Source: Nitrospira sp.
Lineage (GTDB): Bacteria; Nitrospirota; Nitrospiria; Nitrospirales; Nitrospiraceae
Length of the DNA: 64,000 bases
NCBI GenBank assembly: GCA_030123565.1
Contig: CP126122.1
Span: forward strand, 4,044,800 to 4,108,799
Reading direction: 5' to 3'
Under the pieces are notes generated by a model. The model did no database searches, was not told the origin of the DNA, and saw only the letters and a program-made list of their open reading frames with translations. The first letter of the stretch is position 1. Every line of letters starts with the position of its first letter. Below are positions 1 through 64,000 of the stretch, piece by piece. A program made the translations under genes and the position numbers.

Positions 1-95
1 GTGGTGACTGAGTTGGCGAGTCATCCTTTCGCATAGCATTCACCCACCAAATTGACTAGACTCCGGCCAAGAGACCATTTCATACGGTTTGCAGG

Positions 96-2489
96 ATGCC
101 AACCCAGCCGGAAGCTTTCTCTCGAGTTCTTATCGATCAGGCGTTGAAGGATAGTGGATGGAATCTACTCGATTCCAGACAGGTCTGCTTTGAATCGCAT
201 GGTTCGAGCGGGCGCGCAGACTATGTTCTGAACGGGCCACATGGGCCGCTCTGCGCCTTAGAAGCAAAACGTCCCGACCTGGACCCCTACGATGCCAAAG
301 AACAGGCTCGCGGCTATGCGGAAAATCTCAAAGCTCCATTCGTTCTTCTTTCGAACGGAACGATGCACTATTTCTGGAATTATACCCGCGCCGATCAACG
401 CGATGCCTATCGCATCGAACGGCTTCCGTCTCCGACCGATCTCGAGCGGCTGCGCCTCAAAAATCTCCAGCCTCCGCAGCCGCTCGGCAGCGAGGTCATC
501 GGACCCGATTACCTCCGACCCCTGAACCAAGACATCACAGTCCGTGGGTATCAAATCAAGGCACTTGATGAGATCGCCAAGCAATTCGACGGCAAGGGGC
601 GTCGAAAATTCTTGCTGGAAATGGCTACCGGCACGGGGAAGACGCTGCTCTGTGCGGCACTCATCAGACGATTTCTTGTCACGCGCAATGCCGAGCGCGT
701 CTTGTTTATCGTCGATCGCATCGAATTGGCCAAGCAGACAATGGAAGAATTCAATGTGGTGTTGCGCGAGTACAAGCCCGTCATTTTCAAGACCGCTCGG
801 CGCAAGCCGATGGAGCTGCTGGGTTCGAGCATCGTCGTGGCCACCATCCAATCACTCCTGGTGGACCGGCGGTTCCGCACCGAATTTACACCGTTTCATT
901 TTGACTTGGTCGTGAACGATGAGGCGCACCGATCCATTTATGGAGATGCACGGGAGGTGGTGCATTTTTTCCAGGCGACCCGCATAGGACTGACAGCTAC
1001 GCCTAAGGCGTATTTAAAAAACATCAACATCGAACAACTCGTTGAGGAGAATCCCAAAAGGCTGGAAGCGCGGCAATTGAGAGATACCTATCACTACTTC
1101 GGGTGCGAGCCCGGACGGCCGACGTTTCGCTACGACATCGTGGATGCGGTGAAAGACCCGGAAGGCCCGTTTCTCTGCCTGCCCAAGATCTTCAATATTA
1201 AGTCCGACATCACCACCCAGGCACTATCGGATAAAGGCTGGGCGGTCACCATCGATGAACGGGAGGAGAACTACAAGATCAGCGACCTGGAACGAAAGAT
1301 CTTCACTCCTGCACGCAATCGACTCATCTGCGAAAAGTTTTTCGAACACGCTCAGAAAGATCCGGAGGGCAAGCTGGGACGCTCGATCGTCTTTGCCGTC
1401 AATCAGACCCACGCGACCGCACTGACCAAGATGCTGAACGAGTTGCAACCTGGAATTGCGGTTACCATTACCTCCCGCATTCCAGAGGCCTCCGATATCG
1501 CAAAGGCGTTTCGTGATCGCAAGCGATCCGAGCGAGTCGCGGTGTCAGTGGACATGCTCTCGACCGGGTACAACTGCCGCGACTTGTTGAATATCGTATT
1601 GGCGCGGCCCGTGTTCTCGCCGACGGAATACATCCAGATCAAAGGACGCGGCACCAGGCGTTTCACCTTCCGCATCGGGAACACCGAGTACGAAAAACAG
1701 CACTTCTTCATGCTCGACTTCTGCGGCGTCGCCGAATACTTCGAGGAGCAATACGACTATACGATCCCACTCAAAGAGCCTTCGCCGGCTCGTAAGGCAG
1801 ACGGGCAGGGCGTGTATATGACCGGATCATCGCAGGGCCATAGCTTGGCCGCCGAGGCGGCGGGGGGTGAGCGAGAACAATCGACCAAACACGAGATTCC
1901 TGTCTGGACCGGACGTGATCTCGTCGTCTCGGAGGAAGTCCGCATCGTCGGGCCGAACGGCGAGAAGGTGGACGTGATGACATTCCGGGGCTCGTACGAG
2001 CGGGACGTGAAAACCTTCTACGAGGCCGATCGAGAATTCAAAGGCGCGGTGGAAGCCGAGGATGACGACCAGGTGGAAGATCTGATGGAGAAACGCTTCT
2101 TCCACAATCCCGAGATGTTTTACTCTTCCGACAAGCTGGTGAAGGCCTATGGCATCCCGGCCCCGATCCCGACTTTCGTGTATGGCGCATTGGGCAAGAA
2201 GCCGCTGCCGACCCGCGACCAGATCATTGAAGACACAGTGGAAAGTCTCGCCGTGCAGTTCAATCTGCGGTTCAGCGAACAGAAGTGGTTGGCGGCGACC
2301 GCCGGCCTCATTGCCGACGATGCTGAGGCCCGACGAAGATTCCTGGACGGCGACATGACCCTCTTCACCACCAGTCAGTTCGCTGCCCTCGGCGGGCTGG
2401 CCGCGCTGGAACGGTTCACGGAACGGGACCAGGTCTTCAACGCCCTGCGGAACACCTCGCTTTTTCGCCAATCCATGCTGGGAACCTGA
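96..2489 (+). CDS. hsdR: Type I restriction enzyme, R (endonuclease/translocase) subunit
   Basis: The motor and nuclease subunit of a type I restriction-modification complex: it pumps DNA and cuts it when the recognition site is unmethylated. Visible motifs: an N-terminal PD-(D/E)xK nuclease core (D42, then E56-A-K58 in LEAKRP), a helicase Walker A at about 175-183 (MATGTGKT) and a DEAH box at 275-278, then a second RecA-like domain (about 380-540) and a C-terminal region typical of the EcoEI R family. Length (797 aa) is normal for that short HsdR class. It is the first gene of an R-M-S operon; the stop lies 3 bases before the hsdM start. The 95 bases upstream show no other gene. Confidence 0.93.
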   Translation: MPTQPEAFSRVLIDQALKDSGWNLLDSRQVCFESHGSSGRADYVLNGPHGPLCALEAKRPDLDPYDAKEQARGYAENLKAPFVLLSNGTMHYFWNYTRADQRDAYRIERLPSPTDLERLRLKNLQPPQPLGSEVIGPDYLRPLNQDITVRGYQIKALDEIAKQFDGKGRRKFLLEMATGTGKTLLCAALIRRFLVTRNAERVLFIVDRIELAKQTMEEFNVVLREYKPVIFKTARRKPMELLGSSIVVATIQSLLVDRRFRTEFTPFHFDLVVNDEAHRSIYGDAREVVHFFQATRIGLTATPKAYLKNINIEQLVEENPKRLEARQLRDTYHYFGCEPGRPTFRYDIVDAVKDPEGPFLCLPKIFNIKSDITTQALSDKGWAVTIDEREENYKISDLERKIFTPARNRLICEKFFEHAQKDPEGKLGRSIVFAVNQTHATALTKMLNELQPGIAVTITSRIPEASDIAKAFRDRKRSERVAVSVDMLSTGYNCRDLLNIVLARPVFSPTEYIQIKGRGTRRFTFRIGNTEYEKQHFFMLDFCGVAEYFEEQYDYTIPLKEPSPARKADGQGVYMTGSSQGHSLAAEAAGGEREQSTKHEIPVWTGRDLVVSEEVRIVGPNGEKVDVMTFRGSYERDVKTFYEADREFKGAVEAEDDDQVEDLMEKRFFHNPEMFYSSDKLVKAYGIPAPIPTFVYGALGKKPLPTRDQIIEDTVESLAVQFNLRFSEQKWLAATAGLIADDAEARRRFLDGDMTLFTTSQFAALGGLAALERFTERDQVFNALRNTSLFRQSMLGT

Positions 2490-2492
2490 GCG

Positions 2493-4049
2493 ATGGCCAA
2501 CGGTACAGCGGCAATCTCAAGCAACGGCAATTTTCACTCCTCCGGGCTGCGGCAAAAAGTCGATCAGCTCATGGACATCCTCTGGTCCGGAGGGGTTAAC
2601 AACCCGATGGATTCCATCGAGCAGATTTCCTATTTGCTTTTCCTCCGCCTGCTCACGGAGGACGACGAACGGCTCGCGCGGCTGGATAAGAAATATACCA
2701 GGCGGTTCGGCGGAAAGTTTTCGCGCTATGCCTGGGGTAATTTCGTCACCCTGACGGGCGATCAGCTGTTCGACGCAGTTCGAGCCGCCATCGAAAGCCT
2801 ATATGAACTGCCGGGACTGAGCGAGACCGGTAAGCTCCTGTTCAACCGCGCCACGCTGAAAATCTACGACCGCCCGACTCTCCGCGCCGTCATCCAGGCC
2901 ATCCAAGAGATGGACCTCACTGCGCACGACGGCCACGACCTCAAGGGCGACATGTATGAATATCTGCTCAGCAAACTCGCCCTCTCCGGCACCAATGGGC
3001 AGTTCAGAACCCCGCGCCATATCATTCAAATGATCGTATCTCTCGTGGACCCCCAGCCGGGCCGCCGCATTTGCGATCCGGCCTGCGGCACCGCCGGGTT
3101 TCTCATCGCCGCCTATCAGCACATTCTCAGGAACCACACGAGTAAAGCCTCACTCGCCAAAGGTATCGTGGACGGCCAAAAGCTGGAACCGCGGCAATGG
3201 AAGTTCCTCGAAGAGCGGGCCTTTACCGGCTACGACAACGACGCCAACATGGTGAAGATTGCCATCTTGAACCTCTACCTGCACGCGCTGGCCCGGGCCC
3301 ACATCGAACTCTACAACCCGCTGACCGACAGCCGGCACTATGGCGAATCCTTCGACGTGATTCTGGCCAATCCGCCCTTCGCCGGGAAAATTCAGAAAGA
3401 GAGCATTCTCGCCGACATCAACCTGCCCACCCGCGATACCGAACTGCTCTTCGTCAAGTGGTTCATCGATCACCTCACGCCGGGCGGACGGGCCGGGGTC
3501 ATTGTCCCGGCCGGGGTGCTCTTCGGCGGCAACAAGGCCGCGCGCAAGGTTCGTGAGCTGCTGTTGACCGACTGCGACTTGCAAGCTGTGGTCAACATGC
3601 CTTCCGGCGTGTTCAAGCCCTATTCCGGCGTCAGCACTGCGGCTCTGATCTTTGAAAAAGCTGATAGCCGAAAGCTGAGCGCTGATGGCCGGTTCGTTTG
3701 GTTCTACGACCTCACCGCCGACGGCTACAGCCTCGACGACAAACGGACGCAGATCGAGGCCAATGACATTCCCGACCTGCTGGCCAAGTGGGAGAAGCGG
3801 GAGGAAGGTCCGAACAGCTACCGTGTGTCGATCGAGAAGATTCGGGAGAACGACTGGAGCCTCGCAGCGGGCCGCTACAAACCAGTCACGGTCGAAGCAG
3901 CCAACCACGACAAGCCGAAAGATATTCTTGATGAGGTGCTCAAGCTGGAATACGAGATCATCCAGCGTGGCAATGCCCTCATGAATGCCCTCGCCCCTTT
4001 GAGGGGAGAGGGACAGGGTGAGGGGCCGAAACCGAGCGGAACGAAATGA
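2493..4049 (+). CDS. hsdM: Type I restriction-modification, N6-adenine methyltransferase subunit
   Basis: Modification subunit that methylates adenine in the sequence chosen by HsdS and is needed for cleavage. An N-terminal helical HsdM_N domain (about 18-150) precedes the catalytic domain, with SAM motif I DPACGTAGF at 195-203 and catalytic NPPF at 293-296. Two stretches do not look like HsdM: an insert encoded by 3658-3687 (ADSRKLSADG) just before the conserved VWFYDL segment, and a low-complexity C-terminal tail (LAPLRGEGQGEG) encoded by 3988-4025. Both resemble dispersed intergenic repeats that landed in frame. The stop overlaps the hsdS start by 4 bases (ATGA), so translation is probably coupled. 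Confidence 0.94.
   Translation: MANGTAAISSNGNFHSSGLRQKVDQLMDILWSGGVNNPMDSIEQISYLLFLRLLTEDDERLARLDKKYTRRFGGKFSRYAWGNFVTLTGDQLFDAVRAAIESLYELPGLSETGKLLFNRATLKIYDRPTLRAVIQAIQEMDLTAHDGHDLKGDMYEYLLSKLALSGTNGQFRTPRHIIQMIVSLVDPQPGRRICDPACGTAGFLIAAYQHILRNHTSKASLAKGIVDGQKLEPRQWKFLEERAFTGYDNDANMVKIAILNLYLHALARAHIELYNPLTDSRHYGESFDVILANPPFAGKIQKESILADINLPTRDTELLFVKWFIDHLTPGGRAGVIVPAGVLFGGNKAARKVRELLLTDCDLQAVVNMPSGVFKPYSGVSTAALIFEKADSRKLSADGRFVWFYDLTADGYSLDDKRTQIEANDIPDLLAKWEKREEGPNSYRVSIEKIRENDWSLAAGRYKPVTVEAANHDKPKDILDEVLKLEYEIIQRGNALMNALAPLRGEGQGEGPKPSGTK
3658..3687 (+). repeat. AGCTGATAGC-type repeat fragment inside hsdM
   Basis: A short stretch built from near-repeats of aaagctgatagc / aaagctgagcgctgat interrupts the usual HsdM sequence between LIFEK and VWFYDL. 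From memory, such AGCTGATAGCTGA-rich strings are common intergenic repeats in several bacterial genomes. Calling this one an insertion is an inference. Confidence 0.45.
3988..4025 (+). repeat. Palindromic dispersed repeat forming the end of hsdM
   Basis: The stretch consists of a CCCCTTTGAGGGG inverted core followed by agagggacagggtgagggg. This layout is characteristic of a widespread intergenic palindromic repeat (recognised from memory, not searched). It supplies the codons for the GEGQGEG tail of HsdM. Confidence 0.55.
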
Positions 4050-5221
4050 TACGCTGGCCGACAAAACCGCTGGGTGAATTGGTTGACTTCATAGGCGGCG
4101 GCACACCACGTCGCGACCGTCCCGATTATTGGGGTGGCGAAATTCCTTGGGCATCAGTGAAGGACTTGCAGAACCAGTCGCTTGGAACAACTCTCGAACA
4201 CATCACAGCCGAGGGACTCGCCAACTCAGCCTCGAATCTCATTCCCGGAGGCACGGTGATCATTGCTTCTCGCGTCGGCCTGGGAAAAGTCGCTGTCAAT
4301 CAGAAGCCTGTTGCCATTAACCAGGACTTGAAGGCATTGACGCCGCGAGATAACAACTTGTTGCCTCGATATCTATTGCTCTTTCTTCTCTCGAACGCGG
4401 AATACTTTGAAAAGGCCGGCGTTGGCGCGACTGTGAAAGGATTGACCATTGCCGACTATCAGAATCTCAAGATTCCCATTCCCCCGCTGGCTGAGCAGGA
4501 GCGCTTGGTGAAGCTGCTGGATGAAGCGGACGAGTTGCGGAAGCTGCGAACCCAAGCCAACCGCCGCACCGCTGACCTGATCCCCGCCCTCTTCCATGAC
4601 ATTTTCGGAGATGCTGGACACATAGCGCATAACATACGGCCGCTATCGGAGGTTGCCGAAGTCGTTTCTGGCGTTGCCAAAGGGAGACGCTTCAACGGAC
4701 AAAAGCCGGTCACAGTTCCATATATCCGAGTGGCCAACGTTCAAGCTGGATACCTTGATCTAGCAGAAATCAAGACTATCGAGGCCCTGCCGTCTGAAGT
4801 TAAAGAACTGACCTTGAAAAACGGAGATGTGCTTCTTACTGAAGGAGGCGATTTTGACAAGTTAGGGCGAGGCGCTCTCTGGGAACGTGAGATCCCGAAC
4901 TGCATTCATCAGAACCATGTTTTTCGGGTCCGTGTCGACTACTCGAAGCTGCTTCCCGTCTACTTCGAGAAGTTTCTTCAGACACCAGTGGCGAAAAGGT
5001 ATTTTCTTGGTTGCGCAAAGCGAACTACCAACCTGGCCAGCATCAATATGACGCAGTTGCGAGGCCTGCCCGTTCCCGTACCATCTCTCACACTCCAGCG
5101 CGATTTCGCCGCCCGCGTGTCCGAAATCCGCGCGATGGAATTCCAACAAGCCGCCTCCCGCCGCAGGCTCGATGACCTATTTCATTCTCTCCTCCACCGT
5201 GCGTTTCAAGGCGAAGTATGA
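4046..5221 (+). CDS. hsdS: Type I restriction-modification, DNA specificity subunit
   Basis: Determines the bipartite DNA target of the HsdRMS complex. Layout is typical: first target-recognition domain at about 1-145, a conserved helical spacer at about 148-190 (IPPLAEQERLVKLLDEADEL), a second target-recognition domain at about 195-360, and a C-terminal helical repeat. Length (391 aa) is normal and no truncation is visible, so the system is probably active. Starts inside the hsdM stop (ATGA). The gene converges with the minus-strand toxin remnant, with under 30 bases between them. Confidence 0.93.
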   Translation: MIRWPTKPLGELVDFIGGGTPRRDRPDYWGGEIPWASVKDLQNQSLGTTLEHITAEGLANSASNLIPGGTVIIASRVGLGKVAVNQKPVAINQDLKALTPRDNNLLPRYLLLFLLSNAEYFEKAGVGATVKGLTIADYQNLKIPIPPLAEQERLVKLLDEADELRKLRTQANRRTADLIPALFHDIFGDAGHIAHNIRPLSEVAEVVSGVAKGRRFNGQKPVTVPYIRVANVQAGYLDLAEIKTIEALPSEVKELTLKNGDVLLTEGGDFDKLGRGALWEREIPNCIHQNHVFRVRVDYSKLLPVYFEKFLQTPVAKRYFLGCAKRTTNLASINMTQLRGLPVPVPSLTLQRDFAARVSEIRAMEFQQAASRRRLDDLFHSLLHRAFQGEV

Positions 5222-5249
5222 ATCGATCTCGGCCTGGCCGGATGCAAGT

Positions 5250-5699
5250 TTAATGACACAGCATCGAGATGGAGCCGTTTCGACCGACTTTGGCGATGAA
5301 GGGTTTCTTATGTTTTGTGAGAAACCTGGTGATGGCCGGGAGGGCTTCCACGAAGATGCGCGCCATTTCTTCGCCTTGAAGATCCCCGGCGGTCAGGATG
5401 AATGCCGCGACTCCGGCGTGCATCAATGCGGTCCGCTCTAGATTCCGGTACCGGATGCGATGGTCTTTGGTGAGAACGATCCACCCGTTCTGCCCGACTT
5501 GCGTTTACCAGTCCTCGTCTTTGGCGTCGGGTGGGAAATAATCGTCATGGACGTGGACGATGGCTCCCGCCTGTCGGAGCGTGGCTGCGATTCGTTTCTT
5601 TCCAAGAGAGCGGTCGAGGAAAAAGACGGGAGGCTCAGGCTGCTTCGAGGGCGAGTTCGCACCTGATGGCTTCTTCGATTTCGGATCGCTGGCGTCCAT
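5250..5699 (-). pseudogene. PIN-like (DUF5615) toxin gene with an in-frame stop
   Basis: Reading from 5699 gives VFFLDRSLGKKRIAATLRQA and an acidic cluster typical of DUF5615 PIN-like nucleases, then a TAA stop at 5505-5507 after DEDW. The same frame continues without another stop to 5250-5252 and carries the rest of the domain (VGQNGWIVLTKDHRIRYR, then AFILTAGDLQGEEMARIF). The full gene would be 150 codons, a normal length. One base change therefore splits an otherwise complete toxin. The start overlaps the end of the upstream antitoxin gene by 65 bases. Sequencing error or rare readthrough are alternatives. Confidence 0.8.
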
Positions 5700-6363
5700 A
5701 ATCGTCTGCGAGCGCGTCCATTGACTCGCCTGCCTTATACCGCTCCGCGATAACGGCGGTCGGAATGCCGGTGCCCGTCAAGACGGGTCGACCGAAGGAG
5801 ACCTGCGGATCGATCACGACCGCTTTGGGTTCTTCTTCCGAGTCTCGTTTACGGGTGAAGGGGTAGAGCCTGACGGGGATGCCGGCCACATCCCGCTCGA
5901 TGCGTCGCAGATGGGTCTGCAGCACCTCTCTCATCGCCAGCTGTCCGGCTTGCGAGATGTTGATGAGCTGTTCGAATTTCTGGATGAAGAGATCAATGCC
6001 GTCCGTTTCGAACTCCCGGTCCGCCAAAGGGTGTTTGGATGGAAATTGTCTGGACAGATAGGTGACGGCCATTCGAACTTTTTCCAATGGGATATTGTGT
6101 TCGCGGCGGATCGCATCCAGCACATGAACTTCGATCAGATTCATGAAGGACAACGATTTCTTCTTCTGATCTGCCAACGCAACGATTGGTTTCGAAAAAC
6201 GGCGGCCCCCGATGCCCCGGTAGTAGCGGCCTGTCACCCAGTCCCGAATGGTGGTCCGAGGAATGCGCAGGTAATGGGCTGCTTCGGCAATCCCATAGGA
6301 CGGCATCTCACGGACATCGAAATTCTGGTGTCGGGCGGGAACCCTCCTCAGCATGGCCTGCAT
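5635..6363 (-). CDS. DUF433 antitoxin with N-terminal helix-turn-helix
   Basis: Likely antitoxin and autorepressor for the adjacent PIN-like toxin. Residues about 20-60 (YGIAEAAHYLRIPRTTIRDW) form a MerR-like helix-turn-helix. Residues about 170-225 carry the DUF433 signature (VVIDPQVSFGRPVLTGTGIP, then GESMDALADDYG). Its 3' end overlaps the toxin start, as in toxin-antitoxin operons. The start is uncertain: Met at 6363 gives 242 aa, Met at 6306 gives a protein that begins right at the HTH, and neither has a clear ribosome binding site. With the toxin interrupted, this may now be an orphan antitoxin. Confidence 0.8.
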   Translation of the reverse strand: MQAMLRRVPARHQNFDVREMPSYGIAEAAHYLRIPRTTIRDWVTGRYYRGIGGRRFSKPIVALADQKKKSLSFMNLIEVHVLDAIRREHNIPLEKVRMAVTYLSRQFPSKHPLADREFETDGIDLFIQKFEQLINISQAGQLAMREVLQTHLRRIERDVAGIPVRLYPFTRKRDSEEEPKAVVIDPQVSFGRPVLTGTGIPTAVIAERYKAGESMDALADDYGRQRSEIEEAIRCELALEAA

Positions 6364-6443
6364 TGTATAGTTCTGAAGGTAACCAGGGCAAGCGAGACAA
6401 TCACTGATCGCTTTCTCGCAGGGTCCTATGCGATAAATCGGCT

Positions 6444-7136
6444 ATGGAAGCCGGACACATCCGCAACTCCACGCGGCGTCTCATCGCCGAGGTGTTTCGC
6501 CGTCTCGACTATTCCGCACTAGGGGCCATCTATTGCGACGAAGGCGGGGACGAATTCTGGAAGGCGAAACGCGGACTCTGCCGGCGACTCGGCATCACAT
6601 TGGCCGATGCCCTTGCGCCTCGACTCACGCCTGGCGGCGCCAGCATCTATGTAGGGGCCGGCGTGGCGGAGATTCCGCCCATCGCCATGGAATGTTTGGA
6701 TCTGGGACGGCGCGTGGTGGCTTGCAATCTACGAAGGCAGGAAGTGCTGGTCCTCAACCGTGCCTGCGCCGGACTTCCGATTCGTTTTCACCACCGCGAC
6801 GCCGGTTCCGTAAAGGACCGAGTCGATCACCTGTGGCTGGTCAGTGTGCTGAATGACCCGGAACGGTTTCCGGAGCTGTCGGCCCTGTCCTACGGCCGCG
6901 CCAACCCTGTCACATTCGATGCGCGAAAATTCTTGCCTCAGCAACGTACAGTCGCGACGTTGGTCGAACGCTGTCTCAGTCGATTATTGGTACCGGGATT
7001 GGTGACGACGACGGTCGAAGAGGCGGTGTGGATTGCCGAGTGGTGCCACCGAAAGGGAATCCCCTATCGTATCGACCGACGGACCTTCACCTCGCCGACG
7101 GTGGGCGATCCTATCTGTCTGGTGCGGATCGGGTAA
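6444..7136 (+). CDS. Conserved protein of unknown function, Rossmann-like
   Basis: Not confidently recognised. The 230-aa protein is soluble, with no signal peptide or membrane helix. Residues about 65-100 (GGASIYVGAGVAEIPPIAME, then a strand ending in VVACNLRR) look like the glycine-rich loop and second strand of a SAM- or nucleotide-binding fold, so a methyltransferase-like role is possible. No catalytic motif could be assigned. It is transcribed divergently from the DUF433 gene across about 80 bases and converges with the carbonic anhydrase gene. Confidence 0.6.
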   Translation: MEAGHIRNSTRRLIAEVFRRLDYSALGAIYCDEGGDEFWKAKRGLCRRLGITLADALAPRLTPGGASIYVGAGVAEIPPIAMECLDLGRRVVACNLRRQEVLVLNRACAGLPIRFHHRDAGSVKDRVDHLWLVSVLNDPERFPELSALSYGRANPVTFDARKFLPQQRTVATLVERCLSRLLVPGLVTTTVEEAVWIAEWCHRKGIPYRIDRRTFTSPTVGDPICLVRIG

Positions 7137-7177
7137 AGGGCGAAACATGCGGCTGTGTGCGCGGCTGTACGGTGAGG

Positions 7178-7717
7178 TCAGACCCAGAAGCCGGGGCGAG
7201 TTTTGTCGGGCCCCGACAGGTATTGACGCGAGTACCGCACATAGTTCTGCGCCGATTCGCGGATCCAGGCGAGTTCCTGTTCCGTGACGGGGCGTTTCAC
7301 CTTGGCCGGTGAGCCCAGGATGAGGCTCTTGGGCGGAACGATGGTGCCTTCCGTGATCAAGGCGCCGGCGCCGACCACGGAGTCTTCGCCGATGACCGCG
7401 CCGTCCATGATGATGGAACCCATTCCGACCAGCACACGGTTGTGAATGGTGCAGCCATGCAGCACCACGTTGTGGCCGATGGTCACATCGTCGCCGATGA
7501 TGAGCGGATGGGTGTCGTGCGTGACATGCAACATGCAGAGGTCCTGCACGTTCGTCCGGTGCCCGATGCGAATATAGTTCACGTCGCCGCGAATGACCGC
7601 ATGGAACCAGGCGCTGGCCTCTTCGCCCATGACGACATCCCCGATGACGACCGCGGTTTCCTCGATGAAGCAGGACTGGGGGATGGTCGGTTTGATGCCT
7701 TGAAACGTGCGGATCAT
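7178..7717 (-). CDS. Gamma-class carbonic anhydrase family protein
   Basis: Left-handed beta-helix (hexapeptide repeat) protein of the gamma carbonic anhydrase/YrdA/PaaY family, which binds a metal at trimer interfaces. The metal-ligand pattern is present: H in RIGHRTNVQDLCMLHVTHD and H in IGDDVTIGHNVVLHG. Length (179 aa) is typical. Function may be CO2 hydration or a related acyl transfer. The family often cannot be assigned further by sequence. It is divergent from rimO. Confidence 0.88.
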   Translation of the reverse strand: MIRTFQGIKPTIPQSCFIEETAVVIGDVVMGEEASAWFHAVIRGDVNYIRIGHRTNVQDLCMLHVTHDTHPLIIGDDVTIGHNVVLHGCTIHNRVLVGMGSIIMDGAVIGEDSVVGAGALITEGTIVPPKSLILGSPAKVKRPVTEQELAWIRESAQNYVRYSRQYLSGPDKTRPGFWV

Positions 7718-7763
7718 GGATTCAATCTAGGATAGCTTCGGACGGAATAGCAAGATGGCGGGT

Positions 7764-7793
7764 TTGACAGCCTTTTCGACCGTCTCGTAGACT
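7764..7793 (+). promoter_or_regulatory. Putative sigma70 promoter of rimO, giving an almost leaderless mRNA
   Basis: A perfect TTGACA (7764-7769) is followed after 18 bases by TAGACT (7788-7793). The expected start of transcription (about 7799-7801) lies immediately before the rimO ATG at 7802, and no ribosome binding site is visible before that ATG. Confidence 0.5.
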
Positions 7794-7801
7794 ACCCGGT
7801 T

Positions 7802-9250
7802 ATGGCTTCATCATTGATTACACCGTCACGCGCCAAGCGCGACAAACCCACCATCGGTTTCGTGAACCTGGGTTGTTCCAAGAACCAGGTGGATTCCGAG
7901 GTGATGTTGGGCACCCTGGTGGCCGGAGGCTTCCAACTCACCGGTGACGCGCGCGCCGCCGAGGTCGTCATCATCAACACCTGCGGCTTCATCGAAGAGG
8001 CGAAGCAGGAGTCGATCAACAGCATCATCGAACATGGGCGTCTGAAAAAGTCCGGCTCCTGCCGCCTGTTGATCGCGGCCGGCTGTTTGGCCCAGCGGTA
8101 TCAGGGCGAGTTGTTGAAGGAATTGCCCGAACTGGACGGGGTGGTCGGGACGGGCGAATTCGGGCGCATCGCGGAGATCTGTCGCAGCCTGCTGGCCCCG
8201 AAGGTGCGTCAACAGCGGCTATGGCTGGGTCAGCCGCCCTATCTCTATGACGCCGAGACGCCGCGTATCCGGCTTGGGACCCCGCACAGCGCCTATCTGA
8301 AAATCGCCGAGGGCTGCAACCGGAACTGTGCCTTCTGCGCCATTCCAATCATGCGGGGCAAGCAGCGGAGCCGCCCGATCGAATCGATCGTGGCCGAGGC
8401 GCGCCGGTTGGCCGAGGAAGGCGTGAAGGAACTCAACCTGATTTCCCAGGACACGATCAACTACGGGGTGGACCTTGGATTGAGGCAGGGGCTCACAACG
8501 CTGCTGCGCGAGCTGGTCACGGTAAACGATGTGCGCTGGATCAGGCCCTTCTACCTCTATCCGCAACAGGTGACCGATGAGTTGCTGGAACTCTATGCCG
8601 GGGAGGAACGCATCACGAAGTACCTCGACATGCCGCTGCAGCACATCAGCGATGCGATGTTGAAGCGGATGCATCGGCTGGGTGATCGCAAGCACCTGAC
8701 CAAACTGGTCGAGCGCATCCGCAACAAGATTCCCGGCCTGTTTTTCAGGACGGCGTTTATCGTGGGCTTTCCCGGCGAGACAGACGCCATGTTCGAGGAG
8801 CTCAGGCAGTTCATGCTCGATATGGAGTTCGACCGCGTCGCGGTGTTTCTCTATTCCGATGAGGAGGGCACCTCCGCCGTCGATCTCGATCGCAAGGTGG
8901 AGCGCGCGGTGATGGAGGAGCGGCGGAATGAGTTGCTGGCCTTGCAGGAGTCGATCTCGGCCGCGAAGAATCGCGACTACCTGGGTCGCACGTTTGAGGT
9001 GCTCGTGGATGGACTCTCCGAGGAATCGGACCGGTTGCTCGAAGCGAGGCACGAAGGGCTGGCCCCCGAAATTGACGGAGTGGTCTATTGCGATCGTGGG
9101 GCTGCCAAGCCCGGCGAGTTTGTCTCGGTGACGGTCACCGATGTAGCGGGGTACGATCTGATTGCCCAGCCGGTGGGCCACCAAGGGACTCCATCTTCAG
9201 CCGCACCATCGTTACTCATGCCCAAGAAGACCGGAGCAGGCTACCGCTAA
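7802..9250 (+). CDS. rimO: Ribosomal protein S12 (Asp) methylthiotransferase
   Basis: Radical-SAM enzyme that adds a methylthio group to the conserved aspartate of ribosomal protein S12. The N-terminal UPF0004 domain carries the first cluster cysteines C25 (NLGCSKNQVDSE), C61 and C95. The radical SAM motif is C172-x3-C176-x2-C179 (CNRNCAFC). A C-terminal TRAM-like region covers about 375-450. The NLGCSKN N terminus and the full set of six cysteines favour RimO over MiaB. A non-conserved tail of about 25 residues follows TRAM. The ATG is preceded by a promoter-like element with almost no leader. Confidence 0.95.
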   Translation: MASSLITPSRAKRDKPTIGFVNLGCSKNQVDSEVMLGTLVAGGFQLTGDARAAEVVIINTCGFIEEAKQESINSIIEHGRLKKSGSCRLLIAAGCLAQRYQGELLKELPELDGVVGTGEFGRIAEICRSLLAPKVRQQRLWLGQPPYLYDAETPRIRLGTPHSAYLKIAEGCNRNCAFCAIPIMRGKQRSRPIESIVAEARRLAEEGVKELNLISQDTINYGVDLGLRQGLTTLLRELVTVNDVRWIRPFYLYPQQVTDELLELYAGEERITKYLDMPLQHISDAMLKRMHRLGDRKHLTKLVERIRNKIPGLFFRTAFIVGFPGETDAMFEELRQFMLDMEFDRVAVFLYSDEEGTSAVDLDRKVERAVMEERRNELLALQESISAAKNRDYLGRTFEVLVDGLSEESDRLLEARHEGLAPEIDGVVYCDRGAAKPGEFVSVTVTDVAGYDLIAQPVGHQGTPSSAAPSLLMPKKTGAGYR

Positions 9251-9283
9251 GCGTTCGCTCAACGGCAACCTGCTCCTTCTTCG

Positions 9284-10759
9284 TTACACCTTGGCGCTGA
9301 GATACAACGACGCGCCCCGCCGGTTGATCAAGACCAGCACGTTTTGCCCCTTCTTCAAGTCCGACGCCGCTCGATCATAGTCCTTCATCGACGTGACCGG
9401 CTTGCGATTGATTTCCCGGATGACGTCACCCGGCATCAAACCGGCCCGCTCTGCTTCGCTCTCCGGCTCCACGCTGGTCACGACCACCCCCTGCAGCTTT
9501 CCCTTGATGCCCAGTTCCTGCGCCGTCTCACGGTCGAGCTCCTGTACGGCGAGTCCCGCCAGCGGTTGGTCCGATGGAGCGGTTTCCGCCTTGGCAACCT
9601 GCTGGTTGTCGGGAAGTTCGCCGATGGTCACCGACAGGTCCTTCTCCTGTCCGTCGCGCATCACCTTCACCGTGGCCTTGCTGCCGACGGCGCTGCGCGT
9701 GACAGCCCGTTGGAGCGTCACGGCGTCCTCAATCGGAGTTCCCTGAAACGAGGTGATGACGTCGCCCTGTTTGAGGCCTGCCTTCTCCGCCGGTCCCTCT
9801 TCCTTCACATCGGTTACGACGGCGCCGTGGTTGCCCTTCACATTGAAGGACTTGGCCAGGTCTTGGTTCAGGTCCTGGATGCCGATGCCGAGATAGCCGC
9901 GCACGACCTTGCCGGTCTTGACCAGGCTCTCGTAGATAGGCCTGCCCATGCCGGACGACACGGCAAAACCGACGCCTTGATACCCGCCGGTTTGAGAAAA
10001 GATCGCCGTATTGATGCCGATCAGTTCACCTCTGGTATTGACGAGGGCCCCGCCGCTGTTCCCCGGATTGATGGCGGCATCGGTCTGGATGAAATCTTCA
10101 TACTGCGTAATCCCCATGTGTCCACGGCCCAGGGCACTGACAATCCCCAGGGTGACGGTGGAATTCAACCCGAAGGGATTGCCGACCGCCAGGACATATT
10201 CTCCGACCTGGAGGCGGCTGGAGTCACCCCAGGCGACGGTCGGAAGTCGGCTGCCGTCGATCTTGACGACCGCGAGATCGCTCTTGGGGTCGCTGCCGAC
10301 GATGCGTCCTTTGAACTCCCGCTTGTCCGGAAGTGTGACGGTGACCGTTTTCGCCCCGTCGATCACATGGTTGTTGGTCAGCACATACCCGTCCGGGGAA
10401 ACGATCACCCCCGATCCCTGCCCGCCGCGACGTTCACGGGGTTCCATCGGTGGCCCGAATCGACGCGGCCCGAAGGGCGAACCGAAAAAGTCCTCTCCCC
10501 GCCCGCGGGGTCCGGCTGAATCGGAAACCTCTTCGCTGCCGCTCGTGGTGATGTTGACCACGGCCGGGGTGACGGCCTTGGCCACATCCGCAAACCCTGT
10601 CGCCGGCAAGGAGCCGGCCGTCGCGATCGGACGTTCCTCGGCCGTTGGTGATGGATTCGAGGCGTGCGAGGTGGTGAGGGAGGCATAACTCCATACCAGA
10701 GTCGCCCCCAGGACTGCGATACCGGCGAGTGTGCCGACGGATTGAATTGGTCGTTTCAT
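9284..10759 (-). CDS. DegP/HtrA-type periplasmic serine protease
   Basis: Periplasmic protease/chaperone for damaged envelope proteins. An N-terminal signal anchor (about 8-30) is followed by a trypsin-like domain with triad H131 (TNNHVIDG), D161 (SDLAVVKID) and S235 (NPGNSGGAL), then two PDZ domains (about 280-370 and 395-485). Length (491 aa) matches Do-family members. A glycine/proline/arginine-rich loop at about 83-113 (RGRGEDFFGSPFGPRR) is the LA-like loop region. The adjacent sensor kinase and response regulator lie upstream on the same strand, which suggests envelope-stress control, but a 116-base gap separates them. Confidence 0.93.
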   Translation of the reverse strand: MKRPIQSVGTLAGIAVLGATLVWSYASLTTSHASNPSPTAEERPIATAGSLPATGFADVAKAVTPAVVNITTSGSEEVSDSAGPRGRGEDFFGSPFGPRRFGPPMEPRERRGGQGSGVIVSPDGYVLTNNHVIDGAKTVTVTLPDKREFKGRIVGSDPKSDLAVVKIDGSRLPTVAWGDSSRLQVGEYVLAVGNPFGLNSTVTLGIVSALGRGHMGITQYEDFIQTDAAINPGNSGGALVNTRGELIGINTAIFSQTGGYQGVGFAVSSGMGRPIYESLVKTGKVVRGYLGIGIQDLNQDLAKSFNVKGNHGAVVTDVKEEGPAEKAGLKQGDVITSFQGTPIEDAVTLQRAVTRSAVGSKATVKVMRDGQEKDLSVTIGELPDNQQVAKAETAPSDQPLAGLAVQELDRETAQELGIKGKLQGVVVTSVEPESEAERAGLMPGDVIREINRKPVTSMKDYDRAASDLKKGQNVLVLINRRGASLYLSAKV

Positions 10760-10875
10760 ACTGGTCTCCTCCTACATGACGTTGACTTGGCGCGCGGGAG
10801 AGTGCCTGCGCGTGACGTTCACCTGGAGGGTAGCAATCAGGGATGAGAAACCTATTAGCCTGTGATTAGAAGTGG

Positions 10876-12279
10876 TTAAGCTGCGGGCGCAGCCAACGGC
10901 AGCACGATGGTGAAGGTCGATCCCTGGCCCACTTCGCTCTGGACCTCGATGTGTCCATGGTGGGCTTCGGCAATCCAGGCGCAAATGGCCAGGCCGAGAC
11001 CGGTGCCTTTCTTGGTGTGGGCGCGCGCGTCGTCGGTCCGGAAAAAACGGTCGAAGATCTGTTTGTGGGCCTCCCGAGGAATGCCGATGCCGTGGTCGCG
11101 CACCGCGAGACGAACGGTGGCGCCTTCCACGCGCAGATCGATTTCCACCTTGCCCTGCGCATGGGAATATTTCACGGCATTGTCGACGATGTTCAGGATG
11201 AGTTCACGCAGGCGGAGTTCGTCGCCTCGGACCGTCGCCGGCTCGATCGTGCCCATCACCACCTCCACCTCTCGCTCCTGACCGAGGAGGCAGGCCTGGC
11301 GCTGAATATCCTCCACCAGCGCCTCCAGTCGAACCGGCTCACACTCCGTTTTGATTTGGCCCAAATCGGCCCGCGACAGGAACAGGAGTTCCTCCACGAT
11401 GCGCGACATCCGATCGATCTCTTCGAGGTTGCTTTCCAGGACGGCGATGTAGTCTTCGACGGGACGGGGCCGGCGCAGCACCAGTTCACTCTCGCCCTTC
11501 ATGACCGTCAGCGGGGTCCGTAGTTCATGCGAGGCATCGCTGCTGAATTGCCGGATTTGCGCGAAGGAGGTTTCCAGCCGCGCGATCATGTTGTTGAACG
11601 TGTCGGTGAGGCGTCCGATTTCATCCGAGGAACGTTCCGAGGTCAGGCGTTGCGTCAGGTCGCCGGCGGCGATACGCTGCGCCGCCAGGGTGATGGAATC
11701 GACGGGGCGCAGGGCTCGTCCGGCCAGGAACCAGCCTCCGGCCAGCGAGACGACCAGCGCGATCGGAGCCATGACCAGCAGCACCAGCAGGAAGCGGCGC
11801 AGGGTTTCCTCCACCCCTTCCAGGGTCGTGCCGACTTGCACGATGTAGAGCAGGGACCCGCGGTAGATGATGGGTACGGACACCAGGCGGAGGGGCGGTT
11901 CGTTGGGATAGCGGGCCGACTCGAAGATGGTGCTGCCGGTAAAGGCGACTTCCAATGCGTGCCGGCTCAACGGCACGTCATGTTGCCGGATATTGGGCGA
12001 GCGGATCGTGATCGTGCCGGAGGGGCTGAAGATCTGGAAAAACTTGTCGATGCGGGTCAGCTCGGGAAATTGTCGCAGGAGTTCGTCTTCGTCGATCAAC
12101 GGCAGGAAGCCGCGGGTCTCCAGGGAACGCACGGCGGCCGATGCGGTTTCTTCCAACGATTCATCGAGTTGCTCGCGGAGGCTGCGGGCCGTGATGGTGT
12201 AGAGCACCACGGAAAACGTCAGCAGGATGAGGGCCAGGGCCGTCCCGTACCAGAGGGTGAGCCGGACTCGCAGCGGCAT
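10876..12279 (-). CDS. HAMP-domain sensor histidine kinase
   Basis: Inner-membrane sensor kinase of an OmpR-class two-component system. Two membrane helices (about 12-30 and 165-187) flank a periplasmic sensing domain of about 130 residues. A HAMP linker (about 187-240) leads to the H-box with phospho-acceptor H251 (SDASHELRTPLTVM), an N-box (NIVDNAVKYSH) and G-boxes (HGIGIP, GTGLGLAIC). The start overlaps the response-regulator stop by one base (TGATG), so both are co-translated. The closest E. coli parallel is a heavy-metal or envelope sensor type. The signal cannot be told from sequence. Confidence 0.92.
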   Translation of the reverse strand: MPLRVRLTLWYGTALALILLTFSVVLYTITARSLREQLDESLEETASAAVRSLETRGFLPLIDEDELLRQFPELTRIDKFFQIFSPSGTITIRSPNIRQHDVPLSRHALEVAFTGSTIFESARYPNEPPLRLVSVPIIYRGSLLYIVQVGTTLEGVEETLRRFLLVLLVMAPIALVVSLAGGWFLAGRALRPVDSITLAAQRIAAGDLTQRLTSERSSDEIGRLTDTFNNMIARLETSFAQIRQFSSDASHELRTPLTVMKGESELVLRRPRPVEDYIAVLESNLEEIDRMSRIVEELLFLSRADLGQIKTECEPVRLEALVEDIQRQACLLGQEREVEVVMGTIEPATVRGDELRLRELILNIVDNAVKYSHAQGKVEIDLRVEGATVRLAVRDHGIGIPREAHKQIFDRFFRTDDARAHTKKGTGLGLAICAWIAEAHHGHIEVQSEVGQGSTFTIVLPLAAPAA

Positions 12280-12950
12280 CAGTCCACCTTAAGCATGTAC
12301 CCACTCCCTCGAATCGTGTGGATCAATTTCCGGGCCCGTCCGCGATCGATCTTGTTCCGCAGGTAATTCACATAGACGTCGATCACGTTGGTGAAGGTAT
12401 CGAAATCCTGATTCCACACATGGTCGGAAATCATCGGGCGGGTCAGGACCCGGCCTGCGTGGCGCATGAAATATTCCAGGAGCGCGTACTCCTTCACCGT
12501 GAGGTCGATGCGTTGTCCTCCGCGCGTGACTTCACGCGTAGCCGGATTGAGGACCAGATCGTCGACCTGGAGGACGCCGGGCGATTCGGCCGGTCCGCGC
12601 CGCAGCAGGGCCCTCACACGCGCGAGCAATTCGTCGATGGCGAAGGGTTTGGTCAGGTAGTCGTCCGCCCCGGCATCGAGCCCCTTCACCCGCTGGTCCA
12701 CCTTCGATTGCGCCGTCAGGATCAGCACGGGGGTCTGAATCTTTTCCTTGCGAAGCCTGGTGAGCACTTCCAGCCCCGGCAGACTGGGCAACATGAGGTC
12801 GATCATGATGAGGTCGTAACTGCCGCTCAGCGCCATGTCGAGTCCCTGCGCACCGTCTTCGCAGAGGTCGACGGCGTAGCTCTCCTCCTCCAGGGCCCGC
12901 TTGATGAAGGAGCCCACCTTGGTTTCATCTTCGACGACCAGGACGCGCAT
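12279..12950 (-). CDS. OmpR/PhoB-family response regulator
   Basis: Receiver domain (about 1-115) with acidic pair E7/D9, phospho-acceptor D51 (LIMIDLMLP) and K101 (LTKPF), followed by an OmpR-type winged helix (about 125-222, ending RTIRGSGYML). Full length for the family. First gene of a regulator-kinase pair. A strong extended -10 element sits about 25 bases upstream. There is no clear Shine-Dalgarno sequence before the ATG. Confidence 0.94.
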   Translation of the reverse strand: MRVLVVEDETKVGSFIKRALEEESYAVDLCEDGAQGLDMALSGSYDLIMIDLMLPSLPGLEVLTRLRKEKIQTPVLILTAQSKVDQRVKGLDAGADDYLTKPFAIDELLARVRALLRRGPAESPGVLQVDDLVLNPATREVTRGGQRIDLTVKEYALLEYFMRHAGRVLTRPMISDHVWNQDFDTFTNVIDVYVNYLRNKIDRGRARKLIHTIRGSGYMLKVD

Positions 12951-12973
12951 ATAGGGAGTTCGCAGGTTCGAGG

Positions 12974-13002
12974 ATTATACCAGAGGCTGCCGAATCTGTG
13001 AC
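12974..13002 (-). promoter_or_regulatory. Putative promoter of the response regulator/kinase operon
   Basis: On the minus strand a perfect TATAAT (12979-12974) preceded by TGG (extended -10) lies 17 bases from GTCACA (13002-12997), a 4/6 match to the -35 consensus. Transcription would start near 12967, about 17 bases before the ATG. Confidence 0.6.
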
Positions 13003-13017
13003 CCGGTGAGTGCGCAG

Positions 13018-14160
13018 CTAGGGGAGATCGAGGGAGACCGGCAGGGAGCGTTCGTGGGATCGGAGGCGGCAGAGGGTGCGAATGTCTTTCCAATCTTCTC
13101 CTGGAAGGAGCGTGCGGGCGTCCGGCGGCGGAGGGCCAGCCAAGGCGACGAGCGCGGCCAGACGCTCACCCATGTCCGGATGGGTGGAGAGAAAATCGGG
13201 AGGGCCGGCCTGGTCCTGCAGGTCCTTCTGCAGCACTCCATAGAACAGAATCATGGCGGTGGGATCGAGGCGGGCGGCCTGCATCATGTGCAGCCCCTCA
13301 AGATCGGCCTCCGTTTCATGCGTGCGGGTATAGTGCAACGAGCCCAGCGTGCGGGCCCCTTCGAGTCCCCAGGCGAGTCCTCCCGAAACATCACCGGAGA
13401 CGGCAGCCAGGAGAACGGTTGCGGCCGTCTGTTCCAGAATCGCCTTCGTCGTATGGCGCTGATAGACATGCTGAAGTTCATGCGCCAAGACGCCGGCCAA
13501 TTGTTCTGGGCTGTCGGTCCGTTCCAGCAGACCGCGGAGCATCACCACCTGACCTCCCGGTGCGGCAAAGGCGTTGACAGCAGGATCATCGACGACCGAG
13601 AGCGTGATCTGATAGGGCGAAGTCGGACGAGTCGCCACGAGGGCCTGCAGGACCCGATCGAGTTTTCGCAGTCGGTCAGGATCGCGGCATTGCCGTGATG
13701 CAGGCGCGAGGTGTTCGACAACCTTTCGGCCAAGGGTTTCTTCCCAGGCCACCGGCACATAGGGCGTGGCCGCGGAGGCGATGCCCGGGATCCCCCACCG
13801 ATATAACCAAACGGTCATGAGGATGACCGCCAGCGCTGCACACTGAGTCCAACGTATGCGCATCTTCCGCCGTGCCGGGTTGTGGAAATGTTGTGCAACG
13901 GTCGGCGCCGCCTTGTGAATGTCGGCCAACAGGTCGGGAGTGGACAGCACGACCGCTTCAGCCGGCTCTGGTCCGAACTCCAGCCGGACCGGTTCGCCGG
14001 CGTAGGCGCCTTGGGTCTGACGGATCTGGTCGTACGGCCACTGCTTGCCGGTTCCGTCGGGCATGAGAATCTGCAAGGTCGTCGGAGTGACGGTGATGGT
14101 GACGCGGTAGCGCGTGGCTGTGCGGCCGTCGAGGTAGTGGGCGGTCCTGCCGTCGGACAT
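13018..14160 (-). CDS. M48-family zinc metallopeptidase, membrane anchored
   Basis: Probable membrane-bound metalloprotease. The chosen start (MSDGRTAHYL) lies 5 bases after the upstream stop and gives 380 aa; longer readings run into the DUF898 gene. A small beta domain (about 1-90) precedes one membrane helix (about 105-122). The peptidase domain has HELQH at 227-231 and the third ligand in the HETEAD segment at 281-286. It is the last gene of an operon with a DUF898 protein and an ankyrin/TPR protein. DUF898-M48 neighbourhoods are familiar from other bacteria (from memory). Confidence 0.88.
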   Translation of the reverse strand: MSDGRTAHYLDGRTATRYRVTITVTPTTLQILMPDGTGKQWPYDQIRQTQGAYAGEPVRLEFGPEPAEAVVLSTPDLLADIHKAAPTVAQHFHNPARRKMRIRWTQCAALAVILMTVWLYRWGIPGIASAATPYVPVAWEETLGRKVVEHLAPASRQCRDPDRLRKLDRVLQALVATRPTSPYQITLSVVDDPAVNAFAAPGGQVVMLRGLLERTDSPEQLAGVLAHELQHVYQRHTTKAILEQTAATVLLAAVSGDVSGGLAWGLEGARTLGSLHYTRTHETEADLEGLHMMQAARLDPTAMILFYGVLQKDLQDQAGPPDFLSTHPDMGERLAALVALAGPPPPDARTLLPGEDWKDIRTLCRLRSHERSLPVSLDLP

Positions 14161-14165
14161 GGGGC

Positions 14166-15389
14166 CTAATCCATATCGAAGCCGGTGTCGAGGAGGTTCG
14201 ACAGGCCTTCGCCGGTGACCGAGGAGTCGGTGGTGTCTTGCAGGACCAGATCGAGATCCGTCGGGCCCTGTAACGACAGGGTGTCGGTGAAGAACCGGGC
14301 GTTCCGAACCGTCACCCAGGGCCAGGCGAATCCAAGCGTGAGGAGCACCAGCGCGAGGTTGCCGAGGTAGAGCGTGAACAGTTTTTGCCAGGTGACGGCG
14401 GATGAGAACCTTGCTGCTCCGAACCAGGTGTGGTCCCAAAAATATTTCTGCTTTTGAGCGAGCAGCCAGATCCACACCGGTCCGAGCAGGCAGGGAATCA
14501 AGAGCAGGGTCAGCCAGGCATTGGTCAGTTGCAGCGCGATAGCCAGGCCGCAGAGGCTCAGGACAACATAGGTCAGGAAGAGGGTGACGGCAAACGGAAC
14601 CATAAGGCCGGACCCATGGCCCGTGAACTGGAACCGCCGGTTGCCGAAGTAGGTGTGCGAGTGGAAATACGCCTGGCGCCTGGTCTGAAAATAGGGATAG
14701 TACGTGCCGATGGACAGAACCGTGAAGAACCAGCCTCCGGCGTAGAGCTTCAGGAAGTCCCATGTTCGCCCTCGAAACGAGAAACGGATGCCGCGCCAGG
14801 AGGTGCGAGTACAGCGGTAGCGCCGCGCATTCACGATGGCGATCGGGACATAGAGGAACAGCACCAGACCGGCCAGCATCTGGAGCGACAGATCAACCCA
14901 CCGTGGGAGCGCCAGAAACGCATGGGCGGCGCTCAGTGCAAAGTATGGGATGCCGAAGACCAACATCGCCTTCAAGAACCCTTGGTAGAGCTCCTTTCCG
15001 GTGCCATGGTAAACGAAACGGTCGCCTGCGAAGGCGGTCTGGCTGAACAGATACCGACGAATTTTGGCCTTGCCCCAAAAATGATAGGCGCCGAGCGTTA
15101 CGATGGTGAGGCAGGTGTTGACGATGTGCATGCCAAGGAGGGTGCCCCCGGTGCCGTGAAAAGCACCACGTTCAGCGGAGGAGGCGTCGACCGTCGCGGG
15201 AGGGACCTCGTTCCGAGTGGTGGGTGCGAGCGCGACGATCGCGAATCGTGCCCCGCAAGCAGGGCAGGTGCTGCGGGCTGCGTGCTTCAACCGGTGCGGA
15301 TGACGTACCCGATAACGGCTTCCACATTGCTGGCAGTTTACCGCGAGGGCGAGGTCGTTCGTATCGGCCTGAAGGTCCGTCGTGGTCAT
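14166..15389 (-). CDS. DUF898 (YjgN-like) multi-pass membrane protein with zinc ribbon
   Basis: Inner-membrane protein of unknown function. The start chosen (MTTTDLQ) sits 2 bases after the upstream stop and gives 407 aa. The N terminus carries a zinc ribbon of the MJ0042 type with cysteines 19, 22, 42 and 45. It is followed by the DUF898 domain with about eight membrane helices and repeated WGKAKIRRYLFSQTAFAGDRF / YHGTGKELYQGF-like segments characteristic of YjgN. Middle gene of the ankyrin-DUF898-M48 operon. The shared zinc ribbon with the upstream protein suggests a common regulatory or assembly role. Confidence 0.86.
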   Translation of the reverse strand: MTTTDLQADTNDLALAVNCQQCGSRYRVRHPHRLKHAARSTCPACGARFAIVALAPTTRNEVPPATVDASSAERGAFHGTGGTLLGMHIVNTCLTIVTLGAYHFWGKAKIRRYLFSQTAFAGDRFVYHGTGKELYQGFLKAMLVFGIPYFALSAAHAFLALPRWVDLSLQMLAGLVLFLYVPIAIVNARRYRCTRTSWRGIRFSFRGRTWDFLKLYAGGWFFTVLSIGTYYPYFQTRRQAYFHSHTYFGNRRFQFTGHGSGLMVPFAVTLFLTYVVLSLCGLAIALQLTNAWLTLLLIPCLLGPVWIWLLAQKQKYFWDHTWFGAARFSSAVTWQKLFTLYLGNLALVLLTLGFAWPWVTVRNARFFTDTLSLQGPTDLDLVLQDTTDSSVTGEGLSNLLDTGFDMD

Positions 15390-15391
15390 GG

Positions 15392-16702
15392 TCAGCAGGC
15401 CGGTTGATGTCCGAAAGTGCAGGCCTGTCGAAGATCCTGCATGAAGCCCTTGGTGTCTCCCTGGGCCCGCTTGAGGACCGACCGTTCGAAATGGGCGCGG
15501 CCGTTCTGTGGCTGTTGCGCGAGGAATCGGTCCCACAGGACCATGGCCTGATCCCACTGTCGCCGTTCCGCATAGATCCGCGACGATGCGCTGTAGGCGT
15601 CGATGAGGGTCGGATCGAGTTGAATCGCAGCCTGGAAGGCGATGAGGGCTTCGTCGTAGGCTTCCTTTTGGATCAGGGCGGTGCCGCGACTGTAGTAGGC
15701 TTCGGGATAATCAGGATCCAGGTTGAGGGCTGCTGCATAGGCAAACAGCGCCTTGTCGATCTGCCCGAGTTTTTGGAAGGCGATGCCCTGCTCACGCTGC
15801 GCTTTTGCCTGCGAGAATTCTTTCCCCCCGTAGGCCAAAAGCAGGTCGATGAGGGTTCGGTCCTGGCTCTGCCGTGCAATCTCAAGGGCGGTCTGGCCGT
15901 GGGTTTTCCGGTTGACGTTGATACCCTGTTCAAGCAACGTTTGTGCGGCGGCCAGGTGTCCCTGCCGGACCGCTCGATGGAGCGCCGAATCGCCGCAGGT
16001 ACAGGTCGCCTTGAGATCGGCCCCCTTGGACAGCAGCAGGGCGATCGTGTCTGCATGGCCTCGTTCCGAGGCGGCGAGGAGAGGGGTGAACCCCTGTTTC
16101 GCCTTTGTATTGGGATTGGCTCCATGTTGCAGCAGCAGGGCCACCACCTCGGTCTGTCCCCGCTTCGACGCTTCGTACAAAGCAGTACGACCCCTGCCGT
16201 TGCGCCGATCGATATTGTCTTCGTCGCTGAGCAGCGCCGTCGCGGCGGCAAGATCGCCTCGCGCGGCAGCCAGGTGGAGCGGAGTCCAGCCGTTCGATCG
16301 GAGGATGAGGGGCGACAATATCAGTTCGTCCACATCGTAGGGATCGTGGGTGGTTTTGATTTGAGTGAACAGCCAGTAGGCCGTTCCGGATAGCAGTGCA
16401 TAGTTCAGGAGGAAGGTCAGCGTCGCCACGACGATGCCCGTGATTCGGCGCGACAGGTCGGTCGAGTCGAGGTTATCGTCCGACCGGGCGACAACCTCCT
16501 CATCGGTCGGTCTGGTTTCGAGGTTGAGAACGATCAAGTTCCCGGCACAGGTGGGACAGGGGAATTGCTGCAGGGGACTGTCAGGGACGGGGGTGCAAGA
16601 GGTGACGGCTTTGCAAAGAGGACAGGCTATTGCCCGAGTGGAATCCGGCGGCGTGCTGATCGTGGACGCAGGTGTTGTCGTGCCTGGGTGAACGGTTGCC
16701 AT
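15392..16702 (-). CDS. Membrane-anchored ankyrin and TPR repeat protein
   Basis: Scaffold-like protein of 436 aa. An N-terminal zinc ribbon (Cys 27, 30, 49, 52) and a linker lead to one membrane helix (about 88-112). The rest is probably periplasmic: four to five ankyrin repeats (about 138-295, with GWTPLHLAAARGD, GRTALYEASKRGQ, GFTPLLAASERGH), then about three TPR units (about 300-400). The C terminus ends in a Cys-containing segment (ACTFGHQPAC). First gene of the operon with the DUF898 and M48 proteins; likely presents a substrate or partner to the peptidase (inference). Confidence 0.85.
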   Translation of the reverse strand: MATVHPGTTTPASTISTPPDSTRAIACPLCKAVTSCTPVPDSPLQQFPCPTCAGNLIVLNLETRPTDEEVVARSDDNLDSTDLSRRITGIVVATLTFLLNYALLSGTAYWLFTQIKTTHDPYDVDELILSPLILRSNGWTPLHLAAARGDLAAATALLSDEDNIDRRNGRGRTALYEASKRGQTEVVALLLQHGANPNTKAKQGFTPLLAASERGHADTIALLLSKGADLKATCTCGDSALHRAVRQGHLAAAQTLLEQGINVNRKTHGQTALEIARQSQDRTLIDLLLAYGGKEFSQAKAQREQGIAFQKLGQIDKALFAYAAALNLDPDYPEAYYSRGTALIQKEAYDEALIAFQAAIQLDPTLIDAYSASSRIYAERRQWDQAMVLWDRFLAQQPQNGRAHFERSVLKRAQGDTKGFMQDLRQACTFGHQPAC

Positions 16703-16875
16703 GATGCCTGAAGACCTTCGCCCGGGCCTGTGCAGAACGGTCTCGTGAGTGGTACCTATCGGTGGTCATTGAAAAGGATAGCGCAAAACGGGAGGAGCGC
16801 AACCGGCCGAATGGGCTTGGGGCCGGTCGATGACGGAGGAGGGCAACAGGTCCCCCTTGAACTGGGATCGAAGCG

Positions 16876-18531
16876 TCAGGTGGGGGAAAAACGAGTAATG
16901 GTGACGGGGACATAGGTCAGCGAAGGGCCGTCCGGACCACGGTGGCTCAAGGTGTGACGGAGCCAGTCCTTGTCGTTTCTGGCGGGGAAGTCGGCTCGAT
17001 AGTGGGCTCCGCGGCTTTCCTCCCTGCCGAGCGCGCTTACGACGATGGTGTCGGCGATCTCCAGCAGGCAATGCAATTCAAGGGCCTGGATCAAGTCGGT
17101 GTTGAAGATCCGTCCCTTGTCCTGGAGGCACATGCGTTGCGCCCTCTCCTTCAGGGCTTGAATGGCCGTCAAGGCCTCGCGCATGGACTGCTGGGTGCGG
17201 AATATACCTAGATTGAGACTCATGGTCTTGCCGAGGTCGTCCCGTATCTGCCAGGCCCGTTCCGGGCCGGGATTGGTCAGGAGGGTCTTCAGTCGCTGTT
17301 CTTCCTGTTGCAAGACCGTCTCGGGAACGGCCGGCAGGTCACAGCTGCGGACATACTCGGCGGCCCTCGTACCGGCCCGGCGTCCGAACACGATGGTTTC
17401 GAGCAATGAATTGCCTCCCAGGCGGTTTGCCCCATGCACGCTCACGCAGGCGCATTCTCCTGCGGCGAACAGGCCCGGCAGGTCGGTCTCTCCCCAGGCA
17501 TTGGCTTTGACACCCCCCATCTGGTAATGGGCGCCGGGCCGGATGGGAATCGGAGTCTCGATCGGATCGAGTCCCGCGAACTCCATCGCCAGTTCCCTGA
17601 TCTGCGGGAGCCGTTCAAGGATGCGGGCACGGCCGAGGTGCCGCAGGTCCAGCAGGACACAGCCGTCGACACCCCGCCCTTCCTGAATTTCCTGTCCGAT
17701 GGCCAGAGAGACCGTCGAGCGGGTCGCCAGCTCCATTTGCTCCGGCGCGTATCGTTTCATGAACCGCTCTCCGAGCGTGTTCAACAAATAGCCGCCCTCT
17801 CCCCTGGCACCTTCCGTGATCAAGATCCCGGTATCTTTCAAGGTGGTCGGATGAAACTGCACGAACTCCATGTCTTCAAGCGGGAGTCCCGCACGATACG
17901 CCAGGGCCATGCCGTCGCCGGTGTTGATGACGGCATTGGTGCTGGTGGAGAAGACGCGGCCGCTTCCGCCGGTCGCGAGGATCACGGCCTTTGCGCGCAA
18001 TGCCTGCAATCCTCCGCGGATCAGATCCCAGGCGACCACGCCGCAACAGCGTCCTCCTTCGACCAACAACGACGTGACGTACCATTCTTCGTACACCAGG
18101 CAGCGGCGCTTCAGCAGTTGTTCGTACATGGCGTGTAACAGCGCGTGTCCCGTGCGGTCCGCGGCATAACAGGTTCTCGGAAACCCGGCACCTCCGAACG
18201 GCCGCTGGGCGATGCGTCCTTCCGGGGTTCGGCTGAAAATCACGCCCATACGTTCAAGCTCTAAAATGTCCTGCGGGGCTTCCCGGCACATGGCTTCGAT
18301 GGCGTCTTGATCACCCAGGTAGAGGCCGCCCTTGGCCGTGTCGTAGGCATGGGCTTCCCAGGAGTCCTGCTCGCCCAAGGCGGCATTAATGCCGCCTTGG
18401 GCGGCAACGGAATGGCTGCGTACCGGGTGAACCTTCGAGAGGAGCGCCACATCGATGCCGGATGGAACCGCGATGGCAGCCCGCATCCCCGCGAGTCCCG
18501 CTCCGACGATCAGGATGTCATGTGTGATCAT
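16876..18531 (-). CDS. sdhA/frdA: Succinate dehydrogenase/fumarate reductase flavoprotein subunit
   Basis: FAD subunit that interconverts succinate and fumarate. Start [12 protein letters not shown] (18531) places the dinucleotide-binding GAGLAG loop right at the N terminus; 551 aa. The [16 protein letters not shown]-type segment around residue 45 carries the covalent-FAD region. [14 protein letters not shown] and [13 protein letters not shown] are SdhA/FrdA signatures; NadB would have the GANRLASNSL form. In Nitrospira-type bacteria it could serve the oxidative or reductive TCA cycle. No iron-sulfur or membrane subunit gene is next to it, so partners must be elsewhere. It is divergent from gcvP. 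Confidence 0.88.
18372..18403. repeat. 32-bp perfect palindrome inside the sdhA/frdA gene
   Basis: Positions 18372-18403 read identically on both strands (arms CGCCCAAGGCGGCATT and its complement, centre between 18387 and 18388). It encodes the conserved QGGINAALG segment, so protein constraint may explain it. Confidence 0.85.
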
Positions 18532-18736
18532 GCGTGGTGGTGCCCTGTCGGCCCTGGGCCGGTGCGATCGGCGCCCGGTGAAGGGCACACAAATTCACTC
18601 TTACCGCAGGACATTCCGGAAAACAAGGTGAAGGGATTGCAGCCGGATGCTTGGAAAAGTCGGGCCTGCATGGTACGTTACCTCACGGTGTTTCGAATGA
18701 ACGAGTGCGCCAACTTTTAGCAGGATTTCACCCCCC

Positions 18737-21622
18737 ATGCCACAGCCTAATTTTCTTGAACCGAACGATACGTTTGTGCCCCGCCATATCGGTCCGACGG
18801 AGTCGGACATCCAGGAGATGCTGGCGGTGCTGAGTCTGCCGTCGTTGGAGGCGCTCGTGGAGGCGACCGTTCCATCCGACATTCGGCTGCAGGGATCCCT
18901 CACGGTACCTTCTCCGCGCGGCGAACAGCAGGTGCTGGCCGAACTACGCGGGTTAGCCGAACAGAACCAGGTCTGGCGGTCGCTTATCGGCATGGGTTAC
19001 TACGATTGCATCACCCCGCCGGTGATCCAGCGCAATATTTTGGAGAACCCCGGCTGGTATACCCAATACACTCCCTATCAAGCCGAGATCGCTCAGGGCC
19101 GCCTCGAAGCGCTGGTCAACTTCCAGACCATGGTGGCAGACCTCACGGGGTTGCCGCTCGCCAATGCGTCGCTCCTCGACGAGGCGACCGCCGCGGCCGA
19201 GGCGATGACGATGTGTGCGGCCATGTCCAAAGCGGCGGGGCATGAACGCAAGAAATTTTTCGTCTCCGAGAATTGCCATCCGCAAACGATTGCGGTCGTG
19301 CAGACCCGTGCGGAACCGTTGGGCATCGTCTTGCAGGTCGGCGCGATGAAGTCGCTGGACCTTTCCCAGGGCGAGTTCTTCGGGACGTTGCTGCAGTATC
19401 CAACCACGGACGGCTATGTGGGCGACTACAGCGAGTTCGTGAACCGTGCGCATGATACCGGAGCCTATGTAGTGGTGGCGACCGACCTGCTGGCCTTGAC
19501 GCTGTTGCGTCCGCCCGGCGAGTTCGGCGCAGACGTGGCGGTCGGGTCGAGTCAGCGGTTCGGTGTGCCGCTGGGGTTCGGTGGTCCACACGCCGCGTTT
19601 CTTGCCACCAAGGAAGAATTTCGCCGGCAAATGCCGGGCCGGATTGTGGGTGTGTCGAAGGATGTCACGGGCCGAACGGCCTATCGGCTGGCCTTGCAAA
19701 CCAGGGAGCAGCACATCAGGCGTGAGAAAGCCACGAGCAATATCTGCACGGCGCAAGTGCTGCTCGCGGTCATGGCGGGCATGTACGCCATCTACCATGG
19801 CCCGAAGGGGTTGCGGCGGATCGCAGAACGAATTCACTGCCTCACCATGGTGTTGGCCGAGGGGCTCCGGCGGCATGGCTGTGAAGTCGGGCTGGAGCCG
19901 GTCTTCGATACGCTGCGGGTTCCGCTCTCGCGCGCGCAAGCGGATACGATTCTGAATCGGGCACGGCAGCAGAAGATCAATTTGCGGCGGTACGATGATC
20001 ACAGTCTCGGGCTCTCGCTGGATGAGTGGAGCAGCCTGGACGAGGTGCAGCAGCTGTTGGCGCTCTTTGTCGGACACCATGTTTCCGCCGAAGAACTGCA
20101 GACACTGGTCCAATCGGTGGATGGACGGTATCCCGCATCCCTCGCACGCACGAGCCCCTACCTCACGCATCCGGTGTTCCATCGGTACCATTCGGAGCAT
20201 GAGATGGTGCGCTATATCCATCGTTTGCAATCGCGGGACCTCTCGCTCGTCCATTCCATGATTCCCTTGGGCTCCTGCACGATGAAGTTGAATGCGACTG
20301 CTGAAATGCTGCCCGTGACCTGGCCGGAATTTGGACGGCTCCACCCCTTTGCTCCGGCCGAACAGACGCGGGGGTACCAGGCGTTGTTCCAACAGCTGGA
20401 GTCCTGGTTGGCGGACATGACGGGATTTGCAGCCATCTCGCTGCAGCCCAATGCCGGTTCGCAGGGTGAATATGCCGGGCTCATGGTCATTCGCGCTTAC
20501 CATCGGCATCGGGGTGAGACGCAACGCGATGTCTGCCTGATTCCTGTGTCGGCGCATGGGACGAATCCTGCGAGCGCGTCGATGTGCGGGATGACGGTGG
20601 TGCCGGTAGCCTGTGATCAGCGCGGCAATGTGGACCTGGCCGATCTGGAGGCGAAGGCAACCCAACACCGCAACCGCTTGGCCGCCATGATGATCACCTA
20701 CCCTTCGACCCATGGAGTCTTTGAAGCGGGCATTCGCCGGATGTGCCAGATCGTGCATACGCACGGAGGCCAGGTCTACATGGACGGCGCCAACATGAAT
20801 GCCCAGGTCGGACTCTGCCGGCCGGCCGATCTGGGCGCCGATGTCTGTCATTTGAATCTGCACAAGACGTTCTGTATTCCCCACGGCGGCGGCGGGCCCG
20901 GCATGGGGCCGATCGGTGTCGCCCGTCACCTGGCGCCCTTTGTGCCCGGCCATCCGGTCACGCAGCTCGGCGGACCGCAGTCGATCGGGCCGGTCTCTGC
21001 CGCCCCCTACGGCAGCCCCAGTATCCTGACGATTTCGTGGGTCTATATCGCCCTGATGGGGCGCGAGGGCCTGACCAAGGCCACCCAGGTGGCGATTCTG
21101 AATGCGAACTACATGGCCAAACGGCTGGAGAAATATTACCCGGTGCTCTACAGCGGCATGCAGGGTTTCGTCGCGCACGAGTTCATCCTGGACCTGCGTC
21201 CACTCAAAGGGGGCAGCGGGGTGGAGGCGATGGATGTGGCCAAGCGACTCATGGATTACGGATTCCATGCCCCCACTGTGTCCTTCCCCGTGGCCGGCAC
21301 CTTGATGATCGAGCCGACGGAGAGTGAAGCCAAGGAGGAATTGGACCGGTTGTGCGGGGCCTTGATTGCGATCCGGGCCGAGATTCAGGATATTGTCGAA
21401 GGGCGGCAACCGCGCGCGGGCAATGTGCTGAAGCAGGCCCCGCACACGGCTCTGGCGGTCACCGCGTCCGACTGGGCCAGGCCTTACTCGCGCGAGCAGG
21501 CCGCCTTTCCTGCTCCGTGGGTCCGCGACAACAAGTTCTGGCCGAGCGTGGGCCGTATCGATGAAGCCTATGGAGACCGCAACCTCTTTTGCACCTGTCC
21601 GCCGATGGACGCTGCTTCCTAA
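18737..21622 (+). CDS. gcvP: Glycine dehydrogenase (decarboxylating), P-protein of the glycine cleavage system
   Basis: PLP enzyme that decarboxylates glycine and passes the aminomethyl group to the lipoyl H-protein. At 961 aa it is the fused, homodimeric form (alpha-like half about 1-440, beta-like half about 460-960). The PLP-binding lysine lies in [17 protein letters not shown] in the second half. No gcvH or gcvL is beside it; gcvT is about 6 kb away on the other strand. It heads a same-strand run with a secreted protein, an FGE-domain protein, a nucleoside hydrolase and a ribokinase. No glycine riboswitch could be recognised upstream. Confidence 0.96.
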
Positions 21623-22268
21623 TGGCCGCTTGCATGGCGGCTCCTCCAACGGAATCGCCGTCTTTCGCCCGCCGCATCTGTGCGTAGTTCTTCTAAGATT
21701 GTTCTGCTGCATTCTGCTCGCCTCCATGCTTCTTCCGTCCGTCTGGGCCCGGTCGGGGTCGGTCGCCGTCGCCGACCCTCAGCAGGAGGACCGCCCGCTC
21801 GACGTCGATGCCGGTATGACCTATCGCGCCGGCACGAGACTGAGAATTCCAGGGACTGACTGGTCCTTCGTCGTCCCAGACCGATGGCACGGCAGTCGTC
21901 CGGAGGATTCCGCGATGCCGTTTCTGATCGCCGAGGAGGGGAAGGGGCTTGGGATGATCTTCCCGCTTGCCGATGTGAACCGTGAGTCCCTGCGTGATCA
22001 GTTGAGTCAACCCCTGTCGTTGCTCCACGGCCTGTCGTTTATCCCGGCAGGATCCGAAGTTGAAACCGAGACGTCGATTGCCCGATCTTATCAGGGCGAC
22101 AACATGGTCGGCCGCGCCTTGGGATTGCTCGGCCCAGGGAATGTCTGTGTGCTCTATTTTTTCATGGGCCCTCCCCAGGAGGCGTCGAACTTCGAGGCGG
22201 TCTTGGAGCGACTCGCACGATCCACCCGTTTTACAGACCCGATTCCCGGGGAGGGGATCGGTCTGTGA
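21561..22268 (+). CDS. Putative exported protein, unknown function
   Basis: Not recognised as a family. A hydrophobic stretch at about 41-62 ([20 protein letters not shown]) looks like a signal peptide or anchor, followed by a soluble domain of about 170 residues. The start is doubtful: the ATG at 21561 overlaps gcvP by 62 bases and gives an unusually long N-region. The internal Met at 21726 would delete most of the signal. No good ribosome binding site decides it. The stop overlaps the next gene (TGATG), so it is probably co-translated with the FGE-domain protein. Confidence 0.6.
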
Positions 22269-23176
22269 TGGGAACCGGTCGCTGGGTCTCGACGCTTGTG
22301 CTGGCAGGTGCGGGGCTGTTGTCGGCCACATCAGGAGCGGGAGCCTTGGTTCACGATCAAGATGAGATGGCCGTGATTGCGGCGGGATCGTTTGTGCGGG
22401 GTACTCCTCAGGGTATGGGGGATCCGGACGAGGTACCGCAGCGCACGCTGTATCTCGACGCCTTCCGCTTGGATCGCGAAGAAGTGACCAATCGCCGGTA
22501 TCGCACATTTCTCCAAGCGACCGGCCACCGCATTCCCGAACATTGTTGTGACCCATCGTACAACCTGTGGACCGGGGGTGATCTCGACTCCTCGCTGCTC
22601 GATCATCCAGTGGTCAATGTGGACTGGCATGACGCGGAGGCGTTTTGTCGTTGGGCCGGCAAGCGTTTGCCCAGCGAGGCGGAATGGGAAAGGGCCGCTC
22701 GGGGGACGAAGGGGCGAGTCTTCCCTTGGGGCGATGAGTGGGATCGCACCCGTGCGAATGGGGCTTCCTATTGGGCAGAGCGGGAATTTTCTTCCGCTGA
22801 AGAGGCCAAGGCCTGGTGGGCGGAGGAGGGCGCCATGTTGCTGATTCAGAAGGGCCGACAGGGCATCGCGACCGTTGCAGAACAAGCCTTGCCTCAAGGC
22901 GCGACACCGGAGGCAGTGCAACAGCTGGCCGGGAATGTGTGGGAATGGGTGGCCGATTGGTACGACCCTTCCTACTATGCGGTTGCGCCGGAACGGAACC
23001 CACCGGGGCCTGCTTCCGGTGAGTACAAGGTGCTGCGTGGCGGTTCTTGGCTCAACCAGCAAGCCTTTTTGCGCGGTGCGGTTCGCGACGGGTCGCGCCC
23101 CACGATGCGCAACCATGGCACCGGGTTTCGTTGTGCGCAGGATATCGGTAGGAATCTCGGGCCGGTCACTCCATAG
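22268..23176 (+). CDS. Formylglycine-generating-enzyme (SUMF1/FGE-sulfatase) domain protein, exported
   Basis: After a signal peptide (about 1-25) the protein is one FGE-sulfatase domain: FRLDREEVTNRRYRTFL, WHDAEAFCRWAGKRLPSEAEWERAAR in segments, GNVWEWVADWYDP, and the terminal RGGSW...GFRCAQD pattern. The fold is shared by sulfatase-activating enzymes and by many non-catalytic bacterial proteins; the paired active-site cysteines of true FGE are not evident near the C terminus, so sulfatase maturation is doubtful and no sulfatase gene is near. ATG at 22268 overlaps the previous stop by one base. A GTG at 22265 is the alternative. Confidence 0.82.
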   Translation: MGTGRWVSTLVLAGAGLLSATSGAGALVHDQDEMAVIAAGSFVRGTPQGMGDPDEVPQRTLYLDAFRLDREEVTNRRYRTFLQATGHRIPEHCCDPSYNLWTGGDLDSSLLDHPVVNVDWHDAEAFCRWAGKRLPSEAEWERAARGTKGRVFPWGDEWDRTRANGASYWAEREFSSAEEAKAWWAEEGAMLLIQKGRQGIATVAEQALPQGATPEAVQQLAGNVWEWVADWYDPSYYAVAPERNPPGPASGEYKVLRGGSWLNQQAFLRGAVRDGSRPTMRNHGTGFRCAQDIGRNLGPVTP

Positions 23177-23178
23177 GC

Positions 23179-24165
23179 ATGCAGAGACGAACTCCGACCA
23201 GAGTCATCATCGATACCGATTCAGGGGCCGACGATGCCCTGGCAATCCTGCTGGCCTTGGCCTCGCCGGAGTTGGAGGTGGTCGGAGTGACCACCGTCTG
23301 CGGCAATGTGCCGGTCGGGCAGGCGACGAAGAATCTGTTTCGCATCCTCGACCTCGCGAAGACGCCGTCAGGATTATTGGTAGGACAGGGGGCGGCCAGG
23401 CCGCTGGAGGAAGACCTTGTCACGGCGGTGAAGGTCTTCGGCGGCGATGGCCTTGGTGACTTGGACGAGATTCTCTCCCCCGGAGGTTCTCCACGTTATC
23501 CTCCGGCCCGTCTGCCGCCCCTGCTGTCCACCGCCCAAGAGGTGTGGAATGACTGTGTGCGCCGCTACCCCGATGAACTCACCTTGATTACGCTCGGGCC
23601 CCTGACGAATGTGGCCCTGGCGTTGAAAGTGAATCCCCTGACGGTTCAGAGATTTCATTCGGTGATAGTGATGGGGGGCGCGATCGGCGTACCGGGCAAT
23701 GTGGCGCCGGCGGCCGAGTTCAATATCTACGTGGACCCCCATGCAGCCCATCGGGTGTTCCAGGCGTCGCTTCCGTTGACGCTCGTCCCGCTCGATGTGA
23801 CGACCAAGGTGTGGGCTGCGCGCGGCACCCTGGCGACCTGGGCGGCGGAATCACACGATCCGCTCGGCCGCATCGTGGCGGATGTAACCGGCAAGGCATT
23901 CGATTTTGCCGAACAGGTGGAGGGCCATGGGCGCTTCTATTTCCACGATCCGCTGGCGGTATTGGCTGCCATCGATCCCTCCCTGATGACCATGGAATCG
24001 CTTCATGTGTCGGTCGAGAAGGTGGGATCGGTGGCTCGTGGGATGACCATCGCCGATCGGCGGATACTCAAGCCGGAACAGAGGCCTGTTCCGAACATGC
24101 TTGTCGCAGCCGATGTGGATGTGCCCCGTACGTTGGATCTCTTGCGGTCCCGGCTCTGCCCATGA
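23179..24165 (+). CDS. Nucleoside hydrolase (inosine-uridine preferring type)
   Basis: Hydrolyses the N-glycosidic bond of ribonucleosides to base and ribose. The calcium-binding N-terminal motif is present in a slightly varied form (IIDTDSGADDALAI instead of DTDPGxDD). The central LTLITLGPLTNVALAL and VMGGAIGVPGNV-AAEFN segments are characteristic. Length (328 aa) is normal and there is no signal peptide. Its stop overlaps the ribokinase start (ATGA): the pair can release ribose and phosphorylate it, a compact nucleoside salvage unit. Confidence 0.9.
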   Translation: MQRRTPTRVIIDTDSGADDALAILLALASPELEVVGVTTVCGNVPVGQATKNLFRILDLAKTPSGLLVGQGAARPLEEDLVTAVKVFGGDGLGDLDEILSPGGSPRYPPARLPPLLSTAQEVWNDCVRRYPDELTLITLGPLTNVALALKVNPLTVQRFHSVIVMGGAIGVPGNVAPAAEFNIYVDPHAAHRVFQASLPLTLVPLDVTTKVWAARGTLATWAAESHDPLGRIVADVTGKAFDFAEQVEGHGRFYFHDPLAVLAAIDPSLMTMESLHVSVEKVGSVARGMTIADRRILKPEQRPVPNMLVAADVDVPRTLDLLRSRLCP

Positions 24166-25079
24166 TCCTAGTCGTCGGCTCCAGCAACATCGATCTCACG
24201 GCGACGGTCGAACGCTTGCCCTGCCGCGGCGAAACCGTGCTCGGACAGCATTTTGCGCAATCGTTCGGCGGCAAGGGGGCGAATCAGGCCCTGGCGGCGA
24301 GCTGCGCCGGAGCGGCGGTCGTCTTCCTCACCAAGCTGGGGATGGATGACAATGGAACGGTGATGGAACGACAGTTGGCCACACAAGGGCTCTCTCAAGT
24401 CGTGGTCCTGCGTGACGTCCAGGCTCCCACCGGAGTCGCGATGATTTTGGTCGATGAGGCGGGCGACAACCAAATCGCAGTGGTTCCCGGCAGCAATGGA
24501 CGGCTCACTCCCGAGGACATACGTCAAAACATCGGGCTGATGGCCGGAGCGCGTGTGCTGCTGGTCCAGATGGAAATTCCGCTGGATACCGTTCAGGAAG
24601 CGCTGGCGCTGGCGAAACGGCAGGGCCTCATGACGATTCTCAACCCGGCTCCAGCCTGTCCGTTGCCGTCCGAACTCCTACGGCTGGTGGATATTTTGAC
24701 GCCGAACGAAAGGGAAGCCTGTACCTTGGCTGGTTCGGCAGACCTCGCCGAAGCAGCCCACGTGTTGGCCATGCGAGGGGTCGGGACCGTCGTGGTGACG
24801 TGCGGCGCGGCGGGGGTGTTGATGTGTCGCGACAAGGAACTGGTCCCAATTCCGACCTTTCTCGTTGACACAATCGATTCGACCGGCGCCGGCGATGCAT
24901 TTAACGGTGTGCTGGCCTGTGCCGTCGCCGAAGGGGTGCCGATCGGAACTGCGATCGAACTTGCCAACGCGGCCGGCGCCTTGGCCACGACCAGGCGCGG
25001 GGCACAGGAATCGATGCCAGTCAGACGCGATATCGAATGGTTGCGTCGTTTTGGAACAAGAACGGTGCGTTCGGTGTGA
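24162..25079 (+). CDS. rbsK: Ribokinase (PfkB family)
   Basis: Phosphorylates ribose to ribose-5-phosphate. The start MILVVGSSNIDLTA at 24162 lies in the ATGA overlap with the nucleoside hydrolase; longer readings run through that gene. PfkB signatures: GGKGANQALAA near residue 40 and the anion-hole/catalytic segment DSTGAGDAFNG near 245, where the Asp is the catalytic base. Length (305 aa) is typical. Translational coupling with the hydrolase supports ribose as substrate. Confidence 0.92.
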   Translation: MILVVGSSNIDLTATVERLPCRGETVLGQHFAQSFGGKGANQALAASCAGAAVVFLTKLGMDDNGTVMERQLATQGLSQVVVLRDVQAPTGVAMILVDEAGDNQIAVVPGSNGRLTPEDIRQNIGLMAGARVLLVQMEIPLDTVQEALALAKRQGLMTILNPAPACPLPSELLRLVDILTPNEREACTLAGSADLAEAAHVLAMRGVGTVVVTCGAAGVLMCRDKELVPIPTFLVDTIDSTGAGDAFNGVLACAVAEGVPIGTAIELANAAGALATTRRGAQESMPVRRDIEWLRRFGTRTVRSV

Positions 25080-25089
25080 GATTCTCTCC

Positions 25090-25734
25090 CTAATTCCCTT
25101 TGGCCGCTTGCGCTCGTAGGCTGGAGAGGACCTGTCTGGCTTCTGGGATGAAATCGGCGCGTTGAAGTGTCTGTGCCAGGTCCAGTGCCTTGGTTGCGAT
25201 GGCGACGGCTTCGTCATGGCGTCCACCGGCGCAGTAGCTTTTCGCCAAACTCAACCGGGCATTGACGGCAGCCGGTTCTCGATCGATCACCTGGCGAAGG
25301 AGCATTTCCCCCTTTTCTTTGTTACCCCCCAGCAGTGCCGGTAAACGAACCAGGAACGTTCCCCTGGCCGACAACCCGTCCAAATGGTCCGGGGCCAGTT
25401 CGAGGGTGCGGTTCAATTCCTTCATCATCCGGCGGAATCCCAGGATCGACGCGATACTCTGTTCCCCGTCGATCCGCATCTGTTCGCCGAGATTACAGAA
25501 GAGTGCGAAGTGGGCCGCGGCAGAAGACTCATCCGCCTCGACGGCTTGTTCGCCGAAAGCCTGGCCTCGTGCAAAATGTTCAACCCTGGCCGCACGGTCC
25601 TGAGCCCGGCGCCCGAGATCGCATTCATGCATCGCGTCGGCAGTGAGTCGCTGAACCGGAGTACCGGCGGAGGCCTGTTGGGCGATGATCGATATGGCGA
25701 CCCCAAGGATGGCCGCTGCTCCCATTCGTTTCAT
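25090..25734 (-). CDS. Exported TPR-like protein, unknown function
   Basis: The start MKRMGAAAILGVAISII gives a signal peptide ending near QASA-G, which fits better than the longer reading from 25788. The mature part (about 190 aa) is helical with TPR-like spacing (ARAQ-AFGEQAVEADESSAAAHFALF; LELAPDHLDGLSARG; AVNARLSLAKSYCAGGRHDEAV). It is similar in type to outer-membrane-associated TPR scaffolds. Converges with rbsK, with about 10 bases between the stops. Confidence 0.72.
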   Translation of the reverse strand: MKRMGAAAILGVAISIIAQQASAGTPVQRLTADAMHECDLGRRAQDRAARVEHFARGQAFGEQAVEADESSAAAHFALFCNLGEQMRIDGEQSIASILGFRRMMKELNRTLELAPDHLDGLSARGTFLVRLPALLGGNKEKGEMLLRQVIDREPAAVNARLSLAKSYCAGGRHDEAVAIATKALDLAQTLQRADFIPEARQVLSSLRAQAAKGN

Positions 25735-25860
25735 CAGGTGACCGAATCGGTTCGATACCATGAAAAGTGGGGGTGAAGTGTACAGCAAATCACCGACTGA
25801 TTGCTACGGCAGAATATCGGTATGTTGAGGCGTGGGCTGAACCGGTTACTGTTCGCTTCG

Positions 25861-26388
25861 TCAAGCCAGGTAGGGGGCCAAGGTGCGAAAGGCTTTCAGC
25901 ATGGTCCGGTAGGAATAGGATGCATTGCGTCCGCTGGGATTGGGGAGAAGCACGATGTCGGAGCCATGCAGGGTGACCGGTTGCAGGCCCGGCTTCCGGC
26001 CTGCCTCTTTCGGTTCGAGGGGAAAGAGGACGGGATAGAGTGTGATTCCCAGGAGGGCGACAACGCGCGGGCGGTACCGGCGCACTTTCCGTATCAACGT
26101 CGGACGACCTGCTGCGTAGTCCTGCGATGTGAGGCCATCCGCACCAGCCGTGGCTCGGGGGACCAGATTGGTGAGTCCCAACCCCCATGCAGGCAGGCGC
26201 CAGTCGTCTCGATAGGTCAGCCGTTCTGGCACCAGGTTCGCGTCGTACAGCAGTGTCCAGAAACGATTCGACGGCCCCGCGTAGTGGTGGCCGAGTGCGG
26301 CGGAGCGCAGCCCCGGATTGATGCCGACAAACAGGATGCGCAGGTCCTGAGCGAGATGATCAGGAAGCGAAGGTCCAGGAGTCACCAT
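25861..26388 (-). CDS. mug: G/U mismatch-specific uracil-DNA glycosylase (Mug family)
   Basis: Removes uracil or ethenocytosine mispaired with guanine in base-excision repair. The two family motifs are clear: LFVGINPGLRSA near the N terminus (with HYAGPSNRFW next to it) and VLLPNPSGRNASY near residue 150. Length (175 aa) matches Mug/TDG-type enzymes. It stands alone, with a divergent 228-base gap to the small repeat protein gene. Confidence 0.9.
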   Translation of the reverse strand: MVTPGPSLPDHLAQDLRILFVGINPGLRSAALGHHYAGPSNRFWTLLYDANLVPERLTYRDDWRLPAWGLGLTNLVPRATAGADGLTSQDYAAGRPTLIRKVRRYRPRVVALLGITLYPVLFPLEPKEAGRKPGLQPVTLHGSDIVLLPNPSGRNASYSYRTMLKAFRTLAPYLA

Positions 26389-26546
26389 GTTCCTGTGTCC
26401 TGATGGGTGGTTTCATCCGAGCGATGAGGCGGTTTAGTAGTGGTCAGGCTATTTTGCCACAGGCTGATGCCGGCCATATGGAGAATCGATTGAATGGCAG
26501 CAATTCAAATTTTTGAAAAACAATGGTTTAGATCGGTTTCCGCGTT

Positions 26547-26562
26547 CGGCAAGGACTTTGCT
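26547..26562 (+). promoter_or_regulatory. Putative sigma54 (-24/-12) promoter
   Basis: CGGCAAGGACTTTGCT has GG and GC separated by exactly 10 bases, with GGCA and TTGCT matching the RpoN consensus (TGGCAC-N5-TTGCT). The transcript would start near 26574, about 40 bases before the ATG of the small lysine-rich protein. Confidence 0.55.
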
Positions 26563-26616
26563 TTTGGAGGAGCCGTCGGTGGTTGGCAATCTCAACATAA
26601 CAGGAGGTGAGTCAGT

Positions 26617-26835
26617 ATGAAGAAGATGATGTTGACTGTCATGGCGGCCGCATTGTTGGTCGCGTTCAGCGCTCCTTCCTTCGCCGGTGAGGAGAAGAAG
26701 AAGGACGAGAAGAAGGGTGGGCACTTCTCCCAGACCCTCTTCGGTGAAGAGAAGAAGAAGGATGAGAAGAAGGGCGGACATCTGTCCCCGACCGTGTTCG
26801 GCGAAGAGAAGAAGAAGGATAAGGGCGGCAAGTAA
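26617..26835 (+). CDS. Small exported lysine/glutamate-rich repeat protein
   Basis: A 72-aa protein. Residues 1-23 are a clean signal peptide (MKKMMLTVMAAALLVAFSAP...FAG). The mature part is two and a half copies of a 19-residue unit (GEEKKKDEKKGGHFSQTLF, then GEEKKKDEKKGGHLSPTVF, then GEEKKKDKGGK). The mature peptide is very charged, with no cysteine. A strong ribosome binding site (aggaggtgag) precedes the ATG and a sigma54-like promoter lies upstream. It recalls small charged periplasmic proteins seen in Nitrospira genomes, but no function is known to me. Confidence 0.82.
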   Translation: MKKMMLTVMAAALLVAFSAPSFAGEEKKKDEKKGGHFSQTLFGEEKKKDEKKGGHLSPTVFGEEKKKDKGGK

Positions 26836-26865
26836 TTATCGTCTCTTGGCGAGGCTAGCTGGCTT

Positions 26866-26899
26866 GAGAGGTCTCCCCCCTCACGGCGGGAGGCCTCTT
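26866..26899. terminator. Hairpin between convergent genes
   Basis: GAGAGGTCTCCC (26866-26877) pairs with GGGAGGCCTCTT (26888-26899) to form a 12-bp stem with two G-U pairs, just after the small repeat protein gene and before the convergent Nudix gene. There is no strong T run, so its action as an intrinsic terminator is uncertain. Confidence 0.5.
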
Positions 26900-26906
26900 G
26901 GGTCGC

Positions 26907-27425
26907 TTACCTGTTTCGTTCCTGCCGTATGTAGACCGCCTGCAGCCCCACGATCGTTTTCCCGTCTCGAATCGTCCCATCCTCGATTTTCAAGATCGCG
27001 TCACGCAGCGGCATTTCCACCACTTCCAACACTTCATCTTGATCCAGGTTCTGGGTGCCCGTCGTCAGGCCCGTCGCGAGATAGATGTGGATGACTTCGT
27101 CGGCAAAGCCCGGAGCCGTCAAGATGCTGGAGAGGAGTTCGAAGCGGCCTGCTTTGTAGCCGATCTCTTCTTCAAGCTCACGGGCGGCACAATCCAGCGG
27201 GTCTTCCTGCGGGTGCAGTTTTCCGGCCGGGATTTCGTAGATGAATCCGTTTGCCGCGTGCCTGAACTGACGAATCAGCACGACCGTTCCGTCTTCCTTC
27301 AGGGGGACGACGGCGGCGGCGCCGGGATGGCGGATGACTTCCAGATCGATCGTGTGACCGTTCGGGAGGCGCACCGTATCGACGTTAAGGGTGACGACCT
27401 TCCCTTTGTAGATCGGTTTGACCAT
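26907..27425 (-). CDS. Nudix hydrolase, ADP-ribose pyrophosphatase type
   Basis: Hydrolyses nucleoside diphosphate sugars, most likely ADP-ribose. The Nudix box is complete (GKLHPQEDPLDCAARELEEE, then IGY, matching Gx5Ex7REUxEExGU). The N-terminal KVVTLNVDTVRLPNG and PAGK segment resemble NudF/YffH enzymes. Length (172 aa) is normal. The start lies 4 bases after the gcvT stop, so the two are probably one transcript. Confidence 0.88.
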   Translation of the reverse strand: MVKPIYKGKVVTLNVDTVRLPNGHTIDLEVIRHPGAAAVVPLKEDGTVVLIRQFRHAANGFIYEIPAGKLHPQEDPLDCAARELEEEIGYKAGRFELLSSILTAPGFADEVIHIYLATGLTTGTQNLDQDEVLEVVEMPLRDAILKIEDGTIRDGKTIVGLQAVYIRQERNR

Positions 27426-27428
27426 GGG

Positions 27429-28538
27429 TTACGACGCAGCGGCGACTTTCTTGTAGAACGGGGGCTTGACGACCAGGGCGGGACAGGACTTGCCTCGAAT
27501 ATCGATCAGGATCGACGAGCCTGGTTGAGCTGCTGCGGGTGGGACATACCCCATCCCGATCCCTTTCTGCAGCAAGGGAGACAAATTCCCGCTGGTGACT
27601 TCGCCGATCACGGCATGGGGCGTCCGGTGACTCAAAATCTTGAATCCATGTCGCGGGACGGCCTTTTCAACAAGCTCAAAGGCGACGAGTCGTCTGGTCG
27701 CTCCGCGTGATTGTTGAGCGAGCAGTTCGGCCCGACCGATGAACTCTCCCTTATCGAATTTCACGACCCATTCCGCCCCGGCCTCGATCGGGGTCGTTTC
27801 CTCATTCATGTCGTTTCCGTACAGGAGATAACCCATTTCAAGCCGCAGCAAATCACGCGCCCCCAACCCGGCCGGTTTGACGCCATACGGACGGCCCGAT
27901 TCAAGAAGCCGATTCCAGATCTCAGCTGCTCCCTCTGCCGGAACATACAATTCATAACCCAACTCACCGGTGTAGCCGGTTCGCGTGACCAGGACCGATC
28001 GACCGCACAGGGTCGCGTCTTGGCAGTGGCGAATCTTCAGCGCCGCCAACTCAGAGAGGCCCGCTGCGGTAAGGATGTCACGGGAGGTCGGGCCCTGGAT
28101 CGCGAGTTGTGCGAGGGCGGATGAATGGTCGTGGACTTTGCAACCTTGGGCCTGCGCCACTTTCTCCTGCAGCCATGCGACGATCTTTTCTCGGTTGGAC
28201 GCGTTAACACAGACGAGAAATTCATAGGGTTTCACATGGTAGATGAAGATGTCGTCTTTGATCCCGCCTTGGGGCGTACAGACCATGGAATATTGCGACT
28301 GGCGCACGGAGAGTTTGGAGACATCGTTCGTCGTGACGCGCTGCAAGAACGCGAGGGATCCCGGTCCTGTGACGCTGATGCGCCCCATGTGACTGACATC
28401 AAACAGCCCGGCCTGCCGCCGGACCGTCTGGTATTCGTCCACGACGCCGGTATATTGGATGGGCATTTCCCATCCGGCAAAGTCCACGAGCTTGGCCTGT
28501 GCCTTACGATGAGCGTCGATCAGTGGTGTCTGTCGCAT
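27429..28538 (-). CDS. gcvT: Aminomethyltransferase, T-protein of the glycine cleavage system
   Basis: Transfers the methylene group from the aminomethyl-lipoyl H-protein to tetrahydrofolate. The start MRQTPLIDAHR (28538) matches the family N terminus; upstream codons in frame are not conserved-looking. Typical segments: LVDFAGWEMPIQY, LFDVSHMGRISV-TGPG, the folate-site Asp in VCVNASNREK, RTGYTGELGYELY and GLGARDLLRLEMGY. 369 aa. It is separated from gcvP by about 6 kb and is on the other strand. Followed closely by a Nudix hydrolase gene. Confidence 0.95.
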   Translation of the reverse strand: MRQTPLIDAHRKAQAKLVDFAGWEMPIQYTGVVDEYQTVRRQAGLFDVSHMGRISVTGPGSLAFLQRVTTNDVSKLSVRQSQYSMVCTPQGGIKDDIFIYHVKPYEFLVCVNASNREKIVAWLQEKVAQAQGCKVHDHSSALAQLAIQGPTSRDILTAAGLSELAALKIRHCQDATLCGRSVLVTRTGYTGELGYELYVPAEGAAEIWNRLLESGRPYGVKPAGLGARDLLRLEMGYLLYGNDMNEETTPIEAGAEWVVKFDKGEFIGRAELLAQQSRGATRRLVAFELVEKAVPRHGFKILSHRTPHAVIGEVTSGNLSPLLQKGIGMGYVPPAAAQPGSSILIDIRGKSCPALVVKPPFYKKVAAAS

Positions 28539-28596
28539 CGGATCTGTAGGAAGTCTGTTCCGAGGGTGCAGTGAGACCGACGTGGGCGCAGCAGTC

Positions 28597-29040
28597 CTAC
28601 CGAACCTCCAACAATTCCACGTCGAACATGAGGGTCGCATTGGGAGGAATGACGCCGCCGGCTCCGCGGGAGCCGTAGCCCAGTTGCGGGGGGATGGTCA
28701 ATTTCCGCTTGCCGCCGACTTTCATCCCGACGACTCCTTCATCCCATCCCCTGATGACCTTGCCGGAACCGATCGGAAAGGAGAAGGGGTCCCGCCGGTC
28801 TACAGAACTGTCGAACTTGGTCCCATTGGTCAGCCAGCCGGTGTAGTGGACGGTGGCAAGGTTTCCTGCCGTTGCTTCGCGACCGGTCCCCACCACCAGG
28901 TCGACGTATTTCAAACCGGACTCGGTGGTGACTTCAGGATTCGAGCCGGTGGTTTCACTCTGTGCCATGGTTGGTCTCCCTATGCTCAATAGTAAAAAGC
29001 ACACGATACCGTAAGTCATCAGCCGGAAGCGAGTCTTCAT
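28597..29040 (-). CDS. FKBP-type peptidyl-prolyl cis-trans isomerase, periplasmic
   Basis: Catalyses proline isomerisation in the envelope. ATG at 29040 is preferred because AAGGAG lies 6 bases upstream, while the ATG at 29046 abuts it. Signal peptide about 1-25 (MKTRFRLMTYGIVCFLLLSI). The FKBP domain (about 40-147) has the hallmark residues VHYTGWLTNGTKFDSS, PFSFPIGSGKVIRGWDEGV and PPQLGYGSRG, ending FDVELLEV. 147 aa, a single-domain enzyme. Confidence 0.93.
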   Translation of the reverse strand: MKTRFRLMTYGIVCFLLLSIGRPTMAQSETTGSNPEVTTESGLKYVDLVVGTGREATAGNLATVHYTGWLTNGTKFDSSVDRRDPFSFPIGSGKVIRGWDEGVVGMKVGGKRKLTIPPQLGYGSRGAGGVIPPNATLMFDVELLEVR

Positions 29041-29123
29041 GGGCATCTCCTTGTGCAATAGCTGGTCAGGTGCATCGAACTTCGTCGGCAGAGGGCGACT
29101 CAGTGGTCGGTGCCGTCGCCGCC

Positions 29124-30302
29124 TCATCGATCCGGTTCGCAAAAGATCGCGATGCTGGCCGTGTAGCCGTGAAGAAAATTTTTTCCTCCGACCGGGCCCA
29201 CCTCGCCCTGGGCAAAAAAACCTGAAACGGGAATGGAGCCCAATTGCTGTTGGAGGACCGATGCATCATGGTCCGCTGAGCCGAACAGGCCCCTCCCGCG
29301 CCCGCAACAGCTGAACAGCAAGGCTCCCAGGGGCTTTGATGATTCGACGGAGCCGGAGGCGGCGAGCAAGGCGCGAAGATCCTCGTCGGCGGACTGCGCA
29401 TCACGGACCTGAAATTGAACGGTTTGCCCTTCCTGGACGACGTCGCCGATGACGATGGCGCCGGTCTCTTGATCTGCGCCGATCAGGTTGCGGATCAGGA
29501 AGTCTCCACGCGTGAAATGGGCGCGTTGTTCATCCATGGCGATGCCGATGTGCAGGGCATGCTGCGCCAACGCCCGTTCATCCGGGCTGAGTTGTCCGAA
29601 GACCGTCTGCAAACAATGCAAGGCGGGGATTCCGCCGAGCTCCTGAATGACATTGTGCTCCGCCTTGGTGACGATAAACCGGTCACCGATGGGCCGACAG
29701 CCTTGTGAGATGACGGTGCGAACGGAGATGTTTCCCGTCAAGGCGACGCCGACCAGGCCGTCGCGATAGACCTCGTCATCGAGAAAGAGTCGATTTCCGC
29801 CGAGATCCTGCCCGCCTCCCGCCAACCCGCCGAGGGCCACGGCTCCCGGGTAACGTTCCTCCAGAAGGGGCAACACATCTTGCATGGGGGTGGAGAAGGG
29901 ATCGGCAAAGAGCAGCAAGACCGGGGCCGCTGAGCCGGCAACGTGGGGTCCCGGCCACCCGCGCAATGAAAATTGGTCGTGCAGGTTGGAAAAGGCGAGA
30001 TGCAGGGGCTGTGTGGTCACTCCCGGCAAGTGGGCAGCCCAGAGGGTTGCCGCTGCACCGGTTTCCACTTCGCGACCCGTGGCGATGATCCCTTCGCCGG
30101 TGCAGCCGACCAGTGCCAGAGGAGCCAATGCGCGACGAAGCTGATAGGAAAGGGTTTCGGCCTGTTCCACATGGTCGGCCGAGATAAACAGAACGGCCAA
30201 ATCGATCTGGGATGGACCCAACTGCGTCTTGATGGCCTGGATCAGTTCTTCAGCCGCCTGTTGCACGTCGCCCTTGCGGGTGAGGGCCGAGGCGAAACGC
30301 AT
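29124..30302 (-). CDS. FIST-domain sensory protein
   Basis: Contains FIST_N (about 25-210) and FIST_C (about 220-375), a ligand-binding pair found in bacterial signal transduction proteins and proposed to bind small molecules such as amino acids. Segments include LVGCTGEGIIATGREVE in the first domain and DGLVGVALTGNISVRTVISQ with GCRPIG at the junction. It stands alone rather than fused to a kinase or cyclase. Start at the ATG of MRFASALTRKG (30302) fits the family; a GTG at 30326 is possible. Confidence 0.85.
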   Translation of the reverse strand: MRFASALTRKGDVQQAAEELIQAIKTQLGPSQIDLAVLFISADHVEQAETLSYQLRRALAPLALVGCTGEGIIATGREVETGAAATLWAAHLPGVTTQPLHLAFSNLHDQFSLRGWPGPHVAGSAAPVLLLFADPFSTPMQDVLPLLEERYPGAVALGGLAGGGQDLGGNRLFLDDEVYRDGLVGVALTGNISVRTVISQGCRPIGDRFIVTKAEHNVIQELGGIPALHCLQTVFGQLSPDERALAQHALHIGIAMDEQRAHFTRGDFLIRNLIGADQETGAIVIGDVVQEGQTVQFQVRDAQSADEDLRALLAASGSVESSKPLGALLFSCCGRGRGLFGSADHDASVLQQQLGSIPVSGFFAQGEVGPVGGKNFLHGYTASIAIFCEPDR

Positions 30303-30373
30303 GGTCGATGGAGGAGTGACAATCACAGGGCTCTGTTTCTGGCTGGGGTCAGATCACGACCGGTCTGTCCCCT

Positions 30374-30601
30374 TTAGACACCAGGGTTCATGCGTTCAGG
30401 CCGATCCGAAGCGAGTTTCTTATAATAGCGCCACATGTATGAGTGATAGTCGTCGAGTTGGGCGAGCAGATAGTGCAGTTCGGTCGGGTCCTGCGTTTCA
30501 AGCGCTCGCACCATCCGCGCTTTCAAAAATGTCGCGAACTTGTCTGTTTTGTCGAGTGCCGTCAGAAGCGCGAGGCTGCCTCCGATATGATAATCAGCCA
30601 T
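30374..30601 (-). CDS. Small conserved-looking helical protein
   Basis: 75 aa, not recognised. No signal or membrane segment; mostly helical by composition, with an aromatic cluster (DDYHSYMWRYYKKL) near residues 51-64. It is upstream of the FIST gene on the same strand across about 70 bases, so it may be co-transcribed. Coding is supported by codon usage and lack of a competing frame, not by homology. Confidence 0.55.
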   Translation of the reverse strand: MADYHIGGSLALLTALDKTDKFATFLKARMVRALETQDPTELHYLLAQLDDYHSYMWRYYKKLASDRPERMNPGV

Positions 30602-30695
30602 AGGCCTCCCTTTGCCGGAGCGGCAAGCAGGAGAATAGCCGTGACGCCTGCCAAAAGCAAGTTGCCGGCGGCCTCGCCGGTGGTTGGATCGTGGG

Positions 30696-31964
30696 TTAGG
30701 GGTTTGGCGCAGCGCCGCCGGAAAGGAGCGCCCTCAGGCGAGGAATGGAAATGGCTTCGGCTCGAAATCCGTCACGCCCGACGACGGTGGTGGCGCCGGT
30801 GAGGGCGTTGAGGACCGCTTCTTCCGTGGCCTCGACGGTGGCGGTGATCAGGGGATTGAGGTGCGTGTCGGCCAGGTGCGTGAGCGAGAAGGTCGGCTCA
30901 GCGGGATAGTGAGGAATGACATTGCCGGTGGAAAAGGCCAGCATGAAATCCCCGCTGCCGTGCCGAGCGGTCGAGCCGGTTCGAGCGAGCCCCAATGCAG
31001 CCCGCTTGCCGAGGCGGGTCAGTTGTCGGCTGTCCAACGGCGCATCCGTGGCAATGACGACGATGATCGACCCTTCGGCATTTCCGGCAATCCCTTCACG
31101 CGTCAGGTAGGGACTTTCCCCGCTTTGGGTCGGTCGTAGGTTCGACTGGGCCGGCTCTGCCTCATACCGTTGCCCCACCGGCACTCCGCCCATCGTGAGT
31201 TCGGAGCGACGGCCATGGTTGGCATTGACCAACACCCCGACCGTAAATCCTCCGTTCGCGTCTGGGAGCCGCCGCGAAGCCGTGCCGATTCCTCCCTTGA
31301 ATCCATAGGAGATCATGCCGGTGCCGGCTCCGACCGTCCCTTCCGTCACGGGTCCCGACGATGCCTCGTCCAATGCCTGCATGACATCGGCTTCCGAGAC
31401 ATGGCGCCCTTGAATATCGTTCAAACGGCTGTCGTCACATTCCGCCACGACGGGGGTCAGGGTGTCATCGGTGATGCCGATGCCGGGATAGTGCCGGAGC
31501 ATCCAGCTGATGACGCCATTGGCCACCCGAGGCACGTTCAGCGTATTGGTCAAGGCGATGGGATATTCAAGAAACCCCGATTCCGTCACCCAGGCCAGGC
31601 CGGTCATTTCGCCGGTACCGTTCAAGACGAAGGCCCCAGCCGGGACTTTCTTGTGCCAGACATCGTCTCGCGGGATGATGACCGTCACGCCGGTTCTGAC
31701 CGGCCCCTGTCCCGGCTGCAGAGGACCGTCCCCTCGCAGTAACGTCACCTGCCCGACCTTTACGCCAGGTACGTCGGTGATGGCATTCATGGGACCAGGC
31801 TGCAACTGTCCAAGCTTCAGCCCGAGAGCCCGCGCCCGTACCCTGGGCTGGCCTGAATCGACACCGCTCGATAGGTCCAAACTCCAGGCGGGAGAAGAGA
31901 ATTGCGTCAGGAGCGTGATGGCGCAGGTGGTTGTGATGAAGAAATGTCTGCTCGTCTTGGCCAT
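30696..31964 (-). CDS. P1-family peptidase (DmpA/L-aminopeptidase type), exported
   Basis: N-terminal nucleophile-type aminopeptidase that self-cleaves into two chains. A signal peptide (about 1-28, MAKTSRHFFITTTCAI) is followed by the DmpA domain: NAITDVPGVKVGQVTL, VGAGTGMISYGFKGGIGTAS and TVGVLVNANHG. The probable nucleophile serine is in NAEGSIIVVIATDAPL, where processing is expected before Ser. Length (422 aa) is slightly above average because of the signal peptide. Natural substrate cannot be told. Confidence 0.87.
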   Translation of the reverse strand: MAKTSRHFFITTTCAITLLTQFSSPAWSLDLSSGVDSGQPRVRARALGLKLGQLQPGPMNAITDVPGVKVGQVTLLRGDGPLQPGQGPVRTGVTVIIPRDDVWHKKVPAGAFVLNGTGEMTGLAWVTESGFLEYPIALTNTLNVPRVANGVISWMLRHYPGIGITDDTLTPVVAECDDSRLNDIQGRHVSEADVMQALDEASSGPVTEGTVGAGTGMISYGFKGGIGTASRRLPDANGGFTVGVLVNANHGRRSELTMGGVPVGQRYEAEPAQSNLRPTQSGESPYLTREGIAGNAEGSIIVVIATDAPLDSRQLTRLGKRAALGLARTGSTARHGSGDFMLAFSTGNVIPHYPAEPTFSLTHLADTHLNPLITATVEATEEAVLNALTGATTVVGRDGFRAEAISIPRLRALLSGGAAPNP

Positions 31965-32008
31965 GCTACAGGCATCCTCCGGGGCGAATGGCTCGATCCG
32001 GTATTCGA

Positions 32009-33406
32009 TCAGATTTCGTAGGTGCTGTCTTTGCTCGGCACCACCACCGCCATGTGGGGATGTTCGGCTTGAATGGCCGCGCCCAGCGACAATGCCTGTT
32101 TTTCCTCTCCATGGACCACGAACACCTGCTGGGGCGCCGGGGAAATGGCCCGCACATAGGCGAGCAGGTCGTTCCGGTCCGCATGGGCCGACAGCCCGTT
32201 GAAGACGACGACTTGGGCACGGCGCGTGGTCGGAATACCGTAAATCGGCACGATATCCCAGCCCTCGACGAGTCTGCGACCTAGGGTATGTTCGGCCTGG
32301 AATCCCACGATCGCGATGATGTTCGCTTCATCCTGGATGGCATGTTTGAGGTGGTGCACGACGCGGCCGCCTTCACACATGCCGGAGGATGCGATGATCA
32401 CGCAGGGGCCCTTCATGCTGTTCAACCGCTTGCTCTCCTCCACCGAAGACACATAGCGAATGTAGCGGGCGGCGAAGGGATCTCCTTCCGAGGTGAAGGT
32501 GCGGAAGGTCTCTTCGTCGTAACATTCCGGGTGTTTTCGGAACACGTCGGTGACCTTCGAGGCCAAGGGGGAGTCGATATAAATCGGAAGGGGGTCGATC
32601 CGTCCCTCGGCCACCAGTCGCTTGATGCGCATGACCAGTTCTTGCGTCCGTCCGAGTGCGAAGGCCGGCACGATGATCTTGCTGTTGTGCACCTTGGCAT
32701 GGGCGACCAGTTGTTGGGCTTTCTTGGTCAGGGCCTCGCCGGCTGCTTCGTGGAGGCGGTCGCCGTAGGTTGATTCGATGATCAGGACATCACAACTCGG
32801 CGGCGGAGCCGGATCGCGGAGAATGGGCATCTGGGACCGTCCCAGGTCGCCAGAAAAGAGGATCGTGGTGCTGTTCCCGCGTGCGGAATACTTCAGGCGA
32901 ATCGCCGCAGACCCTAAAATATGTCCGACATCGTGGAAGGAGGCCGTCACGCGCGGAGTGACCTTGATGGTGTCGCCATAGCGTGCGCCGACGAATCGGC
33001 GGACGATGGCGCGTGCGTCGCTCGTATCGTAGAACGGCTGCAGGCAGCGTTTGCCGCGGCGGCTCTCTTTCCGGTTCAGATAGGCGCAATCGTTTTCTTG
33101 CAGGCGGGCGGAGTCTTCCAACATCACCGCGGCAAGGTCGGCCGTGGCGCGCGTCACGTGCACCTGTCCTCGAAACTGGTGCTTGGCCAGGACCGGCAGG
33201 GCACCGGAATGGTCGATATGGGCGTGCGAGAGCAGCACGGCTTGGATCGAGCGCGGGTCGAATCCTAGGAAACGGTTCTGCCGGTCCGCTTCCTGTCGTT
33301 GTCCCTGGAAGAGGCCGCAGTCCAATAGAATGTTGGCGCCGGGCATTTCCAGCAGGTGGCGGCTTCCCGTGACGGATCGCACCGCGCCGTGAAAGGAGAG
33401 GTTCAT
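32009..33406 (-). CDS. Metallo-beta-lactamase/beta-CASP RNA-processing exonuclease
   Basis: Zinc-dependent nuclease of the CPSF/RNase J-like superfamily. Motif 2 (SHAHIDHSGALP) is near residue 60. The beta-CASP insertion with motif A-C type residues (SGDLGR, ESTYGDR, PAFALGRTQE) is in the middle, and a C-terminal RMMBL-type segment (LSAHADRNDLLAY, FVVHGE) closes the fold. 465 aa, normal length. The start overlaps the stop of the following LOG gene by 4 bases (ATGA), so the two are coupled. Confidence 0.92.
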   Translation of the reverse strand: MNLSFHGAVRSVTGSRHLLEMPGANILLDCGLFQGQRQEADRQNRFLGFDPRSIQAVLLSHAHIDHSGALPVLAKHQFRGQVHVTRATADLAAVMLEDSARLQENDCAYLNRKESRRGKRCLQPFYDTSDARAIVRRFVGARYGDTIKVTPRVTASFHDVGHILGSAAIRLKYSARGNSTTILFSGDLGRSQMPILRDPAPPPSCDVLIIESTYGDRLHEAAGEALTKKAQQLVAHAKVHNSKIIVPAFALGRTQELVMRIKRLVAEGRIDPLPIYIDSPLASKVTDVFRKHPECYDEETFRTFTSEGDPFAARYIRYVSSVEESKRLNSMKGPCVIIASSGMCEGGRVVHHLKHAIQDEANIIAIVGFQAEHTLGRRLVEGWDIVPIYGIPTTRRAQVVVFNGLSAHADRNDLLAYVRAISPAPQQVFVVHGEEKQALSLGAAIQAEHPHMAVVVPSKDSTYEI

Positions 33407-34269
33407 GGGTTGGAGGGGCCTCCATGGTTGCGGCTGATGAGGTCCCAGGCCTGCTGGGCTGTTTCGGCGAAGTGGAAGAGTGAGAGGTCGTCGACTGTGA
33501 TCAGGCCCTCATCGACCAGCAGCGGCCAGTTGATGAGCCGTTCCCAGAAGGTTCGGCCCATGAGGACGATCGTGATGTTGCGAGTTTTCCCTGTCTGAAG
33601 CAGGGTCAGCGTCTCAAACAGTTCGTCGAGGGTGCCGAACCCGCCGGGGAAGACCACCAGGGCTCTGGCGCGCAGCAGGAAATGCATCTTGCGCAGCGCG
33701 AAGTAGCGAAATTGAAAACAGAGCTCCGGCGTGATGTAGGGATTGGGGTATTGTTCGTGGGGCAGGGTAATGTTAAGCCCCATGGACTTGGCGCCCACGT
33801 CCGCCGCACCCCGGTTGGCCGCCTCCATGATACCGGGCCCCCCGCCGGTGACGACGACGTAATCACACTGCCCATCGACCTGGCAGGTGGAGGAGACGAG
33901 GCGGCCGAATTCCCGGGCGACGTCATAATAGTGCGCGAGGGCGACGCGGCGTTCCGCAATGGCGACGCGCTGCTGCAGCGTTCGGTCCTGCGGGAAGGCC
34001 TGCAGTTCAGCCACGGCTTGCTCCAAGGCTTGGCGGGCCAGCGACGGTTCCAGCAGCCTTGAACTACCGAACACCACGATGGTCGAGCGGATGCCCTGCT
34101 CCTCCTGAATCAACTCCGGCTTGAGCAACTCCAATCCCAAACGCAAGGGGCGCAGTTCGTCGCGCTGGAGAAACTCGATGTCGCGATCAGCCGGAATATA
34201 GGAGGAAGACGTGACGGCGGTGTGATGGCCCGAGGAATCGTCGGAAGCACCTGCACCCATGGCCGGCAT
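33403..34269 (-). CDS. LOG-family protein (Rossmann-fold, TIGR00730 type)
   Basis: Carries both family motifs: TGGGPGIMEAANRGA and PGGFGTLDELFE, which bind the nucleotide phosphate in LOG cytokinin-activating hydrolases and related AMP/pyrimidine nucleotide nucleosidases. The N-terminal extension of about 60 residues before the Rossmann core (FGSSRLLEPSLA) makes it longer (288 aa) than plant LOG proteins and similar to larger bacterial PpnN-like forms. Precedes and is coupled to the beta-CASP nuclease gene, so a role in RNA or nucleotide turnover is plausible. Confidence 0.85.
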   Translation of the reverse strand: MPAMGAGASDDSSGHHTAVTSSSYIPADRDIEFLQRDELRPLRLGLELLKPELIQEEQGIRSTIVVFGSSRLLEPSLARQALEQAVAELQAFPQDRTLQQRVAIAERRVALAHYYDVAREFGRLVSSTCQVDGQCDYVVVTGGGPGIMEAANRGAADVGAKSMGLNITLPHEQYPNPYITPELCFQFRYFALRKMHFLLRARALVVFPGGFGTLDELFETLTLLQTGKTRNITIVLMGRTFWERLINWPLLVDEGLITVDDLSLFHFAETAQQAWDLISRNHGGPSNP

Positions 34270-34323
34270 TATAACGGGATGTTACGCAGGCGGCAATTCG
34301 TGTCCCGCGATGAGGCTGTAGAG

Positions 34324-34746
34324 TCAGAACGGATAGGGAGTGAACAGGGGTTCCGGCCGGCGACGGACAAAGGCCTGGTGGATGACCACCCAATTCGTAT
34401 CGCAAATCAGCTCGAAGGCATCCGCGCCGAAACCCGACCGTGACAAGACCAAGTCGGGGTCCACCGGAGACCAGGGTTTGGCAAGCCAGCCGAAGTTGAC
34501 CCGCGAATATTTGGCGTTGAGAAAACGGTAGGTCACGACCGTACCCATTTCTGCGTCGGCCATGGAATCGGGCGCTCCCAACCTTTCGACGACATCGGTC
34601 AAGGTCGTACGGCCTTCGGCGATGAAGGCGACGTGCTCCGGCGTGAGCGGCGTATTGATGGTCAAGCGCGCGACATTGCAGCCGGCCATGGCGACAACGG
34701 TCACGGTCGACAAGAGCAGCGTGCGCAAGAGGTTCCGTACGGCCAT
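34324..34746 (-). CDS. Lipoprotein with SmpA/OmlA-like domain (second copy)
   Basis: Start at MAVRNLLRTLLL gives a lipoprotein signal with lipobox VAMAGC. The mature part holds a SmpA/OmlA (BamE)-like unit: a helix then RTTLTDVVERLGAPDSM, followed by strands. It sits 4 bases downstream of a very similar gene on the same strand. It may modulate an outer-membrane assembly or binding partner; the exact role is unknown. 140 aa. Confidence 0.75.
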   Translation of the reverse strand: MAVRNLLRTLLLSTVTVVAMAGCNVARLTINTPLTPEHVAFIAEGRTTLTDVVERLGAPDSMADAEMGTVVTYRFLNAKYSRVNFGWLAKPWSPVDPDLVLSRSGFGADAFELICDTNWVVIHQAFVRRRPEPLFTPYPF

Positions 34747-34750
34747 GACG

Positions 34751-35131
34751 TCAATCCCCGAAAGGCCAGAAGCGGAATTCAAGTCCATCCGTCCGTTTTG
34801 ACGCGATCACCTCCTCCACCGTGCCCTCTCGATTGATCAAGACGAAGAGGTCGTCGCTCTTCACGGTGACACGGGAGAAGTTGACCAGGATCAACAAGAG
34901 ACTCCCGACCTTGGCATCGTAGCGATAGTACTGAAACAAATCTCGTCCGTTGACTTGAAGGATCCGGTCAGGGGCTCCCAGTTGTGCCAGGACCTCCGAC
35001 CGCGTGGTGACTCCCTTTTTGATCGCATTGACGGTCTCTGTCTTGATCTCATCGCCGAGTGTTCCACGGCTGAATGCGCAGGCGTTCAGCGTCAGGATCA
35101 TCAGGGCCATGAGCATGCCGGTCAGTCGCAT
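34751..35131 (-). CDS. Lipoprotein with SmpA/OmlA-like domain (first copy)
   Basis: Lipoprotein signal with lipobox LNAC at residue 18. The mature domain shows the BamE/OmlA-type pattern IKKGVTTRSEVLAQLGAPDR, then an aromatic strand (FQYYRYDAK) and strands ending in a charged tail. 126 aa. Together with the following gene it forms a tandem pair of diverged paralogues, probably co-transcribed. Confidence 0.78.
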   Translation of the reverse strand: MRLTGMLMALMILTLNACAFSRGTLGDEIKTETVNAIKKGVTTRSEVLAQLGAPDRILQVNGRDLFQYYRYDAKVGSLLLILVNFSRVTVKSDDLFVLINREGTVEEVIASKRTDGLEFRFWPFGD

Positions 35132-35171
35132 GCGTCATCCTCCTTCTTGAGACGAACATTGTTGGGACTGG

Positions 35172-35690
35172 TCAGGCCTTGCTGTCGGTGGCATGGGACT
35201 TGGGCAAGACAAAATCTGATTCATAGATCTCGTAGGTCGTGGGGGAGAGTCCGACGCGGCCATAGACCTGCTTGGCGACGCTATTCGTCCCTTCGACATA
35301 CAAGCGGACGCCACAGACATCGGTTCTGGAACGGGCCAGTTCGATGATGGCGCGGTGCATATGCCGATAGACGCCCTTTCGTCTCCATGAGGGATGGACG
35401 TACACGCTTTGGATCCACCAGAACTGGGCGTTTCTCCAGTCGCTCCATTCATAGGTGATGAGCAACTGCCCTACGGTCACTGTATCGGCTTGTGCCTCTT
35501 GCCGCAAGTCCGCGACGTAATATCGACCTCTCGCAGGTTGGTCGATGACGGCTTGAGTCCCCATGCGCAGCAACGTACGGTCCAACACACGTTGTTCCGT
35601 CTCCCATGCCATGGCGGCGCTGAACTCCGTCAGGATGTCCAGGTCCTGAAGGCCGGCCGGGCGAACGGTCAGGTGATCGGCCGGCTTCAT
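35172..35690 (-). CDS. GNAT-family N-acetyltransferase
   Basis: Acetyl-CoA-dependent transferase. The start in the ATGA overlap with the DUF502 gene gives 172 aa beginning MKPADHLTVRPAG. The GNAT core shows the acetyl-CoA loop (VHPSWRRKGVYRHMHRAI), the usual C-terminal strand (VCGVRLYVEGTNSVAKQVYG) and a conserved Tyr near the end (YEIYESDF). Substrate unknown. Confidence 0.87.
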   Translation of the reverse strand: MKPADHLTVRPAGLQDLDILTEFSAAMAWETEQRVLDRTLLRMGTQAVIDQPARGRYYVADLRQEAQADTVTVGQLLITYEWSDWRNAQFWWIQSVYVHPSWRRKGVYRHMHRAIIELARSRTDVCGVRLYVEGTNSVAKQVYGRVGLSPTTYEIYESDFVLPKSHATDSKA

Positions 35691-36337
35691 GATTGATTCC
35701 CGGTCGGCGACGTGAGCCAACCTTGCAACGGGCGATACAGCCCTGCCGAGAATTCCAGCTTCAAGGCTTCTTCCGGCAGCAAATTCAACGGATGCAACTG
35801 TGCTTTGGGGATCATGGCTAAGTATCCGGTAAAGGGATGGATGGCCGTGGGGACGAAGACCATGACCAGCTCGGCTGCCGGTGCGATTTGAAGCGCCGGT
35901 GGCGGGGAACCCATGACGAAGCCCAGGGCCCAGAGTCCGTCGCGCGGGAAGGGAAAAGCCACCACGGTGCTGCGTCCGAAACGTGCCCGGTAGTTCAGCA
36001 AGTCCGTCATGCTTTTCAACGTCAGGTAAATGCTGCGGATCAAGGGAATCCGTTCGAGGGTCGCCTCGCTCCAGCGCACGAGTCGTTGCCCGATGACGTG
36101 GGTTGCGACGGCGCCGGCCGTGAGCACCATCGCGAGGAGCAACAGAATGCCCAAGCCTGGGGCATAGGGCGTCATCTGCCGGCCGATGAGGTCGAGGAGG
36201 AACGAATCCAAGGTATCGAACAGGGCCGTCAGGATCAGAAAGGTCGTCCAGGCCGGAAGGAGCACGAGAAGTCCGGTGAGGAAGATGCGTCCGAGCCGAT
36301 GGGAAGATGCCACGCGAGTTCCGGTTCCTGTGGTCAA
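35687..36337 (-). CDS. DUF502-family membrane protein
   Basis: Two membrane helices (about 17-38 and 60-85) are followed by a soluble domain (about 100-216) with the DUF502 pattern: RIPLIRSIYLTLKSM, VVAFPFPRDGLWALGFVMG and MVFVPTAIHPFTGYL. Function is unknown. Stop overlaps the GNAT gene start by 4 bases. Confidence 0.87.
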   Translation of the reverse strand: MTTGTGTRVASSHRLGRIFLTGLLVLLPAWTTFLILTALFDTLDSFLLDLIGRQMTPYAPGLGILLLLAMVLTAGAVATHVIGQRLVRWSEATLERIPLIRSIYLTLKSMTDLLNYRARFGRSTVVAFPFPRDGLWALGFVMGSPPPALQIAPAAELVMVFVPTAIHPFTGYLAMIPKAQLHPLNLLPEEALKLEFSAGLYRPLQGWLTSPTGNQS

Positions 36338-36468
36338 AAGTCTAGCAGGTGAATCTACGATACCAGATACGGCGAGGGATTTGTATCTTCTTGAACTCTC
36401 AATCTATTTGGACTATCTTTCTCCCTACATCCCAGTCACCCGGATCGGGTGAGATTGTGAGAAACAGT

Positions 36469-36753
36469 ATGAGCGACGACGTGCGAAAGAAAGTCAATCT
36501 TGATAAGGATCTCCTGGCCATACTCTGTTGCCCGGAAACCAAGCAGCCGGTGGTGCTTGCCGATGACCTGTTGATTCAAAAGGTGAACGGGGCGATCGAT
36601 CGCGGGTCATTGAAAAACAAGGCACAGAAGCCGGTGACGGAAAAACTCGACGGGGGGTTGATCCGGTCGGACAACAAGATTCTCTACCCCGTGCGCGAAG
36701 ACATTCCCGTCATGTTGATCGACGAAGGGATTCCGCTCGAACAGATCGCCTAG
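36469..36753 (+). CDS. Trm112-family protein
   Basis: Small (94 aa) zinc-ribbon-like protein that in other organisms activates methyltransferases or supports lipid A or tRNA-modification enzymes. The N-terminal LLAILCCPETKQPVVL and C-terminal RSDNKILYPVREDIPVML are the family hallmarks. A segment of about 20 residues between them (GAIDRGSLKNKAQKPVTEKL) is longer than in the shortest members. ATG at 36469 is preferred to the upstream in-frame ATG at 36349, which lies too near the divergent gene. Confidence 0.88.
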   Translation: MSDDVRKKVNLDKDLLAILCCPETKQPVVLADDLLIQKVNGAIDRGSLKNKAQKPVTEKLDGGLIRSDNKILYPVREDIPVMLIDEGIPLEQIA

Positions 36754-36886
36754 TCGTCGCCTCCCCATTCCTTTTCCCGCCCTATTCAGCCGGTCGGCCT
36801 TCCAGACGCATCTCGGAGATACGGATGTTCCGCCTGCATGGTTGCGGCTGAGTGACGCTTTTGCGTTGTGACTGAATCTTGCCGTG

Positions 36887-37174
36887 CTAGGGGGTCAGCA
36901 GTCCACCTTCTGCCGAGGCCTGTTCGGTCTTTGAGCCGGTGGAGGTTCCGCACTGGGCGCAGAGGTACTCATACAAGTTGCCGGTAGGCAGGACGAGGAG
37001 AAGCCGTTGGCGGGTCGGTGTGGCCTGGCGGCATGTTCCGCAATAGAGCAGAGAGGCATTGAACGAATCATACTGATCCGTCTGGCGATGTCCCTGGGGC
37101 GAAGGTGCGGGTTGTGACCGCACGGTGCGTGGAGGCCAGTCGGGTGGCGATGGTCTCTTCGGAGGTCGCGGCAT
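36887..37174 (-). CDS. Small zinc-ribbon protein, unknown function
   Basis: 95 aa. A proline/arginine-rich N terminus (about 1-30) is followed by two CxxC pairs (CGTCRQ and CAQCGT) about 27 residues apart, a probable zinc ribbon. No other domain. Lies downstream of two small genes on the same strand. Confidence 0.65.
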   Translation of the reverse strand: MPRPPKRPSPPDWPPRTVRSQPAPSPQGHRQTDQYDSFNASLLYCGTCRQATPTRQRLLLVLPTGNLYEYLCAQCGTSTGSKTEQASAEGGLLTP

Positions 37175-37237
37175 GTTCGCTATTGTACTGAGGGAGGACT
37201 GTGCGGCGCAATGGACGAAGGCGATGTTCTTGAATAG

Positions 37238-37477
37238 TTAAGAATGTCCGATGCGTCGATCTCCATGCGAATCAGGCTCATCACCGTTTCTGCCGTAACG
37301 AATCCACCAGAGCGACCGGATGACCTGCACCACGACGTAGAGCGCGAGGCCGGAGAGAATCCCATAGAGCCAAGCCTTGCTCCACGGCCATAAGTCGGGC
37401 GCATGCAGAACAACCGCAAGCGCGATATGGCCTCCCAAGCCGAGGCAAATGGCGAAGATGATCCACTCACGGGCCAT
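37238..37477 (-). CDS. Small two-helix membrane protein, unknown
   Basis: 79 aa with two hydrophobic helices (about 4-23 and 35-55) and a charged, histidine-containing tail. Not recognised. Neighbours are other small unknown genes. Confidence 0.6.
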   Translation of the reverse strand: MAREWIIFAICLGLGGHIALAVVLHAPDLWPWSKAWLYGILSGLALYVVVQVIRSLWWIRYGRNGDEPDSHGDRRIGHS

Positions 37478-37534
37478 AGTCGCCCTCGGAGGAGGCCATG
37501 ACGCAGGGTAAGCCTGGAGACGATCGACAGGTGG

Positions 37535-37903
37535 TCAAACGGAGGTCTTGGCGGATTCAATCTCGGTTGCCGTGATCAGGCTGGACAGGTAATCCGCCAC
37601 GAAGGTCAGGGCTTCCTCGCGTCCATCGGCGCGCCGGCCCTTTTCACGACGCTGCACCGAGAGCTCGTGGTCCAAGTCCGACTTCACTTCCGTCAGCACA
37701 CGTTGCAGTGTCGTCGGGGTGATGTTGGTGTCCATGTCTTCGAGTTCCTGGCAGCGGTCCAGCACCCAGTTCAAGCCCTCGATACGGCCGGCATAGTGTT
37801 CCTGTTCAGCGGTGTCGATCCGGGCCATCGTGGTGGCGAATGTTTGAGCTTCATACACCAGGTTGTAAAAACTCGTGACGGCGCGTTGTAACGTGGGATT
37901 CAT
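37535..37903 (-). CDS. Unknown helical protein
   Basis: 122 aa, soluble, predominantly helical with heptad-like acidic/basic spacing (EQEHYAGRIEGLNWVLDRCQELEDMDTN, in two parts). No motif. Starts with a good Met (MNPTLQRAV) preceded by a purine-rich ribosome binding site (aaggagaatt). Confidence 0.62.
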   Translation of the reverse strand: MNPTLQRAVTSFYNLVYEAQTFATTMARIDTAEQEHYAGRIEGLNWVLDRCQELEDMDTNITPTTLQRVLTEVKSDLDHELSVQRREKGRRADGREEALTFVADYLSSLITATEIESAKTSV

Positions 37904-37987
37904 AATTCTCCTTAGTTCATGAATAGGTTCTTGTGATTATACCTGAGATTAGAGGTGCAACAAGGTATTTTTTTGTTGGGCGGTGGC

Positions 37988-38317
37988 TTACGTGAACAGG
38001 AGGGAATGAAACTCGTTCATGAATCCATAGTAGAGAGGTGCAAAATCCTTGAGGCTGTCCGGACTATTTTCTTTGAGGCGTTTGAAGAAGAAGACTTGGG
38101 TGCGCGGATCCAGCTGTTCCAGCAGGCGACTGAGTTGTGCCATCGTGTAACTGCCGGCGGGAACGCTCAGCACATAATGCACCAACCGTTCGACGAACTG
38201 TTGCCCGACATACTCGCTGGTCAGAAGACCTTCCGGAATCCTGCCGGATGCGAGGTATTCGTCGAAGGGGATCGCTTGTGCCGCAAAGGGGATCGACTGC
38301 TGCGGGCGGGAGGTCAC
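37988..38317 (-). CDS. Unknown protein, GTG start
   Basis: The C-terminal 109 aa of this frame look coding (FVERLVHYVLSVPAGSYTMA, DPRTQVFFFKRLKENSPDSL, YYGFMNEFHSLLF). The frame extends upstream to 38704 through the tRNA gene, which cannot be coding. GTG at 38317 is therefore chosen; a purine-rich gcgaggga lies 8 bases before it. No family recognised. Confidence 0.6.
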   Translation of the reverse strand: MTSRPQQSIPFAAQAIPFDEYLASGRIPEGLLTSEYVGQQFVERLVHYVLSVPAGSYTMAQLSRLLEQLDPRTQVFFFKRLKENSPDSLKDFAPLYYGFMNEFHSLLFT

Positions 38318-38595
38318 GCTGGGATTCCCTCGCTGAGAGCAATGAAATGAGGTGACATTGGAATCACTGTACTGAAGCCCCTGCGGTCCGTCAAGTGGAC
38401 AGAAGCCGCAGGCTGGTCTGAGGCGAAAGGCTGAGTGTGCGGGGCGGAGAAGGGAGGGCAATTCCCTCTCGATCACGGTGCGCATAGGGTGCTTGTCGAG
38501 GAGGCCTCTTGGCTGGTCGGTGCAGTCGTCGGTTACGTGGTGTCTGCAGGAACCTGACTCCAGGTTCCGTCGATCGATCACTGCAGATGGTCGGC
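38318..38595. other. Gap upstream of tRNA-Gly without a gene
   Basis: With the promoter and leader up to 38647 this gap is about 330 bases. A short hairpin (CCTGCGG about 38381-38387 with CCGCAGG further on) is visible. No convincing small gene is seen; a reading frame through it overlaps the tRNA and is rejected. Confidence 0.5.
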
Positions 38596-38624
38596 TTGAC
38601 AGTCCGTGGTGTGGCCGGTACAAT
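38596..38624 (+). promoter_or_regulatory. Sigma70 promoter of tRNA-Gly
   Basis: Perfect TTGACA (38596-38601), a 17-base spacer and TACAAT (38619-38624; 5/6 match). Transcription would start near 38631, about 17 bases before the tRNA 5' end. Confidence 0.8.
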
Positions 38625-38647
38625 TCCGCTTCTTCCGTCGGGCGAAA

Positions 38648-38722
38648 GCGGGAATAGCTCAGTGGTAGAGCATCGCCTTGCCAAGGCGAGGGTCGCGGGT
38701 TCAAATCCCGTTTCCCGCTCCA
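38648..38722 (+). tRNA. tRNA-Gly (anticodon GCC), with encoded CCA
   Basis: Acceptor GCGGGAA pairs with TTCCCGC over seven pairs. D arm (GCTC...GAGC), anticodon arm with loop TTGCCAA giving anticodon GCC, and T arm (CGGGTTCAAATCCCG) are all present. The 3' CCA is encoded at 38720-38722. Confidence 0.97.
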
Positions 38723-38861
38723 ATTTTCTCAAGCACTTCCTCTCAAATCTTTTCTTGTTTCTCCGCTCCATAGACGGGCCCATAGCACATGATCATGCAA
38801 TTAAGACATGATCGATCCATGGCTGGGCAACTTCGTCACTACCTGAAAGTTCTCCCTTCTT

Positions 38862-39638
38862 TTAAGCCTCTTCGCCTTTTGGTCGGCGGCTGATCTTGAG
38901 AAAATCTTGATGCACCGGAATACGGTAACCCTCGTTGTGCGTGGCGAAGTTGGCCCGTACGTATGCTTCCACGTCTTGCCTGGTGGGTGCGCATTTAATC
39001 TCCAATAAGTTGAGCATAAATTCGGCTACGGCGTAGGCCTTGCTCACGTCCGGTGTTTCGACGTGCGCAGGATCCAGCGTGATCGCGACGTCATGCTGGT
39101 CCCCGTGCTTGGAGCGGAAGGCGTCGGCGGCCTGGCGCAATTCAAACCGGTGTCCGAAAAAGTGGTGCACCATGTTCATGCACCCGCTCTCCCGGTGCTG
39201 CAGCACCACGATCGTCACGCCGGTTGGCGACATCCACGAGACGAGGCGTTCCAGGTGCGCCAGCCACTCCTCGGGAGAAATATAATAGAACGTATGGGAG
39301 CAGAGCACCAGATCGCCCCGCGCATCCGGTTGGGCGGCCAAGATCGGCAGGCCAATCGCCTCGGCGGTCGGGAGCGCCTGTTGCAGCTGGTTTCGGAGAT
39401 GGACGTTTGGCTCAATGGCAATGGTGCGATGAAAGGCACCCGCGAAGGCCTGGGTCACTTCACCATTCCCCGCGCCTGCGTCAATGAAGACCCTGTGTGC
39501 CGACAATTTATCCACGACCCCCTGCAACCAGCGTTTAGCATTCCGCTTCTGATCCGTGTGGTGGAGGAAGGTTTGAAAGGCCTGTTTGTAGGCCTCTCCT
39601 TGAGAATCAAAGATGCGAATGCGTTCTTGGTGCGTCAT
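38862..39638 (-). CDS. Class I SAM-dependent methyltransferase
   Basis: Motif I is VFIDAGAGNGEVTQAF near residue 55, with the acidic end of beta-2 (IAIEPN) and the post-II region (DLVLCSHTFYYI). 258 aa. The N-terminal 40 residues are charged and helical. Substrate unknown; no close partner gene is near. Confidence 0.82.
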   Translation of the reverse strand: MTHQERIRIFDSQGEAYKQAFQTFLHHTDQKRNAKRWLQGVVDKLSAHRVFIDAGAGNGEVTQAFAGAFHRTIAIEPNVHLRNQLQQALPTAEAIGLPILAAQPDARGDLVLCSHTFYYISPEEWLAHLERLVSWMSPTGVTIVVLQHRESGCMNMVHHFFGHRFELRQAADAFRSKHGDQHDVAITLDPAHVETPDVSKAYAVAEFMLNLLEIKCAPTRQDVEAYVRANFATHNEGYRIPVHQDFLKISRRPKGEEA

Positions 39639-39846
39639 GCGGCGTCTCCCCCGGTAGTGATTCCAAAGTAGAAGGGGCCAGTATACGCATTTGGGGATCG
39701 TCTGTGTGGTTGTCCTTGCTGCTGTGGCTGAGGAAGGAGGTAACGAAACAGCGTAACTCCGGCCTCTAGGATTCGACGAATTATTTTATGTAGTGGTACT
39801 GCGCGTTGAAGCCTTGGTTGCCTGGGTTTACAAGCATGGTGCTGGC

Positions 39847-40869
39847 TTAACCGGGTGTTGTAAGTGTCGAATCGATGAGCAGTTTGAATTCCTCAAAAGA
39901 TTTGGCGCCGATAAGCGGGCGTCCGTTGATAAAGAATGTGGGTGTACTCGTCACGCCCACATTCAGCGCGTCCCGCAAGTCGCCCTCCACTTCCGAGGCG
40001 TATTCATGTGTGTCGAGACAATGTGAGAATGCCGGCATATCCATCGAGGCCTGTTGAGCAAGTCGGTTGAAGTCCCATCCTGAGCTCCCCTGTTGGTGTT
40101 CAAAAAGAAGGTCATGATAGGCCCAGAATTTTCCCTGTGCAGCAGCACATTGAGCCGCTTCCGCTGCCTGCTTCGCATGGACATGATTAGGCGCGGGGTA
40201 ATCCCGATACACGAATCTTACCTTCTCTCCGTAAACGCGGAGTATTTTCTTGATCATGGCCGCGCTCCGCTTGCAATACGGACATTGGAAGTCAGAGAAC
40301 TCGACGATCGTCACCGGCGCGTCGGCTGAGCCTGTCGAAGGATCATCGTCGGTTGAGATGGCAAGTACTGGTTCGGTGATTCGAGGAAGGTTGAGTTGGA
40401 TCGGAGTTTGTCGTCGCAAGGCCACAATCATAGCCTGCCGTCGCTGTGAAGTAGACCGCGCATCTTCGAAAACGGGCAGTTGAGAGGCCGTAGGTCGAGG
40501 TGTATCGACATCCAATGAGGGAGGTGGAGTTCCCAGCAGTTGCTCCACTGTTTTCCCCGCCCTTGCTGCCTCAGCGCGCAGGAGTTCCGAATCGATGAGC
40601 TGTTGTACGGCATACAGAAGGAGTTGCGACCGTTGCTGTTCAAGTTGATAGAGCGGGAGGGCGACCTGGCCCTCTGCCTCGCGTAGAGTAATCGAGTGAT
40701 TCCCGACTGTGGCAACCACGGGCGAAGTTGATGAATCGCCAGTTTTTGTCGGTGACGCGATCTTGATGAACATCAGGAATGAACAAGCTATGACCAAACC
40801 CGCGAGGGCGAACGAACGCCACAGCCTAGGCTTAGAGGGGAATATCATGATGTGTATCGGTCCTCTCAT
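39847..40869 (-). CDS. DsbA-like thioredoxin-fold oxidoreductase with SurA-N-like region
   Basis: Envelope thiol oxidoreductase. An N-terminal membrane anchor or signal lies at about 17-37. A PpiC/SurA N-terminal-like segment follows (VVATVGNHSITLREAEGQVA, then QLIDSELLRAEAARAGKTVE). The thioredoxin domain (about 190-335) carries CPYC and the cis-proline TSTPTFFINGRP. Start chosen at 40869 (GAAGG upstream, spacing 8); Met at 40848 is the alternative. The linker near DDDPSTGSADAP coincides with a short common repeat (about 40320-40340). Confidence 0.83.
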   Translation of the reverse strand: MRGPIHIMIFPSKPRLWRSFALAGLVIACSFLMFIKIASPTKTGDSSTSPVVATVGNHSITLREAEGQVALPLYQLEQQRSQLLLYAVQQLIDSELLRAEAARAGKTVEQLLGTPPPSLDVDTPRPTASQLPVFEDARSTSQRRQAMIVALRRQTPIQLNLPRITEPVLAISTDDDPSTGSADAPVTIVEFSDFQCPYCKRSAAMIKKILRVYGEKVRFVYRDYPAPNHVHAKQAAEAAQCAAAQGKFWAYHDLLFEHQQGSSGWDFNRLAQQASMDMPAFSHCLDTHEYASEVEGDLRDALNVGVTSTPTFFINGRPLIGAKSFEEFKLLIDSTLTTPG

Positions 40870-41124
40870 GTACGGTGCCTTCTGACTCCTGGTTCCCGAG
40901 AACTGGCCGCGTGATGATGTCGCGTGCGGAATTGTCCTGCAGCGCCGCCATCCGCGCAATCCCCCCAACAGGCGAGGCAGATACCTACGAGTGACGAATG
41001 GCTACTGCGGTGACGGTGCCCTATCCTGCGGTGAACTGGCCGCGTGGGGCAAGGCGTTGTGCCTAAGCCATCAGGGTCACTGCCACGAGTTGTAGGTGTC
41101 ACAAAAACCTCTGGAGGGAACCGA

Positions 41125-42135
41125 ATGCACAGTTGGGATAAAACATTGATCGGTACAAGCAAGTGTTTTCTCCAAACAACTGGGATGATCCCTCTGCTGA
41201 GTATGGCCAAATCCACGGTGTTGATATCGGGAGAGACGGGAACGGGGAAAGAACTGTTCGCAAGGGCCATTCACTATACGGGAGAACGACGAGGGAAACC
41301 GTTTGTTCCGGTCAACTGTGCAGCCCTCCCAGATCATTTGATCGAAAACGAGTTGTTCGGCCATAGCAAAGGTGCCTTCACGGGCGCATCGAGCGAGAAG
41401 CCTGGGCTCTTTCGGGAGGCGAATGGCGGGACGCTGTTTCTCGATGAAATCAACTCGCTCAGTCTGACCGTTCAGAGCAAGCTCCTGCGGGTGTTGCAAG
41501 AGCAGGAATTTAGGCCATTGGGTTCGACCAAGAGCCTCAGAGTCGATGTGAAGATCGTGGCTGCCACCAATGCGGATTTACGCTCGTTAGTTGAAGGCAG
41601 TCAATTCCGCGAGGATCTCTTCCACAGGCTCAATGTACTGTCGGTCACGCTCCCTTCTTTGCGCGAACGGAAAGAAGACATCCTCCTGTTGACTGCGCAT
41701 TTCCTGAAGACCTATGCCAAGGAATTCGGCAAGGGGTCCATCATGCTCGGTCCCTCGTCCAAAGCGAAACTGATGGGATACTCTTGGCCTGGGAATGTGA
41801 GAGAGCTGGAGGGAGTGGTTCAGCGTGCCGTGATCATGGCCGCTGGAGATGTGCTTGAAGCCCACGATTTTGATTTGCCGGACAACAAGCAGCCTGAGCC
41901 TGTGGGGCCAACCATGACGTTGCTGTCGCGGGGGCAGATCACCGATGAATACAGCTTTCAAAAGATGAAGATGAAAGTGATCGAGGAATTCGAGCGGACA
42001 TATCTCTGCGAACTGCTCTCGGCACATCAGGGCAACATTTCGCAGGCCGCTCGAGCAGCAAAGAAAGAACGTCGGGCGTTTCAGCGCCTATTGCACAAAC
42101 ATGGGTTGGATCGGCGCGTGTTTTTCGCGGCATAG
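41125..42135 (+). CDS. Sigma54-dependent transcription activator without sensor domain
   Basis: AAA+ activator of RpoN promoters, 336 aa. Start MHSWDKTLIG (41125) has GGAGGG upstream. The AAA+ domain shows Walker A GETGTGKE, GAFTGA (contact with sigma54), Walker B GGTLFLDEI and the arginine-finger region FREDLFHRLN, all intact. A Fis-type helix-turn-helix closes it (GNISQAARAAKKERRAFQRL). Receiver, GAF and PAS domains are missing; the protein begins directly at the AAA+ region, so it is probably controlled by amount or by partners, like PspF. Confidence 0.9.
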   Translation: MHSWDKTLIGTSKCFLQTTGMIPLLSMAKSTVLISGETGTGKELFARAIHYTGERRGKPFVPVNCAALPDHLIENELFGHSKGAFTGASSEKPGLFREANGGTLFLDEINSLSLTVQSKLLRVLQEQEFRPLGSTKSLRVDVKIVAATNADLRSLVEGSQFREDLFHRLNVLSVTLPSLRERKEDILLLTAHFLKTYAKEFGKGSIMLGPSSKAKLMGYSWPGNVRELEGVVQRAVIMAAGDVLEAHDFDLPDNKQPEPVGPTMTLLSRGQITDEYSFQKMKMKVIEEFERTYLCELLSAHQGNISQAARAAKKERRAFQRLLHKHGLDRRVFFAA

Positions 42136-42197
42136 GGTCAGGTTTCCCGAGGAAGGATTGCCGCAATCTGCGTTCAGTAAGAAGGCCACTCTCAACA

Positions 42198-42557
42198 TTG
42201 AGGCGCTCTTACGCAAGGGGGTATCAGGCATTGGAGTTGCTCCTCTCTCGGTCAGACATGGACAGTCTGGGTGTGCTTGAAAACAACAATGTGGTGGCGT
42301 GGCTCATTCTGGGGTATCTCTGTTCCCATCCTGACGCGAAGGATACCGTGGCCGGTATAGAGAAATGGTGGCTCCGAACCGAAGGAATCGATATCGACAT
42401 GAGGCGGGTTCGGGGGGCGCTGGATTATTTGGTTCAGTGGGGATGGCTAAGGTTGATGAGGAGCCATTCGGGCTTCATCGTGTATGGACTGAATAAAGTG
42501 TATAAGTCAAGACTTCATCGGACAGACAGCGAGTCCTCACCGGGTTTATGCCGCTAA
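42198..42557 (+). CDS. Small winged-helix-like protein with an IS-altered C terminus
   Basis: 119 aa as read now, no family assigned; [20 protein letters not shown] and [16 protein letters not shown] look like a winged helix. Its final codons (from 42499) lie inside the left end of the IS. Removing the IS and one 7-bp target copy joins 42498 to 43654 in frame and restores an original end of ERLPALQRFLQGQSLHH followed by TGA at 43704-43706 (117 aa). TTG at 42198 is the longest start, with AAGAAGG upstream; ATG at 42258 is an alternative. The altered gene may still work. Confidence 0.72.
42492..42498 (+). repeat. Target-site duplication, left copy (AATAAAG)
   Basis: AATAAAG directly before the IS left end; the same 7 bases follow the right end at 43647-43653. 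Confidence 0.85.
42499..42541 (+). repeat. IS left inverted repeat
   Basis: Imperfect match to the right end (43602-43646), with shared TGTA, ACTT.ATC, GACAG and GAGTCCTC blocks. Confidence 0.85.
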
Positions 42558-43589
42558 GATTTTCTCCTTTGCCAACGCCACACTGTCCAGGAATGTCTGC
42601 ATCGGGGTCTTGCCATAACACCAGCGGCCTTGATGTGGGCGCTGGTGGTTGTAGTCTGCCATCCACGCATCGAGATCGGTCTGCAACTCCTCGATCGTGC
42701 GATAGATCTTTTTCCGAAACGTAACCCGATAGAATTCATTCAGCATCGTCTTGTGGAACCGTTCGCAGATCCCGTTCGTTTGGGGATGCCGCGTCTTAGT
42801 CCGCGTGTGGTCGATGTTTTCCACGGCCAGGTACAGTTCATACTCATGCCGCTCGGGTGTGCCGCAGTACTCGGTCCCGCGGTCGGTCAGCACTCGGTTC
42901 AAGGGAATCTCCTGCTGCTCGAAGAAGGGCAGTACCCGATCATTCAGGAGATCGGCGGCCATGACCGGCGTCTTCCGGTCATACAGTTTCGCAAACCCGA
43001 CCTTACTATAGGTGTCGATGAAGGTCTGTTGATAGATCCGCCCGACGCCCTTGAGCGTGCCGACATAGAAGGTGTCTTGGGCGCCGCAGTAGCCCGGACA
43101 CTCGCTCTCGAATTCGCCATGGGCTTCTTTGTCCGCCTTCGCCTTCTCCAACGCTACGACCTGGGCTTCCGTCAAGACCAGGCCCTCTTGGGCCACCTTG
43201 GCCTCCAGCGCCTTGAGTCGTTTCCGCATGGTTTCCAAATCATGCCGGAGCCAGATGCACCGGACCCCCGCCGGCGAGATGGTCACCGCCTGCTTGCGCA
43301 GTTCATTGGCCACCCGCACTTGGCCCCAGGCTGGTTGGGCCACCGCCATGGACACAATGGCCTGTTCGACCTCCGCCGCTACCCGATTCTTTAGCAGTGG
43401 CTTCTGGCGGGAGAGCTCCTGAAGGGCTGCCTCACCGCCGGTCTCATAGAGTTCTTTGAAGCGATAGAAGCTGTCCCGGCTATAGCCCATCAGCTGACAG
43501 GCCTTGGAGACATTGCCCAGTTGCTTCGCCAATTCCAACACGCCGACCTTCGCCCTGATGATCTTTTGTTCGGTGGTCATGGTCCTCAC
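42546..43589 (-). CDS. IS481-family transposase
   Basis: DDE transposase, 347 aa. N-terminal helix-turn-helix ([20 protein letters not shown]) followed by the rve-type catalytic domain; apparent triad D172 (QDTFYVG), D236 (LTDRGTEY) and E276 ([10 protein letters not shown]). Intact, reading most of the element. The start at 43589 has an alternative Met at 43580. Confidence 0.95.
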
Positions 43590-43601
43590 TCCTTTCGTGA
43601 A

Positions 43602-43646
43602 GGAGAGGACTCTACCGGACTGTCAGATTAAGTTCTAGCACTTACA
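43602..43646 (-). repeat. IS right inverted repeat
   Basis: Reads inward on the minus strand from 43646 as TGTAAGTGCTAGAACTTAAT; partner of the repeat at 42499-42541. Confidence 0.85.
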
Positions 43647-43653
43647 AATAAAG
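43647..43653 (+). repeat. Target-site duplication, right copy (AATAAAG)
   Basis: Same 7 bases as 42492-42498. Codons of the interrupted gene resume in frame after it. Confidence 0.85.
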
Positions 43654-43709
43654 AGCGTCTGCCTGCCCTTCAGCGGTTTCTTCAGGGCCAGTCCCTTCAT
43701 CATTGACGA

Positions 43710-44711
43710 TCACGGGCAAGAGACGGGGGGTTGGGTGTTGGTCAGGGGTGCCTGGGCATCGGCATTCGCAAGGACTTGGCGCGCCTGGCGCAGGTTTTCT
43801 GTGGCTTTTTCATAGAACTGAGGGTTCAACTCGATTGCTTTCTCGAAGCAGGCTGCCGCTTGTTTCGCGTCCCCCATGCTCAAGATGGCTACCCCTAGGT
43901 TGTTGTAAGCCCGAGGCTCGTCCGTCGCCTTCTTGAACGACTCGAGCGCATCGGCATACCGATGATGATGGGCGTAAGCGACGCCCAGATTGTTATATAA
44001 CTTGGGAGATGGCGAGCCCGTCGCCACTGCCTGCTCATAAGCTCGGATTGCCGCCTCGTGATCTCCACTCAGAGCATATGCCAGACCAAGGTTGTTCAAG
44101 ATGCCTGGTTCGCGTGGGTGTAACGCCAGCGCTGCTTTGTATGCGGCGATGGCGTCGTTGTGCCGTTGCTCCTGGTCATAGGTGAGGCCAAGCAAGTTCT
44201 GTGAAAGCCAGTCGGAGGGATCCAGGGTGATGGCCTTGGTGAGGGTTTCCTCGGCCTCTCGCCACTTGCCTTGTAACAGATAGGCATACCCGATTCCCTG
44301 ATGGGCTGGGGCGGAATTGGGCTCACGTGTCCGCAGATCCTGGAACTGTGTCAGTGCTGGTTCAAACATCCCTTGTTGCAAAAAAAGCTGTCCGAGTTTG
44401 AGGCGGACGCTGTTTCTCGTCGGATCCCCTTTCAGTGCCTTGGTGTAATGAACGCCTGCCAGCGGATAGTTGCGCCGTTGAGCATCCATATCACCTGCGC
44501 GTTCGTGCTCTTCTGCAGTCATCTCGGGAGTTGAGGGATGGGAGTCCTCGAGACTTCCCTGCTCTCCCTTTTGGCGTTCCATGACCTGCCGATACTCGTC
44601 CATATTGAACGACGAGGGTGGGGATTCTTTGGAACCCGCGCACCCGACAAGCATTACTCCGCCAACGAGTAGACTGGCTATGAGCTGTATCCTGAGGAGG
44701 TGAATCAGCAT
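43710..44711 (-). CDS. TPR-repeat lipoprotein (TadD/PilF-like)
   Basis: Lipobox MLVGC with the lipid-bearing Cys at 24. A linker rich in Glu/Pro is followed by about six TPR units (about 90-300: YPLAGVHYTKALKGDPTRNS, REAEETLTKAITLDPSDWLS, HDAIAAYKAALALHPREPGI and others). 333 aa. TPR lipoproteins of this type help assemble type IV or Flp pilus secretins (TadD, PilF). Proximity to the Tad locus (about 4 kb) supports that role but it lies on the opposite strand, outside the operon. Confidence 0.8.
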   Translation of the reverse strand: MLIHLLRIQLIASLLVGGVMLVGCAGSKESPPSSFNMDEYRQVMERQKGEQGSLEDSHPSTPEMTAEEHERAGDMDAQRRNYPLAGVHYTKALKGDPTRNSVRLKLGQLFLQQGMFEPALTQFQDLRTREPNSAPAHQGIGYAYLLQGKWREAEETLTKAITLDPSDWLSQNLLGLTYDQEQRHNDAIAAYKAALALHPREPGILNNLGLAYALSGDHEAAIRAYEQAVATGSPSPKLYNNLGVAYAHHHRYADALESFKKATDEPRAYNNLGVAILSMGDAKQAAACFEKAIELNPQFYEKATENLRQARQVLANADAQAPLTNTQPPVSCP

Positions 44712-44957
44712 GGATGCCCTCGTGTGTAACGTCTGAGCGTGGGTTTTGGTGGTTCATGATTACGTGAACCTCTTCAGTGGTCAAAACAAAATAGACTTTC
44801 CTCCTCACTACCAAATCTCACGAGTCGTCTTTTTTCTTCAATCCTCTGCGGCAGGTAGACCGCAGATCTATTGCCATAGCGCGGCGTCAGGGCCGCATCC
44901 CGAGGCGGTCAAATGCCTAACCAGCTAAAAATACAAGGTTGTTCCGCCTGCACCCTA
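44712..44957. other. Divergent intergenic region
   Basis: Together with the promoter-like site and leader to 45034 this spans 323 bases between the TPR lipoprotein gene and the glycosyltransferase gene. No convincing gene is seen; short frames here lack ribosome sites. Confidence 0.5.
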
Positions 44958-44973
44958 CGGCCCGTGGTTTGCG
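44958..44973 (+). promoter_or_regulatory. Possible sigma54-type promoter of the glycosyltransferase cluster
   Basis: CGGCCCGTGGTTTGCG keeps GG-N10-GC spacing with TTGC, but differs from the consensus at the first and fifth bases. The transcript would start near 44984, about 50 bases before the ATG at 45035. Weaker than the other two sites. Confidence 0.3.
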
Positions 44974-45034
44974 AGAGGAGGAAGCAGAGATGGGGATGGT
45001 TTACGCCGGCCTATGAGGGAGGGGAGACCAATCT

Positions 45035-46255
45035 ATGGCGGATCACGGAAACGAAGAAGAAAACAATGTGGTCGCAGCTCAAACGGTTACCAGCGAGGGT
45101 GCGCCGGAACTCTCGATCGTCATGCCTTGTCTCAATGAAGCCGAGACGATCGGCACGTGCATCCAAAAGGCGCAAGAGTTCCTGCATCAATACCAAGTTG
45201 TCGGGGAAATTGTCGTTGCGGATAACGGAAGCACTGATGGATCACAAGAGATTGCCACGTTAATGGGAGCGCGAGTCGTCCATGTGAAGGCAAAAGGGTA
45301 CGGGAACGCCCTCATGGGCGGTATCACGGCAGCGCGTGGCCGCTACGTCATCATGGGCGACGCGGACGACAGTTACGATTTCCTCGATCTGGGCCGTTTT
45401 GTCGATAGATTGCGGGAAGGCCACGACTTGGTAATGGGCTGTCGTTTGCCCTGGGGAGGCGGAACCATCAAACCTGGAGCCATGCCGTTCCTGCATCGGT
45501 GGTGGGGGAATCCTATGTTCACCGTCATGGCTCGTCGCTGGTTCGGCGCCCCGATCAATGATGTGTACTGCGGGCTGAGAGGATTCTCAAAGGCCCTCTT
45601 TCAACGGCTCAATCTGCGATGTACGGGGATGGAATTCGCCACGGAGATGATTATCAAGTCGAGCCTCTATCGAGAGAAGATTGCGGAGGTGCCGATTACG
45701 CTTCACCCTGATGGGCGCACCATGCATCCTCCCCATCTCAAGACCTATCGTGACGGCTGGCGCACACTCCGATTTTTCCTGATGTACTGCCCGCGATGGT
45801 TATTTGTGATTCCCGGCACGATTCTCATCCTCCTGGGGATGCTCGGCTATGCCGTGGCCATGCCTGGCTTGACGATCCATGGCGTCACGTTCGATGCCCA
45901 CACATTGCTGTTTGCCAGCTTGGCCATTCTCTGCGGATATCAGGCAGTGTTGTTCGCTATTTTCTCCAAGACGTTTGCGGTGAGCGAAGGTTTGATGCCG
46001 GAAGATCCCAAACTGGCGCGGTTCTTCAAGATCATGTATCTCGAACGGGGGTTGCTACTGTCCGGTGCAGGCCTGCTTCTTGGTGTGAGCCTCCTGCTTA
46101 CCGCAGTGCAAGAGTGGAGGCTTGCGGACTTTGGGCAGCTTGATTATGCCAAGACGATGAGACTCGTCGTCCCAGGCGCGACAATAACGGCCCTGAGCTT
46201 CCAAACAATCCTCTCCAGCTTCTTTGTCAGCATCTTGGGGATGCGGCGCCGATGA
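45035..46255 (+). CDS. Family 2 glycosyltransferase, membrane bound
   Basis: Transfers sugar to a lipid or surface acceptor. GT-A domain at about 25-250: LSIVMPCLNEAETIGTC, VADNGSTDGS and the metal-binding GDADDSYDF. It resembles dolichyl-phosphate sugar synthases. The C terminus holds about four membrane helices (about 255-400). 406 aa. The stop overlaps the methyltransferase start (ATGATGA), so the three genes 45035-48547 form one operon. Confidence 0.9.
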   Translation: MADHGNEEENNVVAAQTVTSEGAPELSIVMPCLNEAETIGTCIQKAQEFLHQYQVVGEIVVADNGSTDGSQEIATLMGARVVHVKAKGYGNALMGGITAARGRYVIMGDADDSYDFLDLGRFVDRLREGHDLVMGCRLPWGGGTIKPGAMPFLHRWWGNPMFTVMARRWFGAPINDVYCGLRGFSKALFQRLNLRCTGMEFATEMIIKSSLYREKIAEVPITLHPDGRTMHPPHLKTYRDGWRTLRFFLMYCPRWLFVIPGTILILLGMLGYAVAMPGLTIHGVTFDAHTLLFASLAILCGYQAVLFAIFSKTFAVSEGLMPEDPKLARFFKIMYLERGLLLSGAGLLLGVSLLLTAVQEWRLADFGQLDYAKTMRLVVPGATITALSFQTILSSFFVSILGMRRR

Positions 46256-46977
46256 TGAATGACTCGATTGTTTCCTCAGAGTTCAACCAATATGCGGGTG
46301 ACTACGACCGGATGTTGGCCGAAGGCCTGGTGGTATCCGGAGAGGGGAAAGACTACTTTGCCCGGGGTCGCATTGAGTGGTTGAAAACGTGCGTAGATGA
46401 ATTGCACCTGTCTCCGAAGCGGATCATGGATTATGGATGTGGGACAGGGATAGCCGCACCTTTGCTCCTTGAACGCTTCGGTGCCGAGTCTGTTGTCGGG
46501 CTCGATCCTTCAGCGATGTTGCTGGATCTAGCCGCACGTAGCTACGGCTCTTCGCGTACGACATTCCGACAGATTCACCAGTACCGCCCGCATGAAGAGG
46601 TCGATCTCGTTTACTGTAACGGTGTGTTTCATCACATTCCGATAGCCAAACGGGGGATGGTGGCGCAGTACATCTGGAGGTCGCTGCAACCAGCCGGCTA
46701 CTTTGCTTTCTGGGAAAACAACCCTTGGAATCCAGGCACGCGATACGTCATGAGTCGGATTCCGTTTGATAGGGACGCCGTGACCTTGACAGCTCCCGAG
46801 GCGTGCAATCTGCTCCAGTCGGCTGGTTTTCATATCGTGAGGACCGACTACCTCTTTATCTTCCCGAAAAGTCTCAGCCTATTCCGTTGGATGGAGCCAT
46901 ATCTGTCAAGATTTCCCTTTGGCGCGCAGTATCTCGTGCTCGCTCGCAAGGCAGGGAGCGCCGCGAACTATGCATAG
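46252..46977 (+). CDS. Class I SAM-dependent methyltransferase
   Basis: Motif I MDYGCGTGIAAPLLLERFG near residue 62, beta-2 end VVGLDPSAMLLDLAA, and post-motif DLVYCNGVFHHIP. 241 aa; soluble. Two adjacent ATGs (46252, 46255) at the glycosyltransferase stop. Likely methylates a sugar or lipid intermediate made by the adjacent glycosyltransferase (inference). Confidence 0.87.
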   Translation: MMNDSIVSSEFNQYAGDYDRMLAEGLVVSGEGKDYFARGRIEWLKTCVDELHLSPKRIMDYGCGTGIAAPLLLERFGAESVVGLDPSAMLLDLAARSYGSSRTTFRQIHQYRPHEEVDLVYCNGVFHHIPIAKRGMVAQYIWRSLQPAGYFAFWENNPWNPGTRYVMSRIPFDRDAVTLTAPEACNLLQSAGFHIVRTDYLFIFPKSLSLFRWMEPYLSRFPFGAQYLVLARKAGSAANYA

Positions 46978-48547
46978 AGACGAACACCTTCCAATAGGAA
47001 ATACGATGGCCCCTCCCTCCATGATCGAGGCAGGTCTCACGAGACATCGATTGGCTGCCTGGTTGCGTCAGCATGAAGAGACCATCAGGCGGGTGGGCAT
47101 TCTAGCGATTCTCTACCTCATTCCTGCGATGTGGATCCTCCAGCCGGTCATCATCGATCCCGATATTTGGTGGCACCTAGAGACGGGAAAATGGATCGTG
47201 GAGCATGGCACAGTCCCGGCGACGGATCCCTTTTCAGCCTATGGTGAGGGCAAACCGTGGATTGCATACAGCTGGTTGTTCGAAATCGGAATATATAAGC
47301 TAGTGCAGGTGTGCGGAGAGGCAGGAATTCTCCTGTACACCCTGCTCGGAAGCTGGATGATCATGCTGGTGCTGCATTGGATCATTGGGACGCGCATCCA
47401 GAGCTTTATAGTGGTCTGCGGGTTAATGACCGTATCTGTGATCGCACTCTCGAAGCTGTTCACACCACGACCCTGGTTGTTGACGATTCTCTTCTTTGCC
47501 ATCACGCTAGAAGCCGTGTTGTCGCTTCGGGAAGGCAAGCAATCACGGATTGTCTGGTTCCTTCCGGCCGTATTTGTCGTATGGGCCAATATTCATATCC
47601 AATTCATCTATGGACTGGGTCTGCTTGGCCTCGCCTGTACCGCGCCAGCGATCGATCGGTTGGTCTATCGAGGCAGGCAGCATCAGCCGGCTATGGACTG
47701 GGGATCCAAGTCTTGGAGAAACCTCATTGGACTGACAGTATTCTGTATATTGAGCACGCTGCTGACACCGCACCACGTGAAGCTGTATGCGGTTGTTGCC
47801 GAACTGTCAGCCCAGACCGGTATGTGGGAGTACACGCAGGAGATGCAAGCTCCGGCTTTTCGTACGGCTGCCGACTGGGCGATGCTGGCGGTATTTTGTG
47901 TTGCCCTCATTCAGCTGGGGCGTCGGCTTTTGATTGTGTCATCGTTCGAGGTGTTGCTCCTGATAGCAGCGGCTGCTTCGGCCTTTCGTGGCCAGAGAGA
48001 TGTCTGGTTCCTGATCCTGGCATCGCTCGTGGTCCTGGTAACTGGGCAGCGGCGTGAAAGAATAGTGAGGTGGGCCATAGTGCCTCGCGGCGGACTTGCG
48101 CCTGTGTGTATCGCCGTTGCCATCGGATCGATCCTCATTCTGGGATATCGGGGAATCTCAGAAGCTGAGATTCAACACAACACTGAAAAGCTATATCCCA
48201 TCGCGGCAGCAGCGTTTGTCGAACGACAACAGTATGCCGGTCCGCTCTACAACCATTTCAACTGGGGCGGCTATCTCATCAGGCGGCTTCCGCATTTGAA
48301 AGTGTCAATGGATGGAAGGGCGAACGTTCATGGCGATGAACGGATCAAGCAGTCACTTGCGACCTGGGAAGGGGGCCCACATTGGAACAACGATCCTGAT
48401 CTCAACCAGGCGGCCCTTGTGATTGCGAGTCGGCACCATGCACTGACCTCAATCCTTCAGCTCGATCCGCGATTTCGGCTCACCTATCAAGACGACACTT
48501 CGTCGGTGTTTATCAGAGTAGCCTCCGCAGCTCACCACTCAAATTAG
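46970..48547 (+). CDS. Polytopic membrane protein, glycosyltransferase-like
   Basis: 525 aa; the start MHRDEHLPIGN overlaps the methyltransferase stop by 8 bases. About ten to eleven hydrophobic helices run from about 45 to 405. The first loop has DPDIWWHLETGKWIVEHG, with an acidic pair as in GT-C (lipid-linked sugar) enzymes, and DPFSAYGEGKPWIAYSWLFE. A soluble C-terminal region (about 420-525) carries SMDGRANVHGDERI. The pattern resembles a GT-C-type membrane transferase, but the family is not certain. Confidence 0.75.
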   Translation: MHRDEHLPIGNTMAPPSMIEAGLTRHRLAAWLRQHEETIRRVGILAILYLIPAMWILQPVIIDPDIWWHLETGKWIVEHGTVPATDPFSAYGEGKPWIAYSWLFEIGIYKLVQVCGEAGILLYTLLGSWMIMLVLHWIIGTRIQSFIVVCGLMTVSVIALSKLFTPRPWLLTILFFAITLEAVLSLREGKQSRIVWFLPAVFVVWANIHIQFIYGLGLLGLACTAPAIDRLVYRGRQHQPAMDWGSKSWRNLIGLTVFCILSTLLTPHHVKLYAVVAELSAQTGMWEYTQEMQAPAFRTAADWAMLAVFCVALIQLGRRLLIVSSFEVLLLIAAAASAFRGQRDVWFLILASLVVLVTGQRRERIVRWAIVPRGGLAPVCIAVAIGSILILGYRGISEAEIQHNTEKLYPIAAAAFVERQQYAGPLYNHFNWGGYLIRRLPHLKVSMDGRANVHGDERIKQSLATWEGGPHWNNDPDLNQAALVIASRHHALTSILQLDPRFRLTYQDDTSSVFIRVASAAHHSN

Positions 48548-48762
48548 TCCGTTCGGGAATCCACCAGAAGGTACGCGGCACCTTCGCGCAATCAGTCTTG
48601 TCCTGCTCCAAGTCGCTGCCCCATTCGCCTTTCTGCTGCGGTAGGCGAGCCGCATCTATTCACACATCGCGACCAGAGTCACTGCGGCATCCATGCCGCA
48701 TTTCAAAAAAGCCGTGAAGGAGAAGGGAGCGATTTTTCTATCAAATCGATCCATGCGAGGAC
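48548..48762. other. Gap upstream of the pilus locus
   Basis: With the promoter and leader this region extends to 48945 (398 bases). No gene is recognised; it holds the sigma54-like site at 48763-48778. Confidence 0.5.
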
Positions 48763-48778
48763 TGGCCGAGGGCTTGCA
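48763..48778 (+). promoter_or_regulatory. Putative sigma54 promoter of the Flp/Tad locus
   Basis: TGGCCGAGGGCTTGCA matches the RpoN consensus (TGGCAC-N5-TTGCW) in spacing and in all but two bases of the core. The transcript would start near 48790 and leave a leader of about 155 bases before the flp pilin ATG. Confidence 0.55.
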
Positions 48779-48945
48779 CTAGGTCTGGCCATGCGAACCG
48801 CCTCTCAGGCAAAGCCGACCCGGGTGAAGGAGGTGAGGGAATTCCCGATGCGTACGGTGAAGGAACCTGAGAGGCAGAGACGCACCCTGTGCTGTAGAGG
48901 TCGCGTGTCATAACCAATTCAATGCCCAAAAGAAAGGTGAGGACC

Positions 48946-49122
48946 ATGTTGAATGCGATTCGTCGGTTCATGAAAGAAGAAGAGGGCGCAGTGGCTACGG
49001 AATATGTGTTGCTGCTCGTATTGATCGGCTTGGCGTTCTTTCTGGGCGCCAGGACGCTCGGGAACACAATAAGCAACATTTTCAATACGACTGCAACCAA
49101 CCTAAATACGGCTGCCAGCTAA
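48946..49122 (+). CDS. flp: Flp/type IVb pilin
   Basis: Major subunit of the Tad pilus. Start MLNAIRRFMKEEEG (58 aa) has GGTGAGGA upstream; the in-frame ATG at 48922 would add eight residues without a site. The prepilin cleavage site is G^AVATEYVLLL, with the E5 and Y6 typical of the Flp motif, then a hydrophobic stem and a short Thr/Asn-rich tail. Processing is expected by the TadV peptidase encoded downstream. Confidence 0.93.
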   Translation: MLNAIRRFMKEEEGAVATEYVLLLVLIGLAFFLGARTLGNTISNIFNTTATNLNTAAS

Positions 49123-49139
49123 GCAGACGCAATGGGCTC

Positions 49140-49171
49140 GGAGGGGGGATCATCTCATGGATCCCTCTTCC
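49140..49171 (+). terminator. Strong hairpin after the flp gene
   Basis: GGAGGGGGGATC (49140-49151) pairs with GATCCCTCTTCC (49160-49171) over 12 positions with two G-U pairs; loop of 8. There is no T run, so it may act as a partial terminator or as a 3' stabiliser that raises pilin mRNA relative to the rest of the operon. Confidence 0.55.
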
Positions 49172-49311
49172 GATACCCTCCGTTCTGAGGGAAGGCATCC
49201 TCTCCCTCGGAGGAATAGGCAGGAGAACGGTTCCATGAGACGCTTGTCTGAACAGGGCGAATAGGCGAAACCATTACCTAAAAGACTCTCGAGCGAGGAA
49301 GCAAGGGGCAC

Positions 49312-49833
49312 ATGGAGAACGGCATCATCTATCTTATCCTTTTTATCGCCTTGACCACCGCCGCTTTCACTGATCTGCGAGGAGGAAAGATTCCCAACTG
49401 GATCACGGTTCCCACCATGGCCACTGGCTTGGCTTTCCATGCAGCCATGAATGGCGTTAACGGATTGACCCACAGCGCGAAGGGTCTCGGGGTTGGATTT
49501 GTGCTCTTGATTCTATTCTATGCGGCGGGAGGGTTTGGTGCGGGAGACGTCAAGCTTGTCGCAGCAACCGGGAGTTTGCTCGGACCGGCTGACATTCTTT
49601 CGGCGGTCTGGACCGCGGTGATTATCGGAGGACTCTCAGCCGTAGGCCTTCTCATCATTCGCTTGGGGTGGGGAGGCATGGTCCAGTGGATCTGGTCCTG
49701 GTTGAAGACCTTGGTGCTGTTGGGCGGCAAGCCGCCTGTCCTTCCAAGCAGGGAGAACCGATTGGTATTGCGGTATGCCCCGATATTCGCCCTTGGAACA
49801 CTCATGTCGCTGGCTCTGCCCTACATTGAGTAG
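49312..49833 (+). CDS. tadV/cpaA: Prepilin peptidase (A24 family)
   Basis: Cleaves the Flp prepilin. Six-helix membrane protein (173 aa) with the two active-site aspartates in FTDLRGGKIPNW (about residue 21) and GAGDVKL (about residue 80). It lacks the N-terminal methylase domain, as usual for TadV. Confidence 0.92.
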   Translation: MENGIIYLILFIALTTAAFTDLRGGKIPNWITVPTMATGLAFHAAMNGVNGLTHSAKGLGVGFVLLILFYAAGGFGAGDVKLVAATGSLLGPADILSAVWTAVIIGGLSAVGLLIIRLGWGGMVQWIWSWLKTLVLLGGKPPVLPSRENRLVLRYAPIFALGTLMSLALPYIE

Positions 49834-49880
49834 TGGTAGTGCGTGCGACGGCGCCCTGATGTTTTGAAGAGGAGGAACTC

Positions 49881-50735
49881 ATGCAACGGTATCGGCCGAT
49901 GTTCTTTTTCGCGATTGCCTTTCTGCTGGCCACGGGAACGAGTGTGCTGGTGTTCTCCTGGCTCAAGCAGCAGGCGGCGAATTTTTCTCAGCCTGTCTTT
50001 GCGAGTGAACCGAAGATGGTTGCCGTGGCAGCAGCCGATATCGCCTGGGGAACCAAGTTGAATCCAGATATGGTCAAGCTCGTTCCCTACACGGAAGGCA
50101 CGGCTCCGGATGGGCACTTCAATTCGGTCGAGAGCCTTGCCGGGCGCGTGTTGCTGATGCCGGTCCGGCATCAAGAGCCCTTCATTGATTCAAAGTTGGC
50201 TCCGGTCGGGGGCGCTGGCGGTGTGGCGGGCATCTTGGATCCAGCCAAACGTGCCATGTCGGTGCGAGTCGACGATGTAATCGGCGTGGCCGGATTCATC
50301 AAGCCGTCCGACCGGGTTGATGTGATGGTCACCGTGGATGCGACAGGATCCAACAGCCACTCGGTCACCAAGATGATCTTGGAGCATATCAAGGTGTTGG
50401 CAGCCGGGACCGAAATGGTGCGCGGCGCCAAAGAGGAAGAGGCCAAACTGGTTCAAGTCGTGACGCTCGAGGTGGATGTGGTGGAGGCAGAGAAGCTGGC
50501 ACTCGCATCCAATCAGGGGAAGTTGCGGCTCGCATTACGGAATCCACTGAACACAGAACAGATCCTGACCCATGGTGCAACGATTGGAGGACTGCTCGCC
50601 TCCTATCGTCCGAAGGCACCTCCAAAGCCGGCTGCTGAGGAGGAATTCACGCGTGAGCAGGTAGAGGTCATCAAGGGGGGAACCATCCTCAAAGGCGGAG
50701 CTGGGCACAATAGAGACGCGAGATCAAAGTACTAA
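49881..50735 (+). CDS. cpaB/rcpC: Flp pilus assembly protein, periplasmic SAF-domain subunit
   Basis: N-terminal membrane anchor (about 8-28), SAF domain (about 45-110: VAVAAADIAWGTKLNPDMVK) and the RcpC-type region (AKRAMSVRVDDVIGVAGFIK, then PSDRVDVMVT). Works with the secretin CpaC in the outer part of the Tad machine. 284 aa; a charged C-terminal tail. Confidence 0.9.
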   Translation: MQRYRPMFFFAIAFLLATGTSVLVFSWLKQQAANFSQPVFASEPKMVAVAAADIAWGTKLNPDMVKLVPYTEGTAPDGHFNSVESLAGRVLLMPVRHQEPFIDSKLAPVGGAGGVAGILDPAKRAMSVRVDDVIGVAGFIKPSDRVDVMVTVDATGSNSHSVTKMILEHIKVLAAGTEMVRGAKEEEAKLVQVVTLEVDVVEAEKLALASNQGKLRLALRNPLNTEQILTHGATIGGLLASYRPKAPPKPAAEEEFTREQVEVIKGGTILKGGAGHNRDARSKY

Positions 50736-50758
50736 CAAACTGAAAATGGGGGGACACC

Positions 50759-51391
50759 ATGCAGGTCAAGAACCGAGCAAACCGAAAGGCACGGGTGATG
50801 GAAACGGGACGTATCGCCGTAATCGTGGGACTGGTCTTCATCGGACCGGTCGCAGCTGATGCAGGTCCGGACACGCTGACCTATACCGCGAAACATACCA
50901 ACGAGGTCCAGCAAATGAAAATCGCTGTCGGTAAAAGCGTGATCGTCGACGTGCCTGTCCCGATCAAGCGCGCCTCGCTCGCCAACCCCGATATCGCCGA
51001 TGCGATTGTGCTAAGCCCGAGACAGATTTATGTGACAGGCAAAGGGTTCGGGATGACCAATCTGACGTTGTGGGGAAAGGATGAGCAGGTCATGTCGGTC
51101 TTTGATGTGGAGGTCGGCATGGATGTAACGACTTTGAAAACCCGGTTGCACTCCCTGCTTCCCGATGAAGAGGGGATTCAAGTCCTGTCGACCAACGACC
51201 ATGTCACGCTGACCGGCACCGTCTCGAGTTCGAATCGGCTGACTCAGGCAGCGGCAGTGGCTGAAGCGTTTGCACCGAAGAAGGTCATCAACTTTTTGAA
51301 AGTGCATCCGGAGCTGCGCGAAGAGGTTCCCCCGTCCGTCGTGGTTGAAGTGATCAAGGGAACATCTGTGAGCCACGTCACGCCGAAGTAA
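50759..51391 (+). CDS. Secretin N-domain-only paralogue of CpaC
   Basis: Signal peptide (about 18-36) followed by the N-terminal pilus assembly domain found in CpaC/RcpA (VGKSVIVDVPVPIKRASLAN, IVLSPRQIYVTGKGFGMTNL, then LHSLLPDEEGIQV and a BON-like segment). It ends at 210 aa, before the secretin pore domain. The next gene is the full CpaC with the same N-terminal sequence pattern, so the two probably arose by tandem duplication with loss of the pore. It might cap or line the secretin, or bind CpaB. A GGGGGGACACC ribosome site precedes the ATG. Confidence 0.85.
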   Translation: MQVKNRANRKARVMETGRIAVIVGLVFIGPVAADAGPDTLTYTAKHTNEVQQMKIAVGKSVIVDVPVPIKRASLANPDIADAIVLSPRQIYVTGKGFGMTNLTLWGKDEQVMSVFDVEVGMDVTTLKTRLHSLLPDEEGIQVLSTNDHVTLTGTVSSSNRLTQAAAVAEAFAPKKVINFLKVHPELREEVPPSVVVEVIKGTSVSHVTPK

Positions 51392-51417
51392 CGAATCGAA
51401 CGAGGGGAGGAACACCT

Positions 51418-52896
51418 GTGAATATTATGGCGAAGATCGGCGACACCCGGTGGATGGTTGCCATTCTTGTTGCGGGGTCAGTGATGGTCAGCGGTATGCA
51501 GGCACGAGTGGCGTTAGCCGAGGGCATTGCGCCCGTAACGATAGGAAGCAGCCAGGTGCAACGACTCGAGCTGACGGTCGGGAAGTCGAAGGTTCTTGAG
51601 GTGCCTGTGCCTCTCAAGCGGGCATCCCTGGCTAATCCTGACATCGCGGATACCGTCATTCTCTCCCCGACCCAGATCTATGTAACCGGGAAGACGGTCG
51701 GTGTCACCAATCTGACGTTGTGGCAGGATGCCGACAAGATCTCCTCCATCATTGACGTGGTCATCATGCCGGACCTGAGCAGGATCAAGGAGGATCTCCA
51801 CCTCCTGTTCCCCAATGAGCGCGGTATCGCGGTTGCGGCGACACACGATCGTTTGACGCTTTCGGGAGTCGTTTCCAATGCCGCTGCGCTTCCGAAGGTG
51901 CTGGATATGGCCGAATCCTATGCCCCGAAACGAGTGGTGAACATGCTCGGGGTTGGTGGCGTGCAGCAGGTCATGTTGGAAGTCCGGGTCGCGGAAATGG
52001 ACCGAGAGTTGATCAGACGGCTCGGCATTAATCTGGCCGCAGTTGCCTCCAATGCCTTTGGGGTGACTGCGTTGAACAATTTGACGTCGCTGATTGGGCC
52101 GGGAGTTGTCTCAAGCGCGCCGACACTTGGCCAAGACGTTACGTCGACGATCAACTCGGTGGCCAATTTTAATACCGGCAGCATCTCATGGACCGGATAT
52201 ATCGATGCCTTGAAGCAGCAGAATGTGGTCAAGGTCTTGGCCAAACCGACCTTGGTAGCGATCAACGGCCAGGAGGCGGCCTTCCTCGCCGGCGGCGAAT
52301 TCCCGATTCCGGTCCCCCAGGCGTTCGGCGTCGTGACAATTCAGTTTAAGAAGTTCGGCGTTGGTCTCACCTTTACGCCGAATGTGCTGGCCAATGACCA
52401 CATTGGCATTAGCGTTGCGCCGGAAGTGTCGGAACTGGACTTCACCAATGCTCTGAGGCTGCAGGGATTCACCATTCCAGCGATCACGACCAGAAGGGCT
52501 TCGACCGTCATCGAATTGGCCGACGGTCAAAGCTTCGCGATCGGTGGCTTGCTCCGTGACAACCTTCGTGAGAGCGTGAGTAAGTTCCCTGTGTTGGGAG
52601 AGATTCCCATCCTCGGGGCGCTGTTCCGGAGTTCTTCGTTTCAAAAGAATGAGACCGAGTTGCTTATTATCGTGACACCGCATCTCGTGAAGCCCATGGA
52701 TGTGGCCACGCAAAGCCTGCCCACCGACTATTACGTGGAGCCGAACGATTTCGAATTCTACCTGCTTGGGCTGGCCGAGAAAGGTGGGTTCGGCGGCAGC
52801 AGGGATCTGCGCAGCCCCGTGACCGATGTCGAAAAACCACGGACCTTGGGATCAGTCAAACGATTCGACGGTGGGTTCGGTCATATCGTGCCCTAA
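51418..52896 (+). CDS. cpaC/rcpA: Tad outer-membrane secretin
   Basis: Forms the outer-membrane channel of the Flp pilus. GTG start after ggggaggaacacct. Signal peptide, N-terminal pilus-assembly domain (about 40-110: LEVPVPLKRASLANPDIADT), BON-like domain (about 115-170), then the secretin domain (about 175-430: QVMLEVRVAEMDRELIRRLG, then VKVLAKPTLVAINGQEAAFL and GGEFP, ending FAIGGLL...LGEIPILGALFRS). 492 aa. Confidence 0.93.
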   Translation: MNIMAKIGDTRWMVAILVAGSVMVSGMQARVALAEGIAPVTIGSSQVQRLELTVGKSKVLEVPVPLKRASLANPDIADTVILSPTQIYVTGKTVGVTNLTLWQDADKISSIIDVVIMPDLSRIKEDLHLLFPNERGIAVAATHDRLTLSGVVSNAAALPKVLDMAESYAPKRVVNMLGVGGVQQVMLEVRVAEMDRELIRRLGINLAAVASNAFGVTALNNLTSLIGPGVVSSAPTLGQDVTSTINSVANFNTGSISWTGYIDALKQQNVVKVLAKPTLVAINGQEAAFLAGGEFPIPVPQAFGVVTIQFKKFGVGLTFTPNVLANDHIGISVAPEVSELDFTNALRLQGFTIPAITTRRASTVIELADGQSFAIGGLLRDNLRESVSKFPVLGEIPILGALFRSSSFQKNETELLIIVTPHLVKPMDVATQSLPTDYYVEPNDFEFYLLGLAEKGGFGGSRDLRSPVTDVEKPRTLGSVKRFDGGFGHIVP

Positions 52897-52937
52897 TGAA
52901 ACTCAGATTAGGTGCTGTCCGAAAGGGAGGGTGTCCA

Positions 52938-53213
52938 ATGCAGAGCATGAAGATGAGTCTGGTGGTTCTTGTGGGGACGTTGGCTGTAACGGGCTGTGCG
53001 CCGACTCAACTCGGCGAAAATTATGGCGCGTCCTATTACACGATGCTGGAGAGTCAGATTCTTGATCCGACGGCGGGCCGGACTCAGGACCCAGTGATCG
53101 GGCTTGATGGAAAGGCCGCTATGATTTCGATTGAACAGTACCGGAAGACCTTTGAGCAGCGCGATGCTGGTTTTAATCGATCGCTGGTCACGACCGGGGT
53201 CAAGACCAACTAA
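52938..53213 (+). CDS. Small lipoprotein in the Tad locus
   Basis: Signal with lipobox AVTGC at 20 (MQSMKMSLVVLVGTLAVTGC), then about 70 residues. The start at 52938 has a strong AAAGGGAGGG site; an ATG at 52896 overlapping the cpaC stop is less likely. Position between the secretin and tadE suggests a CpaD-like or pilotin role, but the sequence does not show the CpaD family (inference). Confidence 0.75.
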   Translation: MQSMKMSLVVLVGTLAVTGCAPTQLGENYGASYYTMLESQILDPTAGRTQDPVIGLDGKAAMISIEQYRKTFEQRDAGFNRSLVTTGVKTN

Positions 53214-53233
53214 TTGCGTGGAGTGATGAACAC

Positions 53234-53647
53234 ATGTCGAAAACCAGACAGAGCGAGAAAGGCAGTGTCGCAGTCGAATTTGCGATCCTCCTTCCCTTGT
53301 TCATCATGTTCGTGTGGGGGGCCATTGAGTTTGGGATGGCCTACTACACGCAGGAAGTCCTCACAAACGCGAGTAGGGAAGGGGCTCGAGCTGGAATTGT
53401 GCAAGTCTCGCCGAAGCTGACGCCAACGCAAATTCAGACGATTGTTACAGATTATGTCAGGAACGCCGGGGTTCCCGTCGCCAGCCTGAATACTCCGGTG
53501 GTCACAGGAGCGGGCGGCTTGTTTCCAACCCCGCTTACGGTGACAACGACCTATAACTACACCTTCCGGATCGTCTCAATGATCACGGCCGGAGCGGTTC
53601 CGTCTTCCATCACACTCACCGCCACGAGCGTTATGAGGAACGAATGA
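53234..53647 (+). CDS. tadE: TadE-family pseudopilin
   Basis: 137 aa. The N-terminal stem after a short leader (KGSVAVEFAILLPLFIMFVW) is the TadE signature with the conserved Glu; cleavage by the prepilin peptidase is expected before SVAVE. GAIEFGMAYYTQEVLTNASR follows. The stop overlaps the tadG-like start (ATGA). Confidence 0.92.
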   Translation: MSKTRQSEKGSVAVEFAILLPLFIMFVWGAIEFGMAYYTQEVLTNASREGARAGIVQVSPKLTPTQIQTIVTDYVRNAGVPVASLNTPVVTGAGGLFPTPLTVTTTYNYTFRIVSMITAGAVPSSITLTATSVMRNE

Positions 53648-54717
53648 ACACGCATGCGCCACAGATCATCCAACCTTTGAAGAATGAACGGGGTGTCTAT
53701 GCGCCCATGGTCGCCGGTGCCTTGTTGATGTTCCTTGGCATTCTTGGGCTGACGATCGATATCGGCCAGGCCCTGGTGGCGAAGAACGAATTGCACAACA
53801 CCGCGGATGCGGCGGCCCTTGCCGGAACCAGGTACTTGGCCACGCTGTATCAAGCCTTGCCGGCATCGGCGCAATCGACCTTTCAATTGAGTACAACCGA
53901 TGAGACTGCCATCAAAAATCGTGCCGTTGCAGTGGGGACTGAGAACACGACGCGAGGGACGGCAGTGCAGATTCTTCCTGCCGACGTGCAGATAGGACGA
54001 TGGAGCAACACGAACAGAACGTTTACCCCAGGATTGACCACCCCGAATGCGGTTCGCGTGTTGACGAAACGAGATCCTTCGGTTGGAGCAGGCGGGATTT
54101 CGACCTTCATCGCCCGTGTGTTCAATGTCACATCCATCAACGTCAGTGCTTTCGCCACGGCGGCGCTGACGGGGCCGGCCGTCACGCCTCCGGGTGACTT
54201 GGACACGCCGTTTGGAATTTCCTCGTTCCGGTTTTCGACACCCTACTGCAACCAACCTGTTACGTTCTATCCCTCAAACGATCCGACATCCTGTGCGGGG
54301 TGGCATACGTATTTTACCAACCCGCCGAATGCAAACACCTTGCGAAATATTATCGACACGCAACTCATTCCCAATCCCCCTACCAGCCCAGGGACCGGGG
54401 TCGGCAATACGTTGGAATTCATCGGAGGGAATGTCGCCAGCGCGCTTCCCAACCTCTACAACTTGTATCTTTCCAAACGTGATCCTGCCACCGGCATCTG
54501 GACGGCATTAGTACCGGTCTATCAGGCTAGCGATTGTTCTAATCCCAACTCCCCTCTTCCAATAGTCGGTTATGCCACGATGAACATCACGACCGTCATC
54601 GTTCCTCCGGCCGGTCAGTTGGTGCAGGGGACGGTTGCCTGCAACGTGGTTGGGGGAACGACCGGCGGCGGCGGAGATTTTGGAACGCTCTCATCGCTTC
54701 CTGGGCTTGTGCAATAG
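53644..54717 (+). CDS. tadG: TadG-like pilus protein
   Basis: N-terminal helix near 20-42 (APMVAGALLMFLGILGLTI) and the TadG/TadE-N pattern (IDIGQALVAKNELHNTADAA, then ALAGTRYL). The remaining 300 residues are a beta-rich, Ser/Thr/Pro-rich extracytoplasmic domain with a few cysteines, without a von Willebrand domain. 357 aa, shorter than TadG of Proteobacteria. Confidence 0.83.
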   Translation: MNTHAPQIIQPLKNERGVYAPMVAGALLMFLGILGLTIDIGQALVAKNELHNTADAAALAGTRYLATLYQALPASAQSTFQLSTTDETAIKNRAVAVGTENTTRGTAVQILPADVQIGRWSNTNRTFTPGLTTPNAVRVLTKRDPSVGAGGISTFIARVFNVTSINVSAFATAALTGPAVTPPGDLDTPFGISSFRFSTPYCNQPVTFYPSNDPTSCAGWHTYFTNPPNANTLRNIIDTQLIPNPPTSPGTGVGNTLEFIGGNVASALPNLYNLYLSKRDPATGIWTALVPVYQASDCSNPNSPLPIVGYATMNITTVIVPPAGQLVQGTVACNVVGGTTGGGGDFGTLSSLPGLVQ

Positions 54718-54741
54718 CCTGCTCAGAAAGGAGAAGTCTGA

Positions 54742-55968
54742 ATGGCGAATTTCATGACCGTGTCCATCGAGTGCCAGACTGAGGAGGTGCGCGTCGCATT
54801 CAAGGCGGCGATGGCCTGCCATCGCGAGTTCGTGCCGAAACCAACTCGCATCTCCGGCACGCCCGACATGTTGGTGCTTGAACTCGATGAGCACAATCCC
54901 ACCAGGACGTTGAACGAAGTGCGCACCATGGTCGAGACGGCTCCGCGAACGGAAATCGTCCTGACCTCCAAGCGAACCGATCCCCAAATCATGTTGGAAG
55001 TGATGCGCATGGGGGTCAAGGAATTCTTGCCGCAGCCGCTTCAAATCAAAGAGGTCGAGGAGGCGTTGATTCGATTCAAGACGCGTTTCGCATCGCTGAA
55101 TCAAAGCTCAGAAGCCAATCTCGGAGCGGTGATCTCAGTGATGGGAGGCAAGGCCGGGATGGGGACGAGTACGGTGGCGCTGAATCTAGCGATGGCTCTG
55201 CAACAGAACGGCAAAGCTACCAGGCATGCCGTGTTGGTTGACCTGAATCTCTCCGGTAACGATCTCCCGCTCTATCTTGATGTGGCGACGCAGCGTGGTT
55301 GGCACGATGTCTCGCAGGACATTTCCCGGCTCGATCCCGCCATGCTTCAAGGTGTTCTGGTGAAACACGACTCCGGGCTCCATCTTCTTGCGTCGGGCGG
55401 GGAGGGGTTGGAGGAAGTGCTCGCGCCGGGCTGTGTGCTCTATACCGTGGATCTGCTCCGCTCCATGTTCGACTATGTCGTGATCGATTGCGGATCCCGG
55501 GTGATGCCAGCCGTGGAGGAGGGCCTTGAGCTGTCCAATCATGTGTATGTCGTGACGTGCCTGTCGGTTCCCTCGATTCGACACACGAAACACCTGATAC
55601 AGGTGCTCCAAGAGCGAGTGGGACTCAGCACGCCGATCGACATCGTGGTCAATCGGTATCGGGCTCGCGACGCGGAACTGTTGAAACAAGCAGAAGGTCT
55701 TTTGCATATGAAAGCCTCATGGCTGCTCCCAAATGACTATGGCACCGTGAGTCAATCGCTGGATGGAGGGACTCCTCTTCTTCAGCTTTTCCCTCGGTCG
55801 GAGGTGACGCAGAGTTACGTGAAGCGCGCGGCAGATCTGATTAAGGACTGGAACCATAGAAAGAAAGGGGTTCATTCTTCAGTCCAACCGGAAAAGAACG
55901 AGTCGTTACTGGGGCGATTCTGGTCCGGTGTGTCGAGCAGTGCGCGAGTCAAGACTGGGCTTGCATGA
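54742..55968 (+). CDS. tadZ/cpaE: Tad pilus polar-localisation ATPase
   Basis: MinD/ParA-like ATPase that positions the Tad machine. N-terminal receiver-like domain (about 1-120) followed by a MinD fold (about 128-375). The Walker A at 135-144 reads GGKAGMGTST; the usual phosphate-loop lysine (GKST or GKTT) is Thr, although an earlier Lys is present, so nucleotide use may be atypical. 408 aa. Confidence 0.9.
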   Translation: MANFMTVSIECQTEEVRVAFKAAMACHREFVPKPTRISGTPDMLVLELDEHNPTRTLNEVRTMVETAPRTEIVLTSKRTDPQIMLEVMRMGVKEFLPQPLQIKEVEEALIRFKTRFASLNQSSEANLGAVISVMGGKAGMGTSTVALNLAMALQQNGKATRHAVLVDLNLSGNDLPLYLDVATQRGWHDVSQDISRLDPAMLQGVLVKHDSGLHLLASGGEGLEEVLAPGCVLYTVDLLRSMFDYVVIDCGSRVMPAVEEGLELSNHVYVVTCLSVPSIRHTKHLIQVLQERVGLSTPIDIVVNRYRARDAELLKQAEGLLHMKASWLLPNDYGTVSQSLDGGTPLLQLFPRSEVTQSYVKRAADLIKDWNHRKKGVHSSVQPEKNESLLGRFWSGVSSSARVKTGLA

Positions 55969-56005
55969 GAGATCGTCCTTCATTCCTAACCTCCAACGAG
56001 GAATT

Positions 56006-57325
56006 ATGGCTATGCTGACTGCGAAAGTGCCGGTGAGAGGAGAGCAGCGGAACTCGTTTCAGGATCTCAAGGCCCGGGTGCATCAACGGGTGGTGGAACT
56101 GCTCGATATGAACGCAGTGAGTATGATGGAGGAGGCGGTTCTGCATGGCGAGTTGAGCAAACTGATCGAGCAACTGCTCCAGCAGGATTCCATCCCGCTC
56201 AATCTGAGCGAACGCACGAGGCTGACCAAGGAGATCATGCACGAGGTGCTCGGGTTGGGACCGATTGAACCCCTCCTGGCCGATGCGACCGTAGCAGATA
56301 TACTCGTGAACGGGCCGCACAAAGTCTATGTGGAGCGGTTCGGCGTGCTCGAGCCTACCGACGTACGGTTTCGGGACGAAGCGCATCTTCGGAAAATTAT
56401 CGATCGCATCGTGTCGCGAGTGGGGCGCCGGATCGACGATTCTGTTCCGATGGTCGACGCCAGGCTCAGCGACGGTTCCCGCGTGAATGCCATCGTCCCA
56501 CCGTTGGCGTTGGACGGCGCCACGCTGTCGATCAGAAAATTCAGCAAGGATCCGTTGCTCCTCGATGCTTTGATCGAACGGCGGTCGGTGACGCCGGAAA
56601 TCGGGGCGATTCTGAAAGCCATTGTGCAGGGGCGTCTGAACATTTTGATTTCCGGCGGAACCGGTACAGGCAAAACCACCTTCTTGAACATGCTCTCCAG
56701 TTTCATTCCTCCCAAGGAACGGATCATCACGATCGAAGATGCGGCAGAACTTCAGTTGAAGCAAGATCATGTTGTGCGACTTGAGACTAGGCCGGCCAAC
56801 ATCGAAGGAAAAGGTCAAATTACGCAGCGCGATCTGGTGAAGAACGCGCTGCGTATGAGACCGGACCGGATCATCGTGGGTGAGGTGCGCGGAGCCGAAG
56901 CGATCGACATGTTGCAGGCGATGAACACGGGGCACGACGGTTCCTTGACGACGATCCATGCCAATTCCTCCCGCGACGCATTGACCAGGCTGGAAACCAT
57001 GGTGGCGATGGAAGGACTGAATCTCCCGACAAAGGCGGTTCGTCACTACATTTCATCGGCCCTCGACGTCATCATTCATCTCAGTCGCCTCTCCGACGGT
57101 TCGAGAAAAATGACCAGTATTCAGGAAGTTTCCGGCATGGAGGGAGACGTCATTACCCTTCAGGAAATCTTCCAGTTCGAGCAATCCGGATTGGATGAGC
57201 AGGGAAAAGTGCAAGGGAAGTTTCGGGCTACAGGTATCAGGCCGAAGTTTCTCGACCGCTGCAAGGCAGCGGGGGTGAATGTTCCACTGGACGTGTTCGA
57301 TCCTCGGAGGGTCTACCAATGTTAG
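56006..57325 (+). CDS. tadA/cpaF: Tad pilus assembly ATPase (type II/IV secretion family)
   Basis: Motor ATPase. Start [12 protein letters not shown] (56006) has GAGGAA upstream; a longer frame from 55928 overlaps tadZ. Walker [10 protein letters not shown] at about 217-225, Walker B/Asp box [12 protein letters not shown] near 245 and [10 protein letters not shown] near 296, plus HANSS and His box motifs. 439 aa. Overlaps tadB by 7 bases. Confidence 0.95.
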
Positions 57326-58305
57326 GGTTGATCGCCTTCGGTATCTTCCTGACAGTGATCTTGGGGTTGCATGGCTGTTACTACCTGTACCGCCTGCTCA
57401 CGACACGAAGAGAATCGGCGCGTCGGATCAAGGAACGGTTGGGGACTTGGTCCGAGCCCAACCAGCCCGTTTCGGGACGACTGGTTCGCAAGCATGTGTT
57501 AAGCGACGTGAGCTGGATCAATACCTGGCTTCAGGAAACGGCATGGATTAAGAAGTATCTCAAGCTCGATTATCTGCAGCGGTTGCACCAGCAGTCGGGA
57601 ACATCCCAGCCCTTGGCTCGTTATCTGTTAGGTTCCGCCACCCTTGCGATGGGAGGGCTTGTTCTTGGGACCAACCTTCGTCTCGGGGTTCTGATGAGCA
57701 TGATCTGGGCCCTGTTGCTGGGGGTATTCCCTTTCCTCATGCTCTACCGCATGAAGGCCAATCGTATCATCGCTTTTCAGCGGCTGATGCCGGAAGCGTT
57801 GGAATTGATCGCGCGGGCGCTCAAGGCCGGCCATGCCTTTTTCGTGGGCGTGAAGATTGCCGGAGAGGAATTGGCTGATCCAATCGGAGGAGAGTTTCGG
57901 CGTGTCTACGATGATATTTCCGTCGGCCTGGCCGTGCCCGAAGCGATGGAGCGTCTCCATGAGCGCGTCGAATGTCCGGACGTCAAGTATTTTGTGACTG
58001 CCGTGACAGTCCAGCGGGAGACAGGTGGGAACCTGGCAGAAATTATGGAAAGTCTCGGGATGACCATTCGAAAGCGTTTTGAATTTCATGCGAAAGTGAA
58101 GGCGCTCTCCGCGGAAGGCGTGCTCTCGGCGATCATTGTCTTTGTCATGCCGTTTGTCATGGGATTATTCCAATACACGATGAATCCGGAGTACATGTCT
58201 CTGTTGTGGATAGACCCTATGGGGCGCTCGATGGCGTCTATTGCTGCGGTCATGATGGTGGTCGGTGCGATAGTCACGCGTCGCCTGATTGACGTCAAGG
58301 TTTGA
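57319..58305 (+). CDS. tadB: Tad inner-membrane platform protein
   Basis: T2SSF-domain membrane protein with helices near 5-25, 100-140 and 260-325. The T2SSF core (LMPEALELIARALKAGHAFF, RETGGNLAEIMESLGMTIRK) is clear. Partner of TadC. 328 aa. Confidence 0.92.
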   Translation: MLGLIAFGIFLTVILGLHGCYYLYRLLTTRRESARRIKERLGTWSEPNQPVSGRLVRKHVLSDVSWINTWLQETAWIKKYLKLDYLQRLHQQSGTSQPLARYLLGSATLAMGGLVLGTNLRLGVLMSMIWALLLGVFPFLMLYRMKANRIIAFQRLMPEALELIARALKAGHAFFVGVKIAGEELADPIGGEFRRVYDDISVGLAVPEAMERLHERVECPDVKYFVTAVTVQRETGGNLAEIMESLGMTIRKRFEFHAKVKALSAEGVLSAIIVFVMPFVMGLFQYTMNPEYMSLLWIDPMGRSMASIAAVMMVVGAIVTRRLIDVKV

Positions 58306-58317
58306 AGGGGAACGAAC

Positions 58318-59280
58318 ATGGCATTGATCTGGACAATCAGTTCGGCCGTATTCCTGATGACCATGCTGATCAGCCTTGGTCTCTATGCGCATTTGGCATC
58401 ACGCGAGGAGGTTCGGACCTGGTCCCGCCGGTTGAGTCCGAGTGGCCAAGCTGCACCGGAGGCTGGGGCGCTCGCGATGACGTTCTCGTTCTGGATGTCC
58501 AAACTCTCCGAGCTGTTGGTCAAATTAGGAGCTGCCACCAGGCCGAAGGATGAGCAAGAAGTGGCCTCGATCAGACGGTCGCTGATTATGGCAGGGTATC
58601 GTAGCGAACATGCTCCATTGGTCTTCATTGGAGTGAAATTGTTCCTCGCTATCGGAGGCATCGCACTCCTCTCTATTGTTCCTCTGGTCTGGTGGGGGTT
58701 TCCGTCTGATCAGACGTTGCTCATGTATTACGTCGGTGCGGCCTGTCTCGGATATCTGCTGCCCACCTTGTGGCTCAAGTTAGCTGTACGGTCCCGTCAG
58801 GATAACATTCAAAAGGCCGTACCAGACGCCTTGGACCTTCTCGTGACTTGTGTCGAAGCGGGCCTGGGCTTGGATATTGCTATTGCCCGTGTGAGCAGTG
58901 ACATTAGCCAGACTCATCCTGCCTTAGGTGAGGAATTGACCATTCTGTCGTTGGAACTGCGAACCGGATTGGCTCGTGAGGAAGCGTTGCGTCGGCTGGC
59001 TGTGCGGACCGGGCTTGAGGACGTGAAAACCCTGGTGGCGGTGCTCATTCAGACCGATCGATTTGGAACCAGCGTGGCGCAGGCGCTCCGTGTCCATGCA
59101 GATGCGATGCGGGTGAAACGTCAGCTTCGAGCCGAGGCGCTAGCCGCCAAGCTGCCGGTCAAAATGCTTTTTCCTTTGATTTTTTTCATCCTCCCGAGTC
59201 TATTCGTAGTTATGCTGGGGCCCGGCGTTATCAGGATCATCCAGGTTCTTGTCCCAATAACAAAGGCGGCAGGCCAGTAA
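58318..59280 (+). CDS. tadC: Tad inner-membrane platform protein
   Basis: Second T2SSF protein with a helix at about 3-23, paired helices near 95-150 and a final pair near 275-310. Core segment ALDLLVTCVEAGLGLDIAIA and LVAVLIQTDRFGTSVAQALR. 320 aa; last gene of the Tad run. Confidence 0.92.
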   Translation: MALIWTISSAVFLMTMLISLGLYAHLASREEVRTWSRRLSPSGQAAPEAGALAMTFSFWMSKLSELLVKLGAATRPKDEQEVASIRRSLIMAGYRSEHAPLVFIGVKLFLAIGGIALLSIVPLVWWGFPSDQTLLMYYVGAACLGYLLPTLWLKLAVRSRQDNIQKAVPDALDLLVTCVEAGLGLDIAIARVSSDISQTHPALGEELTILSLELRTGLAREEALRRLAVRTGLEDVKTLVAVLIQTDRFGTSVAQALRVHADAMRVKRQLRAEALAAKLPVKMLFPLIFFILPSLFVVMLGPGVIRIIQVLVPITKAAGQ

Positions 59281-59383
59281 CTCAATATCTGCGGGAGCAG
59301 AGCGACGGGCTTATGGTGCCTGCCGGTCGTGGTATGAGATTTGAGACGAGATATGACTGGAGAATCTTCTTTTGTGATACCAA

Positions 59384-60319
59384 ATGACTATTGAGCCTCC
59401 TACTCTCTCCTCATTCTCTCCTGCCGTAACCGGATTGGAGACCCGTGCCCTATCTGACGGGGGTTTTTCCGCCCTTCCCAATGGAACCTACCGAACCGAC
59501 GCCACAGCTTGGGCAGCCCTTGTGCTGGAAGCGATGGGCTCGACCCAGGCTTACCAGGCGGCTGCTCAACGCCTATGCAAGGATCAGATGCCGGATGGGC
59601 GTGTGCCCATTGACCATGGCCATCCTGAGGTGTGGTGGCCGACGGCGCTGGCTGTTGTGGCTTGGGCCGGCGTGGAACAGTTTCGTCTTGAGAAGGATCG
59701 GGCCGTGCAGTTTCTCTTGCGAGTGTCGGGGGCTAATCCTGCGAAGCAACCAGGTGATCCTGTTGGGCATGATACGACATTACGAGGATGGTCGTGGATC
59801 GAGGGCACCCATTCCTGGGTCGAGCCGACCAGTCTCGGCCTCCAGGCCCTCGCCGCTGTCGGTATTCAGGATCACCCTCGAGTTCAAGAAAGTATGCGGC
59901 TGTTGCTGAATCGCCAACTGCCTCACGGAGGGTGGAACTACGGGAATACCACCATCTTCGGTCGGGAGTTGCATCCGATGCCGGAGAGCACAGGAGCCGC
60001 CTTGGCGGGATTGGCTGGAAGGGTTTCTCGGGATGAGATAGTTCGGAGCCTTCTGTATCTGGAGGGAGAAATCGGTCGGCTTCGTACGCCTCTCTCCTTG
60101 GGCTGGGGTTTGCTTGGTCTTGCCGCATGGGAACGCTGGCCATCAAGTGGAGAGGCTCTCGTGGCCGATTGCTTGGCTGCCCGATCGCGTTACGGTGACT
60201 ACGATACGTCCGCGCTCTGTCTGTTGATGTTGTCGGCTGTTCAGCGAGGTGTGGCGGCGAAGATCGTTTCATCTCCAGAGGTATCCGGGAATCCAGAGTC
60301 GGCTGTTCGTACTCAGTGA
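59384..60319 (+). CDS. Alpha-toroid protein related to terpene cyclase/prenyltransferase repeats
   Basis: 311 aa, soluble, with repeated helix pairs of the (alpha/alpha) toroid type: DATAWAALVLEAMGSTQAYQ, LAVVAWAGVEQF, SLGLQALAAVGI, STGAALAGLAGR, SLGWGLLGLAAW, DTSALCLLMLSAV. QLPHGGWNYG resembles a QW-like repeat motif. The DxDD catalytic signature of squalene-hopene cyclases is absent, so an enzymatic cyclase role is doubtful. It overlaps the DUF362 gene by about 4 bases, so the two are one unit. Confidence 0.8.
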   Translation: MTIEPPTLSSFSPAVTGLETRALSDGGFSALPNGTYRTDATAWAALVLEAMGSTQAYQAAAQRLCKDQMPDGRVPIDHGHPEVWWPTALAVVAWAGVEQFRLEKDRAVQFLLRVSGANPAKQPGDPVGHDTTLRGWSWIEGTHSWVEPTSLGLQALAAVGIQDHPRVQESMRLLLNRQLPHGGWNYGNTTIFGRELHPMPESTGAALAGLAGRVSRDEIVRSLLYLEGEIGRLRTPLSLGWGLLGLAAWERWPSSGEALVADCLAARSRYGDYDTSALCLLMLSAVQRGVAAKIVSSPEVSGNPESAVRTQ

Positions 60320-61350
60320 GAATGGTCATGTCGATCCAGGGCGATCACCAGAACGTCAGAGGCATCACACGTCGTCACTTGCTCATGGCGGGGGCTGCGG
60401 GCATTCTCCTCGGATCGGGAGTGCTCCTGCCAGAACGGTTCTTTCGCCAGCGCCAGCAGGCCCAGACATTCGTCGCCAAGGTTGCGCACTACCAATTAGA
60501 AATCGGAGATACTATTGCCAGGGGGATCAGGGAGTTGAGGGTCTCTATCGATGAACTGAGGGGCAAACGTATCCTACTGAAGCCGAATCTGGTTGAAACA
60601 AGCTCGGGGGCCCCTCATATCAACACGCATCCTCTGGTCCTGCGCGGTACGGTCGAAGCGTTTCTTCGTCTGGGCGCTGCGACGGTGATGGTGGCGGAAG
60701 GTCCTGGTCATCGTCGCGATACACTTGCCGTCTATGAAGAGTCAGGCCTCGCCGATGTGTTGACGGAAGATCGTATTCCGTTTCAGGACCTCAACTACAT
60801 CACCGGCTATGACGCACCCAATCTTGGGCGGCAATCTTCTTTGCGAACCTTGACGTTCCCCGCCCTCTTCAAGGAAGTCGATTGGATTGTATCTGTTGCG
60901 AAGATGAAGACACACCATTGGGCCGGAGCCACTCTTTCAATGAAGAATCTATTCGGGGTAATGCCCGGCATTTACTATGGGTGGCCGAAGAACGTCCTGC
61001 ACCATGCAGGGATCGAGAACTCGATCTTGGATATTAACGCAACCCTAAAGCCCCATTTTGCCATTGTCGATGGCATTGTCGGGATGCAGGGCGATGGTCC
61101 GATCATGGGAGATCCCAAGCAGGCCGGGGTTTTGGTCATGGGCCGGAATCTTGCCGCCGTCGATGCGACCTGTTGCAGGATCATGGGCATCGATCCCTAC
61201 AAAGTGTCTTATTTGGAGAGGGCCGACAATTGGCTGGGGCCGATCAGCGATGGATCAATCGAACAGCGCGGTGAATCGATTACCTCAGTGCGAACGAACT
61301 TCCACCTGATTGACACGATTCCGGCGCAACAGGGCATACGTCTCGCCTGA
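60316..61350 (+). CDS. DUF362-family protein with Tat-type signal
   Basis: 344 aa. The N terminus carries a twin-arginine-like signal (GITRRHLLMAGAAGILLGSG). The DUF362 domain follows (KRILLKPNLVETSSGAPHIN, VSVAKMKTHHWAGATLSMKN, VDGIVGMQGDGPIMG, AAVDATCCRIMGIDP). No CxxCxxC ferredoxin extension is present. GTG at 60316 or ATG at 60322/60328 may start it. Function unknown; translationally coupled to the toroid protein, which suggests a cofactor-bearing exported complex (inference). Confidence 0.83.
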   Translation: MRMVMSIQGDHQNVRGITRRHLLMAGAAGILLGSGVLLPERFFRQRQQAQTFVAKVAHYQLEIGDTIARGIRELRVSIDELRGKRILLKPNLVETSSGAPHINTHPLVLRGTVEAFLRLGAATVMVAEGPGHRRDTLAVYEESGLADVLTEDRIPFQDLNYITGYDAPNLGRQSSLRTLTFPALFKEVDWIVSVAKMKTHHWAGATLSMKNLFGVMPGIYYGWPKNVLHHAGIENSILDINATLKPHFAIVDGIVGMQGDGPIMGDPKQAGVLVMGRNLAAVDATCCRIMGIDPYKVSYLERADNWLGPISDGSIEQRGESITSVRTNFHLIDTIPAQQGIRLA

Positions 61351-61361
61351 AGAGGTGCTGG

Positions 61362-61691
61362 ATGAAAGGGGCCGCTCTATTGTTTTTCCTGATTTGCCCG
61401 GCCTTCGTCTGTCTAGCCGAGACCGAACTACCAACGAGCCAGGTCCAGGAGCCGAATCTCTACGACCATTATGTGGCTCTGCAGCAGATGCAGGGGGCGC
61501 TGCTCCAACGCTCTCAGGAAGACCAGGCTCGCCTTCAACCGCAGATGCAGCGGGCTGAACGCGAAGCCTGTCAACGACTTAGGGAGGAGCGTGAAGCGCA
61601 GGTATCGAGAGATGAGTATCGGCGTCAGGGCGGAGATCAATTCTTCGCGTTCGTCCAGCAATTCGAACAGTATTGTCAGATGCTCCATTGA
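61362..61691 (+). CDS. Small exported coiled-coil protein
   Basis: 109 aa with signal peptide (about 1-18, MKGAALLFFLICPAFVCL). The mature part is helical and charged (QEDQARLQPQMQRAEREACQ, RLREEREAQVSRDEYRRQGG) with two Cys. It follows the DUF362 gene across about 11 bases with a GAGGTG site. No family recognised. Confidence 0.72.
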   Translation: MKGAALLFFLICPAFVCLAETELPTSQVQEPNLYDHYVALQQMQGALLQRSQEDQARLQPQMQRAEREACQRLREEREAQVSRDEYRRQGGDQFFAFVQQFEQYCQMLH

Positions 61692-62104
61692 AAAGTCCTG
61701 CACCGATCACTAGACAACAGCATCGTCGCACGGCAGTGTCCGGTTATTAGTCGGCCACATCCGTCGAATGGCCTGACCTTCCCTCTGAGATTCACGCCTC
61801 GATCTCAGCCCGCTCCAGTGTAAATGTCCCTTGGAGATTCGTCTCCTATCTCACCCCCACGCAGTGGATCCCCTTGCTACTTTTAAACAGTCCTGAGAGC
61901 CAAGCTGTTCTCTCCCTGGCCAAGGGGAAGTTCTAGTGGATTATGATGGTGATAGGGAGCAAGATTGATTGGGAAAGAGAAGGTGAGTCTTTCGGTGCAT
62001 TCCCGGATCGTGACGGCTGATTCTGGTCTGTAAAGGCAGAGGTGGTTATTGGTTTTACAACTTCGCCGTGAATGCACCTCACGGAACGCGAAGGAATGAT
62101 AAAC
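61692..62104. other. Intergenic region after the DUF362 run
   Basis: About 410 bases without a convincing gene. No repeat or promoter consensus stood out. Confidence 0.5.
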
Positions 62105-62671
62105 ATGTCTGGTAACGAAAAGCAGAGAATGCATCGAGGTGGACGGGCGCGCCAGGTGATCCTGCTTGCCTTGATCTGGGGAGCACTGGTCTCACCTATG
62201 GCTGGCGAGAGGGAGTCGCTGGCACGATCGCGCGATCTCGTGGCTACACCGCCCCTCATGGGGTCTCCACTGCAGGTTATAGAGAGTCAGATGAGGTCGG
62301 GTGAGATTCAACGATTCGAGAGCCGGATGTTGGATTCACCGCTCCAGCTTATTGGCAGTCCCTTTGGGCCGTTTCGGTTTGCTACCCTGCCCAATTTCCA
62401 GGATCTCTGGGCGACCCGTCAATCCATTTCGATGCTTCCTGCCATGCTGCAGACCCCTCGCGGGATACTGCTGCTGCTCCCCTATTACGTCCTGCCCCTT
62501 GCACAGGAGTACCTCGCAGGCCAATCTGAGACGGTGGCGGAAGATCTTCCTGCCTCGCAGCCGCAATCTGTCGCACAGCCGAAATTTTTCAGCGCCCGCT
62601 GCGGAACATTCATGGAGATTCTGGTACCTCCGAATGGACATCTGTCCGACGAAGAAAATAAACCATGTTAG
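62105..62671 (+). CDS. Exported protein, unknown function
   Basis: 188 aa from MSGNEKQRM, chosen because aagga lies about 9 bases upstream; in-frame Met codons at 62072 and 62096 are possible. Signal at about 16-38 (VILLALIWGALVSPMAG). Then repeats of a short motif (PPLMGSPLQVIESQM and MLDSPLQLIGSPFG), a hydrophobic patch (MLQTPRGILLLLPYYVLPLA) and a C-terminal region with two Cys. Not recognised. Confidence 0.65.
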   Translation: MSGNEKQRMHRGGRARQVILLALIWGALVSPMAGERESLARSRDLVATPPLMGSPLQVIESQMRSGEIQRFESRMLDSPLQLIGSPFGPFRFATLPNFQDLWATRQSISMLPAMLQTPRGILLLLPYYVLPLAQEYLAGQSETVAEDLPASQPQSVAQPKFFSARCGTFMEILVPPNGHLSDEENKPC

Positions 62672-62995
62672 GGGTTCCGATTTTGTGTCTGAACTCGTCA
62701 GGAACAACCAGAAGCGACAGAATCAATCCAATCTCCTGATCCTCGATATTCCCGGAGTCCGGCCTGGCAGGATGAAGCCACGGTTGATGTTCCGCGTTCG
62801 TTCAACATACCGGGGAGCCTGTTGAACATCGTCGCACCGTTCGACCAGTCCGGGTCCGCCACCTCCGGCTGCGTGGGCAACAGGCTGTTGTCTGGCGGAC
62901 CGGGCCTGATGCTCTGGATCCGGCCGAAACCACCCTGTTTCAATAGATCCCGGACAAGCTCCAAGGCCGAAACAGATTGCCAGGGCCGACGTCGG
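62672..62995. other. Convergent gap without a gene
   Basis: 324 bases between two converging genes. A minus-strand frame (62698-63030) overlaps the transglutaminase stop and has no ribosome site, so it is not annotated. Confidence 0.45.
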
Positions 62996-64000
62996 TTACC
63001 GGTTCTGCGGGGGGTGAGCCGATCGTTCAAGACTGCGGATGGTACGAAGCAGGCCTTCTGCCATGGCGAGATCTTCCGCGGTCAACGGAGTTTGGCCGAA
63101 CCGGACTTGACTATAGAGATGAGTCAGAGCGTCGATGGAGGGCCAGGCCTCAGACCATTGCTCGCGAACATGGTGGAGAAATTCACGCGGTGTGGCGCTT
63201 GCCGGTTTCACGATTCCTTGCTGAGCGCAGCAATCGATCATATGTGAGTAGAGGGTGACGGCGACCTGCTGATTCGCCGAATAGCCATCCTGCCGATCTG
63301 CCGCCTTCCCTGACCGTCGCAGCATCAGTCTGACCACATAACCCGCGCCGACTGCCATGATGAGGATGAGAAGGATGACGACGGTCTGTGGAAGGCCGGT
63401 TGGCGCCAGGGCCGTTCTGAATCGATTAAAGGAGGTTGCCACCTGTCCCAGCAAGGCGGTCAGGGACTCGGACATTCTTGCCCGCACCGCCCCTCCCCCT
63501 TCCCGAATGCCCTGTACGACTGCGAGTTGATCGTTCGCATTGTAGTGCACGAAGAATCGATCCCATTTGAGCCGGGCTGAATCCATGACACTGTTCGCTG
63601 ATTGCCACCAGGTTGGCGCGGTCGCCTCGGGGACGGGAGGAGTGGGGTCCATCGTGATCCATCCCGATTGCGGGAAATAGACCTCCACCCATGCATGGGC
63701 ATCCCGTTGCCGAACGGTGTAGTAGTTCCCGAAGGCATTCCATTCGGTCGCAAGAAAACCCGTCACCAACCTTGCGGGAATCCCCACTGTACGGAGCAGG
63801 ACCACCATCGCGGTAGCGTAATGTTCGCAATAACCGGTCTTTCTGGTCAGGAGAAAGTCTTCCAAGGGATGGGCGGATTGCAGGGACGGTACTTCCAGGC
63901 TGTATCGATAGTTGGTCAGCAGATGTGTCCGTATCAGGTTCACGGCCTGTGCAAGGCTGGTGGCCGGTTGGGTCACCCTACGCGCCAGGTCGACGATCTG
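62996..64000 (-). CDS. Transglutaminase-like protein (TgpA type), C-terminal part; runs off the window
   Basis: The frame is open to the window edge at 64000 (an apparent start at 63976 is only a GTG inside the gene: residues QIVDLARRVTQPATSL precede it). Transglutaminase core: catalytic Cys in RKTGYCEHYATAMVVL, His in RDAHAWVEVYFP and Asp in WITMDPTPP. A membrane helix follows near residues 195-215 from 63976, then a DUF4129-like soluble tail (QEGIVKPASATPREFL-type). The N-terminal membrane domain lies outside the window. Confidence 0.85.
   Translation of the reverse strand, partial: QIVDLARRVTQPATSLAQAVNLIRTHLLTNYRYSLEVPSLQSAHPLEDFLLTRKTGYCEHYATAMVVLLRTVGIPARLVTGFLATEWNAFGNYYTVRQRDAHAWVEVYFPQSGWITMDPTPPVPEATAPTWWQSANSVMDSARLKWDRFFVHYNANDQLAVVQGIREGGGAVRARMSESLTALLGQVATSFNRFRTALAPTGLPQTVVILLILIMAVGAGYVVRLMLRRSGKAADRQDGYSANQQVAVTLYSHMIDCCAQQGIVKPASATPREFLHHVREQWSEAWPSIDALTHLYSQVRFGQTPLTAEDLAMAEGLLRTIRSLERSAHPPQNR

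Follow-up and report, generated by a model that had tools for sequence, protein, structure and literature searches.

A conserved toroid-DUF362 gene pair of Tad/Flp loci and the predicted LarA-like fold of its Tat-signal-bearing member

Behind the Tad pilus locus of a Nitrospira-like bacterium lie four open reading frames, which raise the question of whether they form one system and, if so, what that system does. The window, i.e. the whole stretch of 64,000 nucleotides that was analysed, is part of a 4.6 Mb one-contig genome. In an earlier note, the four genes were taken together as an exported cluster and as a possible undescribed envelope system. Here, the conserved unit is delimited by comparison across genomes, its two proteins are characterized by profile and fold comparison, and its relation to Tad loci is evaluated.

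The locus and its conserved gene pair

The coordinates of the four reading frames and their position directly behind the pilus locus were confirmed; all lie on the plus strand, directly 3' of TadC (58318-59280). They comprise a toroid gene (59384-60319, 311 aa), recognized from the ORF call, weak matches to cyclase models and a predicted fold; a DUF362 gene (60316-61350, 344 aa; PF04015 at 4.4e-47, 161.2 bits against a cut-off of 24); a gene for a small secreted coiled-coil protein (61362-61691, 109 aa); and a gene for an exported 199-aa protein (62072-62671). The overlap of the first two genes, described earlier, amounts to 4 bases with the GTG start at 60316, and becomes a short gap if one of the other candidate starts, ATG 60322 or ATG 60328, is used. 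No match to a sigma-70-type promoter was obtained in a scan of 58900-63100.

The Tad operon ends with TadB and TadC (T2SSF, 57319-59280), whose identities are backed by Pfam. The remainder of the locus (48922-57325), also on the plus strand, encodes the Flp pilin (48922-49122, visible in the sequence), TadV (49312-49833), CpaB (49881-50735), a pilus/secretin N-domain protein (50759-51391), RcpA (51418-52896), a TadE-like protein (53234-53647), TadG (53644-54717), TadZ (54742-55968) and TadA (55928-57325), with TadV, CpaB, RcpA and TadG assigned by Pfam. Lipid-linked sugar genes for an AglJ/dolichyl-P-hexose-type GT2, a methyltransferase and a GT-C-like membrane protein are located 5' of the Flp pilin on the same strand (45035-48547). 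The surface-sugar operon that the four genes had been said to adjoin is thus found upstream of the Tad locus, whereas the immediate downstream neighbour of the four-gene stretch is a TgpA/DUF58/MoxR operon on the minus strand. TgpA, DUF58 and MoxR were rejected as module members on account of this opposite orientation.

Relatives of the DUF362 protein were sought in 84,980 species, and the best 80 loci were taken. These loci belong to Nitrospirota, Desulfobacterota-type bacteria, Planctomycetota, Myxococcota, Acidobacteriota and others. The toroid gene was found directly 5' of the DUF362 gene in 77 of the 80, a recurrence that excludes chance as the origin of the pair; two of the three loci without a toroid match (L069, L095, L106) begin at or near a contig end. 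The 4-base overlap is also seen in about a dozen other loci. In addition, toroid and DUF362 protein distances co-vary (r = 0.59; 0/2000 permutations), and the DUF362 tree places the pair proteins on a supported branch (99/97) separate from four other DUF362s. Within the genus, the DUF362 gene is present in three of 29 genomes, source genome counted, the other two copies being 79-82% identical, and all three genomes share the order TadC, toroid, DUF362, coiled-coil gene. On plasmids, only two weak DUF362 matches were detected.

Among the 80 loci, the 109-aa coiled-coil gene was restricted to the Nitrospira-like ones. The 199-aa protein gave one clear match in a related genome, split over two ORFs, and one marginal match in another; the gene was rejected as a part of the module for this poor conservation, and probably lies outside it. 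Because the third gene is Nitrospira-like only and the fourth barely conserved, the conserved unit is, by gene order, two genes of the four, namely toroid and DUF362. The neighbourhood search proposed earlier, for which lack of conservation had been named as refutation, therefore speaks for the pair, which recurs in several phyla and is linked to Tad loci, and against the grouping of four. No description of a toroid-DUF362 pairing was found in the published literature on DUF362.

A LarA-like fold predicted for the DUF362 protein

The twin-arginine signal region of the DUF362 protein, TRRHLLMAGAAGILLG (60367-60414, plus strand), contains the motif TRRHLLM. An RR motif with a hydrophobic stretch was found in 73 of the 74 DUF362 relatives that have an N-terminus, and export by Tat is very probable from these sequences. 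The earlier reading of the signal as that of a folded, cofactor-containing export product gains from this conservation, from the fold and from the conserved lysine and histidines described below.

An AlphaFold2 model built from 53 sequences (pLDDT 87.4) has LarA-family enzymes as its only strong PDB fold matches (Z 14.3-17.4 over 210-223 residues; next group Z < 6). The best VIA-align match is malate racemase 6d6z (Z 17.4, rmsd 2.9, 213 residues), and Foldseek returned LarA from Isosphaera pallida at E 2.9e-06. With this model, a LarA fold can be predicted with near certainty, and the DUF362 protein is a LarA relative rather than a fold-orphan. The relationship was found by fold comparison only, sequence searches of the PDB with DUF362 profiles having returned no relatives; likewise, the LarA family models PF09861 and NF033504 did not match the DUF362 protein, which was hit just by PF04015 and, weakly, by NF052623. 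DUF362 and DUF2088 have been placed in the same Pfam clan, CL0471 (PMC11770544).

Twelve DUF362 residues are invariant (K89, N91, E128, D135, K196, K198, H201, K210, N211, H229, D252 and D283), and H132 and H200 are nearly so. K210 and H229 are kept in 53 of 53 sequences and H132 and H200 in 52 of 53, the single exception, L084, lacking both histidines; K210 also occurs in 28 of 28 diverse DUF362 proteins. In LarA, numbered here by the first row of the LarA alignment, the cofactor lysine is K184 and the Ni-ligand histidine H200, which agrees with that numbering. A broadened DUF362 profile was aligned to the LarA profile by hhalign at E = 1e-4, and this alignment, together with family-wide conservation, delineates a putative cofactor-site motif, KMKTHHWAGATLSMKNLFGVMPG...NVLHH (60902-61005, plus strand). 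Because THHWAGATLSMK of DUF362 aligns ungapped to the SHLFAGFSGGRK-type LarA sequence, H200 is paired with LarA H174 and K210 with LarA K184, both being pairings of the alignment only. A narrower DUF362 profile places H132 next to or at LarA H108. H229 follows PG at a distance of 11 residues, the spacing also seen for LarA H200, and is matched to it by this spacing, with no clean hhalign placement. The LarA site has been described as two catalytic histidines, H108 and H174, a lysine link to the cofactor and a histidine ligand (PMC12611868). As H132 is absent from other DUF362 types in an alignment of diverse DUF362 proteins, LarA-like chemistry with two histidines would be peculiar to the DUF362 proteins that are paired with a toroid.

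Compared with the LarA superfamily (DUF2088, PF09861), the fold, the cofactor lysine and both catalytic histidines thus have DUF362 counterparts, and the Ni-ligand histidine has a candidate counterpart by spacing. The DUF362 protein differs in belonging to PF04015, in its predicted Tat export, in being paired with a toroid and with Tad loci, and in the absence of most of the LarA C-terminal substrate domain (in the best match, the aligned range ends near 297).

The distribution of cofactor genes permits an NPN-type cofactor and does not settle the matter. In the source genome, larB adjoins larC, and LarC was detected in 42 of 44 pair genomes. LarC is common in any case, with 92 of 119 Planctomycetota (77%) and 335 of 395 Nitrospirota (85%) positive, the latter set yielding LarA matches in 34 genomes, 29 of them over the cut-off. 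Within Nitrospirota, DUF362 is present in 236 of 335 LarC-positive vs 12 of 60 LarC-negative genomes, a comparison from which kinship was not removed. Since many Nitrospira-family genomes have LarC while LarA and DUF362 are both absent, LarC does not point to the DUF362 protein, and its co-occurrence was set aside as proof of NPN use. No LarA was found in viral contigs. Genomes with larB, larE and larC and no larA, about 15% of those surveyed, have been reported (PMC11796402); in that work, LarA was co-expressed with LarB, LarC and LarE in E. coli.

Altogether, an NPN-type cofactor in the DUF362 protein is proposed tentatively, at somewhat less than even odds. A LarA fold without NPN, in a periplasmic pilus partner that binds another ligand or metal and has a structural or sensory function, is unlikely, although it retains appreciable weight: DUF362 genes in LarC-negative Nitrospirota and the mostly missing substrate domain are in its favour, whereas K210, H229 and the histidines for general acid/base catalysis, which a structural protein could do without, are kept in 52-53 of 53 sequences.

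The toroid partner and its glycan neighbours

The toroid protein matches squalene/oxidosqualene cyclase models weakly (7.5e-05 in one search and below the cut-off in a Pfam search), and a profile search likewise favoured cyclases (E 2e-12 to 1gsz). The structure predicted for it (pLDDT 91.5) forms a complete (alpha/alpha)6 barrel, with squalene-hopene cyclase at Z 25.8 and terpene cyclases at about 20-24. The model is also near the sugar enzymes AprG, MmpH and cellobiose 2-epimerase (about 20-22), and GH76 is among its relatives. As had been noted before, the DxDD cyclase signature is lacking, here in all 52 orthologues. The conserved toroid columns contain no Cys of the prenyltransferase beta-subunit Zn site, and three toroids are entirely free of Cys; protein prenyltransferase and terpene cyclase activities were rejected because the catalytic motifs are absent. 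The toroid shares the (alpha/alpha)6 barrel and a QW-like GGWNYGN motif with squalene-hopene cyclase and the class II terpene cyclases, but it is one short, soluble domain without the DxDD acid and is partnered with a Tat protein.

In the orthologue alignment, G72, W136, W145, T149, R177, G183, W184 and N185 are invariant and H129, D130 and H143 nearly so, and conservation of the aromatic and polar members of this set (W136, W145, R177, W184, N185, H129, D130, H143) suggests a putative binding pocket. A hydrophobic N-terminus or signal sequence was found in none of 52 toroids, as against the almost universal twin-arginine signal of the DUF362 relatives; for this reason, the toroid most probably stays in the cytosol, its partner being the Tat substrate. 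The cluster as a whole can consequently not be called exported, as the earlier note had it.

A cytosolic helical protein encoded beside a protein that is exported folded, with a cofactor that in DUF362 is putative, resembles the TorA/TorD and NarG/NarJ pairs. The toroid could accordingly be imagined as a maturation chaperone in the manner of TorD/NarJ, with only the DUF362 protein acting outside the cytoplasm, and the strict gene order and frequent 4-base overlaps would suit such a role. The toroid fold is nevertheless enzyme-like rather than TorD-like, and an enzyme-like set of polar and aromatic residues is conserved in it, which makes this putative chaperone role rather improbable.

A second alternative is that both proteins catalyse steps of a single envelope-glycan pathway, such as a cytosolic sugar step followed directly by a periplasmic one; the pathway would often, and not necessarily, serve Tad pili. 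This alternative draws on the sugar enzymes among the fold relatives of the toroid and on GT2, PMT, YfhO and STT3-like neighbours at several pair loci. Very close relatives of the window's GT2 (E 1e-128 or better) separate Flp from the pair at L054, L065 and L066 and adjoin an STT3-like membrane protein of the same cluster, whose STT3 match was obtained at L054 and L066. The GT-C type of the window recurs near the pair in L056, L058, L062, L088 and L093. Against this, sequence profiles relate the toroid to isoprenoid cyclases, and glycan genes do not predominate among the neighbours, the Tad association being much stronger. Because no family dominates the 103 neighbours, among which GT2 accounts for four, a general glycosylation neighbourhood was rejected and the glycan link is kept as a lead; a shared glycan pathway is given a low chance.

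Association with Tad loci and a proposed role

Tad linkage was defined as the presence of Tad genes within 10 kb. The loci that do not belong to the Nitrospira-like group number 66. Of these, 46 were decidable and 33 of the 46 were linked, 24 with at least two Tad components and nine with one. The other 13 decidable loci have none despite long flanks, and therefore the module can work without a Tad locus close by. All 14 Nitrospira-like loci have Tad genes within this distance. Two arrangements recur: the pair follows the last genes of the tad operon (the source window, L060, L063, L070, L075 and L080), or it is divergent beside Flp pilin and TadV (L068, L073, L081, L096, L100 and L103). Other linked pairs lie elsewhere in the Tad vicinity, and one pair beside Tad genes (L109) is that of the cultured Singulisphaera acidiphila DSM 18658. 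Tad-linked members are scattered on the DUF362 tree, from Planctomycetota to Nitrospirota. Furthermore, the Tad marker CpaB is present in 36 of 44 pair genomes, and in 21 of 26 deltaproteobacterial ones, an approximate grouping, vs 31 of 148 in a background sample of that phylum (p = 7e-9).

Both marks of a Tad pilus accessory, linkage to Tad genes and co-occurrence with them, were thus found, and toroid plus DUF362 almost certainly constitute a conserved Tad-associated module. A merely fortuitous adjacency, with no functional connection between pair and pilus, is highly improbable: pairs far from Tad genes do exist and would suit it, but two different arrangements across phyla and the strong co-occurrence in genomes speak against it. 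From gene order and reading-frame overlap, the two genes are a predicted translationally coupled accessory module of Tad/Flp loci. To our knowledge, neither gene is among the known Tad components, and no paper was found that connects Tad loci with squalene-cyclase-like proteins or with the pair. What stands of the envelope system suggested earlier is therefore a conserved, Tad-tied pair without a published account; the grouping was wrong, and the envelope function is putative.

The reading preferred here, with a probability of roughly 45%, is that of a LarA-type cofactor enzyme that is exported by Tat, partnered by the toroid and active in the periplasm in a manner tied to the Tad pilus. The toroid would be a cytosolic barrel, its fold predicted, that has lost the terpene-cyclase acid, and would serve the DUF362 protein as enzyme partner or maturation helper. 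The DUF362 protein would probably receive NPN, or a cofactor like it, while still in the cytoplasm and then, given its strong signal, be exported in folded form. In the periplasm, it may catalyse a LarA-type hydride-transfer isomerisation or redox reaction. The group acted upon, a 2-hydroxy acid or a sugar acid, would belong to a glycan located on the Tad pilus or next to it; a pilus-associated glycan as the target is doubtful.

Clients of NPN other than LarA have been inferred before from genomes with larB, larC and larE and no larA. With the fold of LarA and its cofactor-holding residues, DUF362 is an obvious suspect for NPN use where larA is missing. In the most far-reaching version, which is distinctly unlikely, DUF362 proteins would be such clients, and the toroid-linked Tat branch would be the first extracytoplasmic NPN enzyme, isomerising a glycan or hydroxy-acid group of the Tad pilus. 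If the exported branch does carry the cofactor, it would represent a periplasmic nickel redox-isomerisation enzyme tied to pilus biology across phyla; even without it, pilus research gains a conserved accessory pair that had not been described for Tad loci.

Genes flanking the pilin and the exported cluster

Immediately 5' of the Flp pilin, genes for an AglJ-like GT2, a methyltransferase and a GT-C-like membrane protein with a DPDIWWH motif (window 45035-48547) are possible candidates for pilin glycosylation. Behind the cluster, a minus-strand operon encodes a TgpA-type transglutaminase, a DUF58 protein and MoxR (window 62996-64000 and locus L188:1796-6178). The gene for the cluster's 199-aa protein is seemingly divided between two overlapping ORFs in a related genome (L035:11465-12253), an arrangement hinting at decay or a frameshift.

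Further DUF362 proteins

Another twin-arginine DUF362 protein, of 356 aa and carrying the K and H motif, is encoded at L002:1303-2373; most genomes of the genus have this same gene, flanked by a rhodanese-like gene on one side and an OmpH/Skp-like gene on the other. The DUF362 protein of a Geobacter pair (L084) lacks H132 and H200 yet keeps K210 and H229, making it a natural variant of value for probing the chemistry.

LarC and an orphan-cofactor pattern

The window's genome carries adjoining larB and larC (L189:4032-4808 and 5536-6744; G000:C1 about 4300031-4302743). Across Nitrospirota, LarC is near-universal (335 of 395 genomes), whereas LarA is rare (34/395), which is an orphan-cofactor pattern. 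Since numerous Nitrospira-family genomes (e.g., G037, G063 and G070) possess LarC without LarA or a DUF362 protein of any kind, an additional, yet unrecognised user of the cofactor may exist.
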